Assembly (NCBI RefSeq): GCF_001570405.1
Contig: NZ_BBYM01000038.1
Coordinates: 1 to 64,000, forward strand
Reading direction: 5' to 3'
Source of the DNA: Microtetraspora niveoalba
Lineage (GTDB): Bacteria > Actinomycetota > Actinomycetes > Streptosporangiales > Streptosporangiaceae
DNA: 64,000 nt
Shown: positions 1-64,000 of the stretch, one piece after another
Position numbering within the stretch: position 1 is the first letter of the stretch
How the letters are laid out: each line of letters starts with the position of its first letter
The notes under the pieces: generated by a model
Databases searched by the model: none
What the model saw: the letters and a program-made list of their open reading frames with translations, nothing else
Told to the model about the DNA's origin: nothing
Translations under genes and position numbers: made by a program

Positions 1-13
1 GTGCGCGCCGTCC

Positions 14-47
14 CCGCCTCGCGCCGCCGCCCGCCTCGCGCCGCCGC
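14..47. repeat. 17-bp perfect tandem duplication
   Basis: The unit CCGCCTCGCGCCGCCGC occurs twice head to tail at 14-30 and 31-47. It lies at the window edge, so whether it is intergenic or the tail of an upstream gene cannot be decided. Confidence 0.6.
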
Positions 48-199
48 CCGAGCGGTGCCCGCCGTGCGCCGTCCGTGACCGGTGCCGCCCTTGTTCTGCG
101 CGCCCTCTGATGGGTTGCGTTATTGCGGATAAACCATGACAAATCCCCGCGATCTCTGCATGTCACTCAACAGTTCACAAAACTGCCAGCTTGTTGACC

Positions 200-229
200 T
201 TGATCTGAACTAGTTGATCATGTGATACT
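200..229 (+). promoter_or_regulatory. Candidate promoter for the terpenoid operon
   Basis: TTGATC (200-205) and GATACT (224-229) are separated by 18 bp inside the only AT-rich patch upstream of the P450 gene. This resembles a housekeeping sigma factor promoter and would give a 5' leader of about 240 nt. Inferred from consensus only. Confidence 0.35.
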
Positions 230-475
230 GCGCGAAAGGTGTCAGTGATGCCTGGGGGAATCACATTGCGGCACGCGGTACGAGGGGCCAGAGAAGGCGG
301 AGGTGCTTAGAGGGGCGCGGGATGTCCCGTGGCCTGTTCGAGTATCGACCCACGTCAAGCGCAATGATCGCGTGTTTCGCGGTACCCGCGGGCGTCTGAG
401 CCGTTCCCGCCGACCGGCAGGCGACCGTGAACGTTGCGCGCACCGCTTATGAATTCCTGCCGGGAGAGAGCTGAA

Positions 476-1831
476 ATGTCAACCAGTGTGGCCGAGGTGG
501 CCCGCGAGCCGAGGATGCTTCCCTTCTACCGCTCGCTGACACGTCACGCGCGCAGCCCCATCCTGGCCTTCGAGGAGGCCGGGCAAGCGGCCAACGGTGA
601 GCTCGTCCGCCTCAACATGGGGCCGTTCAAGCCGTATCTGGTGACGCATCCCGAGCACGTCCAGCACATCCTGCGCCTCAACTGGTCGAACTACGTGCGC
701 GAGGGCATGTTCTGGGACCCGCTGAAGCCGCTGATCGGCGACAGCATCCTCTCGGACGGAGAGGGCTGGCAGGAGAGCCGCAAGATCCTTCAGCCGCTGT
801 TCACCGCCAAGTACGTGGACTCGCTCGCGGAGCGCATGGCCGAGATCCTCACGGAGCAGATCGAGGAGACGATCCGGCCCGGAGAGCGCTTCAACGTCGT
901 CACCGCGATCTCCCAGATCGTGCACCCGACGATCGTCCGGCTCTTCTTCGGTGACAAGATCTCTCGCGAGGACATCGCCCAGCTCGTCCCCGCGTACGAC
1001 ACGGCCGTGACGTCGAAGGCGATCCGGCTGGTCCTGCCGTTCGTCCCGGGCAAGTTCCCGCTGCCCGGGGACAAGGCGTTCGAGCGCTCGGTCAAGACGA
1101 TCAACGACGTCGCGTACGCGCGCATCAAGGAGATCCGCAGCCAGCCCAACGAGGACCGGGACGTCGTCTCGTTCGTCTGCCGGGCGCGAAACGACGAGAT
1201 CGGGGACGTCGGCGCGAAGAAGATCCGCGACGACATCGTCTCCATGCACGGCGCCTCCACGGAGACCTCGGCGACCGCGCTCACCTGGGTGTGGGTCGCG
1301 CTGGACGCCCACCCCGAGGTCGCGGCGCGCGTCTACGAGGAGGTCGACCGCGTGGTCGGGGGCGACCCGATCAGCCCGGCGCACCTGCCGGAGCTGCGCT
1401 ACCTCCGGATGTTCCTCAACGAGCTGCTCCGCCTCTATCCGGCGGGCTGGCTCCTGCCGCGCATGGCGGTCAAGGACGACGTCATCGGCGGAACCGCCGT
1501 CAAGGCAGGCTCGACCGTGATGATCAGCTCCTACCTGACACACCGGCTGCCGGAGTTCTGGGATCGGCCGCTCGAGTTCGACCCCGAGCGGTTCGCACCC
1601 GAGAACGAGGAGCGGCGGAACCGCTACGCGTACTTCCCCTTCGGCGGCGGGCCGCACCAGTGCCTCGGGCAGCACCTGTTCATGATGGAGGCCCTGCTCC
1701 TCGTCGGGGGCATCCTGAGCAGGTTCCGTCCCGTCGTCCACACGTCGGTGCCGGTCACGCCACGGCTGGCCTCGTCGCTACGGCCGAACCAGAACTTCGA
1801 GATGTCTCTCGTACCGGTCGAGCGCGCCTGA
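476..1831 (+). CDS. Cytochrome P450 of the diterpenoid locus
   Basis: Haem-thiolate monooxygenase of 451 aa. The I-helix oxygen-activation motif is GASTETSA, the ExxR motif is ELLR at about E316-R319, and the haem loop FGGGPHQCLG places the ligand cysteine near C396, so all catalytic landmarks are intact. I chose the ATG at 476 because GGGAGAG sits just upstream; in-frame TTG (434) and ATG (449) codons lack a better ribosome site. The gene ends 3 bp before the class I terpene synthase, so co-transcription is very likely, and the inferred role is oxidation of the diterpene made by the next two enzymes. Actinobacterial P450s also accompany conservons (the cvnE genes of Streptomyces), and a conservon lies 3 kb downstream. 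Redox partners are not encoded nearby. Confidence 0.93.
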   Translation: MSTSVAEVAREPRMLPFYRSLTRHARSPILAFEEAGQAANGELVRLNMGPFKPYLVTHPEHVQHILRLNWSNYVREGMFWDPLKPLIGDSILSDGEGWQESRKILQPLFTAKYVDSLAERMAEILTEQIEETIRPGERFNVVTAISQIVHPTIVRLFFGDKISREDIAQLVPAYDTAVTSKAIRLVLPFVPGKFPLPGDKAFERSVKTINDVAYARIKEIRSQPNEDRDVVSFVCRARNDEIGDVGAKKIRDDIVSMHGASTETSATALTWVWVALDAHPEVAARVYEEVDRVVGGDPISPAHLPELRYLRMFLNELLRLYPAGWLLPRMAVKDDVIGGTAVKAGSTVMISSYLTHRLPEFWDRPLEFDPERFAPENEERRNRYAYFPFGGGPHQCLGQHLFMMEALLLVGGILSRFRPVVHTSVPVTPRLASSLRPNQNFEMSLVPVERA

Positions 1832-1834
1832 ACC

Positions 1835-2791
1835 ATGCACGTGCACCACCCCGGTACGACCGGAAAGACCGGCACCTCCTTCGAACGATTCACCGCCGCC
1901 TCCGACATGGGGAGGATCGCCGCACTCGCCGCCGCGGCCGGCCGCGACCTCCGCAAATGCGCGGAGTCCTACGACGACCTGTTCGGTGGCAAGCCGTTCG
2001 ACCCCGGCTTCTACGGCTCCCTGGCCCTCGTCGGCGCGTTCGGCTCCCCCTGGGCGACGGCGGACGAGCTGCGCATCGTCAACCGCGCAGCACTGTGGGT
2101 CTTCGCGGTCGACTGGCTGGTCGACGTGACGGCGAAGACCTCAGAGGACGTCGACACGATCGTCCGCGACTGCCTGGCCACGGCGGACGGCACTGTGGAC
2201 GGCACGGCGGACGGCACGGCGGGGCCGGCCACCCCGCTCACCCGGTTCCTCGCGGACATCAGGGACGACCTCGCGTCCGTGCCCGCCTTCGCGGCCGCGC
2301 GGCCGGTCTGGCGCGCGCAGCTCGAACGGATGTTGACCGCCATGGCCCGCGAATGGCGCTGGAACGACGCCAGGGAGAACGCCGGCGGGACCGGGCGGGT
2401 CCTGCCGGATCTGGAGGAGTACCTGGCGAACGCCGACGGCACCGGGTCCTCCTTCGTCAACGTCTCGCACTGGATCTTCACCGGCGACCCGTGGACGGTG
2501 TCCCACCTCGACGAGGTGATGGCGATCAGCGCGGAGGTCCAGCGGTATCTCCGGCTGCTGAACGATCTGGCCACGTACCGCAGGGACGTCGGCTGGGGAG
2601 ACGTGAACGTGCTGATGCTCGGCGTCGGCCGCGACGAGGTGTCGGAACGGATGGCAGAGCTCGCGGACCGTGCCGGAGAGCTGCTCGAACCGCTGCGGGA
2701 CGTGTGCCCGCGAACGGTCGCCTACCTGGAATGCCAGGTCGGCTTCAACACGGGGTTCTACGGCGGCGCCGATTATTGGGGCGAGATGTGA
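1835..2791 (+). CDS. Class I terpene synthase (probable diterpene synthase)
   Basis: A 318-aa protein with the length and helical pattern of bacterial class I terpene synthases, which ionise a prenyl diphosphate through a Mg2+ cluster. The second metal site is NDLATYRRD at 243-251, an NSE-type motif with Asp in place of the usual final Glu. The first metal site appears as DWLVD (93-97) rather than a classical DDxxD, which is unusual. A short DGT repeat (about 118-130) forms a surface insertion. Being wedged between a P450 and a class II cyclase, it most likely takes the cyclised diphosphate from the latter and removes diphosphate, as in two-enzyme labdane-type pathways. The substrate is inferred from context; a stand-alone sesquiterpene role cannot be excluded. 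Confidence 0.82.
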   Translation: MHVHHPGTTGKTGTSFERFTAASDMGRIAALAAAAGRDLRKCAESYDDLFGGKPFDPGFYGSLALVGAFGSPWATADELRIVNRAALWVFAVDWLVDVTAKTSEDVDTIVRDCLATADGTVDGTADGTAGPATPLTRFLADIRDDLASVPAFAAARPVWRAQLERMLTAMAREWRWNDARENAGGTGRVLPDLEEYLANADGTGSSFVNVSHWIFTGDPWTVSHLDEVMAISAEVQRYLRLLNDLATYRRDVGWGDVNVLMLGVGRDEVSERMAELADRAGELLEPLRDVCPRTVAYLECQVGFNTGFYGGADYWGEM

Positions 2792-4542
2792 GCATTGGCG
2801 ACCTGGTTGTTCCGGAAAGCGCGGAGGCCGTCGTCGCCGCCGCGGACGAGCTGATCGCCGGGCTGATGGCCCGGCCGTGGGGGCAGGTCTCCCCCTCGGT
2901 GTACGAGACGGGGCGGCTGGTGACGCTGGCTCCCTGGCTCGCGGGCCACGCCGAGCGTGTCGACTTCCTCGTCCGCGGCCAGAACGCGGACGGCACGTGG
3001 GGCGCGCCCGAGGGGTACGGCCTCGTCCCCACCCTCAGCGCCACCGAGGCGCTGCTGTCCGCGCTGCTGCGGGGCGACGTGGACTCCCGTCCGGAGGCGG
3101 CGGCCGAGGTGGCGGGCGCCGCGGACCGCGGGCTGCGGGCGCTCGCGGGCGCGCTCGGCGGCGCGCCGTCGGCGTCCGGCACGCCGGTGGACGTGTCCTC
3201 CCTCCCCGACATGCCGGCGCTGGACGTGATCGTCCCCGCGCTGGTCGCGGCGATCAACGAGCACCTCGACGCGCTCGACCGTGCTCCCGGGGGCGTCCCC
3301 GGAGCCGTGGTCGACTCCGCCGGCCTGCGGCTCGACCTGCCTCCCGGCATGGGCTCGAAGCGGCTCGCGGCGGTCCGCGCGCTGGTCGCCTCCGGCGCCG
3401 ACCTGCCCGAGAAGCTGGTGCACGCCCTGGAGATCGCGGGCGAAGCGGCGAGCGGGGCCGCGGCGGTCCGGCCCGCGGCGATCGGGACCGTCGGCGCCTC
3501 ACCGGCCGCCACCGCGGCCTGGCTGGGCGACCGCGGCCTGCTGGACACCACCGACCGCTCGCTGCGGCACCTGGAGGCGGTCGCGCGGCGGCACGGCGGG
3601 CCGGTTCCTGTGGGGCTCCCCATCACCGTGTTCGAACGCGGCTGGGTGCTGAGCTGGCTGGCCCGCGCCGGCATCCCCCTCGACGTGCCGCCGGAGATGA
3701 CGGCGGACCTCAGGGCCGCGATCGGGCCGTCGGGCACGCCGGCCGGTCCCGGCCTGCCGCCGGACGCCGACACGACCTCGGTCGCGCTGTACGCGCTGGC
3801 GCTGCTCGGCGTGCCGAGCGAGCCGGCCGGGCTGCGGGCGTTCGAGCTGGACACGCACTTCTGCACCTGGCCGGGCGAGGACGGGTTCTCGGTCAGCGTC
3901 AACGCCCACGTCCTGGACGCCTTCGGCCAGTACGCGCTCGCGTGCCCGGACCGCGCGGCCCGCTGTCTGCCGTACGTGCGGAAGTTGTCGGCTCTGGTGC
4001 GCGACCACCAGCGGCCGGACGGGAGCTGGGACGACCGGTGGCACGCCTCGCCGTACTACGCGACGGCGGCGTGCGCGCTCGCGCTGGGCGACTTCGGCGG
4101 CGAGGAGGCGGCGGACGCGGTACGGCGGGCCGTGCGGTGGGTCCTGTCCACCCAGCGGGCGGACGGGTCCTGGGGCCGATGGGAGGGGACGGCGGAGGAG
4201 ACCGCCTACGCCATGCAGATCCTGCTGCTCGCCCGCCCCCAGCGGGAGGCGGCGACCCACGGAGACGCACCCCCGGCGGCCCAGGGAGACGCGCCCCCGA
4301 CAGCCCACGGGGAGTCGGCCCGAACGGCTCAGGCCGGGGCGGTCCAGGCGGCGGAGGTCACCGAGGCGGCGGCGCGCGGTTACGCCTACCTGCTGGAATC
4401 CGCCGGCCAGGCCGAGGACCCGCCGCTCTGGCACGACAAGGACCTCTACCTTCCGGCGGCCATCGTGCGGGCGGCCGTGCTGGCGGCGCTGCACCTCGCC
4501 CAGACTGACCCAGTTGTTATGGAGTGGTACGGACAGTTATGA
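2788..4542 (+). CDS. Class II diterpene cyclase
   Basis: Protonation-initiated cyclase (584 aa) of the squalene-hopene/copalyl diphosphate synthase fold. The acid motif reads DADTT (326-330), the DxDT(T) variant of DxDD. I recall this variant from bacterial halimadienyl-type cyclases, but the product cannot be read from it. Three QW-like repeats are visible: QNADGTWG, QRPDGSWDDRW and QRADGSWGRW. The GTG start overlaps the stop of the class I synthase (GTGA) behind a GGGGCGAG ribosome site, indicating translational coupling. Near the C-terminus a low-complexity stretch rich in Ala, Pro and His interrupts the domain. The final sense codon (4537-4539) is TTA, rare in such genomes and read by the bldA tRNA in Streptomyces. 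No geranylgeranyl diphosphate synthase lies in the window, so substrate must come from elsewhere. Confidence 0.88.
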   Translation: MSIGDLVVPESAEAVVAAADELIAGLMARPWGQVSPSVYETGRLVTLAPWLAGHAERVDFLVRGQNADGTWGAPEGYGLVPTLSATEALLSALLRGDVDSRPEAAAEVAGAADRGLRALAGALGGAPSASGTPVDVSSLPDMPALDVIVPALVAAINEHLDALDRAPGGVPGAVVDSAGLRLDLPPGMGSKRLAAVRALVASGADLPEKLVHALEIAGEAASGAAAVRPAAIGTVGASPAATAAWLGDRGLLDTTDRSLRHLEAVARRHGGPVPVGLPITVFERGWVLSWLARAGIPLDVPPEMTADLRAAIGPSGTPAGPGLPPDADTTSVALYALALLGVPSEPAGLRAFELDTHFCTWPGEDGFSVSVNAHVLDAFGQYALACPDRAARCLPYVRKLSALVRDHQRPDGSWDDRWHASPYYATAACALALGDFGGEEAADAVRRAVRWVLSTQRADGSWGRWEGTAEETAYAMQILLLARPQREAATHGDAPPAAQGDAPPTAHGESARTAQAGAVQAAEVTEAAARGYAYLLESAGQAEDPPLWHDKDLYLPAAIVRAAVLAALHLAQTDPVVMEWYGQL

Positions 4543-4560
4543 TCTTGTTCGCCCGGGTCA

Positions 4561-4616
4561 AAGGTGACAAATCCTGACCTATTCGGACATTAGGTCTGTA
4601 AATGTATTGTCACCTT
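4561..4616. promoter_or_regulatory. Nested inverted repeats between cyclase and conservon
   Basis: Outer arms AAGGTGACAA (4561-4570) and TTGTCACCTT (4607-4616) are perfect 10-bp complements. Inside them GACCTA (4576-4581) and TAGGTC (4591-4596) pair perfectly around 9 nt. The element starts 18 bp after the cyclase stop and ends at a candidate -35 box. It may be a terminator, an operator for the conservon, or both; there is no T-tract. Confidence 0.5.
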
Positions 4617-4644
4617 GAGGGGATTTAATACCTTTTGCTAGGGT
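4615..4644 (+). promoter_or_regulatory. Candidate promoter for the conservon operon
   Basis: TTGAGG (4615-4620) and TAGGGT (4639-4644) with an 18-bp spacer sit at the downstream edge of the nested inverted repeat. This places the start near 4651 and leaves about a 110-nt leader before the CvnA ATG. Confidence 0.35.
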
Positions 4645-4760
4645 ACCCCGGGTGCGGCGCGGCAATATGGCGTGCCCATGTCGTGGCAGAGCAGGTGACA
4701 TTCCGGTTAATCACCGAGAAACATGCCGCGAGATTCTCCGATATTGCTGGACGGATATCA

Positions 4761-7226
4761 ATGCGCTTCCGCAATTCGCGTGTAAAGACCAAGGTCACGG
4801 CCTTGCTCGTGTCGCTCACGGCGCTGTGGGCGTTCGCGGCCTGGGTGACGCTGCGGGAGGGCGTGAACCTGCTCGGTGCCACCACGATCGACAGCAGCGT
4901 GGCCGAGCCGAGCGAGCCGCTGCTGCTCGAACTGCAGCGCGAGCGCCGGATGTCCGTCGCCCGGCTCGGCGGCTCCGCGACGTACTCGCGCCAGGAGTTG
5001 CAGGAGCAGCGGGCCCGCACCGACAGGGCCAAGGCGGAGTTCCAGAGCTCGGCCGACAGCGGCAGCGTCAGGTTCGCCGCCGACGACGCGCTGCAGGAAC
5101 GCATCCACGCCACCTTCGGCCAGCTCGACGGCCTGAAGGCCGCGCGCGCGGACGTCGACGCCGGACGCCTCAGCCGTGAGCAGGCCGAGGAGGTGTACAA
5201 CGACGTCGCGGACTCCTTCGCCGAGATGTACGAGTCGGTCGCGTCACTCGACGACGAGGGCATCGCCAAGGACGGCCGGCTGCTCGGCACGATGAGCCGC
5301 GGCCGCGAGATGCTCGCCCGCCAGGACGCGCTGCTCGCCGGCGTCTTCGCGGTCGGACGGTTCACCGAGGCGGACCACGCCCGGTTCGCGACCCTCGTCG
5401 GCGCCCAGCGCTACATCCTCGACCACACCGCGACCGGCCTGCGCGACGAGGACCGCGCCGCGTACGAGGCGTGGACCAAGAGCCGCGCGGTCACCGCCAT
5501 GCGCAACCTCGAAAACCAACTGCTCCAGGGCAGGCAGGTGGAGCGACCGCTCGCCGTCACCGACGCGCAGTGGCGCGCGGTGGCCGAACCCGCCCTCGCG
5601 AACCTCCAGAAGGTCGTCCTCGACGGCGGTGACCGGCTCGTCGAACGGGCGACGCCCATGGCGATCGGCGTCGTCCTGCGCCTGGTCCTCGCCGGCGTCC
5701 TCGGACTCTTCGCCGTCGTCGCGTCGATCATCCTGTCGATCACCACGGCCCGCGCCCTCGTCCAGCAACTGGAGAAGCTCCGCGACGCGGCGCTCGAACT
5801 CGCCCACGAGCGGCTGCCCAGCGTCGTCAACCGGCTCGGCCACGGCGAGAAGGTGGACGTCGCCGTCGAGGCGCCGCCCCTCCAGTTCGGCGGCGACGTC
5901 ATCGGCCAGGTCGGCCAGGCGTTCAACGCCGTCCAGGAGACCGCGATCCGCACCGCGGTCGAGGAAGCGGAGCTGCGGCAGAGCATCCGCGACATCCTGC
6001 TCAGCCTGGCCCGCCGCACCCAGTCGCTCGTCCACCGGCAGCTCACCCTGCTCGACGTCATGGAGCGGCGCGAGAACGACGAGGCCGAGCTGCGCGACCT
6101 GTTCCGCGTCGACCACCTCGCCACCCGCATGCGGCGCAACGCGGAGAACCTGATCGTCCTCTCCGGCGCGTCCCCCGCCCGCGCCTGGCGCCGCGCCGTC
6201 CCCATGGTCGACGTGGTACGCGGCGCGCTCGCCGAGGTCGAGGACTACACCCGGGTCACCGTGCTCCCGATGGGCGACGTCGAGCTGACGGGACGCGCGG
6301 TCGGCGACGTCATCCACCTGCTCGCCGAGCTGGTCGAGAACGCCGTGTCGTTCTCCCCGCCGTACACGATGGTGCAGGTGAGCGGGCAGGTCGTGGCCAA
6401 CGGGTACGCGATCGAGATCGAGGACCGCGGCCTCGGCATGAGCGAGGAGGACCTGGCCGCCGCCAACGAGCGGATCGCCGATCCTCCCGAATTCAACCTG
6501 TCCAGCACGGCCCGCCTCGGCCTCTACGTGGTCAGCAAGCTCGCCGAACGCCACAGCATCCGCGTGGTGCTCAAGAGCTCGCCGTACGGGGGGACGACCG
6601 CGATCGCCCTGCTTCCCCACGAGCTGATCGGCGACGGCATGAACCAGCAGACCCCGTCAGAGCCCACCGCCGCCGACCGGCCGGCCGGCGAGAACGCCTT
6701 CGGCGCGACACGCGACGACCAGGAGAACCCCTCGTTCCCCGTCTCGCGGATCGCGCTCGTGGGCGGACGCCAGCCGTCGGTCCAGGCGGTGCGCACGATC
6801 CCCGACCCCTCCGCCCCCTCCACCCAGGGACCGCCCGCCGGCACGCCGGGCCCGCACACCGGCCCTCTCACCGGACCTGTCACCGGGCCGCACACCGGCC
6901 CTCTCACCGGGCCCGCACACGATCCGCGACCGGAGCCGGAGCCGGAGCCGCTGCCGATGCGCCAGCCGCAGGGACCGCCTCCCGAGCCGGCCTTCACACC
7001 GTCCGGCCTGCCGTTCCGCGTGCCGCAGGCGAGCATCGCCCCGGCGCTGCGCGACGAGGCGCCGCCCACCGCGGCCGCCGTGGAGGAGGACGACGACGAC
7101 CGTTCCCCCGAGGAGATCCGTAAGATCATGGGCTCGTTCCAGAGCGGCACGCGGAGAGGCAGGTCCGACGCGTCCAGGCTGGTCGGCGAGGACACCGGCC
7201 CCTTCGACGACCGGCCGTCGGCGTGA
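4761..7226 (+). CDS. Conservon sensor kinase-like ATPase (CvnA family)
   Basis: Membrane-bound histidine kinase-like protein of 821 aa. A first transmembrane segment at about 12-31 is followed by an extracytoplasmic nitrate/nitrite-sensing-type helical domain and a second membrane segment at about 299-325. A HAMP-like linker and the segment around DHLATRMRRN come next, then an HATPase_c domain with N-box ELVENAVSFS (about 523), G1 EDRGLGM and G2 LGLYVVSKL. The last 180 residues are Pro/Gly-rich and disordered, with GPHTGPLTGP repeats. I chose ATG 4761 because GGACGG precedes it and a membrane anchor follows; an upstream TTG (4635) overlaps the putative promoter. Conservon proteins are known to form a membrane complex resembling eukaryotic G-protein signalling. 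Confidence 0.9.
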   Translation: MRFRNSRVKTKVTALLVSLTALWAFAAWVTLREGVNLLGATTIDSSVAEPSEPLLLELQRERRMSVARLGGSATYSRQELQEQRARTDRAKAEFQSSADSGSVRFAADDALQERIHATFGQLDGLKAARADVDAGRLSREQAEEVYNDVADSFAEMYESVASLDDEGIAKDGRLLGTMSRGREMLARQDALLAGVFAVGRFTEADHARFATLVGAQRYILDHTATGLRDEDRAAYEAWTKSRAVTAMRNLENQLLQGRQVERPLAVTDAQWRAVAEPALANLQKVVLDGGDRLVERATPMAIGVVLRLVLAGVLGLFAVVASIILSITTARALVQQLEKLRDAALELAHERLPSVVNRLGHGEKVDVAVEAPPLQFGGDVIGQVGQAFNAVQETAIRTAVEEAELRQSIRDILLSLARRTQSLVHRQLTLLDVMERRENDEAELRDLFRVDHLATRMRRNAENLIVLSGASPARAWRRAVPMVDVVRGALAEVEDYTRVTVLPMGDVELTGRAVGDVIHLLAELVENAVSFSPPYTMVQVSGQVVANGYAIEIEDRGLGMSEEDLAAANERIADPPEFNLSSTARLGLYVVSKLAERHSIRVVLKSSPYGGTTAIALLPHELIGDGMNQQTPSEPTAADRPAGENAFGATRDDQENPSFPVSRIALVGGRQPSVQAVRTIPDPSAPSTQGPPAGTPGPHTGPLTGPVTGPHTGPLTGPAHDPRPEPEPEPLPMRQPQGPPPEPAFTPSGLPFRVPQASIAPALRDEAPPTAAAVEEDDDDRSPEEIRKIMGSFQSGTRRGRSDASRLVGEDTGPFDDRPSA
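6852..6910. repeat. Tandem repeat within the CvnA C-terminus
   Basis: A 23-bp sequence is repeated exactly at 6852-6874 and 6888-6910, 36 bp apart. The period equals 12 codons, so it expands a GPHTGPLTGPVT-type peptide repeat without breaking the frame. Confidence 0.7.
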
Positions 7227-7272
7227 CCCCCCGCCCGTCAGCCGATCACCCCGCGGTTAAGGAGATCTCCCG

Positions 7273-7704
7273 GTGACGCAGAAGTCCAGTGCTTCCGCCG
7301 ACCTGGCCTGGTTGCTCGACGACCTGGTCGGTCGGGTGCGCGAAGCAGAGCACGGCATCGTCCTGTCCACGGACGGCCTGCTGATGGCGTCGTCCAAAGG
7401 ACTGGGCGTCGACGACGCCGAACACCTGTCCGCCGTGGCCGCCGGGGTGCAGAGCCTCGCCCGCGGCGCCAGCGAACGGTTCGGCGGAGGCGCGATCCGC
7501 CAGACCATCATCGAGATGAAGTCGGCCTACCTCATCGTCGGCGTGGCCGGTCCCGGCGCCTGCCTGGCCGTGCTGTGCTCGCAGGACGCCGACGTCGGCC
7601 TCGTGGCGTACGAGATGGCAATGCTCGTCGCCCGGGTCGGACAGTACCTGACCTCTCCCGCGCGATCCGCCGAACCCCCAGCCAGGAGTGAAGTGCCGCG
7701 ATGA
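7273..7704 (+). CDS. Roadblock/LC7 protein (CvnB family)
   Basis: Small cytoplasmic protein (143 aa) with a roadblock/LC7 fold. Such proteins partner the conservon ATPase and small GTPase and probably tune GTP hydrolysis. The domain spans about residues 8-125 and includes the family stretch GIVLSTDGLLMASS and a hydrophobic core around AYLIVGVAG; the tail is Pro/Ala-rich. The GTG start has an AAGGAGATC ribosome site. It follows CvnA by 46 bp, and its stop overlaps the CvnC start. Confidence 0.93.
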   Translation: MTQKSSASADLAWLLDDLVGRVREAEHGIVLSTDGLLMASSKGLGVDDAEHLSAVAAGVQSLARGASERFGGGAIRQTIIEMKSAYLIVGVAGPGACLAVLCSQDADVGLVAYEMAMLVARVGQYLTSPARSAEPPARSEVPR

Positions 7705-8084
7705 ACATGGAGCGAAGTCCCGGAGAGCACAACGAGGAGTGGCTGCTCGACGAGCCGATCGTGCGCCCGTACGTCATGACGCGCGGGCGCACGGACGCGA
7801 GGGGCAAGTTCGACCTCGTGACCATCGCGGTGACGATCCGCTCCACCACGGGAGCGGAGGTCGGCCTCGACCCCGAGCACCTCACCATCGCGAGGCTGTG
7901 CCGCAGGCCCCTGTCCGTGGCGGAGATCGCCGCCCACATGGACCTGCCCGCCGGGATCGTACGCGTGCTGCTCGGCGACCTGCTCGAAAAGGGCTTCGTC
8001 GCCGTACAGCAACCCCAATCGGAGACAGACGTGCTCGACGAGAGAACTTACAGGGCGGTGCTCGATGGCCTCCGGGCGCTCTGA
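7701..8084 (+). CDS. DUF742 protein (CvnC family)
   Basis: DUF742 protein of 127 aa, the third conservon component. The N-terminus carries the usual WLLDEPIVRPYVMTRGRT segment; the remainder resembles a winged helix (LCRRPLSVAEIAAHMDLP, then VRVLLGDLLEKGFV). In other conservons this protein binds the roadblock and GTPase subunits; its biochemical role is unknown. Start and stop both overlap neighbours: ATGA with CvnB and 20 bp with CvnD. Confidence 0.93.
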   Translation: MNMERSPGEHNEEWLLDEPIVRPYVMTRGRTDARGKFDLVTIAVTIRSTTGAEVGLDPEHLTIARLCRRPLSVAEIAAHMDLPAGIVRVLLGDLLEKGFVAVQQPQSETDVLDERTYRAVLDGLRAL

Positions 8085-8664
8085 GCAGCCCAAGCTGCCC
8101 AAGGCGATCAAGCTGTTGGTCGCGGGCGGCTTCGGAGTCGGAAAGACCACGATGGTGGGCGCCGTGTCGGAGATCCGGCCGCTGCGCACCGAGGAGACGC
8201 TCACCGACCGCAGCGTGGGCGTCGACGACCTGTCCGGAGTGGAGGCCAAGAGCACCACCACCGTGGCCATGGACTTCGGGCGCATCACCATCGGCGACGA
8301 GTACATGCTCTACCTGTTCGGCACGCCCGGCCAGGAGCGGTTCTGGTTCGTCTGGGACGAGCTCGCGCGCGGCGCGCTCGGCGCGGTGGTGCTCGCGGAC
8401 ACCCGCAGGCTCGCCGACTGCTTCCCCTCCGTGGACTACTTCGAGCGCAGGGGAACGCCGTTCGTCGTGGCGGTCAACTGCTTCGACGGCTCCCCGCGGT
8501 ACGACCTGGACGAGGTGAAGCTCGCGCTCAACCTCGGCTCCGAGGTCCCGGTGCTGCTGTGCGACGCGCGAAGGCGCGAGTCGGGCAAGGAAGTGCTGAT
8601 CAGGCTGATCGAGCACGCGTACAGCAGGCGCCCGGCGGCGGCCAAGGAGGTCTCGGCCCGCTGA
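8065..8664 (+). CDS. Small GTPase (CvnD family)
   Basis: GTP-binding protein (199 aa) of the MglA/CvnD-like branch of Ras-type GTPases. Visible motifs are the P-loop GGFGVGKTT (about 21-29), a TTTVAMDFG switch I segment, FGTPGQERFW for G3, and VNCFD for the guanine-specificity loop, which is the NxxD form common in this family. It is the presumed output switch of the conservon complex. The reading frame overlaps CvnC by 20 bp. No conservon-linked P450 follows directly; the nearest is the P450 at 476-1831 upstream. Confidence 0.94.
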   Translation: MASGRSEQPKLPKAIKLLVAGGFGVGKTTMVGAVSEIRPLRTEETLTDRSVGVDDLSGVEAKSTTTVAMDFGRITIGDEYMLYLFGTPGQERFWFVWDELARGALGAVVLADTRRLADCFPSVDYFERRGTPFVVAVNCFDGSPRYDLDEVKLALNLGSEVPVLLCDARRRESGKEVLIRLIEHAYSRRPAAAKEVSAR

Positions 8665-8860
8665 TCGCGCGGCGTCCGCGCCGCCCGCCGGGTCTCGGCC
8701 CGGCGGGGCGGGGCGCGCCGGGTTTGTCCGAGCCGGGACCGGGCACGGCAGCCTGAGAGCGCGCCCGCTCGCCGCCCACCCGGCACGGCAGGAGAGAGTC
8801 ACGCGGCGACGCGGCAGCGCGGGAGCGGTCGTCGGACCGAGGCCGAGCCGCTGGGGGAGC

Positions 8861-9961
8861 ATGAGCCGCCTGCGCGACATCCGCTGGAGCGACAGCCTGA
8901 GCTACGTCATCCCGCTGCTCGCGGTCGTGACGCTCGGGCTCACCTGGGGGCGCCTGCTGCCGCCCGTCGTGGTGGTCGTCGTCGCGTTGCTGCTGGCCGG
9001 GGCGGTGCTGTCCGCCGTCCACCACGCGGAGGTCGTCGCCCACCGGGTGGGCGAGCCGTTCGGGTCGCTCGTCCTCGCGGTGGCGGTGACCGTCATCGAG
9101 GTGGCGCTGATCGTCAGCATGATGTTGTCCGCGAAAGGCGGGGCGTCGTCGCTCGCCCGCGACACCGTCTTCGCCGCCGTCATGATCACCTGCAACGGCA
9201 TCGTCGGGCTCTCGCTGCTCTTCGCCACGCGGCGGCGGCGTGTCGCCGTGTTCAACGCCGGGGGCACCGGGAGCGCGCTCGCGTCCGTGGCGACCCTCGC
9301 CACGATGTGCCTGGTGCTGCCCACCTTCACCCCCACCACACCGGGACCCGCCTTCTCGCCGCCCCAGTTGTGGTTCGCCGCCGTCGCCTCGCTCGCGCTG
9401 TACGTGTTGTTCGTGGTCACCCAGACGATCCGGCACCGGCAGGCGTTCCTGCCGGTCACCGAGGCGGGCGAGGTCATCGACGCCGACGAGCACGAGCCGC
9501 CCTCGATGCGGCTGACGTCGGGCAGCCTCGTCCTGCTGCTGGTGGCGCTGGTCGCCGTCGTCGGCCTGGCCAAGGTGGAGTCGCCCGCGATCGAGGCGGC
9601 GGTGAGCGCGGCGGGGCTGCCGCAGTCGGTGGTGGGCGTCGTGATCGCGCTGCTGGTCCTGCTGCCGGAGACCATCGCCGCCGTACGGGCCGCCCAGCGG
9701 GGCCGGGTGCAGATCAGCCTCAATCTGGGGTTCGGCTCGGCCATGGCCAGCATCGGGCTGACCATCCCGACCATCGCCGTCGCCTCGACGTGGCTGGGCG
9801 GCAGGCTGCTGCTCGGACTCGGCTCGATGCAGATCGTGCTGCTGGCCCTCACGGTCGTCGTGGCCACCCTCACGGTCGTCCCCGGGCGGGCGACCCTGCT
9901 CCAGGCCGGTCTTCACCTGGTGCTGTTCGCCGCGTTCCTCTTCCTCGCGGTCAGCCCATGA
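8861..9961 (+). CDS. chaA: ChaA-like Ca2+(Na+)/H+ antiporter
   Basis: Integral membrane cation/proton exchanger (366 aa, about 11 membrane spans) of the CaCA superfamily. Two homologous halves each carry an acidic exchange motif: VTVIEVALIVSMML in the first and VLLPETIAAVRAA in the second. A hydrophilic loop at about residues 195-220 separates them. It extrudes Ca2+ or Na+/K+ in exchange for protons; the ion preference is not readable from sequence. The ATG start follows CCGCTGGGGGAGC, which contains GGGGGAG. It stands alone between the conservon and the convergent sugar operon, with a strong hairpin downstream. Confidence 0.85.
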   Translation: MSRLRDIRWSDSLSYVIPLLAVVTLGLTWGRLLPPVVVVVVALLLAGAVLSAVHHAEVVAHRVGEPFGSLVLAVAVTVIEVALIVSMMLSAKGGASSLARDTVFAAVMITCNGIVGLSLLFATRRRRVAVFNAGGTGSALASVATLATMCLVLPTFTPTTPGPAFSPPQLWFAAVASLALYVLFVVTQTIRHRQAFLPVTEAGEVIDADEHEPPSMRLTSGSLVLLLVALVAVVGLAKVESPAIEAAVSAAGLPQSVVGVVIALLVLLPETIAAVRAAQRGRVQISLNLGFGSAMASIGLTIPTIAVASTWLGGRLLLGLGSMQIVLLALTVVVATLTVVPGRATLLQAGLHLVLFAAFLFLAVSP

Positions 9962-9997
9962 CACACACGCGGCACCGGCGCCGTCAGGGCCCGGCGG

Positions 9998-10029
9998 CCG
10001 CCGCCGGCCCGTACGGGGGCCGGCGGCGG
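9998..10029. terminator. Bidirectional terminator hairpin
   Basis: Perfect 13-bp arms (9998-10010 and 10017-10029) flank a 6-nt loop between the convergent antiporter and SIS-domain genes. There is no T-run, as is usual in GC-rich actinomycetes. Confidence 0.7.
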
Positions 10030-10049
10030 TCAGCCGCGGAGAGGGGGCC

Positions 10050-10805
10050 TCAGAGGGAGCGGCCCTCGGCGGAGTGGAGGCGGCGGCGGTGGTCGGCGAA
10101 CACCTCGTCGTTCGACGACACCGTGGCGCCCGGGACCGTCGGCGAGACGAAGGTCGGCACCACGACGCCCCTGCCGGCCAGGACGGCCGCGGTCCGGGTC
10201 ACGATCTCGTGGCTGACCACGCAGGCCACCACCGTGGACGCGCCGCCGACCGGCCGGTCCCAGCCGTCCACCTCGACGATCGCGTCCTGCACGGGGACAC
10301 CGGTGTCCACGGTGATGTCGCAGATCTCGGCGATCCGCTGTCCCGAGGAGTGCTCGGCCGGGCGCTCCAGGTTGGCCACCGAGGTCACCGCGACCGTGAA
10401 CAGGCCGCGCTTGGCCGCGTACATGGCCGCCTCGACCGGGGCGGCGTTACGCCCGCCGTGGGAGTACACCACCATGACGTCACCGGCCGCGAGCGGCTCG
10501 TGGTCCAGGTATTGCTGGACGTAGCCCTCGGTGCGCTCCAGCCAGAGCAACTCGCGGACGCCCCCGGGCCCGAGCACGTTGTGCCACATCAGCCGGGGGT
10601 CGGTCAGCGGGTGCAGGCCGGCGAAGCTGCCGTAACGCGGGAAGGCGTCCATGGTGGGGATCACGGAGTGGCCGCTGCCGTACAGGTGGATCAGGCCGTC
10701 GTTCTGGATGGCGTCGGCGCAGCGCTCGGCCACCGTGTTCAACGCCTCGTCCTGGGTCGAGACGAGCCGATCAAGGATGTCGATCATGATCCGGGTGTAG
10801 CTCAC
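10050..10805 (-). CDS. SIS-domain sugar-phosphate-binding protein
   Basis: Cytoplasmic protein (251 aa) with a sugar isomerase (SIS) fold: an N-terminal helical region, then LIHLYGSGHSVI and VMVVYSHGGRNAAPVEAA as the phosphosugar-binding loops. It resembles the UPF0309/SIS group rather than classical MurQ etherase. The GTG at 10805 was chosen because AGGAAGGAAG lies just upstream; the in-frame extension to 10898 has no ribosome site. It is the last gene of a six-gene sugar operon, so it probably processes or binds the phosphorylated sugar made by the ROK kinase. An amino sugar is a reasonable guess, but no deacetylase or deaminase is present. Confidence 0.82.
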   Translation of the reverse strand: MSYTRIMIDILDRLVSTQDEALNTVAERCADAIQNDGLIHLYGSGHSVIPTMDAFPRYGSFAGLHPLTDPRLMWHNVLGPGGVRELLWLERTEGYVQQYLDHEPLAAGDVMVVYSHGGRNAAPVEAAMYAAKRGLFTVAVTSVANLERPAEHSSGQRIAEICDITVDTGVPVQDAIVEVDGWDRPVGGASTVVACVVSHEIVTRTAAVLAGRGVVVPTFVSPTVPGATVSSNDEVFADHRRRLHSAEGRSL

Positions 10806-10894
10806 AGGCTTCCTTCCTGCGGGGCGCGTCACGGGATGCGCGCCGTCGACTCGTGGGGTGTTGACTCGTGGGGACGCGTCCCCACGGAGGTGGG

Positions 10895-11635
10895 TCACGG
10901 GTTGCGCAGCGCCAGCCGCACGCGGTACCGGTCACCGCGCATCACGCTGCGGACGTACTCGAAAGGGCCGTGGGCGTCGAAGGTGAGCCGTTCGACGTAG
11001 AACGCGTGGGCTCCGGGGGTGACGCCCAGGGTCGTCGCGTCCTCGTCCAGCACCCCGCCGACCGTGAACGTCTCGATCGCCTCGCGCGGCACCAGCCCGT
11101 ACGTGTCCTTGAGGACCTGGTAGAGCGACCGGTCGGTGAAGTCCAGCTCGGCGATGCCGGGGAACCGTTCGAGGGGGAGCAGGGCCGTCTGCACGCCGAC
11201 CGGGCGGGAGCCGTCGGTCCTGAGCCGCCGCAGGCGGAGCACCGGCGCGTCCGGAGGCAACGCCATCTCGGGCGGCAGCGCGGCCTCCTCCGCCGTGACG
11301 ACGTCCTGTTCGAGCACCCGCCCACCCGATGTGTGCCCGAGGTCGGCCAGCTCCGCGGTGAAGGACGTGACGCCCCTCGCCCCGGCGGTCAGGCTGGTGT
11401 CGCGGACGAAGGTGCCCCGGCCCTGCTCGCGGACGAGCGCGCCGCGATCGACCAGCCGGGCGAGCGCCTGCCGGACCGTGACCCGGCTGACGCCGTACGC
11501 CTTGCCGAGCTCCTCCTCGGTGGGCAGCCGCCCTCCGGCCCGCCACTCGCCCTCGTCGATCCGCTGCTGCAGGTCTCGCTCGACCTGGAGGTAGAGCGGG
11601 ACTCCCGAGGTGGGATCCAGCGCCTTCACGATCAT
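10895..11635 (-). CDS. GntR/HutC-type transcriptional regulator (UTRA domain)
   Basis: Regulator of 246 aa. An N-terminal winged helix (about 12-75) has the GntR recognition segment GVSRVTVRQALARLVDRGALV, followed by the hinge REQGRGTFV. A UTRA effector-binding domain (about 95-240) ends with the typical EYVRSVMRGDRYR strand. HutC/DasR-like proteins sense phosphorylated sugars, which fits its place after the ROK kinase (4-bp overlap) in the ABC operon. It probably autoregulates the operon; a repeat cluster upstream of the binding-protein gene is the candidate operator. Confidence 0.9.
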   Translation of the reverse strand: MIVKALDPTSGVPLYLQVERDLQQRIDEGEWRAGGRLPTEEELGKAYGVSRVTVRQALARLVDRGALVREQGRGTFVRDTSLTAGARGVTSFTAELADLGHTSGGRVLEQDVVTAEEAALPPEMALPPDAPVLRLRRLRTDGSRPVGVQTALLPLERFPGIAELDFTDRSLYQVLKDTYGLVPREAIETFTVGGVLDEDATTLGVTPGAHAFYVERLTFDAHGPFEYVRSVMRGDRYRVRLALRNP

Positions 11636-12486
11636 TCTTTCTCCAATCGCGCGGTCAGGAGCGCGCCCACGACCCCGGCACGTGATCCGAGCTCCGCCGC
11701 GCGCACCGGGACCCCGGCCCCGTCAGGAGAGGCGAAGCGCGCGACGTGGCGGTCCAGGAGCGGGCCGAGGACGTCCATCGCGTCCGCGAGCCCGCCTCCG
11801 ATGAGGATCACATCGGGGTCGATCACGCTGGCCAGCGCCGCGACGCCGCGGGCCAGCCGTACGGCGTAGCGGTCGAGTTCGGCGGCGGCCGCCTCGTCGC
11901 CGCCGCGCGCGGCGGCCACGAGGGCGGGTCCTCCCGGCAGCGCCGATCCCGACGCGGCCAGCTCGAACGGCCCGTGCCCCGCGGCCTCACCCGGCGCGGC
12001 CGGGGACCCGGGCGCGGAGTCGGGCGTGGGCAGCCAGCCCCACGATCCCGCGCTGCCGTGCGCCCCGGACCAGATCCGGCCGTCCACCATGAGCGCGCCG
12101 CCGATGCCCGTGCCGACGGCCAGCAGCACGGCGGACCTCGCCCCCTTGGCCGCGCCCTCGGCCGCCTCGGCCAGCAGCGTGAGATGGCCGTCCAGGCCGA
12201 GCCGCACGCTCGCGCCGAGCAGCCGCTCCAGGTCCTCACGCAGTGGGCGGCCCTCGATCCAGGGCAGCGCGGGGACGAAGAGGGGCCGGTCGCCGTCGGA
12301 CGTGCCCGGAAGCCCCACCCCGACCCCGTCCGGCCGCCCGGCTTCCGCGCACAGGCCGGCGACCTGGTCGAGGAAGGCGTCGTACGAGCCCGCGACCGGG
12401 ACGGAGACGACCTCCCCCCGGCGACCGGCGGTTTCGGTCAGGACGCGGACGGAGGTTCCGCCCACGTCGATGCCGACGAAGATCAC
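11632..12486 (-). CDS. ROK-type sugar kinase
   Basis: Actin-like ATPase-fold kinase (284 aa). The N-terminal phosphate-1 loop is GIDVGGTSVRVL; the catalytic segment is RLGLDGHLTLLAEA, where ROK enzymes have DNDANxxALAE. The phosphate-2 loop is AVGTGIGGALMVDG, and an adenosine motif follows near the C-terminus (DVILIGGGLADA). The ROK zinc-binding Cys cluster is not visible, as in some N-acetylglucosamine/glucose kinases. The GTG start overlaps the permease stop (GTGA). It should phosphorylate the monosaccharide delivered or released by the adjacent ABC transporter. Confidence 0.85.
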   Translation of the reverse strand: MIFVGIDVGGTSVRVLTETAGRRGEVVSVPVAGSYDAFLDQVAGLCAEAGRPDGVGVGLPGTSDGDRPLFVPALPWIEGRPLREDLERLLGASVRLGLDGHLTLLAEAAEGAAKGARSAVLLAVGTGIGGALMVDGRIWSGAHGSAGSWGWLPTPDSAPGSPAAPGEAAGHGPFELAASGSALPGGPALVAAARGGDEAAAAELDRYAVRLARGVAALASVIDPDVILIGGGLADAMDVLGPLLDRHVARFASPDGAGVPVRAAELGSRAGVVGALLTARLEKE

Positions 12487-13307
12487 CCCTTCACCCCCGT
12501 CCGCGCCACGCTGCGGACGAACACGCGCTGCGCGAGCAGGAACACCAGCATGGTCGGCACGCTCGCGATCAGCGCCCCCGCCATGACGACGTTCTGGTAG
12601 CGCACGCTCGTGCTGTACGACAGCAGCCGGCTCAGCGCGAGGACCACCGGGAACTTGTCGTCGGACTGCAGGATCGACAGTGGCCACAGGAAGTTGTTCC
12701 AGTAGAAGACGAACGCGAAGATCGCGAGACTCACGACCGCCGGGCGCAGCAACGGCGTGATGACCCGCCACAGGATCCGCGCCTCCGAGGCGCCGTCCAT
12801 CCGGGCCGCGTCGATCAGCTCGTCGGGCACGTCCGCGATGAACTGCCGCATCAGGAAGATGCCGAACGCGTTGGCGAGCCACGGCAGCATCACGCCGAGG
12901 TAGGAGTCGGCCAGGCCCATCGTGGAGACCAGCCAGTAGAGCGGGACGAGGGTCACGATCGGCGGCAGGAACATCGTGGCGACGACCGCCCAGAACAGCA
13001 CCTCGCGTCCCCTGAAGCGGTACTTCGCGAAGACGTAGCCCGCCATCACGCTGGTGACCAGGACCGACACGGTGGACACGCCGGCGATCAGCACGCTGTT
13101 GAGGAACGCGCCGCCGAACGGGATGACCTGGAACACCTCGCCGAACGCCCCGAACGTCGGGTCGGCGGGGAACCAGGTCGGAGGGATCTTCTGCAGCTCC
13201 TCCGGCCCCTTGAGCGCCGAGATGACCATCCAGTAGAGAGGGAACAGCGGCACCAGGATGACCAGCGTGAACGCCAGTCCGGTCGCCACCCGTGCGACAC
13301 GCCTCAT
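12483..13307 (-). CDS. Carbohydrate ABC transporter permease (MalG type)
   Basis: Inner-membrane permease (274 aa, six predicted spans) of the CUT1 sugar ABC family. The cytoplasmic EAA loop reads ELIDAARMDGASEARILWRV, the site that docks the ATPase. The ATG has a GAGGAGGCGG ribosome site and overlaps the stop of the upstream permease (ATGA). No ATPase is encoded in the operon, so a shared MsiK-type ATPase encoded elsewhere is expected, as in other actinomycete sugar transporters. Confidence 0.94.
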   Translation of the reverse strand: MRRVARVATGLAFTLVILVPLFPLYWMVISALKGPEELQKIPPTWFPADPTFGAFGEVFQVIPFGGAFLNSVLIAGVSTVSVLVTSVMAGYVFAKYRFRGREVLFWAVVATMFLPPIVTLVPLYWLVSTMGLADSYLGVMLPWLANAFGIFLMRQFIADVPDELIDAARMDGASEARILWRVITPLLRPAVVSLAIFAFVFYWNNFLWPLSILQSDDKFPVVLALSRLLSYSTSVRYQNVVMAGALIASVPTMLVFLLAQRVFVRSVARTGVKG

Positions 13308-14239
13308 GACCGCCTCCTCATCGCGGCGAGAACGGCTCCGGCGACCGCGATCAGGACGAGGAGCAGGCTGAACGCCATCGCGCTCGCCTGTCCCGCCATG
13401 CCGTACTGGAAGGCGGAACGCTGGATGGCGAACGACAGCACCGTCGTGCTCTCCGCGGGCCCTCCCTGCGTGAGGATGTAGACCGGGTCGAAGACCTGGA
13501 TCGCGTTGATGATCGCGATCAGCACGATGAACGTCGTCGTACGGCGCAGCAGGGGCAGCGTGACGCTCACGGTCTGCCGCCAGAAGCCGGCGCCGTCGAT
13601 GCGGGCCGCCTCGTACAGGTCGAGGGGGATCTGGGTGAGCCCGGCGATGACGAGGATCGTGTAGTAGCCGATCATCTGCCACACGTGGAAGACCACCAGC
13701 GAGACCAGCGCCGTGCCCGGGTCGCTGAGCCAGGCCGGCGCGTCCAGTCCGACGGCCGCGAACGCCTGGGCGATCGGCCCGTAGTCGGGCGCGTACAGCG
13801 CTCCCCAGACGATCGCGATGGCGATGGCGGGCACGACGTACGTCGAGAACAGCGCCGCCCGGGCCAGGCCCTTGCCCGCGCTCTTCGGGAAGTAGAGCAG
13901 CATCCCGAGCGCGAGGGCGAGGGGGATCGTGACCACCAGGACGAGCAGCACGTAGATCGCGGTGTTGCGGAGGGCGGTGAAGAACTCCTGGCCGGCCAGC
14001 AGGTCCCGGTAGTTGCCGAGCCCCCGCCACGACATCTCCGAGAGCGGCGTGTACATCGACCAGTCGTGCAGGCTGATCCAGAACGTCAGCGCGATCGGCA
14101 CGGCGACGAACACGCCGATGACCGCCATGGCGGGCGACAGGAAGGCGATCGTCGCCGCCTTCCTGGACACCCCTCGGGCTCCCGCCCGCCGTCCGGACGC
14201 CGCCCGGACGGCGGGGGTGGAGCGGGTGCCGACCGTCAT
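13304..14239 (-). CDS. Carbohydrate ABC transporter permease (MalF type)
   Basis: Inner-membrane permease (311 aa, six spans) with a charged N-terminal tail of about 28 residues. The EAA loop DLYEAARIDGAGFWRQTVSV is followed by QVFDPVYILTQGGPAEST, a signature of MalF-type CUT1 subunits. It pairs with the MalG-type subunit to form the channel. Start ATG 14239 overlaps the binding-protein stop. Confidence 0.94.
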   Translation of the reverse strand: MTVGTRSTPAVRAASGRRAGARGVSRKAATIAFLSPAMAVIGVFVAVPIALTFWISLHDWSMYTPLSEMSWRGLGNYRDLLAGQEFFTALRNTAIYVLLVLVVTIPLALALGMLLYFPKSAGKGLARAALFSTYVVPAIAIAIVWGALYAPDYGPIAQAFAAVGLDAPAWLSDPGTALVSLVVFHVWQMIGYYTILVIAGLTQIPLDLYEAARIDGAGFWRQTVSVTLPLLRRTTTFIVLIAIINAIQVFDPVYILTQGGPAESTTVLSFAIQRSAFQYGMAGQASAMAFSLLLVLIAVAGAVLAAMRRRS

Positions 14240-15555
14240 GCGCCGGCCTTGGTGAGGACGTCCGCGACCTCCTTCTGCGCCGCGGCCATCGCCTCCTGCG
14301 CGGTCTCCTTGCCGAAGACGACGTTCTCGACGTGCTTCTGCACGGCCTGGCTCATGGCCTCGCCGCCGAGCACGGAGGGGAACGGCTTCGCGTTCGGCAG
14401 CTCGGCCACGTACGCCGCGATGAACGGGTCGGACAGGTCGCCCTGGTGGGCGGTCAGGTCGCCGGTGCGGCTGGGCAGGATGCCCATCGACATGAGGATG
14501 TCGCCCATGGCGGAGGAGCCGTTCCTGCCGCTGTCCGGGCCGTTGAGGAAGGCGAGGAACTTCCACGCGGCGTCCTGCCTGGCCGCCGGAGCCTTGCCGT
14601 TCACGACGGTCAGCCACGAGTACGAGACCGGGGCGGAGGCGGTGCCGCCCGGGCCGACGGGGATCGGGGCCACGCCGACGTCGCCGTACTTCGCGCCCAT
14701 GGCCTCCTTGAGCGCGCTCTGCCACCAGTTGGCCATGATGATCATGCCGGTCCTGCCGTTGACGAAGTTGTCGAGGTAGGGGCCGGTGGTGTTCGCGTTC
14801 GCGCTGCTCATGGACGACTGGGTCGAGCCCTCCTTGACGAGCCGGGCGTACAGCTCGGCCGCCGCGACGACCTTCGGGTCGTCCAGCTTGGGGGTGCTCC
14901 CGTCGAGGAGCGCGCCGCCGTTCGAGCCGACGAGCGACAACCAGGGGTGGACGACGCCGGCGGGCCAGCTCGTGATGACGCCGAAGCCCTGCTGGGTGAC
15001 CTTGCCGCCGTCGCGCCTGGTCAGCTTGGCGGCGGTGGCGACCAGCTCGTCCCAGGTCTTCGGCGGCGCCGCGACGCCCGCCTCGGCGAAGAGCTTCTTG
15101 TTGTAGTTGAGCGCGTACAGATCGACCTCGTTGGGATAGCCGCGGGCCGCGCCCTGCTTGGTGACGCCCTCCGCGAGGTTGGCCGGCCAGTTGGCCTTGA
15201 GATCGGCGGCGGCCGCCGCCGGGGCGGGCGCGGCGAGGCCGTCCCTGACCAGCTCGGGCAGCCAGAGGTCGTAGATCCCGGCGATGGTCGGGCCGCCCGG
15301 GCTCGCGCCCTGCGTTCGGAGCGTGCTGAGCAGGTTGGCGAACGGGACGGCCCTGACCTCGACGGTGACGCCGGGGTTCTTCTTCTCGAACGCGGAGGCG
15401 GCCGCCTTGAGGGCGGTCACCTGTTCGGGGCCCCAGTGGGTGAGGAACGAGATCGTCTGCTTGCCGCCGTCTTTCCCGGCGTCGCCCGAGCCGCCACATG
15501 CGGTGAGCGTGAGCGCCAACGCGGCGCCGAGGGAGATCACTCCGGTGATCCTCAA
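14236..15555 (-). CDS. Sugar-binding lipoprotein of ABC transporter
   Basis: Extracellular solute-binding protein (439 aa, family 1). The signal peptide (about 1-20) ends in lipobox LTAC, so the mature protein is probably lipid-anchored at Cys20. Mature features include FLTHWGPEQ near the N-terminus and conserved aromatic positions such as ITSWPAGVVHPW. It is the first gene of the minus-strand operon (lipoprotein, two permeases, ROK kinase, GntR, SIS) and captures the sugar for import. The substrate is unknown; no glycosidase accompanies it. Confidence 0.92.
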   Translation of the reverse strand: MRITGVISLGAALALTLTACGGSGDAGKDGGKQTISFLTHWGPEQVTALKAAASAFEKKNPGVTVEVRAVPFANLLSTLRTQGASPGGPTIAGIYDLWLPELVRDGLAAPAPAAAAADLKANWPANLAEGVTKQGAARGYPNEVDLYALNYNKKLFAEAGVAAPPKTWDELVATAAKLTRRDGGKVTQQGFGVITSWPAGVVHPWLSLVGSNGGALLDGSTPKLDDPKVVAAAELYARLVKEGSTQSSMSSANANTTGPYLDNFVNGRTGMIIMANWWQSALKEAMGAKYGDVGVAPIPVGPGGTASAPVSYSWLTVVNGKAPAARQDAAWKFLAFLNGPDSGRNGSSAMGDILMSMGILPSRTGDLTAHQGDLSDPFIAAYVAELPNAKPFPSVLGGEAMSQAVQKHVENVVFGKETAQEAMAAAQKEVADVLTKAGA

Positions 15556-15600
15556 GGGGGTTGCCTCCTCCCCGCTGCACGGCGCCGCTCTCGGACGGCG

Positions 15601-15628
15601 TCGTTACATCGTTAGGTTGTTATAACGA
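15601..15628. promoter_or_regulatory. Candidate operator/promoter of the sugar ABC operon
   Basis: TCGTTA occurs at 15601 and 15609 and its inverse TAACGA at 15623, with a perfect octamer GTTATAAC at 15619-15626. This lies 46-73 bp upstream of the binding-protein start, in an AT-rich island. It is a plausible site for the operon's GntR regulator, but it does not match the DasR consensus. Confidence 0.45.
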
Positions 15629-15727
15629 ATTTCCCGATATATGGGAACCCCCTGGTGTTCCACGGGAGCGGCCCGCGCCGCCGGGTCGGCGCGGGCCGCG
15701 AAGGTGAGGAGGAGTGGCGGTGGACGG

Positions 15728-17275
15728 TCAGGCGACGGGCTCCGGCTCGTCGACCTCGTCGATCGTGCGCCGGGGGCCGGTGAACCACCTGCGCGCCGAG
15801 AGGGTCCACCACAGGGCGATGCCCAGCAGTACGGCGCCCACCGCGATGGGGGCGTAGTTCACGGACGTCCAGGTGAAGTCCTCGTTGCCCGGCACCCCGG
15901 CGGGCGCGATCGGCAGGATGAAGTACACCGAGATCACCGCGATCTCGATGACGGAGATCCAGCCGAGCACCTTGTACTTGCGGCCGAGCGTCCAGGGGCC
16001 GGCCTGGAATCCGTTCCCGGCGCGCAGGCGGAGCCAGATCGGGATGAGAAAGGCCAGGTAGAGGCCGATCACCGCGATCGACACCACGGCCAGGAAGGCG
16101 ACCGGCGTGGTCGTCCCCTCCGGGGCGTACAGGGCGGGCAGGGTGATCAGCAGCGCGACCGCGCAACCGCCGATGATCGCGTTGACCGGCGTCCGGTTGC
16201 GGTCCACCCGCGACCATAGCCGCCAGCCGGGGACCGCGCCGTCACGGGAGAACGCGTACGTCATGCGTGACATGGAGGTCACGCAGCTCATCCCGCAGAA
16301 GAACTGCCCGATGGTGGAGATCCCGAAGATCACCGTGGCGAGGGTGGACGACAGGGACGAGGTGAAGATGGCGCCGACGAACCCGCCTTCCTCGTTGACG
16401 GCGTCCACGTCGGTGGCCGCGAACAGGAACGACAGCAGCAGGATCCAGCCGCCGATCGCCGAGTAGAAGATCGACTTCCACAGGCCCTGCGCGGCGGTCC
16501 TGGCCGCGCCGTGCGTCTCCTCCGACACGTGCGCGCAGGCGTCGAAGCCGGTGATCGTGTACTGCGTGAGCAGGAAGCCCAGCGGCAGGACGTAAAGCCA
16601 GAACGCGGGGCCGGAGTCGCCCGATCCGAACCCCGAGTTGTTGAACCGCTCGAACAGGAACCCGACGCTCTGGTGCTCCGACGGGCCGAAGATCAGGATG
16701 AGCACGACCGCGGCCGCGCCGAACACGTGCCACCACACCGAGACGTTCTGCAGGATCGAGATCAGCCGGTGGCTGAAGATGTTGATCAGCGCGTGCAGCA
16801 CGAGCACGACGGCGAACAGCAGGAACGTCTGCCGCAGCGCGTCGCCGCGCGCCCAGGCGTCGCTGAACCGGCCGATGGTGATGTTGAGGAACGTGGCGCA
16901 GCCGTAGTCGACGCTGGCGGTCACCGCGATCAGGCCGATCAGGTTGAGCCAGCCGGTGAACCAGCCGTGAATCGGCCGGCCCAGCTTGGCCGCCCACCAG
17001 TAGATGCCGCCCGCCGTCGGGTACGCCGAGACCAGCTCGGCCATGCAGAATCCGATGATCAGGATGAACGCCGAGATCAGCGGCCAGCCCACGGAGATCG
17101 CGAGCGGCCCGCCGTTGTTCCACGCCTGGCTGAACGTCGTGAAGCAGCCGGCCAGGATCGAGATGATGGAGAACGAGATGGCGAAGTTGGAGAACCCGCT
17201 CCAGGTGCGCGAGAGCTCCTGCTTGTAGCCGAGTTCCGCGAGTCGTCGGGCGTCGTCGTCGAGGGCTTGCGCCAC
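15728..17275 (-). CDS. Amino acid permease, APC superfamily (GABA permease-like)
   Basis: Membrane transporter of 515 aa with about 12 spans. The APC signature region GFSNFAISFSIISIL lies in the first span, and EETHGAARTAAQGLW is the cytoplasmic loop typical of the GABA/choline-type subgroup (2.A.3.4). Substrates of that subgroup include GABA, other amino acids and amines; the exact one is not readable. A 72-aa ORF ends 10 bp upstream and is probably co-transcribed. No catabolic genes for an amino acid lie directly beside it. Confidence 0.9.
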   Translation of the reverse strand: MAQALDDDARRLAELGYKQELSRTWSGFSNFAISFSIISILAGCFTTFSQAWNNGGPLAISVGWPLISAFILIIGFCMAELVSAYPTAGGIYWWAAKLGRPIHGWFTGWLNLIGLIAVTASVDYGCATFLNITIGRFSDAWARGDALRQTFLLFAVVLVLHALINIFSHRLISILQNVSVWWHVFGAAAVVLILIFGPSEHQSVGFLFERFNNSGFGSGDSGPAFWLYVLPLGFLLTQYTITGFDACAHVSEETHGAARTAAQGLWKSIFYSAIGGWILLLSFLFAATDVDAVNEEGGFVGAIFTSSLSSTLATVIFGISTIGQFFCGMSCVTSMSRMTYAFSRDGAVPGWRLWSRVDRNRTPVNAIIGGCAVALLITLPALYAPEGTTTPVAFLAVVSIAVIGLYLAFLIPIWLRLRAGNGFQAGPWTLGRKYKVLGWISVIEIAVISVYFILPIAPAGVPGNEDFTWTSVNYAPIAVGAVLLGIALWWTLSARRWFTGPRRTIDEVDEPEPVA

Positions 17276-17285
17276 GTGGCCTCCT

Positions 17286-17504
17286 CTAACTGGTGGGGGG
17301 TGTCCGGCCGCCGATGAGGCGGCCGAATCGCGGGTCGCCGAGGTCGCGTACGGCCCGCGCGATCGTGCGGGCGGCCCAGCAGGGGTTTTCGGTCTCCGTC
17401 CGGGCGATGTGGTGGCGGAAAGCGCCCGTGATCGTCGTGTGCGTGACCGGCGGTCCGGCCCGTTTCCTGACGAGCCCCAGCGCGTCCCCGAGAAGACCAG
17501 GCAT
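17286..17504 (-). CDS. Small protein upstream of amino acid permease
   Basis: A 72-aa ORF of unknown function. I chose the ATG at 17504 because AGGGAG lies 6 nt upstream; the longer in-frame extension to 17729 shows no coding character. The sequence is basic, with a short hydrophobic start (MPGLLGDALGLV) and the segment CWAARTIARAVRDLGDPRFG. The 10-bp gap to the permease start suggests a bicistronic message, so it may regulate or assist the permease. Confidence 0.55.
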   Translation of the reverse strand: MPGLLGDALGLVRKRAGPPVTHTTITGAFRHHIARTETENPCWAARTIARAVRDLGDPRFGRLIGGRTPPTS

Positions 17505-17893
17505 GGGCGGCTCCCTTTGGTCTACGTTCAGACCATTGATCCGATTCTGCGGGCCGGACGTTACGGAATCAAGGGACCTCTGTGACATGTGAGGTCGCGG
17601 CGAGGCGGCGACGACGAGGTTCCCGCACGCGGGCGAAGGGCGTCGGCGATGGTCGTCGGCTGAGGCACGGCCCGGCGCGGCGTGGCAAGGGGCGGCGTGG
17701 CGGAATTCCCGGCCTCGCGGGGGCGTCAAGCGCGTGGGCGCGCGGTCGTGTACGCGTACCTGCCGGGCGATGTCCTGGGGCGTGTGGGTCGGACGAGCGT
17801 TGGTGCGGGACGGCCGTGTCCCCGATCGGCGGCCGGGACACGGCGGTGCGCCATCGGGGACCGGGTCCGCCCGGTGAGAGCGGCCGAATCAGG
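17505..17893. other. Gene-free interval with one dyad
   Basis: 389 bp between the small ORF and the end of the PfkB gene. Apart from the TGGTCT/AGACCA dyad near 17518, I see only GC-rich sequence with short GGCGTGGC-like repeats, and no ORF with coding bias. Confidence 0.5.
17518..17535. promoter_or_regulatory. Candidate operator of the permease operon
   Basis: TGGTCT (17518-17523) and AGACCA (17530-17535) form a perfect 6-bp dyad around 6 nt, just upstream of the small ORF's ribosome site. The half-sites resemble GntR-family operators. Confidence 0.4.
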
Positions 17894-18808
17894 TCACGGC
17901 GGGAGTTCGGCGCGGGTGGGCAGGCCCTGCCACGAGCTGGGGCCCGCCACCGCGAAGGCGGCGACGGAGATGCCCCGCTTGAGCCGGTCGGACGGGTGCA
18001 GGCCGTCGAGCAGCGCGCTCAGGTAGCCCGCCACGAACGCGCCGCCGACCTCGGTCGCGTCCACGGCCGTGACCGGGGCGGCCTGCGTGTCGTAGCGCAG
18101 CCCGTCCACGGTGGCGCTCGCCCCCTTGGACCCTCGGGTGACGACGAGTTCGGGAATCCTGCCGATCGCCGACTCGACGAGGCTCAGCTCGTCCTGGTTG
18201 GCGAAGAGCACGTCGGCGGACGCGGCCAGCTCGGTGAGCCCCTGTCGTGCTTCGTCCACGCTTTCCCAGAGGTACGGCCGGTGATCGACGTCCACGGAGA
18301 TCGTGACACCCGCGTCCCTGGCCAGCTTCACCGCGTGGTGGACCGCGCTCCAGGCGAACCCGCTCAGCGCGAGCGTGATGCCGGTGACGTGCAGGATCCG
18401 CGCCGACTGTACGGCGTCGGCCGGCACGTCCCCGGTGGAGAGCCGCGACCCGGCCGACCCGGAGCGGTAGTAGACGGCGTGCATGGACCGCCCGATCCGG
18501 CGCTGCCGTACGACCAGGCCGGTGGACGCCGTCTCGTCGACGCGGACGGCCGAGACGTCCACGCCCTCGCCGCGCAGGGTCGTCAGGGCGCGGGCGCCCA
18601 ACTCGTCGGAGCTGACCCTCCCCAGCCAGCCGACGGAATGGCCCAGCCGCGCCAGCCCGACGGCCACGGTCAGCTCCGGCCCCTCCAGGTCGAGCCGGGC
18701 GGTGCCGTCGTGCCGGAGCCGGTCGGCCGAGACGACGCCCAGAACCTCGCCGAGCGTGAACACCTCGGACCCGGCGGCCGGCAGTGAATTGCCGGAAGAA
18801 GCAGTCAT
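17894..18808 (-). CDS. PfkB-family carbohydrate kinase-like protein with altered active site
   Basis: Ribokinase-fold protein (304 aa), closest in general look to 2-keto-3-deoxygluconate kinases. The N-terminal strand is FTLGEVLGVVSADR, the substrate region GPELTVAVGLARLG, and the central core VDHRPYLW. The C-terminal signature, normally DTTGAGDAF, reads DATEVGGAF (residues 250-258). The catalytic base Asp is Gly256, and the anion-hole GAG is also changed. The surrounding FVAGYLSALLDG is intact, so this is substitution rather than frameshift. Start ATG 18808 has GGAGAAAG upstream. It is divergent from a MarR gene. It may be catalytically dead, a sugar sensor, or use another mechanism. Confidence 0.82.
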   Translation of the reverse strand: MTASSGNSLPAAGSEVFTLGEVLGVVSADRLRHDGTARLDLEGPELTVAVGLARLGHSVGWLGRVSSDELGARALTTLRGEGVDVSAVRVDETASTGLVVRQRRIGRSMHAVYYRSGSAGSRLSTGDVPADAVQSARILHVTGITLALSGFAWSAVHHAVKLARDAGVTISVDVDHRPYLWESVDEARQGLTELAASADVLFANQDELSLVESAIGRIPELVVTRGSKGASATVDGLRYDTQAAPVTAVDATEVGGAFVAGYLSALLDGLHPSDRLKRGISVAAFAVAGPSSWQGLPTRAELPP

Positions 18809-18825
18809 ATATGTCTTTCTCCGCG

Positions 18826-18841
18826 ATCGATCGCGATCGAT
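18826..18841. promoter_or_regulatory. 16-bp perfect palindrome upstream of the PfkB-like gene
   Basis: ATCGATCGCGATCGAT is self-complementary and lies 18-33 bp upstream of the kinase ATG, directly behind its ribosome site. It is a plausible operator or mRNA hairpin affecting initiation. Confidence 0.45.
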
Positions 18842-19123
18842 GCGGAAAAGCATGACAGAGGCTGCTCCGCGGCGGGAAGCAATACGACGATCAAGGACGC
18901 GTCCGCGTGTCCCCGTCGCGATCGGCTCCGATGGAGTTCCTCGAAGACGGCGGCGCACGGCGGGTCGTTCAGAGGTCTTGCTCGGCGTCTTCACACGGCC
19001 CGGGCGAGGGGCCGTGCGACGGAGGGGCGGCTCGCGGAGGTGTGGGACGGGCGACGTCATGGGACAGGGGCGCAGGCCGGCGGGCGCCCTGGGCTGGGCT
19101 CCTGTGGTAGCTTCGATCGAACA

Positions 19124-19142
19124 ACATCTTTACTGAAGATGT
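19124..19142. promoter_or_regulatory. Candidate MarR operator
   Basis: ACATCTT and AAGATGT form a perfect 7-bp inverted repeat around TACTG, 35-53 bp upstream of the MarR ATG. Size and location are typical of autoregulatory MarR sites. TATACA at 19146-19151 could be the -10 box. Confidence 0.55.
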
Positions 19143-19176
19143 ATCTATACAAAAGAAGAGATGTGGAGCTCGGCAC

Positions 19177-19638
19177 ATGTCGACACCGGGGATGCGATCG
19201 GACGCGGGCACGGTCTACCGCCGCTATCTGAGCGCCGTCATGTTGCACGGCCACTCCAGCGCCAAAGCGTGCGACCTGGGGGCGACCGACCTGTACGCGC
19301 TGAACACCCTGGAACTGGCCGGCTCGATGACCCCGGGCGAACTCTCGGCCCGTACGGGGCTCACGACCGGACCCACCACCCGGTTGATCGACCGCCTCGA
19401 ACAGGCCGGCTACGTACGCCGGGTCCCGTCGCGGGACGACCGCAGGAAGGTCATCGTCGAGCTGATCGGGAAGCCCGCGGGGCTGGACGAGGTCATGGCC
19501 TCGGCCCGGCACAAGGTCGGCGAGATCCTGCAGAGTTATTCCCCGGAGCAACGCGAAACGCTTTTCGACTACTTCGCTCGTGCGACGGCCGCGTACCAGG
19601 AGGCGGCCGACGAACTTCGCTCCCGCGAGCCCTCGTGA
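19177..19638 (+). CDS. MarR-family transcriptional regulator
   Basis: Winged-helix regulator (153 aa). The core is LGATDLYALNTLELAGSMTPGELSARTG (split here as LGATDLYALNTLEL and MTPGELSARTG), the recognition helix region TTGPTTRLIDRLEQAGYVRR, and the wing SRDDRRKVIVEL. A C-terminal dimerisation helix follows. The ATG is preceded by GGAG. It probably represses itself and possibly the divergent PfkB-like gene through the upstream inverted repeat. The ligand is unknown. Confidence 0.92.
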   Translation: MSTPGMRSDAGTVYRRYLSAVMLHGHSSAKACDLGATDLYALNTLELAGSMTPGELSARTGLTTGPTTRLIDRLEQAGYVRRVPSRDDRRKVIVELIGKPAGLDEVMASARHKVGEILQSYSPEQRETLFDYFARATAAYQEAADELRSREPS

Positions 19639-19722
19639 CCCCCTGGGCGCCCGCGTACACGTCACCTGCGATTGCCGCCCTCACCGGAGAGCCCCTGTCG
19701 CGGCGTTCGACACGATAGCGAG

Positions 19723-19754
19723 CGCCGCCGGACCGATCGAACGGTCCGGCGGCG
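19723..19754. terminator. Bidirectional terminator hairpin
   Basis: Perfect 13-bp arms (CGCCGCCGGACCG and its complement) flank a 6-nt loop between the convergent MarR and Rpn-like genes. Confidence 0.75.
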
Positions 19755-19799
19755 TAGTCGGTCGCAGCGGGGCCGGTGGATGCCGACCCGGCTCGTGCC

Positions 19800-20675
19800 T
19801 CAGATGTCGAGCAGGTCGCGGGCCGATTCCACGGTGACGGCGGCGCGGATCCAGGTGTCGAGACGGTCGAGGTCCGAGCAGTCCTTGATGACGGTACGGA
19901 CATCGTCGGGGACGTCGAGTCCGCGTGCGGCGAGCACTGCGAAGATCGCCTCGCCCCTGCCCTCTGCGTTGCCCTTGGCGACGTTGTCGCGGGCCCAGTC
20001 GCTGAGGAATTCACGAGTTTCGGTCTGCATGAGATTCTCCAGGTGCTCCCAGATCTTGTGGGGCAGCGCCGCACGTACCATGTCAGCGTATAGGGCGCCG
20101 CGTTCGGGATCGAGCTTGTGTACCGCGGTGAGCAGGGCGTCCAGGATTTCCGGACCCTCCGGTGTCGTCGCGTGGGTGATCACCGAGAGGACGGCGAGTT
20201 CCGGATCCTCGGCGGCCTCCAGTGGGCTGAGGATCACGGGAACATCGGTCGGCCCGGCGACGAGCGGGCTGAGGACCAGACCGGGGTGGCCCAGTCCGAT
20301 GGGTTGCCGGGACCAGTGGGCGGTTTTCGCGTCCGGGCAGATCACCAGCAGGATCGTCGGGCATTTCATGCGGCTGCGAAGGCTGATGAGGTACATCGGC
20401 CAGCTCCAGTGCTTGTCAGGATCCGGTGTCCTCTGCACCTCGACGACGACGGCCAGGACCGGCGCGGGTTTGGCGTCGACGCGTTCGCGGCTGAGCACGA
20501 TCACCGAGTCGGCTCGCAGCTCGGCGGGAGTCACCGCGGTGAGGTCTCCCGTCTCGACCGTAGCGTGATCGTATTCGGGGAGCTGGACGTGAAGGCTTTC
20601 TGAGAGGAGTTCGGCGGCCAGTCGGGGGCGCTCGTAGAACAGGCGCACGATGGCTTCGTGTTCGGCTTTCGGCAC
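19800..20675 (-). CDS. Rpn/PD-(D/E)XK nuclease-like protein
   Basis: A 291-aa protein of a family common and multicopy in actinomycetes, related to Rpn recombination-promoting nucleases. A nuclease-like core is suggested by RADSVIVL followed by VVVEVQRTPDPDKHWSWP, where EVQ stands in for the usual ExK. Helical segments follow, including FLSDWARDNVAKGNAEGRGEAIFAVL near the C-terminus (split as FLSDWARDNVAKGNAEGRG and EAIFAVL). I chose GTG 20675 because codons upstream lose the G/C third-position bias. However, an ATG at 20777 has a good AGGAG site, so a 34-residue extension is possible. Whether it cuts DNA is untested. Confidence 0.7.
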   Translation of the reverse strand: MPKAEHEAIVRLFYERPRLAAELLSESLHVQLPEYDHATVETGDLTAVTPAELRADSVIVLSRERVDAKPAPVLAVVVEVQRTPDPDKHWSWPMYLISLRSRMKCPTILLVICPDAKTAHWSRQPIGLGHPGLVLSPLVAGPTDVPVILSPLEAAEDPELAVLSVITHATTPEGPEILDALLTAVHKLDPERGALYADMVRAALPHKIWEHLENLMQTETREFLSDWARDNVAKGNAEGRGEAIFAVLAARGLDVPDDVRTVIKDCSDLDRLDTWIRAAVTVESARDLLDI

Positions 20676-21084
20676 AGGGCGACGGTAGGGAAGATCGCCT
20701 GACCGGAATGCTAATTCTTGATTCTCCGTAATTGAATAGTTGCAGTACGTGACTGATGTGTGGAGGTATCGGCGCATTGGTCTGGGGCTCCTGATCGAAC
20801 GCCGTCGTGGCTCTCATCGGCCGGATAGGCGTCAACGGGTCGCAGGGACAAGACGGCGATAGGCCCCTGATGCCTCGTGAGGCCGCAGACGTCTCGATCA
20901 AGGGAGGCCGAAACCCGCCGCGAACCCGGATTAGGCCTGGCGATGGGCCGCGTCCTGCCGGGAGACGCTCATCCGCTGATGAGACCTGCCGGTCCTGTCG
21001 TGCGGCAGGCTCGGTAGCGCCCCGGGCTGACGGTCTGTGCTTTCGCCCGTGGTCCGGGACGGCGGGGCGTTGGTGGAATGCCTG
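20676..21084. other. Gene-free interval, lower GC
   Basis: About 400 bp upstream of the Rpn-like gene. The first 100 bp are clearly AT-richer than the neighbourhood and may hold its promoter or a 5' extension. The remainder shows no supported gene on either strand. Confidence 0.45.
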
Positions 21085-21633
21085 TCAGTCACCGCCGAAG
21101 GCGTCGAGCGCGGCCTGGCAGAACGCCTTGAGGTCGTCCGGCTTGCGGCTGGTGACCAGCGTGTTCGGCCCGCCGGAGCAGACCTGGACCTCCTGGTCCA
21201 CCCAGTTCGCCCCCGCGTTGCGCAGGTCGGTCTTTAGGCTCGGCCAGGAGGTGACCGTACGGTCACGGACCACGTCGGCCTCGACCAGCGTCCACGGCCC
21301 GTGGCAGATCGCGGCCACCGGCTTGCCCTCGTCGAAGAACGCCTTCGCGAACGCGACGGCCTTCGGCTCGGTACGCAGCATGTCGGGGTTGGCGACTCCG
21401 CCCGGCAGGACCAGCCCGTCGAACTCCGAGGCGGAGACCTGGTCGAGCGTCGCGTCGACCGGGAACGACTCGGCCTTGTCGAGGTGGTGGAAAGCCTGGA
21501 TGGTGCCCGGATCCGTGGAGATCAGCCTGGGGGTGCCGCCCGCCTGCTGCACGGCCTTCCACGGCTCGGTCAGCTCGACCTGCTCGACGCCCTCCGGTGC
21601 CACGAGGAAGGCGATCGTCTTTCCCTGGATCAT
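21085..21633 (-). CDS. DJ-1/PfpI family protein
   Basis: Class I glutamine amidotransferase-like protein (182 aa). The nucleophile elbow is AAICHGPW with Cys followed by His, the DJ-1/PfpI hallmark. GKTIAFLVAPEGVEQVEL forms the first strand and carries the conserved Glu, and FDGLVLPGGVANPDML is also typical. Family members act as stress-related deglycases, glyoxalase-type enzymes or proteases; PfpI-like annotation is safest. Start ATG 21633 has GGGAG upstream. It is divergent from the DUF72 gene. Confidence 0.9.
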   Translation of the reverse strand: MIQGKTIAFLVAPEGVEQVELTEPWKAVQQAGGTPRLISTDPGTIQAFHHLDKAESFPVDATLDQVSASEFDGLVLPGGVANPDMLRTEPKAVAFAKAFFDEGKPVAAICHGPWTLVEADVVRDRTVTSWPSLKTDLRNAGANWVDQEVQVCSGGPNTLVTSRKPDDLKAFCQAALDAFGGD

Positions 21634-21729
21634 CTCAGCTCCCTTGGTTTGACCTGCGATTTCGTCGATACGCGACCGACCTGCCCAACGATCGGGGATC
21701 TATGCGAATAACGCGGGTAGAGGGGCGGC

Positions 21730-22485
21730 ATGGCCCTGTTCGTCGGCACCTCCGGCTGGCAGTACGCGGACTGGCGCGACCGGCTCTACTCCGGCGTGCC
21801 GCAGCGGCTCTGGCTGGAAAGGTACGGAGAGGCGTTCGCCACGGTGGAGAACAACAACGCGTTCTATCGCCTGCCGTCGCGCGAGACCTTCGAGTCGTGG
21901 CGTGAGCGGACACCCGGCGACTTCGTCATGGCGGTCAAGGCCAGCCGTTTCCTCACGCACGTCAAGCGGTTGAAAGACCCGGAGGAGCCGGTCGAACGGC
22001 TGCTCGGGGTGGCGGAGGGCCTCGGCCCGAAGCTCGGCCCGCTGCTGTTGCAGCTCCCGCCCACGATGGCGGTGGACTGCGAGCGGCTCCGCCGCTGCCT
22101 GGCCCGCTTTCCGAAGAGCGTGCGGGTGACCGTCGAGTTCCGGCACACGTCCTGGTGGACCGAGCAGGTGCGCGACACGCTGTGCGAGTTCGACGCCGCG
22201 CTCTGCTGGGCCGACAGCCGGGGTCGCCCGAACAACCCGCTCTGGCGCACCGCGCCGTGGGCCTATCTCCGCCTGCACGAGGGCCTGGCCCGGCCGCGTC
22301 CCTCGTACGGCGACCGGTCGCTGCGTACGTGGCTGGACCGGCTCGGGGACGTGCCGGACGCGTACGTCTACTTCAACAACGATCCGGGCGGCGCGGCCGT
22401 GCGGAACGCGTTGAGGTTCGCCGACCTCGCCCGCGACGCCGGCCGCGACGTGAGCCGCACGGGTCTCCCAGCCGCTGCCGCGTAA
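21730..22485 (+). CDS. DUF72 (YecE-like) TIM-barrel protein
   Basis: A 251-aa DUF72 protein. The family opening VGTSGWQYADWR, the NNAFYRLPS segment, LLLQLPP and VEFRHTSWW are all present, as is the C-terminal YVYFNNDPGGAAVRNA. Function is unknown, although the barrel is well conserved across bacteria. The ATG follows GAGGGG. It is convergent with the LuxR gene. Confidence 0.92.
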   Translation: MALFVGTSGWQYADWRDRLYSGVPQRLWLERYGEAFATVENNNAFYRLPSRETFESWRERTPGDFVMAVKASRFLTHVKRLKDPEEPVERLLGVAEGLGPKLGPLLLQLPPTMAVDCERLRRCLARFPKSVRVTVEFRHTSWWTEQVRDTLCEFDAALCWADSRGRPNNPLWRTAPWAYLRLHEGLARPRPSYGDRSLRTWLDRLGDVPDAYVYFNNDPGGAAVRNALRFADLARDAGRDVSRTGLPAAAA

Positions 22486-22584
22486 TTCCCGCACCGGCCC
22501 GCCCGCCGCTGCCGCGTGATCCCGCACCGGCCTGCTCGCCGTCGTGTGGTCCGGTACGGGGCTGCCCGGCGCGGCGGGAGCGCT

Positions 22585-24735
22585 TCAGTGCGAGACGGGG
22601 CGCGGGCCGGCGGTGTGCTCGACGGCCAGCCGGGTGAGCTCGACGCGGGAGCGGATGTCCAGCTTGCGGAAGATCTGCCGCAGGTGGAACGCCACCGTGT
22701 GGACGCTGATGAACATCTGCTCGGCGACCTGCCGGTTCGTCCACCCCTGGGCGACGAGCAGGGACACGGTGTGCTCGGTGTCGGTGAGGCTGTCCCACCC
22801 GGTGACCGGCCGGTCGGCGTAGCTCCAGTGGCGCCGCCGCACGCCCTCCTGCCGCAGCCTGCGGCGCAGCCGGGCGGCGTCCCGGGGCGCGGCCGCCTCC
22901 TCGTATCCGGCGAGCGCCCGGTTCAGGCTCTCGATCCCCGCGACCCGCTCTCCGGTACGGCACAGCAGCAGGCCGAGGTCCTCCGCCGCCGACGCGCGCG
23001 ACCAGGGGTCGGCGGCCCGTTCGGCCGCCAGCGCGAGCGCGCGCGGATCGTGGTCGAGCAGTCCGCGGGCGTGCGCGGCCGCGGCGGACAGGGCCGCCGC
23101 CCGGCCGTCGCCCTCCTGCCCGGCGTCGCCGTCACCATGTCGGCCCCACTCGTCACCGGTCCGCCCGGCCCTGTCCCGACCCTCCTCGGTTCGATCGTCA
23201 CCGGCGTGCCCGGCGTCGTCGTCACCAGGTCCGCCCGGCTCGTCACCGGCCTGCCCGGCACCGGCGGGGCCGTCGCCGGGCAGGCGGTCCAGGGCGGTCC
23301 TGACCAGCTCGGCGCGCTCGCGGTCGCCCGTGCGGAGCGCGAGCCGTACCAGCCAGGCGGCGCAGGCCGGCTCGACGGCGAGCACCCACGGGTGCCGCGC
23401 CAGCGCGGAGTAGACGTCCTCACGGACGAGATGGTCCATGGCGGGTCCCGCGCCCTCGCCCGCCTCGATCACGCGTCCGGCGGTCATGGCGCGGATCACG
23501 TCGTCGGCCGCCGGACGGGCCCGCACGGGCGGGCGGCGGCGGGAGCGGTCGGCCGGCGCGCCGGAGAGCGCCGCGCGCAGATCGCCGCGCCGAAGGGCGG
23601 CCGCGACCCGTACGGCCGAGGCGAGCGAGGCGTTCAGCCGGGTCACCGGGACACGGCCGGGCCCGCCGGCGGCGGCTCCGGTCCGATCCGTCGCGTCGGC
23701 TCCCGGGGCCCGCTCCGATTCCCCGTTCGGCTCGGGGAGGCGTTCGGCCTGGTGACGCAGGGCCAGCCGCAGCGGGCGGGGCAGGCCCGCGAGGACCGCC
23801 CGCCAGACCAGCTCGTGCCGGAAGGTGAGCGCGTCACCGGTCGCGGCCAGCAGTCCGGCCTCCAGCGCCTCCTCCAGCGCGGGGAGCAGCATCGCCGGGC
23901 TCGCGCCGAGCAGCTCGGCCACGTCGCCGGGCGAGAACGTGCGCCCGAGCACGGTGGCCGCCTCCACCAGGTGCCGGGCCTCCCGGCTCAGCCGGTCGAG
24001 CCGGTGCCGCGCCAGCACGTGTACGCGCCGGGGGAGCACGGGGGACACCAGCCGCGCCCGCCCGCCCGCGATCTCGATCGCTCCCTCGTCGCGCAGGCCG
24101 TCCACGAGCTCGACGAGCAGGAACGGGTTGCCGCCGGCGCCGGAGGCGAAGGCGAGCAGGCCGGGGTCCGGGCGGGCGCGCAGGAGCTCGGCCACCACGC
24201 GGGCCACGGCGTCGTCCGGCAGCGGGCCGAGCGCCAGCCTGCGGGCGCCGTGCCGTTCCAGCAGGTCGAACAGCCGCTCGGCCGCGCGATCGCGGCCGCC
24301 GGTGGTGCGGGTGAGCATCCAGGCGAGCGGCCGGGACGGCAGCCGGCAGTGCAGCGTGCGCACCGCCATGAGCGTGGCCGGGTCCGCCCAGTGGAGATCG
24401 TCGAGGGTGACCAGCAGGGGCCCGGCGGCCATCCGCTTCTCCATGTGGATCCGCAGGCGTTCCACCCGCGCCTCCATCGACTCGGGAGCGGGGTCGCCCT
24501 CGGCCGGTATGTCGTCGAAGGCGGACAGGAGGGGGTTCAGCGGGATGAGCCGGTCGAGCTCCTCGGCGCCGCCCGCCGCCAGGCCGAACCCGCGCGCGGC
24601 GGCCCGCTCGGCCGCGCGGGCGAGGAGGGTGGTCTTGCCGGCGCCCGGTTCGCCGTCGATCAGCAGGGTGGCGCGCTCGCCGGTTCCGGCCCGATCAAGC
24701 AGTTCGGCGACGGCGGCCAGTTCGCGTGCCCGCAT
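22585..24735 (-). CDS. Large ATP-binding LuxR-family regulator (LAL-like)
   Basis: A 716-aa signal-integrating regulator. An N-terminal AAA/NTPase domain has Walker A DGEPGAGKTT and Walker B LLVTLDDLHWAD; a shortened helical region follows; a C-terminal LuxR HTH covers about the last 65 residues (LTDTEHTVSLLVAQGWTNRQ, VHTVAFHLRQIFRKL). LAL proteins are usually about 850-1000 aa, so the TPR-like middle is reduced. It contains a Gly/Asp-rich low-complexity insert (about residues 490-550). ATG 24735 is chosen because CGGGGGA precedes it; ATG 24759 has no ribosome site. It is divergent from dnaK. The regulated genes are unknown. Confidence 0.87.
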   Translation of the reverse strand: MRARELAAVAELLDRAGTGERATLLIDGEPGAGKTTLLARAAERAAARGFGLAAGGAEELDRLIPLNPLLSAFDDIPAEGDPAPESMEARVERLRIHMEKRMAAGPLLVTLDDLHWADPATLMAVRTLHCRLPSRPLAWMLTRTTGGRDRAAERLFDLLERHGARRLALGPLPDDAVARVVAELLRARPDPGLLAFASGAGGNPFLLVELVDGLRDEGAIEIAGGRARLVSPVLPRRVHVLARHRLDRLSREARHLVEAATVLGRTFSPGDVAELLGASPAMLLPALEEALEAGLLAATGDALTFRHELVWRAVLAGLPRPLRLALRHQAERLPEPNGESERAPGADATDRTGAAAGGPGRVPVTRLNASLASAVRVAAALRRGDLRAALSGAPADRSRRRPPVRARPAADDVIRAMTAGRVIEAGEGAGPAMDHLVREDVYSALARHPWVLAVEPACAAWLVRLALRTGDRERAELVRTALDRLPGDGPAGAGQAGDEPGGPGDDDAGHAGDDRTEEGRDRAGRTGDEWGRHGDGDAGQEGDGRAAALSAAAAHARGLLDHDPRALALAAERAADPWSRASAAEDLGLLLCRTGERVAGIESLNRALAGYEEAAAPRDAARLRRRLRQEGVRRRHWSYADRPVTGWDSLTDTEHTVSLLVAQGWTNRQVAEQMFISVHTVAFHLRQIFRKLDIRSRVELTRLAVEHTAGPRPVSH

Positions 24736-24896
24736 CGCATGTCCCCCGAAGAAAGTCATGTCGCGTAATGCCTGGTCAATTGATGTGACGGCTACCCGGA
24801 TCCGGGACGACTACACGATCTGACGGTGTGGCGCGGAGGGCGGCGGGGCGACGCTCGAAAGAAGGCCCGCGAACTGTCAGGTTGGGGGAGCACCGC

Positions 24897-26783
<1,887 letters not shown>

Positions 26784-26785
26784 CG

Positions 26786-27463
26786 ATGGCCGGGCGCGAG
26801 GAGGGCCGCCCCGGCGGCCACGACGAGACGCGAGCGGACGCGGAGTCCCGAGCGGGGATCGAGTCCCGCCCCGAGCCCGGTCGCGAGGCCGGCGCCGGGC
26901 AGGGGGCGGAGGCCGGGCCCCGTCCCGAGGCCGAGGCCCGGAGCGAGGCCGACGAGAGGGTGGCCGATCTGGAGGGCCGGTGGTTGCGCGCCGTCGCCGA
27001 GCTGGACACCGTACGCCGCAGGACGGCGAGGGAGATGGAGCGGCAACGCCTGGAGGAACGGGCCAGGGTGGCCGCGGAGTGGCTTCCCGTGCTCGACAAC
27101 CTCGAACTCGCCCTCCGCCACGCCGGGGACGGCGCCCGCGGCGCCAAGGGGACTACTCCCGGCGCGGCCGGCGCGCCCGCGAACGCGGGCACGGGCACGG
27201 GCGGCGCGGCCCACGCGGAGGCGGTGATCGAGGGCGTGCGCGCCGTGCGGGACCAGGCGGTCGCCGTACTGGCCCGGCTCGGCTTCCCGCGCCAGGAGGC
27301 GGTCGGGCAGCGGTTCGACCCCGCGCTGCACGAGGCGGTCGGTGCGGCGCCCGACCCGGACGCGCCGCCCGGCACGGTCATCGAGGTCGTACGGCCCGGC
27401 TACGGCGACGCGGACCACCTGCTGCGGCCGGCGGCCGTGGTCGTCTCCACCAAGGCGGACTGA
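26786..27463 (+). CDS. grpE: GrpE nucleotide exchange factor
   Basis: GrpE (225 aa), which releases ADP from DnaK. A long disordered, Glu/Gly/Ala-rich N-terminus (1-55) precedes the dimerising coiled coil (DERVADLEGRWLRAVAELD, TVRRRTAREMERQRLEERA). The short four-helix region contains LPVLDNLELALRH, and the beta domain ends with FDPALHEAVG and a VVRPGYG segment. A Gly/Ala/Thr-rich insertion at about 115-145 is unusual. It starts 2 bp after the dnaK stop. Confidence 0.93.
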   Translation: MAGREEGRPGGHDETRADAESRAGIESRPEPGREAGAGQGAEAGPRPEAEARSEADERVADLEGRWLRAVAELDTVRRRTAREMERQRLEERARVAAEWLPVLDNLELALRHAGDGARGAKGTTPGAAGAPANAGTGTGGAAHAEAVIEGVRAVRDQAVAVLARLGFPRQEAVGQRFDPALHEAVGAAPDPDAPPGTVIEVVRPGYGDADHLLRPAAVVVSTKAD

Positions 27464-27490
27464 GGAAGGCCGGATTGAGGGTGCGAACCG

Positions 27491-28414
27491 ATGGCGGCTG
27501 ACTTCTACGAGGTGCTGGGCGTGCCCCGGACCGCGAGCCAGGAGGAGATCCAGCGCTCCTACCGCAAGCTCGCCCGGTCCTACCACCCCGACGTGAACAA
27601 GGACCCGGGTGCCGAGGACCGGTTCAAGGAGATCTCCGAGGCGTACCAGGTGTTGTCCGACCCGGAGACGCGCAAGCGGTACGACGCGTTCGGCCCGGAC
27701 TTCCGGCAGGTGCCGCCGGACGTGGACCCGGAGACGTGGGCGCGCGCCCGCGCGAGGGCCGGAGCCGGGGCGCGCGGCGCGCCGCAGTGGGAGTACGCCG
27801 GCGGCGACTTCGCCGGGGCGGACTTCGAGGACCTGCTCGGCGGGATCTTCGGCGGCCGGCGCGGCGGCCGCCGCTGGGGTCCGGTGCCGGGCGCCGACCA
27901 GGAGGCCGAGCTGGCGGTCACGGTCGAGGACGCCTACCGGGGCGCCCGGCGCGCGCTCACCCTGCCGACCGGCCGGAGGGTGGACGTGTCCATCCCGGCC
28001 GGGGTGACGGACGGGCAGCGCATCAGGCTGGCCGGCCAGGGCGGTCAGGGCAGCGAGGGCGCGCCCGCGGGCGATCTCTACCTCGTCGTCCGGATCGCGC
28101 CGCACCCCCGGTACGAGGTCCGGGGACGGGACATCCACGTCGCCCTGCCGCTGGCCCCGTGGGAGGCGGCGCTGGGGGCGACGGTCGCGATCGACACCCC
28201 GGGCGGCGAGGCCAAGGTGCGGGTCCCGGCCGGGACGTCCAGCGGCCGCCGCCTGAGGTTGCGCGGGCGCGGGCTGCCCAACCCGCGCGGCGCGCCAGGA
28301 GACCTGCTCGCGGAGGCGCGGATCATGGTTCCGCCGCAGCCGACCGACGAGGAGCGGCGGCTGTTCGAGGAGCTGTCCGCGGCCTCCGGCTTCGACCCGA
28401 GGAGCCGCACATGA
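27491..28414 (+). CDS. DnaJ-type co-chaperone without zinc finger (CbpA-like)
   Basis: Type B J-protein (307 aa). The N-terminal J domain has HPD at 32-34 and stimulates DnaK ATPase. A Gly/Arg-rich linker (about 85-135, including GGIFGGRRGGRRW) and two C-terminal beta-sandwich substrate domains follow. The four CxxCxGxG zinc motifs of canonical DnaJ are absent. ATG 27491 follows the grpE stop by 27 bp; its stop overlaps the cbpM start (ATGA). Confidence 0.93.
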   Translation: MAADFYEVLGVPRTASQEEIQRSYRKLARSYHPDVNKDPGAEDRFKEISEAYQVLSDPETRKRYDAFGPDFRQVPPDVDPETWARARARAGAGARGAPQWEYAGGDFAGADFEDLLGGIFGGRRGGRRWGPVPGADQEAELAVTVEDAYRGARRALTLPTGRRVDVSIPAGVTDGQRIRLAGQGGQGSEGAPAGDLYLVVRIAPHPRYEVRGRDIHVALPLAPWEAALGATVAIDTPGGEAKVRVPAGTSSGRRLRLRGRGLPNPRGAPGDLLAEARIMVPPQPTDEERRLFEELSAASGFDPRSRT

Positions 28415-28716
28415 CGTACGCCCTCGTCCGGATGGACCTGCCGCGGATGGACCTGGACAGCTTCGCGCGGGCCGCGAACATGCATCCCGACCTGGTGCGG
28501 CGGCTGGTCGCGCTGGGGCTGCTCGACACCGTTCCGGACACGGCGGGCCGGCCGTGCCTCGCGCCGTCCCAGCTCGCCGTGGTCGCCCGGATCCAGCGGC
28601 TGCGCGCCGGTTTCGCCGTCAACTACGCCTCGGTCGGCCTGGTGATCGACCTGCTCGATCGTGTGGCCGAGCTGGAGGCCGCCCTGCGAGCCCGCTCGCG
28701 TACGACCGGAGGTTGA
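28411..28716 (+). CDS. Chaperone modulator CbpM-like/MerR-type small protein
   Basis: A 101-aa protein with a MerR-like helical domain: [20 protein letters not shown] and LGLLDTV match the HTH half, and the C-terminus is a coiled coil ([16 protein letters not shown]). CbpM proteins bind the J domain of CbpA and inhibit it, which fits the 4-bp overlap with a CbpA-type gene. HspR-type repressors share this fold and this operon position, so a DNA-binding role is the alternative. The absence of a HAIR operator upstream favours CbpM. Confidence 0.8.
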
Positions 28717-28717
28717 G

Positions 28718-31339
<2,622 letters not shown>

Positions 31340-31430
31340 CATCCCGTTCACATTCGGGCAAAAGGTCGGAAACGGGCGGTTGGCATTCTCGGGCGTGGCG
31401 ATGAGAAGCACGCTCCAGAAGGGGACCGAC

Positions 31431-32444
31431 GTGAGCTACAAGGCTGAGTACATCTGGATCGACGGCACCGAGCCGACCGCCAAGCTCAGGTCCAAGACCA
31501 AGATCGTCGCGGATGGCGCGCCCCTCCCGAACTGGGGTTTCGACGGATCCAGCACGAACCAGGCCGGCGGCCACTCCTCCGACCGCGTGCTCAAGCCGGT
31601 CTTCAGCTGCCCCGACCCGATCCGCGGCGGGAACAACGTGCTGGTGCTGTGCGAGGTGCTCAACCCGGACCTGTCGCCGCACTCCAGCAACACCCGCGCG
31701 CTGCTCACCGAGGTGGCCGAGCGGTTCGCCGACCAGGAGTCGTGGTTCGGCATCGAGCAGGAGTACACCTTCTTCAAGGACGGCCGCCCGCTCGGCTTCC
31801 CGATCGGCGGCTTCCCGGCCCCGCAGGGCGGCTACTACTGCGGCGTCGGCGCGGACGAGGTCTTCGGGCGCGACGTCGTCGAGAAGCACCTCGACCTCTG
31901 CCTCGAAGCGGGCCTGGAGATCTCCGGCATCAACGCCGAGGTCATGCCCGGCCAGTGGGAGTTCCAGATCGGCCCGCTCGGCCCGGTCGAGGTCGCCGAC
32001 CACATGTGGATCGCCCGCTGGCTGCTCTACCGCGTCGCCGAGGACTTCGACATCGCCGCCACGCTCGACCCCAAGCCGGTGAAGGGCGACTGGAACGGCG
32101 CCGGCGCGCACACCAACTTCTCCACCAAGGCCATGCGCGAGGCGTACGAGCCGATCATCACGGCCTGTGAGGCCCTGGCCGAGAACGCCATGGAGCACGT
32201 GCGCAACTACGGCCACGGCATCGAGGACCGCCTCACCGGCCACCACGAGACCGCGCCGTGGGACAAGTTCAGCTACGGCGTCTCCGACCGCGCCGCCTCG
32301 GTCCGCATCCCGTGGCAGGTCGAGGTCGAGCGCAAGGGCTACATCGAGGACCGCCGCCCGAACGCGAACGTCGACCCCTACGTGGTGACCCGCCTGATGG
32401 TGGACACCTGCTGCACCGCGCTGGAGAAGGCCGGCCAGGTCTGA
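31431..32444 (+). CDS. glnII: Type II glutamine synthetase GlnII
   Basis: Eukaryote-like glutamine synthetase (337 aa) that makes glutamine from glutamate, ammonia and ATP. Family landmarks are YIWIDGTEP at the start, WGFDGSSTNQA, the catalytic GIEQEYTFF, PGQWEFQIGP, GAGAHTNFSTKAMR and the C-terminal DRRPNANVDPY. The adenylylation Tyr site of type I enzymes is absent, as expected. I chose GTG 31431 because GGGGA lies upstream and VSYKAEYIWIDG is the family N-terminus. It is monocistronic, with its own terminator. Only fragments of a GlnR-like box (GTTCAC, GAAAC) occur upstream, at the wrong spacing. Confidence 0.95.
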   Translation: MSYKAEYIWIDGTEPTAKLRSKTKIVADGAPLPNWGFDGSSTNQAGGHSSDRVLKPVFSCPDPIRGGNNVLVLCEVLNPDLSPHSSNTRALLTEVAERFADQESWFGIEQEYTFFKDGRPLGFPIGGFPAPQGGYYCGVGADEVFGRDVVEKHLDLCLEAGLEISGINAEVMPGQWEFQIGPLGPVEVADHMWIARWLLYRVAEDFDIAATLDPKPVKGDWNGAGAHTNFSTKAMREAYEPIITACEALAENAMEHVRNYGHGIEDRLTGHHETAPWDKFSYGVSDRAASVRIPWQVEVERKGYIEDRRPNANVDPYVVTRLMVDTCCTALEKAGQV

Positions 32445-32461
32445 TCCCCGCCCGACCCGAC

Positions 32462-32498
32462 CGTACGGCTCCCGCCCCATCAGGGCGGGAGCCGTACG
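32462..32498 (+). terminator. Strong terminator hairpin after glnII
   Basis: A 16-bp perfect stem (32462-32477 with 32483-32498) and 5-nt loop begin 18 bp after the glnII stop. Part of its 3' arm plus flank recurs 709 bp downstream (33193-33210). Confidence 0.85.
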
Positions 32499-33210
32499 CG
32501 TTGTTGGTATGTGCGCTTTTATGACGGAGAACCCGAACATGGTGACGCCCGCTTCCACGACGAAGAAGGAGACCATGAAGCACGAGTACGAGGCCACGTT
32601 CCTGTCCGTCGACGTCACGGGCCTCCGGGCCAGGCTGACCTCCCTGGGCGCCGTCCAGGCATTCCCTCGCACCCTCCTCACCCGCAAGATCTTCGAGAGC
32701 GACACTCTCGCCAGTGGTCAGTGGGTCCGCCTGCGCGACGAGGGAACTCGCTCGACTCTCACCCTCAAGCAGGTCACGGACGCCACCACCATCAACGGCA
32801 CCACCGAGATCGAAACCGAGGTGGCCGACCTCGAGGCCATGGCCGAGATCCTCTGCCATCTCGGCCTGCGCGAGGTGCGCTACCAGGAGAACTATCGCGA
32901 GGAGTGGCGCCTCGACGACGTCACCTTCGATATCGACACCTGGCCCGATCTGCCGACCTTCGTCGAGATCGAAGGGCCTGACGAGGCAACGGTCCGCCGA
33001 GCGGCGTCCCTTCTGGGATTCGACTACTCCGAGGCCCGGTTCGGTAGCGTCGATGAGATCTACAAGAGCGAGATCGGCCGCGACATCCTCGCCGAACCCA
33101 CCCTCCTCTTCTCCGAAGCCGACAAGAACAAGCAGGCCTCCGGGATCGTAACGGGCGACTGACCCTCTCGGGCGCCCCGTACCCGTGGAACCGGCGGGAG
33201 CCGTACGCGT
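32484..33210. repeat. 18-bp direct repeats flanking the CYTH gene
   Basis: GGCGGGAGCCGTACGCGT occurs exactly at 32484-32501 (the 3' arm of the glnII terminator) and again at 33193-33210, just after the CYTH gene. The arrangement suggests insertion or duplication at the terminator. The left copy is required by the hairpin; the right copy has no partner arm. Confidence 0.65.
32575..33162 (+). CDS. CYTH-domain protein (class IV adenylate cyclase-like)
   Basis: A 195-aa CYTH/triphosphate tunnel protein. The signature is HEYEATFLSVD at the N-terminus (HxExE-like), with basic tunnel residues in WVRLRDEG and LTLKQV and acidic ones in EIETEVADLEAM and TFVEIEGPDEATV. Such proteins hydrolyse triphosphates or cyclise ATP (CyaB). 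I use ATG 32575 because the CYTH motif starts there and AAGGAG is adjacent; ATG 32539 has better ribosome-site spacing and would add 12 residues. Third-position GC is lower than its neighbours, and 18-bp direct repeats flank it, so acquisition by transfer is likely. Confidence 0.85.
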   Translation: MKHEYEATFLSVDVTGLRARLTSLGAVQAFPRTLLTRKIFESDTLASGQWVRLRDEGTRSTLTLKQVTDATTINGTTEIETEVADLEAMAEILCHLGLREVRYQENYREEWRLDDVTFDIDTWPDLPTFVEIEGPDEATVRRAASLLGFDYSEARFGSVDEIYKSEIGRDILAEPTLLFSEADKNKQASGIVTGD

Positions 33211-33275
33211 GCCCGGCTGTCTCATTCGCGGCCCCGCGCCGGGACGTGGCCGAGCCGCCGGACGCCGTAGGCGGT

Positions 33276-33324
33276 GTGTCAAGGATTCATTGACAAAAGA
33301 GCGATGTCAATGAATCCTTGACAC
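33276..33324. promoter_or_regulatory. Perfect 20-bp inverted repeat with two internal dyads; leaderless promoter
   Basis: Arms 33276-33295 and 33305-33324 are exact complements around 9 nt. Each arm is itself a dyad TGTCAA-N7-TTGACA (33277-33295 and 33305-33323), with centres 28 bp apart. TTGACA at 33290-33295 with AATCCT at 33313-33318 (17-bp spacer) forms a promoter whose start would fall at the ATG 33326, so the mRNA is probably leaderless and the dyads would act as operators. A hairpin is also possible. Confidence 0.8.
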
Positions 33325-33325
33325 T

Positions 33326-33601
33326 ATGAACCGAAGCGTCTTACCCGCCCACCTCGCCGGACTCCTGGCCGTCGCCGTCCTGCTGCCGATGTCGGGCGTC
33401 CTGCTCGTGATGCAGGCCATGTACGACAACACCCTGCTGTGGATCCTCAGCGTCGTCACCGGCTTCACCGTCGCCGTCGTGGGGGTGGTGGCGGGGCTCT
33501 CGATCGCGAGCCGGAAGGCCGCGGCCGACGCCGACGCCGCCCGCCTGGAGGAGCTGGAGCCGCTGCCTCCCGCCGCCACCGCTGAAGGGGAGCCCCGATG
33601 A
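33326..33601 (+). CDS. Small two-span membrane protein
   Basis: A 91-aa protein with two predicted membrane helices (about 8-30 and 36-60), a short outer loop and a charged, Glu/Ala-rich cytoplasmic tail. There is no ribosome site: the ATG sits 1 bp after a perfect palindrome and 7 bp after a -10-like hexamer, implying leaderless translation. Codon 6 (33341-33343) is TTA, so in a bldA-using actinomycete its translation could be developmentally gated. Its stop overlaps the ATG of the HTH gene (ATGA), so the two form one unit. Function unknown; it may anchor or sense for its partner. Confidence 0.75.
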   Translation: MNRSVLPAHLAGLLAVAVLLPMSGVLLVMQAMYDNTLLWILSVVTGFTVAVVGVVAGLSIASRKAAADADAARLEELEPLPPAATAEGEPR

Positions 33602-34218
33602 GCGAGTCCCCGATCCGCCTCACCGACGATCAGGTGGCCGCCATCCGAGAGGCCGTCGCCGAAGCCGTGCTGGCCGCGTGCGAGCAGGGTCGCAAGGGGC
33701 TCGACGACGACCCCGACGCCCACCTGCTCATGGTCGCCGCCGCCAGTGTCGCCGCGCAGGAGGCCGGCAGGCTGCTGCGCCAGTCGATCACCGGCGCACG
33801 CGGCGCCGGGCACAGCTGGGACGCCCTCGGCCGGCTGCTGGGCATCAGCCGGCAGGCCGCCCAGCAGCGTTTCGGCGCCTCGGCCGCCGACCGCAGGGGC
33901 TCGGTCCCGGGCGACACCGCCACCCGCAGAGTGCTCACGCCGCTGCACGCCTTCAACGAGATGGAGGCGTTGGCGAGCGAGGGCCTGCGCGGATGGCACG
34001 CGGTCGACTACGGCTACCTCTTCCACCTCGTCGAGGCCTCGCCGGACAAGTGGGAGCACCGGCGGTTGTGGTGGCCGTCGCGCCGCCGCCAGCGCCTGAT
34101 GGAGGAGCAGGGCTGGGAGCGCGTCGTCCCCTCCGACTTCGAATCTCCCTGGGCCTACTACAAGCGCCGCCTGAACGAGCCCGCCGAGCCCGCCGAGCCC
34201 GCCGAACCGCGGTCGTAG
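33598..34218 (+). CDS. HTH-domain protein paired with small membrane protein
   Basis: A 206-aa cytoplasmic protein. The centre (about residues 70-95) carries an HTH, GHSWDALGRLLGISRQAAQQ, of the type seen in Streptomyces ClpN-HTH proteins. The C-terminal half is rich in Trp and Arg (HLVEASPDKWEHRRLWWPSR, WERVVPSDFESPWAYYKRRL) and matches no family I can name. It ends in an EPAEPAEPAEP repeat. It is translationally coupled to the small membrane protein. The upstream double palindrome is a natural autoregulatory target, which is inference only. Confidence 0.75.
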   Translation: MSESPIRLTDDQVAAIREAVAEAVLAACEQGRKGLDDDPDAHLLMVAAASVAAQEAGRLLRQSITGARGAGHSWDALGRLLGISRQAAQQRFGASAADRRGSVPGDTATRRVLTPLHAFNEMEALASEGLRGWHAVDYGYLFHLVEASPDKWEHRRLWWPSRRRQRLMEEQGWERVVPSDFESPWAYYKRRLNEPAEPAEPAEPRS

Positions 34219-34398
34219 CGGCGTTCGACGCGCCGGCGCACGAGCGTCGCGCGGGGGCCGGCCGCGACGCCGCCCCGGGCCGGGGCCGCCGGGTCGTATC
34301 GCATGGTGAGAGGGCCCCTGGTCAACGGGGGAGTCTTTATGGTTCACTCGACGGACCATTTTCTCCCTTTCCGGAACTTCCCCCGTTAGGAGTGCCTC

Positions 34399-35781
34399 GT
34401 GGAGGTGTCCTTCTCCCCGCACGCGCCCGCCGAGGTCCGCGCCGACCTCCTCGTCCTGCCCGCGTCCGCCGGGCCCGGCCTCGGCATCGAGATCGGGCTC
34501 GCCGGGTTCGCCGGCCGGCCGGGCGAGGAGCTCCTGCTGCCGCGCCGCGCCGGAGACCCGTTCCAGGCGGGCGCCGTCCTCCTCGTCGGCCTGGAGCCGG
34601 ACGCCGACGAGCGGGCCGTACGGCGGGCGGTCGGGCACGCGGCGCCCAGGATGGCCGGCTTCGCCACGGTCGCGGTCGCGCTGCCGCACCCCGGGGCGGT
34701 CGTCGAGGGCGTGCGCCTGGGCGGCTACCGGTTCGACCGGTACAAGAGCGCCCCGGAGGGCCGGGCCGTCGAGCGGCTGCTCCTGCTCGCCCCCGAGGAC
34801 CGCGACGCGGTCGCGCGGGCCGAGGCGGTGGCCGAGGCCGTGACGTTCACCCGCGACCTGGTCAACACCCCCGCCGGTGACCTGGTCCCGATGACCCTGG
34901 CCCGGCGGGCCGTGGAGATGGCCGAGGAGGCGGGGCTGGGCGCACGCGTCCTCGCCGCCGACGAGCTGCGCGAGGGCGGTTTCGGCGGCATCCTCGGCGT
35001 CGGCGCGGCCAGCGCCAACCCGCCCTGCCTGATCGAGGTGAGCTACCCCGGCGACGGGAAGAGCGGCGTCGTCGGCCTGGCGGGCAAGGGCATCACCTTC
35101 GACGCGGGCGGCCTCGGGATCAAGAGCCAGAAGGCCATGGCGACGATGAAGAGCGACATGGCGGGCGGCGCCACGATGCTCGCGGTGGTCCGGGCCGCGG
35201 CCCGGCTCGGCCTGCCGACCGGCGTCGTCGCGGTCGTCCCGGCGGCCGAGAACATGGTCAGCGGGTCGGCGACCCGCCCCGGCGACGTCCTGCGGCACCG
35301 CAACGGCATCACCACCGAGGTCGCCGACACCGACGCCGAGGGACGGCTGGTCCTGGCCGACGCCCTGGCCTACCTCGCCGAGCGCCGCCCGGACGCGATC
35401 ATCGACGCCGCCACCCTCACGTACTCGGTCATGCACGCGCTGGGCGAGGACATCACCGGCGTCCTCGGCAACGACCGGGCGCTGATCGGCGCGATCACGG
35501 CGGCGGGCGAGGCGCAGGGCGAGCCCCTGTGGGAGATGCCGATGTGGCGTCCCTACCTGGAGCGGATCAGGTCCGACGTGGCCGACTTCAAGAACGACGG
35601 GGGCGCGCACGCCGACGTGATCCTGGCCGCGCTGTTCCTGGAGAACTTCACCGGTGGCGTCCCCTGGGCGCACCTGGACTTCGCGACCACCGCCTACCTG
35701 GACAAGGCCACCGACCTCGGCCCCTCGGGGGCCACCGGGGCGATGGTCAGGACGCTGATCAGCTATCTCGCGAGTCGTTGA
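34399..35781 (+). CDS. pepA: M17 leucyl aminopeptidase
   Basis: Cytosolic metallo-aminopeptidase of 460 aa that trims N-terminal residues from peptides. The two-metal site is visible: GKGITFDAGGL, MKSDMAGGA and ADTDAEGRLVLADAL. The last is the NTDAEGRL signature with Asp replacing the usual Asn. The N-terminal domain is of normal size. The GTG start follows AGGAG. The last 23 bp overlap the convergent FadR gene. Together with the iminopeptidase and Dpp-like transporter downstream, it forms a peptide-utilisation neighbourhood. Confidence 0.92.
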   Translation: MEVSFSPHAPAEVRADLLVLPASAGPGLGIEIGLAGFAGRPGEELLLPRRAGDPFQAGAVLLVGLEPDADERAVRRAVGHAAPRMAGFATVAVALPHPGAVVEGVRLGGYRFDRYKSAPEGRAVERLLLLAPEDRDAVARAEAVAEAVTFTRDLVNTPAGDLVPMTLARRAVEMAEEAGLGARVLAADELREGGFGGILGVGAASANPPCLIEVSYPGDGKSGVVGLAGKGITFDAGGLGIKSQKAMATMKSDMAGGATMLAVVRAAARLGLPTGVVAVVPAAENMVSGSATRPGDVLRHRNGITTEVADTDAEGRLVLADALAYLAERRPDAIIDAATLTYSVMHALGEDITGVLGNDRALIGAITAAGEAQGEPLWEMPMWRPYLERIRSDVADFKNDGGAHADVILAALFLENFTGGVPWAHLDFATTAYLDKATDLGPSGATGAMVRTLISYLASR

Positions 35782-36517
35782 GGCCGCGTTCGAGCATCGC
35801 CCGGATCACGTCCGCCGTCATGGTGAAGTGGCGCTCCGCGATGGACCCGGCCCGTTCGGCGTCCCTCGCGGAGATCGCCTCGTACAGCGCGCGGTGCTCG
35901 TTGAGGGCCTGGCGGTACGTCTCCGGGTCGTCCTCGCCGTACGGCTCGGTGGGGAAGCCGAGGCTGACCCGCATCAGCAGGTCGCGGCTGAGCGCGTTGA
36001 TCTGGGGGTTGCCCCCGGCGGTGACCACGGCCGCGTGGAACGCCGCGTCGGCGGCCTGCTCCTCCCGGAGCGTGGCCGCCCCGGCGTAGGCGTCGAGCGC
36101 GGCCCCCATCGCCTCCAGGTCCCGGTCCGTACGGCGCTGCGCCGCGGCCCTGGCCGCCATGCCCTCGACCAGGCCGCGCAGGTCGAAGAGCTGCTCCAGC
36201 TCCGGCCAGCGCGGCACGAGGGTGCGCCTGACGGCGGCGGCGGTCGCCTCGGTCCAGCTCGTGCGGACGTAGGCGCCGCCGGTGCGGCCGCGTCTGATCT
36301 CGACGATGCCGACGGCCTGGAGGCGTCCGACGGCCTCGCGGATCGTGGCGCGGCTGACGTCGAGCAGGGCGGCCAGCTCGCGCTCGCCGGGCAGGCGCTC
36401 ACCGGGCAGGTAGTCGCCGATCGCGATGGCGGTCATGAGGCGGTCGGCCACCTCGGTCGCCACGGACGGCACCCGGACCGGGCCGAGCACGCCGGACGGC
36501 CGGCCGCCGTCGAGCAC
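35759..36517 (-). CDS. FadR-subfamily GntR regulator (FCD domain)
   Basis: A 252-aa regulator. The winged helix (about 20-85) includes LPGERELAALLDVSRATIRE and the wing RRGRTGGAYV. The C-terminal FCD all-helical ligand domain has the metal-binding His pattern (DAAFHAAVV, NEHRALYEAI, ERHFTM). I used GTG 36517; the frame stays open upstream with Pro-rich codons but no ATG or GTG with a ribosome site, so the exact start is uncertain. It is divergent from the iminopeptidase-Dpp operon and overlaps pepA at its end, making it the likely peptide-responsive repressor of that operon. Confidence 0.87.
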   Translation of the reverse strand: MLDGGRPSGVLGPVRVPSVATEVADRLMTAIAIGDYLPGERLPGERELAALLDVSRATIREAVGRLQAVGIVEIRRGRTGGAYVRTSWTEATAAAVRRTLVPRWPELEQLFDLRGLVEGMAARAAAQRRTDRDLEAMGAALDAYAGAATLREEQAADAAFHAAVVTAGGNPQINALSRDLLMRVSLGFPTEPYGEDDPETYRQALNEHRALYEAISARDAERAGSIAERHFTMTADVIRAMLERGLNDSRDS

Positions 36518-36708
36518 CTGGCCGAGGACGCGGGTCAGGTCGTCCGCGGGGGGAGTCGCGCCGGGCGCGGGCGGGGCGAGGTGCGACGGGGGCTCGCGGT
36601 GCGCGGGCGACGGCTCCTCGGCGGGGGTCCGGGGGGTCAGGGAAAGGTCCTTTCAGCGGGAGAGGCGTGATCCGCACCTTATCCGACCAGCCGATTTCAA
36701 GAAAGGTC

Positions 36709-36752
36709 TTGTGTCCAGGCCATTTATCCATATGCTGTCCAAACAACGGACA
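36709..36752 (+). promoter_or_regulatory. Candidate promoter and operator of the peptide operon
   Basis: TTGTGT (36709-36714) and TATGCT (36731-36736) with a 16-bp spacer precede the iminopeptidase. TGTCC (36736-36740) and GGACA (36748-36752) form a dyad around 7 nt that would cover the transcription start, a position suited to repression by the divergent FadR-type protein. Confidence 0.45.
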
Positions 36753-36805
36753 TCTGTCTCATCTGACGACATCTCGTCTCCCCCGTATCCCCTGGAGCTG
36801 TTGCG

Positions 36806-37708
36806 TTGGCCATCCCCGAACCGACCGCGCAGGGCCTCGCGCCCTTCGGCGAGTGGCGGACCTGGTACCGCGTCACCGGTGACCTGGAGTCCCCCAAGGC
36901 GCCCCTCGTCGTGCTGCACGGAGGGCCGGGAGCGGCCCACGACTACACCCTGCGGATCGCCCGCCTCGCCGAGCGCGGCCGGCCCGTCGTCCACTACGAC
37001 CAGATCGGCGTCGGGCTTTCCACCCACCTGCCGGAGAAGGGCGCCGACTTCTGGACCGTCCGGCTCTTCCTCGACGAGCTGGACAACCTGCTCGCCCACC
37101 TGGGCATCGCCGGGCGGTACCACGTGCTCGGCCAGTCCTGGGGCGGGATGCTCGCCGCCGAGCACGCCGTACGCGTGCCGGACGGGCTGCGCGGCCTGGT
37201 CATCGCCAACTCGCCCGCATCGATGGAGCTGTGGCGCGAGGAGTGCGACCGGCTGCGGTCCGAGCTGCCCCCGGACGTGGAGCGCACCCTCCGCGAGCAC
37301 GAGGCGGCGGGCACCACGGACAGCGACGAGTACCGGGCGGCGGAGAAGGTGTTCAACGCGCGGCACGTCTGCACGATCGTGCCCAACCCGCCGGAGGTGC
37401 TGGCCAGCGACGCCAAGACCGCCGCGGACCCGACGGTGTACCACACCATGAACGGCCCGAGCGAGTTCCACGTCGTCGGCACGCTGAGGGACTGGTCGGT
37501 CGTCGACCGGCTCGACAAGATCGCCGTCCCCACCCTGCTCGTCTCCGGTCGGCACGACGAGGCGACCCCTCGCACCGTGCAGCCCTTCGCGGACCGCATC
37601 CCCGACGTCCGCTGGGAGCTGTTCGAGCACTCCAGTCACATGCCGCACATCGAGGAGGAAGAGCGCTACCTCCAGATCGTCGGCGACTTCCTCGACTCCA
37701 CCGACTGA
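36806..37708 (+). CDS. pip: Proline iminopeptidase (alpha/beta hydrolase, S33)
   Basis: A 300-aa S33 peptidase that removes N-terminal proline or similar residues from peptides. The oxyanion motif HGGPGAAHDY, the nucleophile elbow GQSWGGM (Ser) and the late catalytic Asp/His pair (GRHDEATP, HSSHMPH) are all present. The TTG start has GGAG at 36794-36797. It is the first gene of the operon with the Dpp-like transporter: peptides are imported, then trimmed. Confidence 0.92.
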   Translation: MAIPEPTAQGLAPFGEWRTWYRVTGDLESPKAPLVVLHGGPGAAHDYTLRIARLAERGRPVVHYDQIGVGLSTHLPEKGADFWTVRLFLDELDNLLAHLGIAGRYHVLGQSWGGMLAAEHAVRVPDGLRGLVIANSPASMELWREECDRLRSELPPDVERTLREHEAAGTTDSDEYRAAEKVFNARHVCTIVPNPPEVLASDAKTAADPTVYHTMNGPSEFHVVGTLRDWSVVDRLDKIAVPTLLVSGRHDEATPRTVQPFADRIPDVRWELFEHSSHMPHIEEEERYLQIVGDFLDSTD

Positions 37709-37725
37709 TCGTGAGGGATCCCCGC

Positions 37726-39420
37726 ATGAAGCGCATCACCGCCATCACCGGCGCCGCACTGCTGGCCGTCGGCGTCGCCGCCTGCTCCGGAGGCGGCGGC
37801 GCCACCGCCTCCGGGACCGACCCGGCCGGGCAGCCCGCCCAGACCGCCGCCGCCGGGTTCCAGGAGCAGCACAAGGGAGGCACGCTCCGCCTGCTCGCCA
37901 AGGCGGGCGACGGCACCCTCGACCCGCACATCAACTACAGCAACGGCAACTGGCAGGTCTTCCAGGCCCTCTACGACGGCCTGGTGTCGTTCCGCAAGGT
38001 CGGCGGCAAGGCGTCGTACGACATCGTCCCCGACCTCGCCGCGGAGATGCCGCAGGTCAGCGCGGACGGCAAGACGTACACGTTCAAGCTGCGCGAGGGC
38101 GTCGCGTTCGCCACGGGCGACCCGGTCACGGTCGACGACGTCGTGGCGTCGTTCCGGCGGATCTTCCGGGTCTCCGGGCCGACGTCCGGCACCTTCTACT
38201 CGGGGATCGTCGGCGCCGCCGAGTGCGTGAAGAAGCCCGCGGGCTGCACCCTCGACAAGGGCGTCGTCGCGGACGCCGCGGCGAACACCGTCACGATCAA
38301 CCTGGTCGCCGCCGACTCGGAGTTCCTGCAGAAGCTCGCGCTCCCGCACGCCGTCGTGCTGCCGAAGGGCACCCCCGACAAGGACCAGGGCACCACCCCG
38401 ATCCCCGGCACCGGGCCGTACAAGGTGGAGTCCTACAACCCGAACAAGCTGATGAAGCTGGTCCGCAACCCGCACTTCAAGGAGTGGTCGCGGGACGCGC
38501 AGCCGCAGGGCTACCCCGACGAGATCGACTACAGCTACGGCCTCACCCCCGAGGCCGCGGTCACCGCGGTGCAGAACGGCCAGGCCGACTGGATCTTCGA
38601 CCCGCTGCCCGCCGACCGGCTCACCGAGATCGGCACCTCGTACGCCCAGCAGGCGCACGTGAACCCGCTGGCCGCCTTCTGGTACATCCCGGTCAACGTC
38701 AACCTCGCGCCGTTCGACAAGCCCGAGGCCCGGGAGGCGCTCCAGTGGGCGTTCGACAAGAACGCGCTGGTGAAGATGTTCGGCGGCGCGAACGTGGCGC
38801 AGCCGGCCTGCACGATCCTGCCCCCGGCCTTCCCCGGCCACGCCGACTTCTGCGACTTCCCGCAGCAGGACCTGGCCAAGGCCAAGGAGCTGGTCCAGAA
38901 GTCCGGGACGGCCGGCCAGGAGGTCTCCGTCGTGGTCGCCGACGACGAGGTCAGCAAGCAGATCGGCGAGTACGTCCGCAGCGCCCTCACGCAGATCGGC
39001 TACCAGGCCAAGCTGAAGGTCATCTCCACCAACATCCACTTCACCTACATCCAGAACACGAAGAACAAGGTCCAGCTCAGCGTCTCCCAGTGGTACGCCG
39101 ACTATCCCGCGGCCTCGAACTTCATCAACGTGCTGCTCTCGTGCGCCTCGTTCCGGGAGGGGAGCGACGCCAGCATCAACATCTCCGGCTTCTGCGACAA
39201 GGACGTGGACGCCAAGATCGCCGAGGCGATGAAGCTGGACCAGAGCGACACCGCCGCCTCCGGCAAGCTCTGGGGTGAGCTGGACCGCGAGCTCATGAAG
39301 CAGGGCCCGATCGTCCCGCTGTTCAACCCCAAGCAGATCGACTTCGTCTCCAAGAACGTCGGCAACTACCAGTTCCACGCGCAGTTCCACGCGCTGCTCG
39401 ACCAGATGTGGGTCAAGTGA
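37726..39420 (+). CDS. Peptide-binding lipoprotein of ABC transporter (family 5)
   Basis: Extracellular solute-binding protein (564 aa). The signal peptide ends in lipobox GVAAC, giving a lipidated Cys at about residue 20. The family 5 signature region appears as DIVPDLAAEMPQVSADGKTY, and YTFKLREGVAFATGDPVTVDD (shortened here to YTFKLREGVAFATG) is typical. It delivers di- or oligopeptides to the permeases. The ATG follows GAGGGA; its stop overlaps the next gene (GTGA). Confidence 0.94.
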   Translation: MKRITAITGAALLAVGVAACSGGGGATASGTDPAGQPAQTAAAGFQEQHKGGTLRLLAKAGDGTLDPHINYSNGNWQVFQALYDGLVSFRKVGGKASYDIVPDLAAEMPQVSADGKTYTFKLREGVAFATGDPVTVDDVVASFRRIFRVSGPTSGTFYSGIVGAAECVKKPAGCTLDKGVVADAAANTVTINLVAADSEFLQKLALPHAVVLPKGTPDKDQGTTPIPGTGPYKVESYNPNKLMKLVRNPHFKEWSRDAQPQGYPDEIDYSYGLTPEAAVTAVQNGQADWIFDPLPADRLTEIGTSYAQQAHVNPLAAFWYIPVNVNLAPFDKPEAREALQWAFDKNALVKMFGGANVAQPACTILPPAFPGHADFCDFPQQDLAKAKELVQKSGTAGQEVSVVVADDEVSKQIGEYVRSALTQIGYQAKLKVISTNIHFTYIQNTKNKVQLSVSQWYADYPAASNFINVLLSCASFREGSDASINISGFCDKDVDAKIAEAMKLDQSDTAASGKLWGELDRELMKQGPIVPLFNPKQIDFVSKNVGNYQFHAQFHALLDQMWVK

Positions 39421-40457
39421 CCGCCGCCGCCTCGACCGCGGCCCCCCAGCCGGCCGCGGAGCCGGCCCGGCCGTCCGCCGGGCCCTGGCGAAGGGCCCTC
39501 GGCCGGCTGCGGCGCAACCGCTCCGCCATGATCGCCGCGGTCGGGCTGCTGCTCATCGTGCTCGCCTGCGTGCTCGCGCCCCTCTACGCGAACACGATCG
39601 CGCACACCGACCCGTTCACGTCCAACGCCTCCGGCACCGCGATCGTGAACGGCGCGCGGGTGCCGGTGCTCGCCCAGAGCACGGAGGGCCTCGGCCTCGG
39701 CGTCACCCCGATCGGCCCGACCTGGGACCCGGGCGGGTACTTCCTCGGCGCGGACAGCCAGGGCCGCGACGTGATGGCCAGGCTCCTGTACGGCGGCCGC
39801 AACAGCCTGCTGATCGGCCTGTCCTCGGCCGTGCTGTGCTGCGCGCTCGCCACCGTGCTCGGCGTGCTCGCCGGGTACTTCGGCGGCTGGATCGACGCGG
39901 TGCTGTCCCGCTTCTTCGACGTGATCTGGGCCTTCCCCGTCTACCTGCTGGCGATCTGCCTGTCGGTGGTGCTGCTCACCAGCGGGCTGCACCTCGGCCC
40001 GATCCACATCGACGCGGGCAGCCTCGCCCTCCCCGTCGTGATCATCGCGCTGATCTACGTGCCGTACGTGGCCCGGCCGCTCCGCGGCCAGGTGATGGCG
40101 CTGCGGAACAAGGAGTTCCTGCACGCCGCCGTCGGCCTCGGCGCGTCCGATCTGCGGATCATGCGGCGCGAGGTGCTGCCGAACGTGCTGCCCACGGTCG
40201 TGGTCTTCCTGCCGCTGATGACCGCGCTGAACATGCTGACGGAGTCGGCCCTGTCGTTCCTGTCGGTCGGCGTGCAGTCGCCGGACGCGAGCTGGGGGAC
40301 GATCATCAACGACGGCCTCGCCCTGCTCTACACCCGCCCCGCGATCACGATCGCGGCCGGCCTGTGCGTCGGACTCACCGCCGTCGCGCTCAACGTCCTC
40401 GGCGACGGCGTGCGCGACGCGCTCGACCCGAACGCCCGGCTGCGGGGAGGCGTCTGA
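39417..40457 (+). CDS. Peptide ABC transporter permease (DppC type)
   Basis: A 346-aa inner-membrane permease. An N-terminal cytoplasmic segment carries the OppC_N domain with WRRALGRLRRNRSAMIA, followed by six membrane spans. The EAA loop region is AAVGLGASDLRIMRREVLPN. The large loop after the first span (about 60-110) is typical of DppC. Here the C-type permease precedes the B-type, reversing the usual dpp order. GTG start overlaps the binding-protein stop. Confidence 0.93.
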   Translation: MTAAASTAAPQPAAEPARPSAGPWRRALGRLRRNRSAMIAAVGLLLIVLACVLAPLYANTIAHTDPFTSNASGTAIVNGARVPVLAQSTEGLGLGVTPIGPTWDPGGYFLGADSQGRDVMARLLYGGRNSLLIGLSSAVLCCALATVLGVLAGYFGGWIDAVLSRFFDVIWAFPVYLLAICLSVVLLTSGLHLGPIHIDAGSLALPVVIIALIYVPYVARPLRGQVMALRNKEFLHAAVGLGASDLRIMRREVLPNVLPTVVVFLPLMTALNMLTESALSFLSVGVQSPDASWGTIINDGLALLYTRPAITIAAGLCVGLTAVALNVLGDGVRDALDPNARLRGGV

Positions 40458-41425
40458 TGGCCGGCTACATCCTGCGCCGGTTCGGCGCCGCCGTGCTCGT
40501 GCTGTTCGCGATCAGTGTGCTGGTCTTCCTCATCTTCTTCGCCACCCCCGGCGTGGACCCGGCCGCCCGCATCGCGGGCAAGAACGCCGACCCGGCCACG
40601 CTGGCCCAGGTGCGGGCGTCGTTCGGGTTCGACAAGCCGCTGCCCGTGCAGTACGCGCTGATGATGAAGCACCTGTTCATCTCGCACGACCTGACCTCGT
40701 TCGTGAACCGGGGCACGCTGGTGATCCCGCAGATCGTCGAGGCGGTCCCGGTCACGCTCTCGCTCGTCGTGGGCGCGGCGGTGATCTGGATGGTCCTGGG
40801 CGTCGGCATGGGCACCCTCGCCGGCGCCATGCGCGGCACCCTGGTCGACCCGCTGGTCATGCTGCTCGGCGTCTTCGGCGTCTCGCTCCCGGTCTACTGG
40901 CTGGGCGAGGTCGTCAACCTGGTCACCCAGAAGGAGCTGCACGACTCGGTCTTCTCCTGGGTGCCGCCGCTCGGCTACGCGCCGCTGTCCGAGGGCGTCG
41001 GCCAGTGGGCGCTGCACCTGCTCTTCCCCTGGCTCACGCTGGCCCTGCTGTACGCCGGGATCTACGCCCGGCTGCTGCGCGGCGAGCTGATCAACGCGCT
41101 GAACGAGGACTACGTCCGCACGGCCCGGGCCAAGGGCCTGTCGGAGCGGCGCATCCTGGTCAAGCACGCGCTGCGCTGCTCGCTGATCCCGATCGTGTCG
41201 CTGTTCGGCCTGGACTTCGGGGCGCTGGTCGGCGGCGCGGCGCTGCTGACCGAGGTGGTCTTCGGCCTGCCGGGCGTCGGCAAGCTCACCTACCAGGCGC
41301 TGCAGAACCTCGACCTGCCCGTGATCATGGGCACGGTCCTGTACGCCGCCTTCTTCGTCGTGCTGGCCAACGCCGTGGTGGACGTCCTGTACGCCCGGCT
41401 CGACCCGAGGGTGCGCCGTGCCTGA
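40457..41425 (+). CDS. Peptide ABC transporter permease (DppB type)
   Basis: A 322-aa permease with six spans. It opens with the DppB-type segment GYILRRFGAAVLVLFAISVL, and the EAA loop is DYVRTARAKGLSERRILVKH. ATG 40457 follows GGGGAGG and overlaps the preceding stop (TGATG). It pairs with the DppC-type subunit. Confidence 0.94.
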   Translation: MAGYILRRFGAAVLVLFAISVLVFLIFFATPGVDPAARIAGKNADPATLAQVRASFGFDKPLPVQYALMMKHLFISHDLTSFVNRGTLVIPQIVEAVPVTLSLVVGAAVIWMVLGVGMGTLAGAMRGTLVDPLVMLLGVFGVSLPVYWLGEVVNLVTQKELHDSVFSWVPPLGYAPLSEGVGQWALHLLFPWLTLALLYAGIYARLLRGELINALNEDYVRTARAKGLSERRILVKHALRCSLIPIVSLFGLDFGALVGGAALLTEVVFGLPGVGKLTYQALQNLDLPVIMGTVLYAAFFVVLANAVVDVLYARLDPRVRRA

Positions 41426-42370
41426 ACCGCTGCTTGAGGTCAGTGACCTGAGGATCCGCTTCGGCGGCTTCACCGCCGTCGACGGGCTGTCCTTCTCCGT
41501 ACGGCCCGGCGAGGTGCTGGGCGTGGTGGGGGAATCGGGCTCGGGCAAGAGTGTGTCGATGCTCGGCGTGCTCGGCCTGATCCGCACCCCGGGCGCCGAG
41601 ATCTCGGGGAAAGTCGTCTTCCGCGGCCGTGACCTGCTCGCGCTGAAGAACGCCGAGATGCGGGCCGTACGGGGACGCGAGATCGCGATGATCTTCCAGG
41701 ACCCGATGACCGCGCTCACCCCCGTGTACACGATCGGCTGGCAGATCGCCGAGCAGATCCGCGCGCACGAGAAGATCTCCAAACGCGCCGCCCGCGACCG
41801 CGCCGTCGCGCTGCTCGGCGAGGTCGGCATCCCGTCGCCCGAGCAGCGGGTGGACTCCTACCCGCACGAGTTCTCCGGCGGCATGCGGCAGCGGGCCGTC
41901 ATCGCGATGGCGCTGTCCTGCAACCCCGCGCTGCTCATCGCCGACGAGCCGACCACCGCCCTCGACGTCACCACGCAGGCGCAGATCCTCGACCTCATGC
42001 GCCGCCTGCGCGCCGACCACGGCTCCGCGGTCGTGATGATCACCCACGACATGGGCGTGGTGTCGGAGATCGCCGACGAGGTCCTGGTCATGTACGGCGG
42101 GCGGGCCGTCGAGCGCGGCAGCCGGCGCCAGGTCTTCCACACCCCGCGCCACCCGTACACGTGGGGGCTGCTCGACTCGGTGCCGCGCGTGCGCGGCGCC
42201 CGGGCCCGCCGCCTGCCCACCATCCCCGGCACGCCGGGCGCCGCCGGGCGGGGCTGCCCGTTCGCCGACCGCTGCGCGCACAGCTTCGCCGCGTGCGCCG
42301 AGGTCCCGCCGCTGACCGGCGAGTCCGGCCACCTCGACGCCTGCTGGCTGCCAGAAGAGAAGAGGACGCG

Positions 42371-42374
<4 letters not shown>
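41418..42374 (+). CDS. Peptide ABC transporter ATPase (DppD type)
   Basis: A 318-aa ATPase. Walker A is GESGSGKS, the signature motif is FSGGMRQR, Walker B is [12 protein letters not shown], and the C-terminal oligopeptide domain contains the Cys-rich [17 protein letters not shown]. It energises peptide uptake together with the DppF-type ATPase. The GTG start overlaps the permease by 8 bp; the stop overlaps the next gene (TTGA). Confidence 0.95.
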
Positions 42375-43339
<965 letters not shown>

Positions 43340-43364
43340 CCCCGGCGCCCCGATGAACCGAGGC

Positions 43365-43391
43365 CGGTGATCGGTGACCAGCCGATCACCG
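43365..43391 (+). terminator. Terminator of the peptide transporter operon
   Basis: Perfect 10-bp arms (CGGTGATCGG and its complement) around a 7-nt loop, 26 bp after the DppF-type stop. Confidence 0.7.
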
Positions 43392-43486
43392 CCACAGCGC
43401 GCCATCCGGATCGGGCGCGGCTCACGTCCACGCTCTCGCCACGGCAAACTCGAAAATCTTACTTTTGGTGACGATATATTTACGCG

Positions 43487-44050
43487 GTGCTCACTGCCTA
43501 TGTCGACGAGAGCCTTCGTCGTCGCCCTCATGACGACAGCGTCTACGCGATGGCTGCTGTGGTCATGGACGCTGCCGACTGCGAGGACGTTCGCGTGGAC
43601 CTGGAGTCGCTGCGTCTCGGTAAGAGTCCCCGCCTGCATTGGAGGGATGAATCCCCCACCCGGCAACTCGCCATCGCCGAACGGATTGCAGACATGCCGA
43701 TACGCGGAATTGTCACGGTGTATCTCCATGGCGGAGAGGTCCGGACGGAGCGGGCGCGTCGCCGCTGCCTGGAGCGGCTGCTCATCGAGGTCGACAAGGC
43801 CGGCGTCGCGGCGGTGTCCATTGAGAGCCGCACCCCCGAGCAAGACCATCTCGATCGGGGGTTGCTGACCGGGCTGCGCAAGGCGCGCGTTCTGCCGAAG
43901 AGCCTGACGGTGCGATGGCAGCCGTCGGCGAGTGAGCCGCTTCTCTGGGCCGCGGATGCCGTCGTCGGCGCCACAACCTGGTGGTTGGACGGCCAAACGC
44001 GTTACTACGACCTTCTCTGCGAACGGGTCCACATGATCTGTCTCGAGTGA
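43487..44050 (+). CDS. DUF3800-like protein, leaderless
   Basis: A 187-aa protein resembling DUF3800, which has an RNase H-like fold. It begins AYVDESLRRR (the family YxDES motif, a candidate metal ligand pair), continues YAMAAVVMDA, has LHWRDESPTRQ, and ends with an Asp-containing helix (LWAADAVVGATTWWLDG). Such proteins are often found alone or near mobile and defence genes; their activity is unproven. There is no ribosome site: TATATT (43475-43480) lies 7 bp before the GTG, so the transcript is probably leaderless. The region just upstream is AT-richer than its neighbours, and the gene sits alone between two terminator-like hairpins. Confidence 0.72.
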   Translation: MLTAYVDESLRRRPHDDSVYAMAAVVMDAADCEDVRVDLESLRLGKSPRLHWRDESPTRQLAIAERIADMPIRGIVTVYLHGGEVRTERARRRCLERLLIEVDKAGVAAVSIESRTPEQDHLDRGLLTGLRKARVLPKSLTVRWQPSASEPLLWAADAVVGATTWWLDGQTRYYDLLCERVHMICLE

Positions 44051-44064
44051 CGCCCACAACGCGA

Positions 44065-44100
44065 AGGCCGGACGCCCGATTCCATCGGGAGGCCCGGCCT
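44065..44100 (+). terminator. Terminator-like hairpin after DUF3800-like gene
   Basis: AGGCCGG/CCGGCCT (7 bp) and CCCGAT/ATCGGG (6 bp) form a stem with a small internal loop, 15 bp after the stop codon. Confidence 0.55.
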
Positions 44101-44126
44101 CACTTCCCCATCCCAGAGGATGCGGC

Positions 44127-44240
44127 GTGTTCAGTTTGCCTCACCGATAGTGCTCAGGCAAGCGCGTTGACCACGGAGAGCCATCGAGCTTGCCGTACTC
44201 GTTGACCTTGGATCGGCTTCGTCCACCATGACCCCGAGGC
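44127..44240 (-). pseudogene. Possible C-terminal gene remnant
   Basis: A minus-strand frame ending near 44151 reads GHGGRSRSKVNEYGKLDGSP then WSTRLPEHYR and stops. It has protein-like composition but no start or upstream coding body, because dctA follows at once. It could be the vestige of a deleted gene. The family is not recognised. Confidence 0.2.
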
Positions 44241-44302
44241 CCGGTGGGCCGGACGTCCCCCGGCCCACCGGCGAGTCACGATGGTCGGCGAAGCCGGGGA
44301 GC

Positions 44303-45697
44303 TCAGGCGGGGGTGAGCGCTCCGGAGGGGCGGTCGCCGGCCGGGGAGCCCCCGTCGCCGTCGCCGCCGCTGCGGCCGGTGCCCGGCCCGGAGTCCTCGT
44401 CCAGCAGGGTCGTCTCGTCGAACGGGGCCTCGCCGGACAACACCCGCGCCGCCCGCTCGCGGTCGAAGTCGCCGGTCCAGGTGCCGATCAGCACGGTGGC
44501 CACCGCGTTGCCCGCGAAGTTGGTCAGCGCCCGCGCCTCCGACATGAAGCGGTCGATGCCGACGATCAGGCCGACGCCGTCGACCAGGTCGGGCCGGTGT
44601 GACTGGAGCCCGCCCGCCAGCGTGGCCAGGCCAGCGCCGGTGACGCCCGCCGCGCCCTTCGACGCGATGATCATGAAGACCAGCAGCGAGATCTGCTCGC
44701 CCAGCGACAGCGGCGCCCCGGTGGCGCTCGCCACGAACAGCGTGGCCATGGTGAGGTAGATGGCGGTCCCGTCGAGGTTGAACGAGTACCCGGTCGGGAC
44801 GGTGATGCCGACCACCGGGCGGGCCACTCCGAGATGCTCCATCTTGGCGATCAGGCGGGGCAGCGCCGACTCCGACGACGACGTCGAGAGGATGAGCAGG
44901 AACTCCCGGCCCAGATACCGCAGCAGCGTCAGGATGTTGACCTGGGCGACCACCCAGAGCAGCGGCCCCAGCACGACGAACACGAACAGTACGCAGGTCG
45001 CGTAGAAGCCGGTCATGATGACGGCGAGGCTGGTCAGCGCGTCCACGCCGGTGGCCCCGACGACCGCCGCCATCGCGCCGAAGGCGCCCACCGGAGCGGC
45101 CCACATGATCATGGCGAGGATGCGGAAGACCAGCCGCTGGATGTGCCCGATCCCGGCCAGGATCGGCGCCGCCCTGCCGCCCATCGCCTGCAGCGCGAAG
45201 CCCGCGAGCAGCGCGACCAGCAGCGTCTGCAGCACCTCGCCCTCGGTGAACGCCGACACGAGCGTGGTCGGGATGATCCCCAGGAGGAACGACGTCGTGT
45301 CGCTCTCGCCGCCCTTGGCCGCCTCGGTCTCGGCGGCCTTGCGCAGATCGTCGGTCAGCGCGAGGCCCTCGCCCGGGTGCAGCAGGTTGCCGACGAGCAG
45401 GCCGATCGCCAGCGCCACGGTGGACATGACCAGGAAATAGCCGACGGCGAGCCCGCCGACCTTGCCGACCCGCGCCGCCTGGGCCACCGACCCGACGCCG
45501 AGCACGATCGTGCAGAAGATGATGGGGCTGATCATCATCTTGATCAGGCCCACGAAGGCCGTGCCGAGCGGTTTCAGCTCCTTGCCCAGCTCCGGCGCGA
45601 GGAGCCCGACGGTGATCCCGGCGAGCACGGCGACGATGACGGCGAGATACAGGTACCGGGTGCGGTCCCGGCTCGCCCGAGGCGCGGATGCGGCCAC
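44303..45697 (-). CDS. dctA: C4-dicarboxylate:cation symporter DctA
   Basis: A 464-aa membrane transporter of the DAACS family for succinate, fumarate and malate. Family motifs include MMISPIIFCTIVLGVGS, the serine-rich LSTSSSESALPRL re-entrant loop, GYSFNLDGTAIYLTMA and the C-terminal VDRFMS-like GIDRFMSEARALTN. GTG 45697 is chosen because AAGGGGG lies just upstream and the first membrane span follows within 15 residues. It is divergent from a CitA/CitB-type two-component pair that presumably controls it. The C-terminal tail is Gly/Asp-rich. Confidence 0.94.
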   Translation of the reverse strand: MAASAPRASRDRTRYLYLAVIVAVLAGITVGLLAPELGKELKPLGTAFVGLIKMMISPIIFCTIVLGVGSVAQAARVGKVGGLAVGYFLVMSTVALAIGLLVGNLLHPGEGLALTDDLRKAAETEAAKGGESDTTSFLLGIIPTTLVSAFTEGEVLQTLLVALLAGFALQAMGGRAAPILAGIGHIQRLVFRILAMIMWAAPVGAFGAMAAVVGATGVDALTSLAVIMTGFYATCVLFVFVVLGPLLWVVAQVNILTLLRYLGREFLLILSTSSSESALPRLIAKMEHLGVARPVVGITVPTGYSFNLDGTAIYLTMATLFVASATGAPLSLGEQISLLVFMIIASKGAAGVTGAGLATLAGGLQSHRPDLVDGVGLIVGIDRFMSEARALTNFAGNAVATVLIGTWTGDFDRERAARVLSGEAPFDETTLLDEDSGPGTGRSGGDGDGGSPAGDRPSGALTPA

Positions 45698-45749
45698 GCG
45701 ACCCCCTTGTACGGAAGGACTTTCGACGGCGTGACTATGCGCCGGGGGT

Positions 45750-45792
45750 GTGACCTCGGTCACTATTGCGTACATTTCGTTCATCAACGAAA
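45750..45792. promoter_or_regulatory. Two perfect palindromes between dctA and the sensor kinase
   Basis: GTGACCTCGGTCAC (45750-45763) is a 14-bp palindrome with a 2-nt centre. TTTCGTT (45775-45781) and AACGAAA (45786-45792) form a 7-bp dyad around 4 nt. Both lie in the 121-bp divergent region and are candidate binding sites for the adjacent response regulator. Confidence 0.55.
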
Positions 45793-45818
45793 CGACCGCA
45801 CGGAGTGAGACCGGGAAG

Positions 45819-47408
45819 ATGACGAGGACGTCGCCCCTCAGACGGTGGAGCCTCGCCAGGCAGATGTTGCTGCTCCAGACCGTGGTCGTCGGGGTCACGG
45901 TCGCCGCGGGCACCGCCTTCGCGTTCGCCCACACCCGCGACCTGCTCACCGACGACGCGACGCGGGTCGCCGGCTCCGTCGCCATCAGCGTCGCCGACTC
46001 GCCGTCCGTCCTGTCCGCCGTCGGCGACCCCGACCCCACCGCGACCCTCCAGCCGTACGCCGAGCGGGTCAGGCGGGAGGCCGGCGTCGACTTCATCACG
46101 ATCATGGACACGTCCGGTCGCCGCTACACGCACCCCAACCCCGGCCAGATCGGCGGCACCTTCCTCGGCACCATCGGCCCCGCCGTGGCCGGCCGCACGT
46201 TCACCGAGACCTACACCGGCACGCTCGGCCCCTCCGTCCGCGCCGTCACACCCGTGCGGGACGGCCGGGGCGAGGTGCGCGCCCTGGTCAGCGCCGGGAT
46301 CACGCTCGACAAGATCAGCGACCGCCTGCGCGACCAGCTCGCCGTTGCGGGGCTGACCGTCCTGCTCGGCATGACCGTCGGCGGGGCGGGGACCGCCCTC
46401 GTGGGCGCCCGGCTGCGCCGGCAGACCCGCGGGCTCGCCTCCGACGAGCTGGGCCGCATCTACGAGCACCACACCGCGATCCTGCACGCCGTACGCGAGG
46501 GGCTGCTCCTCGTCGACGACGAGCGCAGGCTGACGTTGTGCAACGACGGCGCGCGGGCGCTGCTGGGCCTGCCCGCCGACGCCGAGGGCCGTGAGGTGAC
46601 CGAGTTGGGCCTGGACCCGGAGTTCACCGAGATGCTGCGCTCGGGGGAGCGCCGCACCGACGAGATCCACCTGACCCGTGACCGGGTCATCGTGGTGAAC
46701 GCCGCCCCCGCGCGGTCCGGGCGCAGGTCGTTCGGCCTGGTCGTCACCCTGCGCGACCACACCGAGCTCCAGGCGCTCAGCGGCCAGCTCGACGCGGTGC
46801 GCGGCTTCGCCGAGTCGCTGCGTTCGGCCGCGCACGAGTCGGCGAACCGGCTGCACACCGTGGTCGCGCTGGTCGAGCTGGGCCGGGCCGAGCAGGCCGT
46901 CGAGTTCGCCACCGCGGAGATGCGCGACGCCCAGCAGTTCGCCGACCGGGTCGTCGGGTCCGTACGGGAGCCCGTGCTCGCGGCCCTCCTGCTCGGCAAG
47001 ACGGCCGAGGCCGCCGAACGCGGCGTCGAGCTGGCCATCGCACCGGACAGCGAGCTGGACGACCTCGGCCTGGACGGCCGCGATCTGGTGACCATCCTCG
47101 GCAACCTGATCGACAACGCCGTGGAGGCGGCCGTGACCGGAGCCCCGCCCGCCCGCGTACGGGTGAGCCTGACCATGGACGGGGGCGGCTGCGTCCTGCG
47201 CGTCGCCGACTCCGGCCCCGGCCTCGGCGATCACGAGGTGGCCGCGGCGTTCCGGCGCGGCTGGACGACCAAGGGCGACGGGCGCGGCCTCGGCCTCGCC
47301 ATGGTCGGCCAGGCCGTACGCCGTCTCGGCGGCACGATCGACGTCTCCCGCGACGGCGGAGCCGTCTTCACCGTACGGCTCCCGCCCCGGAAGGGGGACG
47401 ACACGTGA
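45819..47408 (+). CDS. CitA/DcuS-type sensor histidine kinase
   Basis: A 529-aa membrane sensor. TM1 (about 15-38), a periplasmic PASC/CACHE-like di- or tricarboxylate-binding domain with the RxH/VTP-type motif PNPGQIGGTF and TPVRDGRGEVRALVSAGI, then TM2, a cytoplasmic PAS domain (LLLVDDERRLTLCNDGARAL) and a DHp helix with SAAHESANRLHTVVALVELG containing the phosphorylated His. HATPase_c (GNLIDNAVEAA, GDGRGLGLAM) completes it. ATG 45819 is favoured because the membrane anchor follows directly; GTG 45750 would lie inside a palindrome. Its stop overlaps the regulator start. Confidence 0.9.
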   Translation: MTRTSPLRRWSLARQMLLLQTVVVGVTVAAGTAFAFAHTRDLLTDDATRVAGSVAISVADSPSVLSAVGDPDPTATLQPYAERVRREAGVDFITIMDTSGRRYTHPNPGQIGGTFLGTIGPAVAGRTFTETYTGTLGPSVRAVTPVRDGRGEVRALVSAGITLDKISDRLRDQLAVAGLTVLLGMTVGGAGTALVGARLRRQTRGLASDELGRIYEHHTAILHAVREGLLLVDDERRLTLCNDGARALLGLPADAEGREVTELGLDPEFTEMLRSGERRTDEIHLTRDRVIVVNAAPARSGRRSFGLVVTLRDHTELQALSGQLDAVRGFAESLRSAAHESANRLHTVVALVELGRAEQAVEFATAEMRDAQQFADRVVGSVREPVLAALLLGKTAEAAERGVELAIAPDSELDDLGLDGRDLVTILGNLIDNAVEAAVTGAPPARVRVSLTMDGGGCVLRVADSGPGLGDHEVAAAFRRGWTTKGDGRGLGLAMVGQAVRRLGGTIDVSRDGGAVFTVRLPPRKGDDT

Positions 47409-48088
47409 TCTCCGTGCTGGTCGTCGAGGACGAGGAGGTCGCCGCCGAGGCGAACCGCCTCTACGTGGAACGGCTGCCGGGCTTCCGGGTCGCGGGTGTG
47501 GCCCGTTCCGGAGGGGAGACGCTGCGGTTCCTCCGCCGCGAGCGTGTGGACCTGCTGCTGCTCGACCTGCACCTGCCCGACATGCACGGCCTGGAGGTCT
47601 GCCGGCTGCTCCGCGCCGCCGGGATCTCCTGCGACGTCGTGGCCGTGACCTCGGCCAGGGACCTGTCCGTGGTCAGGTCGGCCGTCTCGATCGGCGTCGT
47701 GCAGTACCTGCTCAAGCCGTTCACGTTCGCGCTGCTGCGCGAGAAGCTCCAGCAGTACGCGCGGTTCCGCTCCTCGGTCGAGGGAGGCGGTGAGGTGAGC
47801 GCGCAGAGCGAGGTCGATCGCGCGCTGGCCACACTGCGGGGCGCCGCACGGTCCGCGCTCCCCAAGGGGATGTCCCAGGCGACCCTGGAGGCGGTCGCGG
47901 GCCAGCTCAGGAAGGCGCGTGCCGGGTTGTCGGCGAACGCCGTCGGCGAGGCGATCGGCGTCTCCCGGGTGACCGCCCGCCGCTACCTGGAGCACCTGAC
48001 CGAGACCGGGGCCGTGCGGCGCGTCCCGCAGTACGGAGGAGTGGGACGCCCCGAGTGGCTCTACCGCCTGACCACCTCCACGTCCTGA
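47405..48088 (+). CDS. CitB/DcuR-type response regulator
   Basis: A 227-aa regulator. The receiver domain has VVEDEEVAAE, phospho-acceptor Asp in LLLLDLHLPDMHG, and the conserved Lys in YLLKPFTF. The C-terminal CitB-type HTH is LSANAVGEAIGVSRVTARRY with the wing GGVGRPEWLYRL. GTG start overlaps the kinase stop. It should activate dctA in response to external C4-dicarboxylates or citrate. Confidence 0.93.
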   Translation: MISVLVVEDEEVAAEANRLYVERLPGFRVAGVARSGGETLRFLRRERVDLLLLDLHLPDMHGLEVCRLLRAAGISCDVVAVTSARDLSVVRSAVSIGVVQYLLKPFTFALLREKLQQYARFRSSVEGGGEVSAQSEVDRALATLRGAARSALPKGMSQATLEAVAGQLRKARAGLSANAVGEAIGVSRVTARRYLEHLTETGAVRRVPQYGGVGRPEWLYRLTTSTS

Positions 48089-48156
48089 ATGGCCGAGGCC
48101 CTGGTCACGGGTGCCGCCCGCGCTCCCCGGATCGGCTCCGCCGTACGACGTGCAGG

Positions 48157-49191
48157 TCAGTCGGCGAGCTCCCTGACCCTCTCGATGAGCCGGACACGCT
48201 CCCCGTGCGTACGGCCGAGCGGGGTGACGTTGACGGTGCCGACGCCGGACTCCCTCATCACCTGGAGACGCTCGCGGACGAAGCCCTCCGGGCCGATCAG
48301 GGACATCGACGCCAGGAGCTCCTCCGGGACGAGGGCGGCGGCCTCGTCCTTCCTGCCCTCCAGGTAGAGGTCCTGGATCCGCTCGGCCTCCTTCTCGTAG
48401 CCGTAGCGGCGGGCCAGGTCGTTGTAGAAGTTCTTGCCCTTGGCGCCCATGCCGCCGATGTAGAGGGCGGCCGTGGGGCGGCCGAGCTCCAGCAGGTGCG
48501 CCACGTCGTCGCCGATCGCCAGGGGCGCCTGGGCGATGACGTCCAGCTCGCCGAGCGCCGGGTCCCGCTTCGCCCTGCCCGCCGCGAGGGACGCGCCCCA
48601 CACGTCGGCGGCCTTCTCCGGCATGTAGAACATCGGCTCCCAGCCCTCGGCCAGCTCGGCGGCCAGCTCGACGTTCTTCGGGCCGATGGCGGCGAGCACG
48701 ATCGGGATTCGGTCGCGCACCGGGTGGTTGATCAGCTTCAGCGGCTTGCCCAGGCCCGTGCCCCCCTCCAACGGCAACGTGTAGTGCTTCCCGGCGTACT
48801 CAAGACGCTCGCGCCGCCATACCTTGCGGCAGATCTCGATGATCTCGCGGGTGCGGCCGAGCGGCGCGGTGTACGGCACGCCGTGGAAACCCTCGATCAC
48901 CTGGGGGCCGGACGCGCCCAGGCCCAGCGTGAACCGGCCGTCGGAGACGTGGTCCATCCCGGCGGCCGTCATCGCCAGCAGCGCCGGAGTGCGGGAGTAG
49001 ATCGGCAGGATGCCGGAGGCGATCCGCAGCCGCTCGGTCCGCGCCGCGATGTAGCCCATCTGGCTGACCGCGTCGAAGCTGTACGCCTCGGCGACGAAGA
49101 CGACGTCCAGCCCGGCCTTCTCGTAGTCGGCCAGCTCGGCCACGGTCTCCTTGAACCCGCCCGAGTAGTTGAGGGCCATACCGATGCGCAT
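48157..49191 (-). CDS. Luciferase-like (F420/flavin-dependent) oxidoreductase
   Basis: A 344-aa TIM-barrel protein of the LLM class F420-dependent type. Typical stretches are MRIGMALNYSGG, LDVVFVAEAYSFDAVSQMGY, GILPIYSRTPALLAMTAAGM and GRFTLGLGASGPQVIEGFHG. It transfers hydride using F420 or FMN; the substrate is unknown. ATG 49191 is used (ATG 49194 is adjacent) behind AAAGGA. It lies 73 bp downstream of the MFS gene in the same direction, so it may share the TetR-controlled promoter. Confidence 0.88.
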   Translation of the reverse strand: MRIGMALNYSGGFKETVAELADYEKAGLDVVFVAEAYSFDAVSQMGYIAARTERLRIASGILPIYSRTPALLAMTAAGMDHVSDGRFTLGLGASGPQVIEGFHGVPYTAPLGRTREIIEICRKVWRRERLEYAGKHYTLPLEGGTGLGKPLKLINHPVRDRIPIVLAAIGPKNVELAAELAEGWEPMFYMPEKAADVWGASLAAGRAKRDPALGELDVIAQAPLAIGDDVAHLLELGRPTAALYIGGMGAKGKNFYNDLARRYGYEKEAERIQDLYLEGRKDEAAALVPEELLASMSLIGPEGFVRERLQVMRESGVGTVNVTPLGRTHGERVRLIERVRELAD

Positions 49192-49264
49192 CATGCGGTC
49201 CTTTCGATCCATGGGTTCGGCCGGCCGGCGCTCGACCGGCCGACGAGCTGTCGGGGGCGGTCGC

Positions 49265-50440
49265 TCAGCCGGTCACCGGCTGCCGTTCCGGCCCCGGCCC
49301 GGAGGTTTCGCGTACGGCGCCGGTCCGGCGGGCGACCACGACCAGCGGCAGCACCACGGCGCAGCTCGCCGCGACGAGCACGGAGGACAGACCGCCGATC
49401 CCTCCGGCGGAGAGGATCCCCGTGCCGGCGACCGGCCCCAGGGCGGTGCCGAAACCGAACGCGGCGTTGGCGAGCACCGCCCACCGGCCGCCCGCGTCCA
49501 GCGTCGCCGCGATGGCGATCATGTAGGTGAGCGCTCCCTGGTAGGTGAGGTTCCACAGGAGCTGGCCCGTGGTGTAGACGGCGGGGACCCCGCCCGCCGC
49601 GATCATCACCTTGGAGGCCACGCCCAGGAGCAGGAAGGCGGCCAGCGGCACCGTGCGGCCGTACCGGTCGCCGATCACGGCGACGATCCCGCCGCCGATC
49701 AGGCCGGCGAAGAGCGACCCGGAGAGGATCAGGTTGACGATCCCCTCGTCCATGCCCAGCTCGTCCACGCCGATGGTCCCGGTCACCGCCCACAGGGCGT
49801 ACTCGCAGGCGCCCCAGACGCAGATCCCCGCGACCAGGACGAGGCCGGGGCCGCGCGCGGGCAGCGGGCCCGCGGGGCCGCCCGTCTGCACCGGCGCCTC
49901 CGGGAGGCCGCGCATGAACGGGACGGACGCGGCGCAGACCACGGCGATCGACCCGACGGTGACCGCCAGCCCGCCGCCGAAGAGCGGGAGCGCCATGTAG
50001 ATGCCGGAGCCGATCACCGTGCTGGCGATGAGGCCGACGCCGGTGGCCCGGTCCGGGTTGGCCATGGCCGCGATGGCGGCGCTGGCCAGCGACAGGACGG
50101 CCCCGCCGCCGACGCCGCCGAGCATGATCCCGGCGATGGCGAGCGCGGGTACGGGCACGAGCGTGGCGGTCAGGAACCCGGCGACCATCGCCGCGAGGCT
50201 GACGACGGCGAGCCGCGCCCGGCCGGGGCGGGCCGCGCGTCCGGTGATCAGCACGCCGGTGACGGCGGACGCGAGCAGCGCCCCCGTGCCGACCCATCCC
50301 GCCCCCGCGATGCCCAGGCCGAGACCGGAGCCGAGGGTGTCGATCAGCGTCGGGAGCATGGTGGGGACCATGTAGGCGGCGGTGAGGGCCATGGAGATGG
50401 CGGCCAGCGCGAACGCCGGCGACCGTGGGGGGTTGGTCAC
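49265..50440 (-). CDS. MFS transporter
   Basis: A 391-aa major facilitator with 12 predicted spans. The loop between spans 8 and 9 contains GDRYGRTVPL, the MFS motif A. It is divergent from a TetR-family gene with two copies of the shared palindrome between them. It probably imports the substrate of the catabolic operon at 51.3-57.5 kb or exports a toxic intermediate; direction cannot be told from sequence. GTG start. Confidence 0.88.
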   Translation of the reverse strand: MTNPPRSPAFALAAISMALTAAYMVPTMLPTLIDTLGSGLGLGIAGAGWVGTGALLASAVTGVLITGRAARPGRARLAVVSLAAMVAGFLTATLVPVPALAIAGIMLGGVGGGAVLSLASAAIAAMANPDRATGVGLIASTVIGSGIYMALPLFGGGLAVTVGSIAVVCAASVPFMRGLPEAPVQTGGPAGPLPARGPGLVLVAGICVWGACEYALWAVTGTIGVDELGMDEGIVNLILSGSLFAGLIGGGIVAVIGDRYGRTVPLAAFLLLGVASKVMIAAGGVPAVYTTGQLLWNLTYQGALTYMIAIAATLDAGGRWAVLANAAFGFGTALGPVAGTGILSAGGIGGLSSVLVAASCAVVLPLVVVARRTGAVRETSGPGPERQPVTG

Positions 50441-50468
50441 GCCGGAACTCCTCCGGTTAGTCCGATGA

Positions 50469-50482
50469 CTATCGAGTGATAG
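50469..50482. promoter_or_regulatory. TetR operator copy 1
   Basis: CTATCGAGTGATAG: perfect 5-bp arms CTATC/GATAG around 4 nt, 29-42 bp upstream of the MFS start. One of four copies in the window. Confidence 0.7.
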
Positions 50483-50536
50483 CCGAACCTAAGGCGTGGT
50501 CCTCGTCCGCGTCCAGACCTGAAAGGGGGCGATTTA

Positions 50537-50550
50537 CTATCGGGTGATAT
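50537..50550. promoter_or_regulatory. TetR operator copy 2
   Basis: CTATCGGGTGATAT: same dyad with the last base changed, overlapping a -10-like TATCCT (50548-50553) of the TetR gene. This suits autorepression. Confidence 0.65.
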
Positions 50551-50563
50551 CCTCGGCGCCCAT

Positions 50564-51265
50564 ATGAGCGCGAAGCCGACCACCGGGAGCCGCCCGGATT
50601 TCCGCCAGCTCAGGGCGCTGCCGCGGGAACGCTGGCCCCGCCGCGAGCAGATCCTCTTCGAGGCGGCGAGCCAGTTCGCGCAGCGCGGCTACCACGGCAC
50701 CTCGACCAGGGACATCGCCGACGCGCTCGGCATCCGCCAGCCGTCGCTGTACAACCACTACCCCTCCAAGCTCGCCATCCTGGAAGACCTGTGCGCCTAC
50801 GACATCGGCGTACCGGGGGAGCGGGCCCGCTGGATCTCGCGTGTGGACGCACCCGCGTCCGCCCGGCTGTACGCCGCCGTCCGGCTCGACGTCGAGTACT
50901 GCCTGGAGGCGCCGATCGACATGCGCGGCCTGCCCGACGACCTGATCGGCGAGCCCGGCCTGGAGACGTGGAACAGGAAGCTCCGCGCCTGGTACGCAAC
51001 GGTGCGCGCGATCGTCCGCGAGGGCGTCGAGGCGGGCGAGCTCGCCCCCATCGACCCCGAGTTCGCCCGGCAGGCGATCTGGGGAGTCGAGTGGGAGGTC
51101 ATCCGGGTCTCCCACGGTGGACGCCGCCGCCGGGCCGGGACCAGACCCGACGACGTCGCCTCGTTCGTACTGCGGGGCCTGCTGGCCGACCCGAGCCGCG
51201 TCGGCGAGGCCCGGGAGGCCGCCGCCGGGGTGATCGCCGCCTACCGCGCCGCCCACCCCGGCTGA
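50564..51265 (+). CDS. TetR-family transcriptional regulator
   Basis: A 233-aa repressor. The N-terminal HTH (about 28-75) reads QFAQRGYHGTSTRDIADALG then IRQPSLYNHYPSKLAILEDL. The C-terminal domain is a TetR_C-type ligand pocket with no family I can name. Translation starts within about 5 nt of the predicted transcript start, nearly leaderless. Palindromes CTATC-N4-GATAG flank it and recur upstream of the aminotransferase operon 7 kb away, so it probably controls itself, the MFS/LLM genes and that operon. Ligand: perhaps an acyl-CoA or amino substrate of the pathway. Confidence 0.92.
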   Translation: MSAKPTTGSRPDFRQLRALPRERWPRREQILFEAASQFAQRGYHGTSTRDIADALGIRQPSLYNHYPSKLAILEDLCAYDIGVPGERARWISRVDAPASARLYAAVRLDVEYCLEAPIDMRGLPDDLIGEPGLETWNRKLRAWYATVRAIVREGVEAGELAPIDPEFARQAIWGVEWEVIRVSHGGRRRRAGTRPDDVASFVLRGLLADPSRVGEAREAAAGVIAAYRAAHPG

Positions 51266-51299
51266 CCTCCACCCGGCCCGTCCACGCCGGCGCCGCCCG

Positions 51300-53564
51300 C
51301 TATTCAGGCCGTTCGCCCGGCCGGTCCCGTGAGGTGATCAGGGCGTCGACCGCGAGCACGCCGCCGGTCCCGACGCGGACCGGGTTGATCTCGATCTCGG
51401 CGACGTCCGGACGCTCGGCCAGCAGGCGGGAGACCGTGACGACCAGTTCGGCCAGGGGCTCGACCGCCAGCGGAGGGCGGCCCCGCCAGCCGGCCAGCAG
51501 CGGATGGCAGCGCAGGGAACGCAGCATGTCCAGCGCCGTCTCGGTCGTCACGGGGGCCAGCTCGGTCACCGTGTCCCGCCACAGCTCGACCTCGGTGCCG
51601 CCGAACCCCACCACGACCACGGGCCCGAAGGCGGGGTCCCTGCGGCCGCCGACGAGGATCTCCACGACGTGCTCGCGCGTGTCCATCTCCTCGACGACGT
51701 ACCGGCCCGGCCCGAGCCTGCCCGCCATCTCCTCATGGGCGCGGCGGAGCGCCTCGGCGTCCGGAATCCCGACCACCACGCCGCCCGCCTCGCTCTTGTG
51801 CTCCAGCCAGTCGGCCTTCAGCACGTACGGCGCCCGCAGCCCGTCCGCGCCGCCGAGCGTGGCCACCGCCCTGTCGCGATCTGTGTGGCCGCGTGGCCGG
51901 GCGTCGGTGCACGCGCCGCCCATGCGGCCGTCGTCCGCGTCGCCGTTCGGGTCGGAGTCGATGAGCCGTCCCGGCGGGAAGGGCGCCCCGTAGGCGGCCA
52001 GCAGCTCCCGTGCCGCCCAGTAGCCCCGCCCGGGAGCCCCTCCGCCGCCGCCCGCCTCCACCCGTTCAGGAGGGAGGCCCGGCGCGGCGGGTGTGCCACG
52101 CGGGGCGCCCAGGGCGGCCGCCTGTGCGAGAGCCCATGCGGCGCCGTCCACCCGGGGGTAGACGGGCACCCTCTCCTCGCGCAGCGCGGCCAGCGCCTCG
52201 GTACCCCGGCCCATGGTGTCGACGTGGACCGCGATCCGCCGCGCGACGGCGGCGATCCGCCCGGCGACCTCGACCTCCGGCCCGTCGAGCGCGGGGTTGT
52301 CCCCGCCCCAGGCGCCGAAGTAGCCGGTCAGCAGGACCGCGTCCACCTGACCGCTCTCCGCTATCGCCTCGATGACCTGGGCGTAGCACGTCAGATCCCG
52401 TTCGCCGGCACCGGCCAGATCCACCGGATTGGCCGTGGCCGCGGCCGGTGTCAGCAACCCGGCGAGATGCTCGGCCAGTCCTTCGGAGAAGGGGACCACG
52501 CGCAGCCCCTCCGCCTCGGCCACGTCGGCCCCGAGCGCGCCCTGGCCGCCGCCGTCGGAGACGACCGCGACCCGGCGCCCGCGTGGCGGGGCGGGAGCGG
52601 CCAACGCCTGGGCGAGGTCGACGAGCCGCCCGGGGGAGGCGACCCTGATCGCGCCGCCCGCCCGGCAGGCGGCGTCCACGACCTCGGCGGCCGAGGTCAG
52701 CGAGCCGGTGTGGGACCGGGCCGCGACACGGGACGCCTCGCTGCCGCCGACGGTGAGCACGATCACCGGTTTGCCGGCCGTGCGGAGGGCCGAGAACGTC
52801 TCCACCAGGGCGCGGCCGTCGCCGAAGTCCTCGGCGTACAGGGCGACGACCCGGGTGCGGGTGTGCCCGGCCAGGTCGGCGAGCGCCTCGGCCGCCGTCA
52901 CGTCGGCCTGGTTGCCGAGGGAGACGAACCGGGAGACGCCGAGCCCCGCCTCGGCCGCGAGCGTGCCCAGGGCCAGCCCGAGCTGCCCGCTTTGCGACAC
53001 GATCGCCAGGCCGCCGGGGCTGAACGCTCCCCAGGCCAGCTCCAGCTCGGTGACCGCGTCGTACAGGCCCAGGCAGTTCGGGCCGAGCAGCCGGGCCCCC
53101 GCGGCCGCGATCCGCCCCGCGAGCCTGCGCTCGGTGCCCTCCCCGAGCGCCTGGTCCAGCCCGGCGGTGATCCCGACGAATCCCCGCGCGCCGAGGTCGA
53201 GCGCCTCGTCCACGACCTCCGGCACCGCATGGGGAGGAACGCACAGCGCGACCAGTTCGGGCGGCCGCGGCAGGTCGCGCAACGAGGGCAGGCAGGGCAC
53301 GCCCTCGACGACCGCCCCCGGCCGGCCGACCAGGTGGACGTCGCGCCGGTGGGCGCCCGCGAGTGCGCCGCGGGCCAGCCAGTACCCCCATTTGGCCCGG
53401 TCGGCCGACGCCCCGACCACCGCCACCGAACGCGGGTCCCGGAAGACCTCCATCCCGCTCGTCTCCCGTACGCCTGAGGATCGAGCAGATCCGGCAAAGC
53501 CGGAGAGATCGACGAAACCGGCGGAGCCGGACAAACCGTTAGCCCCGGGGGGTGCGTTCACCAT
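51300..53564 (-). CDS. NDP-forming acyl-CoA synthetase (acetate-CoA ligase-like fusion)
   Basis: A 754-aa single-chain acyl-CoA ligase of the ADP-forming type. The CoA-binding Rossmann domain opens with RDPRSVAVVGASADRAKWGY, the ligase domain carries the phospho-His motif SHTGSLTS, and the C-terminal ATP-grasp half includes LKADWLEHKSEAGGVVVGIP and EIEINPVRV. It converts a carboxylate, CoA and ATP to acyl-CoA, ADP and Pi. A Gly-rich linker (about 500-530) joins the halves, and an unusual Asp/Gly-rich insertion (DPNGDADDGRMGG) lies within the ATP-grasp part. ATG 53564 follows GAGGGGGAC. It is last in the catabolic operon. Confidence 0.87.
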   Translation of the reverse strand: MVNAPPGANGLSGSAGFVDLSGFAGSARSSGVRETSGMEVFRDPRSVAVVGASADRAKWGYWLARGALAGAHRRDVHLVGRPGAVVEGVPCLPSLRDLPRPPELVALCVPPHAVPEVVDEALDLGARGFVGITAGLDQALGEGTERRLAGRIAAAGARLLGPNCLGLYDAVTELELAWGAFSPGGLAIVSQSGQLGLALGTLAAEAGLGVSRFVSLGNQADVTAAEALADLAGHTRTRVVALYAEDFGDGRALVETFSALRTAGKPVIVLTVGGSEASRVAARSHTGSLTSAAEVVDAACRAGGAIRVASPGRLVDLAQALAAPAPPRGRRVAVVSDGGGQGALGADVAEAEGLRVVPFSEGLAEHLAGLLTPAAATANPVDLAGAGERDLTCYAQVIEAIAESGQVDAVLLTGYFGAWGGDNPALDGPEVEVAGRIAAVARRIAVHVDTMGRGTEALAALREERVPVYPRVDGAAWALAQAAALGAPRGTPAAPGLPPERVEAGGGGGAPGRGYWAARELLAAYGAPFPPGRLIDSDPNGDADDGRMGGACTDARPRGHTDRDRAVATLGGADGLRAPYVLKADWLEHKSEAGGVVVGIPDAEALRRAHEEMAGRLGPGRYVVEEMDTREHVVEILVGGRRDPAFGPVVVVGFGGTEVELWRDTVTELAPVTTETALDMLRSLRCHPLLAGWRGRPPLAVEPLAELVVTVSRLLAERPDVAEIEINPVRVGTGGVLAVDALITSRDRPGERPE

Positions 53565-53571
53565 GTCCCCC

Positions 53572-54735
53572 TCAGCTCCGGGCAAGCGAACGCGAGATGA
53601 TCAGGCGCTGGATGTCGGAGGTGCCCTCCTCGATCTCCTCCAGCTTCGCGTCGCGCATCCACTTCTCCACCAGGTATTCGCGCGAGTAGCCCCACCCGCC
53701 GTGGGTCTGCACCGCCGCCCAGGTGCACCACATGGCGTGCTCCGACGCGGTGAGCTTGGCGATGGCCGACTCCTCGGTGACCCTCTCGCCGGCGTCGAAC
53801 AGCCGGGCCGCCCGCATGGTCACCAGGTGGGAGACGTCCACCCGCGCGGCCATGTCCGCGAGCCGGAAGGCGACCGCCTGATGCTCGATGATCTTCACGC
53901 CGAACTGCTCGCGCTCGCGTGCGTACGCCAGGGTGGCGTCCAATGCGGCACGGGCCAGCCCCGTGCAGGCCGCGCCGATCAGGATCCGGGAGGCGTCGAA
54001 GGTCCGCATCAGCCCGTGGAAGCCCTGCCCCTCCTCGCCCAGCCGGTTCGCCACCGGAACCCGGACGTCCTGCAGGAACAGTTCCGCGCAGGCGATGCCG
54101 CGCTGCCCCATCTTCGGCATAGGGTTGCCGATCGTCAGGCCCGGAGTGTCCCTCGGGACCACGAACGCGGTGATCCCCCGCGACCGGGTGCCGGGCGCCA
54201 CCGTCGCGAAGATCACGAAGAGGTCGGCGAACGGCCCGTTGGAGATCCACGCCTTCTGGCCGTTGAGCACGTAGGAGTCACCGTCCCGTGCGGCACGCGT
54301 GGTCAGCGCGGCCGCGTCCGACCCCACCCCGGGCTCGGTCACCGCGAGCGCCGTCAGCGGCGGCACGCCCGAGCAGAGCGGGCTCAGGAAGCGCCGCCTC
54401 TGCTCCTCGGTGCCGAGTTCGAGTACGGGGGCCGCGAAGAAGCCCGCCGACGTCACCAGGTTGCCGATCGACACGTCGCCGTGGCACAGCTCCTCCTGCA
54501 CCAGGCACTGGGTGACCAGATCGCCGACCCCGCCGCCGCCGTACTCCTCCGGGACCATGAACGATGTCAGGCCGACGGCGGCGGCCTTCTCCCACACCTC
54601 GCGGGGCAGCACGTGGTCGGCCTCGTCCACCTCGCGTGCCCGCGGCCTGATCTCCGCGGCGGCGAACTCGCGCGCCAGCCGGACGAAGTCGGCCTGCTCC
54701 TCGGTCATCTCCAGGGCTCCGCGCACCTCGCGCAT
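53572..54735 (-). CDS. Acyl-CoA dehydrogenase
   Basis: A 387-aa FAD enzyme that introduces an alpha-beta double bond into an acyl-CoA. Family features are ALAVTEPGVGSDAAAL, YVLNGQKAWISNGPFADLFV, YAREREQFGVKI and the C-terminal AVQTHGGWGYSREY; the catalytic base region is EGTSDIQRLIISR. ATG 54735 follows AGGGGACGAGG. It lies 14 bp after the aldehyde dehydrogenase and 7 bp before the synthetase. Confidence 0.93.
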   Translation of the reverse strand: MREVRGALEMTEEQADFVRLAREFAAAEIRPRAREVDEADHVLPREVWEKAAAVGLTSFMVPEEYGGGGVGDLVTQCLVQEELCHGDVSIGNLVTSAGFFAAPVLELGTEEQRRRFLSPLCSGVPPLTALAVTEPGVGSDAAALTTRAARDGDSYVLNGQKAWISNGPFADLFVIFATVAPGTRSRGITAFVVPRDTPGLTIGNPMPKMGQRGIACAELFLQDVRVPVANRLGEEGQGFHGLMRTFDASRILIGAACTGLARAALDATLAYAREREQFGVKIIEHQAVAFRLADMAARVDVSHLVTMRAARLFDAGERVTEESAIAKLTASEHAMWCTWAAVQTHGGWGYSREYLVEKWMRDAKLEEIEEGTSDIQRLIISRSLARS

Positions 54736-54749
54736 GGCCTCGTCCCCTC

Positions 54750-56144
54750 TCACCAGCGGATCGTCACGTGTTTGGGCTCGGCGTAGTGGTCCAGCGCGTA
54801 CGCCGACATGTCCTTGCCGTAGCCGGACTGGCCGAAGCCGCCGTGCGGCAGCTCGGAGGCGGCGGTCATGTGGTCGTTCACCCAGACCGCTCCGTAGCGC
54901 AGCTCGGCCGCGGCGCGCATCGCCCGCCCGGTGTCGGCCGTCCACACGCTGGCCGCCAGTCCGTACGACACATCGGCGGCCATCGCCAGGGCCTCCTCGT
55001 CCGACCCGGCCCGTTGCACGACGAGCACCGGACCGAAGACCTCCTCCTGGACGATGGGATCCCGCTGGTCCACGCCGGTGAGGACCGTGGGCAGGTGGAA
55101 CGCGCCCGGACCGTCGGGGGCCGTCCCCCCGGCCAGGACACGGGCCCCCGACCCCAGGGCCGCGTGTACGTAGCCGCCGACCCGGTCACGGTGCGCGCGC
55201 GTGATCAGCGGACCCATCTCGGTGGCCGGGTCGGCGGGAGAGCCGACTCGCAGCGAGCGCGCGGTGTCGGCCAGCGCCTCGGCCACCTCGTCGAAGCGCC
55301 CGCCGACGACGATCACCCGGGTGGCCGCCGTGCAGTCCTGGCCCGAGTTGGCGAAGGCGGCCACCCGCAGGCTCGCGGCAAGCCTCTCCACATCGGCGTC
55401 GGGGAAGACCACGACCGGGGCCTTGCCTCCGAGCTCCAGGTGGAGCCGTTTCACCGTGGGGGCGGCGGCCGCCGCGACGGCCCGGCCGGTGGCGGTCGAG
55501 CCGGTGACCGAGACCATGTCCACCCAAGGGTGCGCGGACAGGAAGGCGCCGGCCTCCCGGCCGCCGGTGACGACGGTGAACACGCCCTCGGGCAGCGCCT
55601 TCGCCGCGAGCTCGGCCAGGCGCAGCGTGGTCAGCGGCGTCTGGCGCGAGGGCTTGAGCACCACCGTGCAGCCGGCGGCGATCGCCGGGGCCATCTTCCA
55701 GATCGCCATCATCAGCGGGTAGTTCCACGGCGCGATGCCCGCGACGACGCCGACCGGCTCGCGGCGGATCATCGACGTGGCGTCCGGCAGGTACTCCGCG
55801 GCGGCCCGGCCCTCGGGGGCCCGCGCCACCCCTGCCAGGAAGCGGAGGTTGTCGACGCAGTACGCGATCTCGTCGGGCGCGCCCGCGATGGGCTTGCCGA
55901 CGTTACGCGACTCCAGCTCGGCGAGCGTGGCCGCGTCGGCCTCCACCAGGTCGGCGAGGGCGTGCAGAGCGGCCGAACGCTCGGCCGGGGTGGTCCGCCG
56001 CCATCCCTCGAACGCGGCGCGGGCGCCGGCCACCGCCGCCTCCAGCTCGGCGGGCGTGGCCTGCGGAACCTCGGCGATCCGTTCCCCGGTCGCGGGGTCC
56101 ACGACCGGGTCGAGGACCGGTCCCGCTCCCGTCCCGCCGCTCAT
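54750..56144 (-). CDS. Aldehyde dehydrogenase (gamma-aminobutyraldehyde/betaine aldehyde type)
   Basis: A 464-aa NAD(P)-dependent aldehyde dehydrogenase. Catalytic Glu lies in LELGGKAPVVVF, nucleophilic Cys in NSGQDCTAATR, and APWNYPLMMAIWKMAPAIAA and GSTATGRAVAA bind the cofactor. The C-terminal SGYGKDMSAYALDHY resembles aminoaldehyde and betaine aldehyde dehydrogenases. It should oxidise the semialdehyde made by the coupled aminotransferase (4-bp overlap). Confidence 0.93.
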   Translation of the reverse strand: MSGGTGAGPVLDPVVDPATGERIAEVPQATPAELEAAVAGARAAFEGWRRTTPAERSAALHALADLVEADAATLAELESRNVGKPIAGAPDEIAYCVDNLRFLAGVARAPEGRAAAEYLPDATSMIRREPVGVVAGIAPWNYPLMMAIWKMAPAIAAGCTVVLKPSRQTPLTTLRLAELAAKALPEGVFTVVTGGREAGAFLSAHPWVDMVSVTGSTATGRAVAAAAAPTVKRLHLELGGKAPVVVFPDADVERLAASLRVAAFANSGQDCTAATRVIVVGGRFDEVAEALADTARSLRVGSPADPATEMGPLITRAHRDRVGGYVHAALGSGARVLAGGTAPDGPGAFHLPTVLTGVDQRDPIVQEEVFGPVLVVQRAGSDEEALAMAADVSYGLAASVWTADTGRAMRAAAELRYGAVWVNDHMTAASELPHGGFGQSGYGKDMSAYALDHYAEPKHVTIRW

Positions 56145-57541
56145 CGGGCCCCACCGCGTACGGCACGGCAGAGGGACTCGAAGTTGCCCACGAACCTGCG
56201 GGCGTCCTCCATGGTGTGCTGCACCGAGAGGGTGAACTGCTCGGTCTTGCCCCACGGAGGCAGGAAGATTCCGCCGTTGACCTGGTAGAGCCAGTGGGCG
56301 TGACCCCACTGGTCGGCGTACTTGAGGAAGTCGCGGTAGTTGCGCAGCTGATCGGTGAATATCACCGAGCCCTTGGCGCCGGCGGAGGCGACGTAGCCCG
56401 GAATGTCGTAGCGGGCCATCAGCTCGGTGACGCCGTCGGCCATGTGGGCGCGCATCGCGTCGAGGTGGGCGTACGCGTCCGGGGTGAGGACCTCGGTCAG
56501 CATGGCGCGCACCGCGGCCATGGTCAGGGGGTTGCCGTTGAACGTGCCCACCTGCTGGTAGATGTTGTCGGCGATCAGCTCCATCAGCTCGGCGGTGGCG
56601 CCGATCGCCCCGCACGGCACGCCGCCTCCCATGGCCTTGGCCAGGCAGACGATGTCGGGCAGGACGCCGTACAGCTCGGTGGCGCCGCCCGGAGCGACGG
56701 CGAGGCCGGTCTTGACCTCGTCGTAGGTGAGGTACGCCCCGTGGGCGTGCAGCAGCTCCTTCAGCGCGGCGTGATAGCCGGGCTCCGCCGTGATCATGCC
56801 GATGTTCATCATGATCGGCTCGATGATCATGCCGGCGATCTCCCCGGGGTGGGCCTCGAGCACCCGGCGGACCGCCTCCAGGTCGCCGAACGGCACCACG
56901 ATCGTGAGGTCGACCACCTCGCTCGGATAGGCGGGCCCGAACGCCACCGAACGCGGCGCGTCGTCCGGCCCGATGTCGCCCTCGGCCGAATAGGTGGAGA
57001 CCTGAACCGAGTCGTGGTGGCCGTGGTAGGACCCCTCCACCTTGATGATCTTCTTGCGGCCGGTCGCCACGCGCATCAGGTGGACCGCGTCCATCGTCGC
57101 CTCGGTGCCGGAGTTGCCGAACCGCCACACCGGCAGGCCGAACCGCTCGCGCAGCAGCCGGGAGACGACGATGAGGTCCTCGGTCGGCTGGCCGAAGTGG
57201 GTGCCCAGGCGAGCTCGGCGGGCGACCGCCTCCACGATCGCGGGGTGGCCGTGACCGGCCAGGCCGACGCCGAAACCGCCGTGCATGTCGACGTAGTCGT
57301 TGCCGTCCGCGTCGCGGATCATCTGGCCCCTGCCGTACTCGATCCAGATGGCGCCGGGCACGCTGTCCTGCCAGGAGGAGGCGACGCCTCCGGCCAGGGT
57401 CTCGCGCGCGGTCTCGCGCAGCTCGAACGAGCGGGTCATCCGTGAGACGAGGAGCTTCTCCTGCTGGGCGATCAGCGTGTCGAGCGTTTCGAGGTCGCCC
57501 GTTTCGAGGTCGCGCGCGTGCGGCGCCGAGGTGTCCGTCAT
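56141..57541 (-). CDS. Class III aminotransferase (GSA-aminotransferase-like)
   Basis: A 466-aa PLP enzyme. The N-terminus has the class III pattern IWIEYGRGQMIRDADGNDYV then DMHGGFGVGLAGHGHP. The phosphate-binding region is FGNSGTEATMDAVHLMR, the PLP-stacking Asp appears as TYDEVKTG, and the Schiff-base Lys is in CLAKAMGGGVP. It most resembles glutamate-1-semialdehyde aminotransferases and their beta-amino-acid relatives. The genomic partners point to catabolism of an omega- or beta-amino compound to an aldehyde, so hemL is unlikely. First gene of the operon, with GGAGAGGGAG as ribosome site and two TetR-type palindromes upstream. Confidence 0.92.
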   Translation of the reverse strand: MTDTSAPHARDLETGDLETLDTLIAQQEKLLVSRMTRSFELRETARETLAGGVASSWQDSVPGAIWIEYGRGQMIRDADGNDYVDMHGGFGVGLAGHGHPAIVEAVARRARLGTHFGQPTEDLIVVSRLLRERFGLPVWRFGNSGTEATMDAVHLMRVATGRKKIIKVEGSYHGHHDSVQVSTYSAEGDIGPDDAPRSVAFGPAYPSEVVDLTIVVPFGDLEAVRRVLEAHPGEIAGMIIEPIMMNIGMITAEPGYHAALKELLHAHGAYLTYDEVKTGLAVAPGGATELYGVLPDIVCLAKAMGGGVPCGAIGATAELMELIADNIYQQVGTFNGNPLTMAAVRAMLTEVLTPDAYAHLDAMRAHMADGVTELMARYDIPGYVASAGAKGSVIFTDQLRNYRDFLKYADQWGHAHWLYQVNGGIFLPPWGKTEQFTLSVQHTMEDARRFVGNFESLCRAVRGGAR

Positions 57542-57560
57542 GGTTCTCCCTCTCCGGAAA

Positions 57561-57574
57561 CTATCGATTGATAG
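57561..57574. promoter_or_regulatory. TetR operator copy 3
   Basis: CTATCGATTGATAG: 5-bp perfect arms, 20-33 bp upstream of the aminotransferase ATG, overlapping the likely promoter start. Confidence 0.7.
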
Positions 57575-57621
57575 CTTGTCGGACGCCGTGCGCGGCTGGC
57601 AAGGGTGAACGCGGAAATCCG

Positions 57622-57635
57622 CTATCGAGCGATAG
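57622..57635. promoter_or_regulatory. TetR operator copy 4
   Basis: CTATCGAGCGATAG: the best copy, with 6-bp perfect arms, 61 bp from copy 3. The pair upstream of the MFS/TetR genes is 68 bp apart. Confidence 0.7.
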
Positions 57636-57848
57636 GGGCCGGCGCTCGGGCGGGGCGCGATCGGCGGTCACGCGTACGCGCTCGCCTCGGCCCGTGAACA
57701 CGGTGCGCCGCGCGGCATGACTCGACGCGAAAGGAGAAGCGGTCGAGCCGGCGTGGTGGACGTGAGCGCGAAGACGGGCCCCGGTGTCCGTGAGGTGACC
57801 GCGAGCCGCGGCGACGGCGAGGCGATGAAAGCTCAGCGCGACACGAGA

Positions 57849-57955
57849 AGGGGAGGAGGCGGCGCGAGGGGAGAAAGCGAGGAGGCGGCGCGTGAGGGGA
57901 GGAAACGAGGCGGAGAGGAGGCGGCGCGTGAGGGGAGAAAGCGAGGAGGCGACGG
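57849..57955. repeat. Purine-rich tandem repeats
   Basis: About three to four diverged copies of a unit like GAGGAGGCGGCGCGTGAGG followed by GGAGAAAGC, with a period of 28-36 bp, almost entirely G and A on the plus strand. No protein-coding role is evident. Confidence 0.7.
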
Positions 57956-58093
57956 GCCGCGCCCCGCCGCACCGCGGCCTGCCGCACGATCCGCGCTCCC
58001 GAAGGAGATGTCCCACGCGACCCCGCGGGATCGTCCGGCGTCCCGCGATGCGGTGGGGAGGGACGCCCCGAATGGCCCTGCCGGCCGGTGAGG

Positions 58094-58282
58094 CTAGCTC
58101 TCCCGGCCGCGCGTCTCCCGTTCGAGGCGGGCCAGATCAGACTCCATCCGCCTGATCACCCGCTGGTAGCCGTCCCATCCGTACATGCTGATCAGTTTGG
58201 CCTTCACCCTGCGGGTCTCCTCCGCGACCATCTCCGGGCTCCGCTGCTTCAAGCCGAGCAAGGGATGGTGGGGGCGGTTCAT
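58094..58282 (-). CDS. Small conserved-looking hypothetical protein
   Basis: A 62-aa, basic, helical protein (MNRPHHPLLGLKQRSPEMVA at the start, LISMYGWDGYQRVIRRMESD in the middle, ending in an Arg/Glu-rich helix). ATG 58282 is chosen with AAGGA about 10 nt upstream; the frame extends to a TTG at 58312. Codon bias matches real genes. Function is unknown. Confidence 0.55.
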   Translation of the reverse strand: MNRPHHPLLGLKQRSPEMVAEETRRVKAKLISMYGWDGYQRVIRRMESDLARLERETRGRES

Positions 58283-58395
58283 TATGGCGATGTCCTTCCA
58301 TGGCAGCGACAACGTCGTACCTAAGCAGGACGCGCCGGACGCGGCATCGGGTGACCGCGACCGGAACCTGAAGAAAACCTGTCAGAAAACGCCCT

Positions 58396-59694
58396 TCACC
58401 CCATCCCGGCGTACTGCCGGGGGCGAAGAGCCTGGGCGCGCAGCGCGGCCAGCGCGGCGGCCCGGCCCACGGCGGTGAGTTGCCACGGCGACCGCCACGA
58501 GCAGCCGGTGCGCAGGTCGAGCGCGTCGAGACGGCGCTGCAGCTCGCCCAGCGGGGCGGACAGGTCGAGCGGCACCACCTTGGAGCCCGCCGCCGACCGC
58601 CAGCCCTCGCCGTTGACGACCTCCAGGACCCGGTCCCGCAGCTCCTCGTACGGCAGGGCGGCGCCGTCGGCGAGCAACATCAGCGCCGACTCGCGGACCG
58701 AGATCTCGAAGTCGTGCTCTCCCTTGGCCGGGGTGAGCAGCGCGGTCGTCGCCGCCGTCCACAGGCTCTCCGGCCGCCCGGCCAGGCCGCGCCCCGCCTG
58801 GGTGAGCACCAGCTTCCTCCCCGTACGGCGCAGCGCCCGGAGGTCGTGGACGGCGATCTCCCTGAGCGTGGTCAGCGTCGGCACGTCGGCCTCGCCGCGG
58901 ATCGATCCCGCGGTGAGCGCGTCCCAGCCGAACCTGTCCACCGACTCGGTCACCATCGCGCGGGAGACGTTGAACTTCTCCGTCAGCTTCACCCCGTCGA
59001 CCGCCATGCCGAGCAGCCACCACAGCGGCTCCAGGTGCGGCTCGGCCGGCGGCGGGATGGGGGCGTGCAGCCGCACCTCGAACGGCTGGGCCAGCTCGCG
59101 GCGGGCGTTGCCGCGCCCGAGGACCCAGCGGTTCAGCCGTTCGCCGTGGACCCGGTTCAGCCAGCAGTCGCCGCCCAGCTCGGGACGCGGAGAGGTCAGC
59201 CAGCGCCGGGTCAGCGCCTCGCGGCCGACCGGCTCGCCCGACATGATCGACAGTTCGAGCGCGGCGGCGCAGGCGACGTGTGCGCCCAGCTCCTCCGGCC
59301 CCATGATCGAGCTCCAGGCCAGCTCGGGGACGTCCGGCGGCAGCACGCCGGTGGCCTCGAGCGCCTGCTGGTAGGCCGCCGTCCCGGCCTCCTCGCCCTC
59401 CCGGGCGTACGCGTTGAGGATCCGGGCCGTCGTCTGCGAGTCGCACAGCGCGGCGTAGCGCTCCATGCCGCCCAGCCGGAGCAGCCGTCCGAGCGCCCGC
59501 GCGATCACCTGGCGGTCGCCCGTGACCTTGACCGGCAGCGTGAACCAGAGGAACTCGCACACGTCGAGCTGGCTGATCGTCTCCAGCGGCTCACCGCCCG
59601 TCAGCCACTCGACGGCGACACGGGCCGGCTCGGCGGCCTCCGGCTCGGAGCGCTCCAGCTCGGCGAGGAGGGCGGCCACGTCAGGTGCGGGCAT
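58396..59694 (-). CDS. Uncharacterised 432-aa protein
   Basis: Cytoplasmic, Ala/Leu-rich protein with no signal or membrane segment. Notable stretches are QLDVCEFLWFTLPVKVTG, LEPLWWLLGMAVDGVKLTEK followed by a winged-helix-like DRFGWDALTAGSI, and LRALRRTGRKLVLTQAGRGL. The last resembles the middle of helix-rich actinobacterial proteins of unknown role. The C-terminus ends LRPRQYAGMG. ATG 59694 is used; ATG 59739 would add 15 residues. It sits alone on the minus strand, between the 62-aa ORF and the mannosyltransferase. Confidence 0.7.
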   Translation of the reverse strand: MPAPDVAALLAELERSEPEAAEPARVAVEWLTGGEPLETISQLDVCEFLWFTLPVKVTGDRQVIARALGRLLRLGGMERYAALCDSQTTARILNAYAREGEEAGTAAYQQALEATGVLPPDVPELAWSSIMGPEELGAHVACAAALELSIMSGEPVGREALTRRWLTSPRPELGGDCWLNRVHGERLNRWVLGRGNARRELAQPFEVRLHAPIPPPAEPHLEPLWWLLGMAVDGVKLTEKFNVSRAMVTESVDRFGWDALTAGSIRGEADVPTLTTLREIAVHDLRALRRTGRKLVLTQAGRGLAGRPESLWTAATTALLTPAKGEHDFEISVRESALMLLADGAALPYEELRDRVLEVVNGEGWRSAAGSKVVPLDLSAPLGELQRRLDALDLRTGCSWRSPWQLTAVGRAAALAALRAQALRPRQYAGMG

Positions 59695-59780
59695 GACCCG
59701 CAGTCTGCCGTATTGCCCCCATCGTCCGCGACGACCCATGGTCACTCGCCACCACCCCCTTGGACCAACCATACGAGGGC

Positions 59781-61397
59781 CTAGATCCAGCCCTTCGAGC
59801 CGCGGATGAGCATGCGGGCGAGCCAGTCGGTGTAGGGGATCACCTCGGCGGCGATCACGGGATAGAGCCAGGCGAAGTTCGCCAGCGCGAGCAGCGCGAA
59901 GACCCCGACGCCCACCGACCCGGCCTGCCGCCGCCACCGCGGCGCGCCGGCCGGTCCCAGGATCAGCCCGCAGGCCAGCACGATCGCGAGGACCATGAAC
60001 GGGACCAGCGGGATCATGTAGTACAGGAACATCGTCCGGTTGTCGGCGATCGCGTAGTAGAACCACGGCAGCCAGCCCGCCGCGTACGCCAGCAGGACCG
60101 CGCCCGCTCGCCAGTCGCGGGTGGACACGTACCAGGCGATCATGCCGATCAGGGCGGCGAGCGCGCCGTACCAGATGATCGGGGTGCCGGTGCCGAGGAT
60201 CGCCTGGGAGCAGTTGTCGGTGCCGCAGCCCTTGGGCGACTCGTACCAGAACGCCACGGGGCGCAGCAGCAGCGGCCAGCTCCACGGCTCGGACTGGTAG
60301 TTGTGCGGCGTCGACAGGTTCGTGTGGGAGCTCAGCGTCTGCACCTGGTAGCCGACCCAGGAGCGCAGCGAGTCGAAGACGAAGAAGAACGGGTTCCCCT
60401 GCGACGTCGCCTGGTCCCAGCGCCGGTCCCACCCCTTGTCGGTGAAGAACCAGCCCGCGAACGAGACCACGTACGCCAGACCGGGCACCACGGCCATCCA
60501 CGCCGCCGCCCGCGGCAGGTCGAACCGGAGCGTCTCACGGTACGGCCGGCGCAGCCCGGCGGTCCGGCGCGCGCCCGCGTCCCACACCAGCGTCATGACG
60601 GCGAAGGCGACGATGAAGAAGATCGTCGTCCACTTGGTCGCCAGCCCGGCGCCCAGGCACAGCCCGGCCGCGAGCCGCCACGGCCGCCACCCGAGCCGGG
60701 GGCCGGCGTCGAGCGACGTGGCCGACTCGCGCCACTCGGCCAGCGCCTGCCGCATCCGGTCCCGGTCGACGACCAGGCAGGCGAAGCCGGCCAGGACCCA
60801 GAACATCAGGAAGATGTCCAGCAGCGCCGATCGAGACAGCACGAAGTGCAGGGCGTCGAGGGAGAGCAGGAGCCCGGCCAGGCAGCCGAGCACGGTGGAC
60901 CGGGTCATCCGGCGGGCGACCCGGGCGAGGATGAGGATCGACAACGACCCGATCAGCGCGGCGGCGAACCGCCAGCCGAAGGGGTTCAAGCCGAAGATCG
61001 CCTCACCGGCGCCGATCATCCACTTGCCGAGCGGCGGGTGCACCACGTACGCGGCGCAGTCGCTGACCTGCTCACACGTCTTGAAGATGCCCGTCTTCCC
61101 GGCGATCATCAGCTCGTTCGCGTTGTCGACGAACGCCCGCTCGGTGCCGTACTTGATCGTGGCGAACGCGTCCTTGGCGTAGTACGTCTCGTCGAAGACG
61201 ACCCCGTTGGGCGTCCCGAGGCGATAGAACCGCAGGAACGCGCCGAACGCCGCCACGATCAGCGGCCCGAGCCAGCCCCACAGGGCGCTCCCGGGCATCG
61301 GCGGCACGAGCCGCTCCCGCAGGGACGCCGGCGTGGGAGCGTCCCGATCGGAGTCGGGCTGCTCGAACGCCTGGTGTGAGAAGTCGGTCACGGCCAC
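59781..61397 (-). CDS. pmt: Protein O-mannosyltransferase (Pmt, GT39 family)
   Basis: A 538-aa integral membrane enzyme that moves mannose from polyprenyl phosphate mannose to exported proteins. Diagnostic features are RLGTPNGVVFDETYYAKDAF (the Asp-Glu metal/donor motif in the first loop), VVHPPLGKWMIGAGEAIFG and HFVLSRSALLDIF. About 11 membrane spans follow. In Mycobacterium and Streptomyces the homologue glycosylates secreted lipoproteins. It is divergent from rsmI, as commonly seen in actinobacteria. GTG 61397; ribosome site weak. Confidence 0.93.
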   Translation of the reverse strand: MAVTDFSHQAFEQPDSDRDAPTPASLRERLVPPMPGSALWGWLGPLIVAAFGAFLRFYRLGTPNGVVFDETYYAKDAFATIKYGTERAFVDNANELMIAGKTGIFKTCEQVSDCAAYVVHPPLGKWMIGAGEAIFGLNPFGWRFAAALIGSLSILILARVARRMTRSTVLGCLAGLLLSLDALHFVLSRSALLDIFLMFWVLAGFACLVVDRDRMRQALAEWRESATSLDAGPRLGWRPWRLAAGLCLGAGLATKWTTIFFIVAFAVMTLVWDAGARRTAGLRRPYRETLRFDLPRAAAWMAVVPGLAYVVSFAGWFFTDKGWDRRWDQATSQGNPFFFVFDSLRSWVGYQVQTLSSHTNLSTPHNYQSEPWSWPLLLRPVAFWYESPKGCGTDNCSQAILGTGTPIIWYGALAALIGMIAWYVSTRDWRAGAVLLAYAAGWLPWFYYAIADNRTMFLYYMIPLVPFMVLAIVLACGLILGPAGAPRWRRQAGSVGVGVFALLALANFAWLYPVIAAEVIPYTDWLARMLIRGSKGWI

Positions 61398-61484
61398 CTG
61401 GACAGACTACTGTCGAGTTCCCGTGGTGACCATGAAGTTCGGGTCGAATAGCGGCATCCAACTCTTCAATGATGAACGTTTCAT

Positions 61485-62318
61485 ATGGTGGGAGACGTGC
61501 TAATTCTGGCGGGAGCCCCGATCGGCCAGGTGGGGGACGCCTCCCCGCGACTGCGGGAGGCCCTGGAGACGGCCGGCGTGATCGCCGCCGAGGACACGCG
61601 CAGGCTCAGGCGGCTCGCGTCCGATCTCGGCGTGACCCTGACCGGCCGGGTGGTGTCCTATTACGACGCGAACGAGGCCGCGCGGTCCAAGGAGCTGCTC
61701 GACGAGCTGCTCCAGGGTGAGACGGTCCTCGTGATCACCGACGCGGGCATGCCGGGCGTCTCCGACCCCGGATACCGGCTGACCCGGCTCGCCGTGGACG
61801 CGGGTGTCCGCGTCACCGCGCTGCCCGGCCCGTCCGCCGTCACGACCGCCCTGGCGATCTCCGGCCTGCCCAGCGACCGGTTCTGCTTCGAGGGTTTCCC
61901 GCCCCGCAAGTCCGGCGAGCGGGCCCGCCGGCTGGAGGGCCTGGCCCGCGAGGAACGCACCATGGTGTTCTTCGAGGCGCCCCACCGCCTGCACGCCTGC
62001 CTCGCCGCCATGGCCGAGGCGTTCGGCCCCGACCGCGCCGCCGCCGTCTGCCGCGAGCTGACCAAGACGTACGAGGAGGTCCGCCGCGGCCCCCTGGCCG
62101 AGCTGGCCGAATGGGCCGCGGGCGAGGTCAGGGGAGAGATCACCCTCGTCGTCGCCGGGTACGAGCCCGAGGCCGCCGAGCCGGACATCGAGGACCTCGC
62201 CCAGGAGGTCGCCCGGCGCGAGGCCACCGGCGTCCCCCGCAAGCAGGCGATCGTGGACGTCGCCAAGGCAGCGGGGATCTCCAAGCGCGACCTCTACAAC
62301 CACATCCACGGCGCCTGA
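61485..62318 (+). CDS. rsmI: 16S rRNA 2'-O-methyltransferase RsmI
   Basis: A 277-aa SAM-dependent enzyme that methylates the 2'-O of C1402 in 16S rRNA. The N-terminal domain has APIGQVGDASPRLREALETA, IAAEDTRRLRRLA and DAGMPGVSDPGYRL; the C-terminal segment is GEITLVVAGYEPE and a basic tail. The usual ATPIGN motif reads GAPIGQ. ATG 61485 has no clear ribosome site, while GGGAG inside the first codons would suit a later GTG (61497) at short spacing, so the start is slightly uncertain. Strand and position fit a housekeeping gene next to pmt. Confidence 0.94.
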   Translation: MVGDVLILAGAPIGQVGDASPRLREALETAGVIAAEDTRRLRRLASDLGVTLTGRVVSYYDANEAARSKELLDELLQGETVLVITDAGMPGVSDPGYRLTRLAVDAGVRVTALPGPSAVTTALAISGLPSDRFCFEGFPPRKSGERARRLEGLAREERTMVFFEAPHRLHACLAAMAEAFGPDRAAAVCRELTKTYEEVRRGPLAELAEWAAGEVRGEITLVVAGYEPEAAEPDIEDLAQEVARREATGVPRKQAIVDVAKAAGISKRDLYNHIHGA

Positions 62319-62327
62319 CCCGGGAGG

Positions 62328-63800
62328 CTACGCGGTGGGCCCCGGCCTCCTGCGCGGCAGCCGCAGGTGCCTGAGCGAGATCGCGGCGGCGAGGCAGGCG
62401 ACGGGGACGGCGGGCAGCAGATAGCGGTAGTCGAACTCCGCCGTCGCCGCCGGGGCCAGCACCAGCCCCACCGCGGCCAGCCAGGGCAGCAGCACCGGCC
62501 CGCCCAGCCTGCGCCACCGGACGGCCACGCCGTACAGGCCGGCGAGCAGCAGCAGGCCGAGCACCGTGCCGGGCAGCCGCACGACCTTCTGGTAACCGAT
62601 CATGAAGTCGGACCACGGCTTCACCACGCGGGTGGCCGCCGGGCCGTTCTCGTACCGCTCGGCGTCCCGGTCCGTCTGCCCCTTGTACGACGTCCAGGCG
62701 GGCAGTTTCTGCGTGTAGTAGTTGCCGAACTGGTACTGCAGGTACGTCTTGGCGTCCGGGAACAGCGGGCGCCCCCAGCCGAAGGCGCGGAAGAAGTCCT
62801 TGGCCACGGCCGCGAGGTAGTCCCCCGGCTGCGCGAGGATCGCCTTCTTGGCGAACGCGCTCGCGTTGGCGTTGATCTCCGGGGTGAACTTCATGCCCGA
62901 CCCGAACACGTGGAGCTGGTTCTGGTCGTCCCACCACAGGTAGGCCTGCGCCGTACGGCCCCGCTCGGCCGGGGGAGTGTTGATGCACAGGAGCGCGAGC
63001 TCCAGCTCCCCGCGCTTGTCGAGGTCCATCTTGTGGCAGTCGGCGAACAGGGCGGTCCGCATGTAGAGGATCACGCCGTCGCTGTTCGTCATCGCGAACT
63101 GCCCGTTGACCGCCTTGAACCACCCCATGTACGCCAGGACGGGCAGCGCGCAGGCGAGGATCATCGCCGAGATCGGCTTCCACCCGGCCCGCTTGACCAG
63201 CAGGTACGCCACGACCAGGGCGAGGATCGGCAGGCCGATGCTGCGGGTCAGCGCGGTCAGCGCGAGCAGCGCCCCGACCGCGGCGCCCACCGGCCACGAC
63301 ATCTTCCTGTGCCACAGGACGAGCGTGACGACCGCCGTAACCAGCAGCGTGAACATCGCGTCCGACATGATCAGCTGTTCGAGCTGGATCTGGTACGCGT
63401 CGAACAGCACCGGCACCGCCGCGAGGGTCGCTCCCCAGCCGGGCAGGCGGAATCTCTTCGCCAGCAGCAGGTAGATCAGCAGTCCGGCGGCCAGGCCCAT
63501 CAGGTGCTGGGTGAACACGACGAACGCGAAACTGTGCACCGGTTTGAGCAGCAGCAGCCAGAAGCCGTACCCGTCCGGGCGGATCGGATGCGGGCGCGGG
63601 TGCAGCGCCACCGAGACGTAGTCGTAGGAGTCGTTGAACCACATCGCCGGGCCGAAACCGAGCATGGTGACGACCCGCAGAAGCGCCCCGAGCGCCAGGG
63701 CGACCGTGAACACCCGGTGGCGGACGAGCACCGTCAGAAGGCGCTTCCACCTGCTAGCAGGGGGGGCGTCTAATGCCGAAGGCTCCGCAACCGCGACCAT
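62328..63800 (-). CDS. Multi-span membrane glycosyltransferase (GT-C fold)
   Basis: A 490-aa integral membrane protein with about 11 spans, of the GT-C class (ArnT/dolichyl-mannosyltransferase-like). The first extracytoplasmic loop carries FNDSYDYVSVALHPRPHPIR, the acidic metal/donor site, and the long extracellular C-proximal loop has YQFGNYYTQKLPAWTSYKGQ. The donor is probably a polyprenyl-phosphate sugar; the acceptor is unknown. ATG 63800 is used because the membrane anchor is near; it lacks a clear ribosome site. It is convergent with rsmI (9-bp gap) and divergent from a GT2 gene. Confidence 0.8.
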   Translation of the reverse strand: MVAVAEPSALDAPPASRWKRLLTVLVRHRVFTVALALGALLRVVTMLGFGPAMWFNDSYDYVSVALHPRPHPIRPDGYGFWLLLLKPVHSFAFVVFTQHLMGLAAGLLIYLLLAKRFRLPGWGATLAAVPVLFDAYQIQLEQLIMSDAMFTLLVTAVVTLVLWHRKMSWPVGAAVGALLALTALTRSIGLPILALVVAYLLVKRAGWKPISAMILACALPVLAYMGWFKAVNGQFAMTNSDGVILYMRTALFADCHKMDLDKRGELELALLCINTPPAERGRTAQAYLWWDDQNQLHVFGSGMKFTPEINANASAFAKKAILAQPGDYLAAVAKDFFRAFGWGRPLFPDAKTYLQYQFGNYYTQKLPAWTSYKGQTDRDAERYENGPAATRVVKPWSDFMIGYQKVVRLPGTVLGLLLLAGLYGVAVRWRRLGGPVLLPWLAAVGLVLAPAATAEFDYRYLLPAVPVACLAAAISLRHLRLPRRRPGPTA

Positions 63801-63908
63801 GGTTACAGAATGCCAGCCGTTTCGGTGACTTGCCCCGGGCACCTCCGGGCAGAGGGCATCATGGTTGACTACTTAGGGCGATCACAAATGTAGACGAAGG
63901 GTTGCGAC

Positions 63909-64000
63909 GTGGAACTGACCGTAGTCATGCCCTGCCTCAACGAGGCCGAGACCGTCGAGACGTGTGTCCGCAAAGCCCTCGCCTGCATGCGTGAGAACGG
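63909..64000 (+). CDS. GT2-family glycosyltransferase (partial, runs off window)
   Basis: Only the first 30 codons are present: GTG start, then ELTVVMPCLNEAETVETCV, the opening of the GT-A fold of GT2 enzymes such as polyprenyl-phosphate mannose/glucose synthases. GAAGGG precedes the GTG by 8 nt. It would logically supply a lipid-linked sugar donor to the two membrane glycosyltransferases nearby. The 3' end lies outside the window. Confidence 0.8.
   Translation, partial: MELTVVMPCLNEAETVETCVRKALACMREN

Follow-up and report, generated by a model that had tools for sequence, protein, structure and literature searches.

Joint replacement of diterpene biosynthesis genes and the sensor domain of an adjoining conservon: a candidate diterpenoid signal system in actinobacteria

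At a seven-gene locus of actinobacteria, the genes of a diterpene operon and the NIT sensor domain of the neighbouring conservon protein CvnA are replaced together, with exceptions, whereas the kinase half of CvnA and CvnB-D are not. We hold it to be rather probable that the seven genes constitute a diterpenoid signal system, in which the operon's product serves as ligand to the CvnA NIT domain. Co-switching of biosynthesis and receptor is the signature of polymorphic quorum sensing. The best reading is that a diterpenoid is the NIT ligand, its binding by the domain being an inference.

The window analysed is a stretch of 64,000 nucleotides from Microtetraspora niveoalba. Contig C38 begins at its first base, so only 475 bp are available 5′ of the P450 gene. 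Coordinates and Pfam matches confirm what had been read from the letters: a tight group of P450, class I and class II cyclase genes, followed 218 bp further on by a complete cvnA-D set, all seven on the plus strand.

200–229, + strand: promoter-like element of the diterpene operon (TTGATC at 200–205, 18-nt spacer, GATACT at 224–229)
476–1831, + strand: P450, terpene-oxygenase-like (PF00067, 2.4e-73; FGGGPHQCLG and ExxR present)
1835–2791, + strand: class I diterpene cyclase (TSI), Sat1646-like (Terpene_syn_C_2, 6.1e-13)
2788–4542, + strand: class II diterpene cyclase (TSII), CPP-synthase-like (SQHop_cyclase_C, 1.1e-14; DADTT motif)
4543–4760, + strand: inter-block gap of 218 bp between class II cyclase and CvnA
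4615–4644, + strand: promoter-like pattern in the gap (TTGAGG at 4615–4620, 18-nt spacer, TAGGGT at 4639–4644)
4761–7226, + strand: CvnA (TM1, NIT, TM2, kinase-like half, long tail; HATPase_c)
4896–5660, + strand: NIT sensor domain of CvnA, residues 46–300 (PF08376, 3e-40)
5673–5738, + strand: TM2 of CvnA, residues 305–326, 3′ edge of the switching block
7273–7704, + strand: CvnB, roadblock/LC7 (PF03259, Robl_LC7, 9.3e-23)
7701–8084, + strand: CvnC, DUF742 with winged-helix segment (PF05331, 2.3e-33)
8065–8664, + strand: CvnD, small GTPase (PF03029, ATP_bind_1, 7.1e-35; GGFGVGKTT)

The first block has the make-up of a labdane operon of the sat/terp1 type, with a P450 and class I and class II cyclases whose catalytic motifs are intact (D93/D97 and the NSE residues N243-T247-D251 in the class I enzyme). 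The closest solved structure to the class II cyclase is ent-copalyl diphosphate synthase (5bp8, E 7e-112). The top NCBIfam matches of the P450 are terpene oxygenases (albaflavenone, pentalenene), all far below their cut-offs, the best being albaflavenone monooxygenase at 215.6 bits against a cut-off of 700. A prenyl diphosphate synthase is absent from the seven-gene unit, and the six PF00348 matches in the genome, five of them long, all lie elsewhere, in agreement with the earlier suggestion of a borrowed substrate. The second block follows the conservon order cvnA-B-C-D, encoding in turn a sensor-kinase-like protein, a roadblock protein, a DUF742 protein and a small GTPase. The predicted model of CvnC (mean pLDDT 73) is a winged helix, with secondary Pfam matches to HTH_IclR (22.5 bits, cut-off 22) and MarR_2 (24.7, cut-off 27); its Foldseek search gave no match with E <0.001 (best 2.5e-3), and those returned were GATOR1/SEA-complex chains as much as regulators. 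CvnC is at most a possible DNA-binding output.

A set of 141 class I loci, reduced to 119 distinct ones by removal of 22 duplicates, contains 85 with the full P450-TSI-TSII-CvnABCD order, and in these the gap between the blocks has a median of 211 bp (quartiles 190–220, range 101–420). This arrangement recurs in two actinobacterial orders, amid flanks that are mostly unrelated, so the adjacency is more than chance. A CvnA of at least 500 aa is found in 96 of 96 loci with a P450 gene and in 0 of 23 without, over the 119 loci. Ordinary synteny, by which neighbours would stay together through shared ancestry alone, fits a CvnA tree that mostly tracks taxonomy. Nevertheless, the unit was matched in all loci compared, while flank bins were matched on average in 0–27%; no generally conserved gene lies 5′ of the P450 in relatives with longer flanks, and a plasmid copy consists of exactly the same seven genes. 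The flank comparison rules out chance or plain synteny, to which we give next to no credence. The results support the seven genes as one evolutionary unit that ties the conservon to the diterpene genes. The sequence-only reading had named loss of the gene order in relatives as one half of its refuting condition, and this half, when examined, did not refute it. Carriers of the diterpene and conservon cassette include many soil and marine actinobacteria. One locus (L294) has the P450 and both cyclase genes and no conservon in its 20-kb stretch.

Between close relatives, a block made up of the promoter, the P450 gene, both cyclase genes, the gap, TM1 and NIT is replaced in place, and where this happens CvnB-D are near-identical, as is the kinase half of the CvnA concerned. 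Given the rest of the conservon, partial correlations of NIT distances with P450, TSI and TSII were 0.64, 0.42 and 0.56 (each 0/500 permutations), against 0.09, 0.08 and 0.01 for the kinase half, on 83 of the 85 loci (L108 and L151 were left out for odd ORF lengths). Some of the signal is also present in other conservon parts, with values of 0.24 for CvnC-TSII (0/500), with 14/500 permutations for kinase half-P450 at its 0.09 and 20/500 for CvnD-TSII, also 0.09. Over 202 non-independent pairs with a near-identical core, Spearman correlation with P450 was 0.87 for NIT and 0.14 for the kinase half.

Sequences were also sorted into types by identity lines (P450 64, TSI 66, TSII 76.5, NIT 62) that were fixed after earlier identities had been seen; the NIT and P450 lines were also varied. 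No pair among the 202 close ones combines an unchanged NIT type with a new type of P450 or TSI. Of the 41 pairs in which NIT is of the same type, 9 have TSII below its line, and in 30 of the 202 pairs NIT differs yet P450 and/or TSI stays above the same-type line. In 32 disjoint closest pairs, picked without regard to type, NIT is the same in 11, with P450 and TSI the same in all 11 and TSII in 9; in the 21 where NIT differs, P450 differs in 17, TSI in 17 and TSII in all 21. Adjusted Rand indices were mixed: TSI and TSII types agree better with NIT than with the kinase half (0.65 against 0.33 and 0.70 against 0.17), and P450 types no better (0.33 against 0.32), which may be due to single linkage at one threshold joining P450 types.

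The 3′ edge of the replacement was located by change-point within residues 230–399 of CvnA at residue 299–309 in all 13 pairs chosen as swapped (L107, L084 and L097 each used twice), and in swapped pairs the long CvnA tail keeps 80–98% nucleotide identity. In three swapped genome pairs, other CvnA orthologues keep their NIT at 87–98% in 10 of 10 cases, against 42–47% for the linked NIT; this control was limited to five paralogues per genome, reciprocal best matches and a kinase half above 75%, with L223 left out for want of a frame. CvnA paralogues in general were covered in 6 + 6 genomes, one of them (G138) common to both sets. A merely fast-evolving NIT domain is rejected, since the NIT of the other conservons compared is stable in the same genome pairs and the CvnA tail is conserved. 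NIT and P450 trees have their discordance in common: the core tree recovers a monophyletic Microtetraspora (100/100), whose monophyly is rejected by NIT (p-AU 9e-7) and P450 (p-AU 9e-65), and M. malaysiensis groups in both of these trees with one and the same type from Microbispora, as built from 20 rows by a quick method with the Microtetraspora group named after identities had been seen.

These results bear on two further proposals of the sequence-only reading, namely that the P450 is an analogue of CvnE and that the conservon might scaffold the terpene enzymes. Some conservons are known to have P450s among their accessory proteins, and in the portion of PMC13343842 available to us a CvnE-type P450 gene is located after the cvnA-D core and cvnE/F genes go with CvnA proteins lacking a NIT sensor. 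Compared by gene position and CvnA domain content, the present P450 departs from that type: it is the first gene, precedes the cyclases, resembles terpene oxygenases and accompanies a CvnA with a NIT domain. Scaffolding is disfavoured because the part that co-varies with the enzymes is NIT, between the membrane helices, and hardly at all the cytosolic kinase half. We regard both ideas as very improbable, although the conservon may control the diterpene pathway.

NIT domains are known as nitrate sensors. The modelled CvnA domain matches that of NasR (4akk, Z 28.2 over 276 residues), whose nitrate-clamping arginines are R49 and R236. Arg62 of CvnA, aligned to the first of these, is invariant (83/83); in the region of the second, where the mapping is approximate, position 248 is Arg in 54 of 83 sequences and position 249 mostly Ala, Ser or Thr. 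The CvnA sensor resembles NasR NIT in fold and in the first nitrate arginine, and differs from it in being membrane-anchored and hypervariable, with a second arginine position that is not invariant.

Upstream of the P450, the promoter-like element contains a conserved 14-mer, GATCATGTGATACT, at 216–229, which has a single occurrence in the 8.47-Mb draft genome when up to one mismatch is allowed. Across the 85 complete loci it has 57 matches, all 5′ of the P450, and 0 elsewhere in 1.68 Mb; a 13-mer core (up to two mismatches) lies within 500 bp 5′ of the P450 in 67 of 85 loci, against 0.15 of 85 in shuffles. At up to two mismatches the 14-mer is absent 5′ of the P450 in 9 Micromonosporaceae loci among the 85 and from 26 further Micromonosporaceae loci. 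The element at 200–229 is a putative promoter or operator. The gap pattern, formulated after enriched k-mers had been seen, recurs in 67 of 85 complete loci (0.25 in shuffles), so that the diterpene block and the conservon may be transcribed separately. A simple sigma-70 scan of 4500–4800 returned two sites, neither of them the conserved pattern, and the comparative search did better. An inverted repeat in the gap, AAGGTGACAA/TTGTCACCTT, was dropped as an operator when AGGTGACA proved to be present in just 3 of 85 gaps.

P450, TSI, TSII and NIT are contiguous, and this counts against the signal reading, since a single recombination tract could bring NIT along without selection. The conservon would then regulate the diterpene operon on an unrelated cue, such as nitrate or molecules from host or neighbours, with the diterpene block diversifying by recombination and NIT carried along as its neighbour, since strand exchange would first meet well-conserved sequence in the kinase half. 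The nitrate-sensor fold and the conserved gap pattern agree with this, as does cvn8 of Streptomyces coelicolor, reported in the part of PMC8510531 at hand to repress an adjoining lanthipeptide cluster. However, the 0 of 202 pairs above were obtained despite the gap and TM1 lying between, the 3′ edge falls, in the 13 chosen pairs and within the residues scanned, at TM2 rather than further into the kinase, which is better conserved, and the other NIT domains compared are stable. The P450, farthest from NIT, also correlates best with it, although rates differ and this is not decisive. We consider such carriage by adjacency unlikely, but the most serious alternative.

In the diterpenoid signal system that we favour, homology to the sat/terp1 enzymes suggests that a copalyl-type diphosphate would be formed by the class II cyclase out of GGPP supplied by the rest of the cell, and a tricyclic diterpene by the class I cyclase, and that the P450 would hydroxylate this diterpene. 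The diterpenoid would exit the cell and be bound outside the membrane by the NIT domain of CvnA, whose kinase half would relay the signal to CvnB/CvnC and the GTPase CvnD; the output would probably include the operon's own promoter, with its 14-bp element that has no second genome copy at up to one mismatch. Also counted against the signal reading are the 30 NIT-different exceptions and the 9 NIT-same pairs with TSII under its line, the correlations of CvnC, the kinase half and CvnD with the enzymes, the nitrate-sensor role known for NIT domains with the invariant Arg62, L294 and the lack of the 14-mer in Micromonosporaceae. Alternatively, the diterpenoid could be an antagonist and NIT could let the producer adjust synthesis or tolerance, with no signalling between cells. 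Feedback or self-protection of this kind likewise predicts co-switching and suits the lack of a full-length sensor where the P450 is missing, but no generally conserved flanking gene is fit for a transporter or resistance; we think it improbable. It is hard to tell from signalling by sequence alone.

A bolder version of the signal reading, on which our opinion is evenly balanced, is a terpenoid pheromone with pherotypes, in which members of two orders would make type-specific diterpenoids for matching NIT receptors of a G-protein cascade, the cassette of signal and receptor being exchanged in place, and a Nonomuraea class I copy may be an intracellular diterpenoid receptor. In Nonomuraea, one class I cyclase copy has lost the catalytic Asn (Asn to Gly) and is paired with a CvnD GTPase. 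Related diterpene and sensor types are found in different genera.

The same three enzyme classes make up the Salinispora sat/terp1 operon. It comprises class I Sat1646/SaDTS, class II SaCPS and CYP1051A1 and leads to isopimara-8,15-dien-19-ol; the accessible part of PMC9814573 makes no mention of a conservon. In genome G901, presumably a Salinispora (locus L292), a class I gene 98% identical to that of the characterised Sat1646 is likewise followed by CvnA-D, with all seven genes present. The isopimara-8,15-diene synthase Sat1646 has a Tyr183/Tyr288 dyad (PMC9814573, as far as available); in our alignment Tyr288 is kept (Y309) and Tyr183 corresponds to Thr203, so the class I product here probably differs from that of Sat1646. 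Position 203 varies over the 85 complete loci, with F in 29, L in 19, Y in 10, C in 10, T in 8 and another residue in 9. The reading offers a possible role for such cryptic bacterial diterpenes.

With other conservons, for example cvn8 of S. coelicolor, the locus shares the gene order from a CvnA with NIT and HATPase through CvnB and CvnC to CvnD; a biosynthetic cluster lies beside cvn8 as well (PMC8510531 and PMC13343842, in the portions seen). It differs in having no CvnE/CvnF accessory after CvnD, a diterpene operon alongside in most loci found via the class I gene, and a hypervariable sensor domain that co-switches with this operon. The available part of PMC13343842 shows no ligand for any CvnA NIT domain. 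Here the sensor adjoins genes probably making its ligand, and nature has supplied matched and mismatched swaps, so the ligand question becomes directly testable. If true, the reading would give conservons their first ligand class, and terpenoids would join the bacterial signal classes and a Ras-like GTPase cascade their receivers.

A parallel is found in polymorphic quorum sensing, in which the signal-making genes and the sensor vary together. In ComQXPA, the sensor half of the kinase varies with the signal genes, and agr of Staphylococcus is a polymorphic quorum-sensing locus with signal genes and sensor half varying together. The comQXP region of Bacillus is highly polymorphic (PMC12935306, in the part consulted). 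As at a pherotype locus, biosynthesis and sensor are adjacent here and vary together over a conserved kinase half, with exceptions; unlike in ComQXPA and agr, the putative signal would be a diterpenoid and not a peptide, a small-GTPase system lies downstream, and related types occur across genera.

Microtetraspora niveoalba carries seven plus-strand genes at the start of contig C38 of its 8.47-Mb draft genome (base 1 of the window is the first base of this contig), in the order P450, class I cyclase, class II cyclase, CvnA, CvnB, CvnC and CvnD. The enzyme genes overlap or have few bases between them, and a 218-bp gap precedes CvnA. Gene calls and Pfam, which backs all seven assignments, bear out the tight P450/cyclase operon and the complete same-strand CvnA-D set proposed by the sequence-only reading. 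The borrowing of a prenyl substrate, also suggested there, agrees with the prenyl diphosphate synthases found elsewhere in the genome. Metal-binding and acid motifs are intact in the cyclases, whose nearest solved structures are Sat1646 for class I (E 6e-78) and an ent-copalyl diphosphate synthase for class II (E 7e-112). Sat1646 has two catalytic tyrosines, Tyr183 and Tyr288 (PMC9814573). In the alignment, Tyr288 is kept in the window's class I protein whereas Tyr183 corresponds to Thr203, and isopimaradiene itself is therefore not predicted as the product. Other features of the window and of contig C48 of the same genome are as follows.

7872-8009, within CvnC: winged-helix segment with weak structural likeness to chains from GATOR1/SEA, complexes that act as GTPase regulators
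8861-9961, adjoining CvnD: ChaA-like calcium/proton antiporter
10050-15580, minus strand: genes resembling those for a SIS-domain protein, a GntR regulator, a sugar kinase and a sugar ABC transporter (translations judged by eye)
C48, 5898-12226: two further CvnA genes, convergent and about 2 kb apart, an arrangement that recurs in three other genomes (G061 C16, G038 C21, G118 C38)

Of 297 genomes in the window's GTDB family, 165 carry the class I gene, as do 86 of 250 Micromonosporaceae and 19 of 394 genomes drawn from the class (18 of the same family, one Micromonosporaceae). The window and 140 loci picked by class I similarity, hence a non-random set, comprise 119 distinct loci. Conservation of gene order, proposed earlier as a check, was confirmed: 85 of the 119 keep all seven genes in order, and when 18 query loci were compared with 72, the flanking ORF that matched best in each kilobase bin was present on average in 0-27% of the other loci, against 100% for the unit, single flank values of 1.00 also occurring. 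The seven genes are a unit. Its class II-CvnA gap has a median of 211 bp (quartiles 190-220, range 101-420), and every other junction has a median of -4 or -20. A Micromonospora zamorensis plasmid (NZ_CP107937.1, 44152-52003; locus L287) bears exactly these seven genes with unrelated genes on either side. All seven are also present in genome G901, presumably a Salinispora given that its class I gene is 98% identical to Sat1646.

Among the 119 loci, the available sequence ends within CvnA in six, L138 lacks class II and reaches the end of its contig, L144 has two cyclases only, and L055 and L059 have no CvnB match. L117 and L130 have lost the P450 and keep class I, class II and CvnB-D along with a mere stub of CvnA, which in L117 (12611-13234) is a short C-terminal tail with no Pfam match and in L130 was judged by match length alone. 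In L054 and L061 the locus is double and split between the strands: one strand carries class II, CvnB-D and a short match to CvnA, the other P450-class I together with an entire CvnA-D set, and an additional class I homologue lies downstream. A further set of 20 Micromonosporaceae loci contains 11 with all seven genes in order, of which L278 and L286 have an in-frame stop in class I. Only class II is missing from L267-L269, class I is relocated behind CvnD in L284, L271-L273 (three genomes of one genus) hold apparently degenerate, decaying remnants, and L275 and L285 represent other clusters. L227 and L228 lack the usual class I gene and carry a different terpene synthase on the opposite strand, between class II and CvnA (L227 11283-12377, Terpene_syn_C_2 1e-21; L228 7627-8688, 4e-18); L229 has another (3.5e-20) on the other strand, adjoining the P450. 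The class I enzyme gets exchanged while the conservon remains.

Class I and CvnD alone make up 20 of the 119 loci (13 Nonomuraea, the other seven sharing one genus code), close together in all but L135, where they lie about 5 kb apart. The first NSE residue is Gly in 20/20 of these loci versus Asn in 85/85 complete ones, and the C-terminal DYWG is lost, although Terpene_syn_C_2 still matches the homologue of L112 (locus 9977-11648; 3.6e-9). These residue changes suggest non-catalytic, possibly ligand-binding, partners of CvnD. Several genomes have such a locus plus a separate full unit, as in N. solani (L127/L147) and N. cypriaca (L132/L101).

The sensor switches with the chemistry. Across 83 of the 85 complete loci, distances were compared for the P450, both cyclases, the sensor (NIT) domain and kinase half of CvnA, and CvnB-D. 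With the rest of the conservon controlled for, NIT correlates with P450, class I and class II at partial r 0.64, 0.42 and 0.56 (0/500 Mantel permutations each), against 0.09, 0.08 and 0.01 for the kinase half (14, 30 and 210 of 500); CvnC is somewhat correlated with class II (0.24, 0/500). The P450, the gene farthest from NIT, is the best correlated with it. The main rival explanation is hitch-hiking, with NIT carried along with its neighbours. Where core identity is at least 88%, NIT ranges from 28 to 93%. Microbispora L129 and its relative L081 share 97, 99, 99 and 98% in the kinase half, CvnB, CvnC and CvnD, and 51, 57, 66 and 48% in P450, class I, class II and NIT. With same-type lines set after earlier identities had been seen, 131 of 202 close pairs differ in all four of these, 32 agree in all four and 39 are mixed: in 30, NIT differs with P450 and/or class I above the line, and in nine only class II falls below its line. 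None of the 202 combines a same-type NIT with a P450 or class I of another type. In 2x2 tables for 32 disjoint closest pairs, selected without reference to type, Fisher p is 1.1e-5 (P450, class I) and 2e-6 (class II). When the NIT and P450 lines were varied, NIT was kept with a changed P450 in at most one of 110 pairs, and the reverse occurred in up to 11. Across the 119 loci, CvnA reaches at least 500 aa in 96/96 with a P450 (truncated ones counted) and in 0/23 without, few independent events lying behind these counts; L294, outside the 119, breaks the rule, its three enzymes being present and no conservon being found within its 20-kb stretch.

Nucleotide profiles of 13 pairs of close relatives chosen as swapped, three loci being shared among them, give 60-67% identity for P450, 55-64% for NIT, 91-98% for the kinase half, 92-98% for CvnD and 80-98% for the CvnA tail; no such low-identity block was seen in 11 same-type pairs. 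A scan of CvnA residues 230-399 places the 3' edge where TM2 starts (residue 299-309) in 13/13, and from residue 346 to 400 swapped pairs (95%) are no different from same-type ones (94%). Flanks are at least 90% identical upstream in 7/13 and downstream in 7/12, so that replacement occurred in place in these pairs. Misassembly is an unlikely cause, since G138 and G167, two of the genomes involved, are each a single contig. Among the other conservons compared in three swapped genome pairs, NIT is 87-98% identical in 10/10 reciprocal-best pairs, against 42-47% for the linked one; two looser pairs from the same genomes give 76-84% for the others and 44-49% for the linked one. The core tree unites Microtetraspora, M. 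malaysiensis included (100/100), a clade rejected by NIT (p-AU 9e-7) and P450 (p-AU 9e-65) in tests on quick trees of 20 rows each. Both of these trees place M. malaysiensis beside Microbispora L103 and its relative L084, and Microbispora L104/L106/L113 beside Sphaerimonospora L094 and L074.

The diterpene-linked conservon is a dedicated one. When 45 terpene-linked CvnA proteins (from L054, L061 and 43 of the 85 complete loci) were placed in one tree with 24 paralogues from six genomes, a branch had all the linked proteins, Micromonosporaceae included, on the same side (SH-aLRT 87 by the quick method; long-branch warnings on some paralogues). Upstream of the P450, the 13-bp core of GATCATGTGATACT occurs with at most one mismatch in 58/85 complete loci and at most two in 67/85. 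The 14-mer itself occurs once in the M. niveoalba genome at up to one mismatch, and the swapped M. malaysiensis locus has kept it; at up to two mismatches it was not found upstream of the P450 in 22/85, including all nine Micromonosporaceae, nor in 26 further Micromonosporaceae loci. It precedes the class I start shortly in 9/20 class I-CvnD loci (at most two mismatches; minus-strand positions converted by hand). The class II-CvnA gap has a promoter-like pattern in 67/85 complete loci. In the window's gap, AGGTGACA stands in three copies (4561-4616 and 4693-4700), two forming a perfect 10-bp inverted repeat, which is not conserved among relatives.

The N-terminal model of CvnA (mean pLDDT 84) matches the NIT domain of NasR (Z 28.2, 276 residues, 20% identity). 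The residue aligned with R49 of NasR, its first nitrate arginine, is invariant; the second nitrate arginine position is not. A diffusible product best explains the co-variation, because a sensor domain outside the membrane varies together with cytosolic enzymes; the scaffolding idea of the sequence-only reading is spoken against by the same fact, as it is the extracellular NIT, and hardly the cytosolic kinase half, that follows the enzymes. The unit is best read as a putative diterpenoid signal/NIT receptor cassette, whose product would be an oxidised diterpene acting as the NIT ligand. By title and abstract opening, the open literature searched on conservons and terpenes yielded no description of this cassette, nor did the diterpene quorum-sensing papers among the matches listed; the cyclase-conservon neighbourhood may have been noted elsewhere. 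Signal and receptor would be exchanged together, a behaviour that can be likened to that of agr, another signal-plus-receptor system. It would likewise resemble the signal-plus-receptor exchange of ComQXPA pherotypes (PMC12935306).
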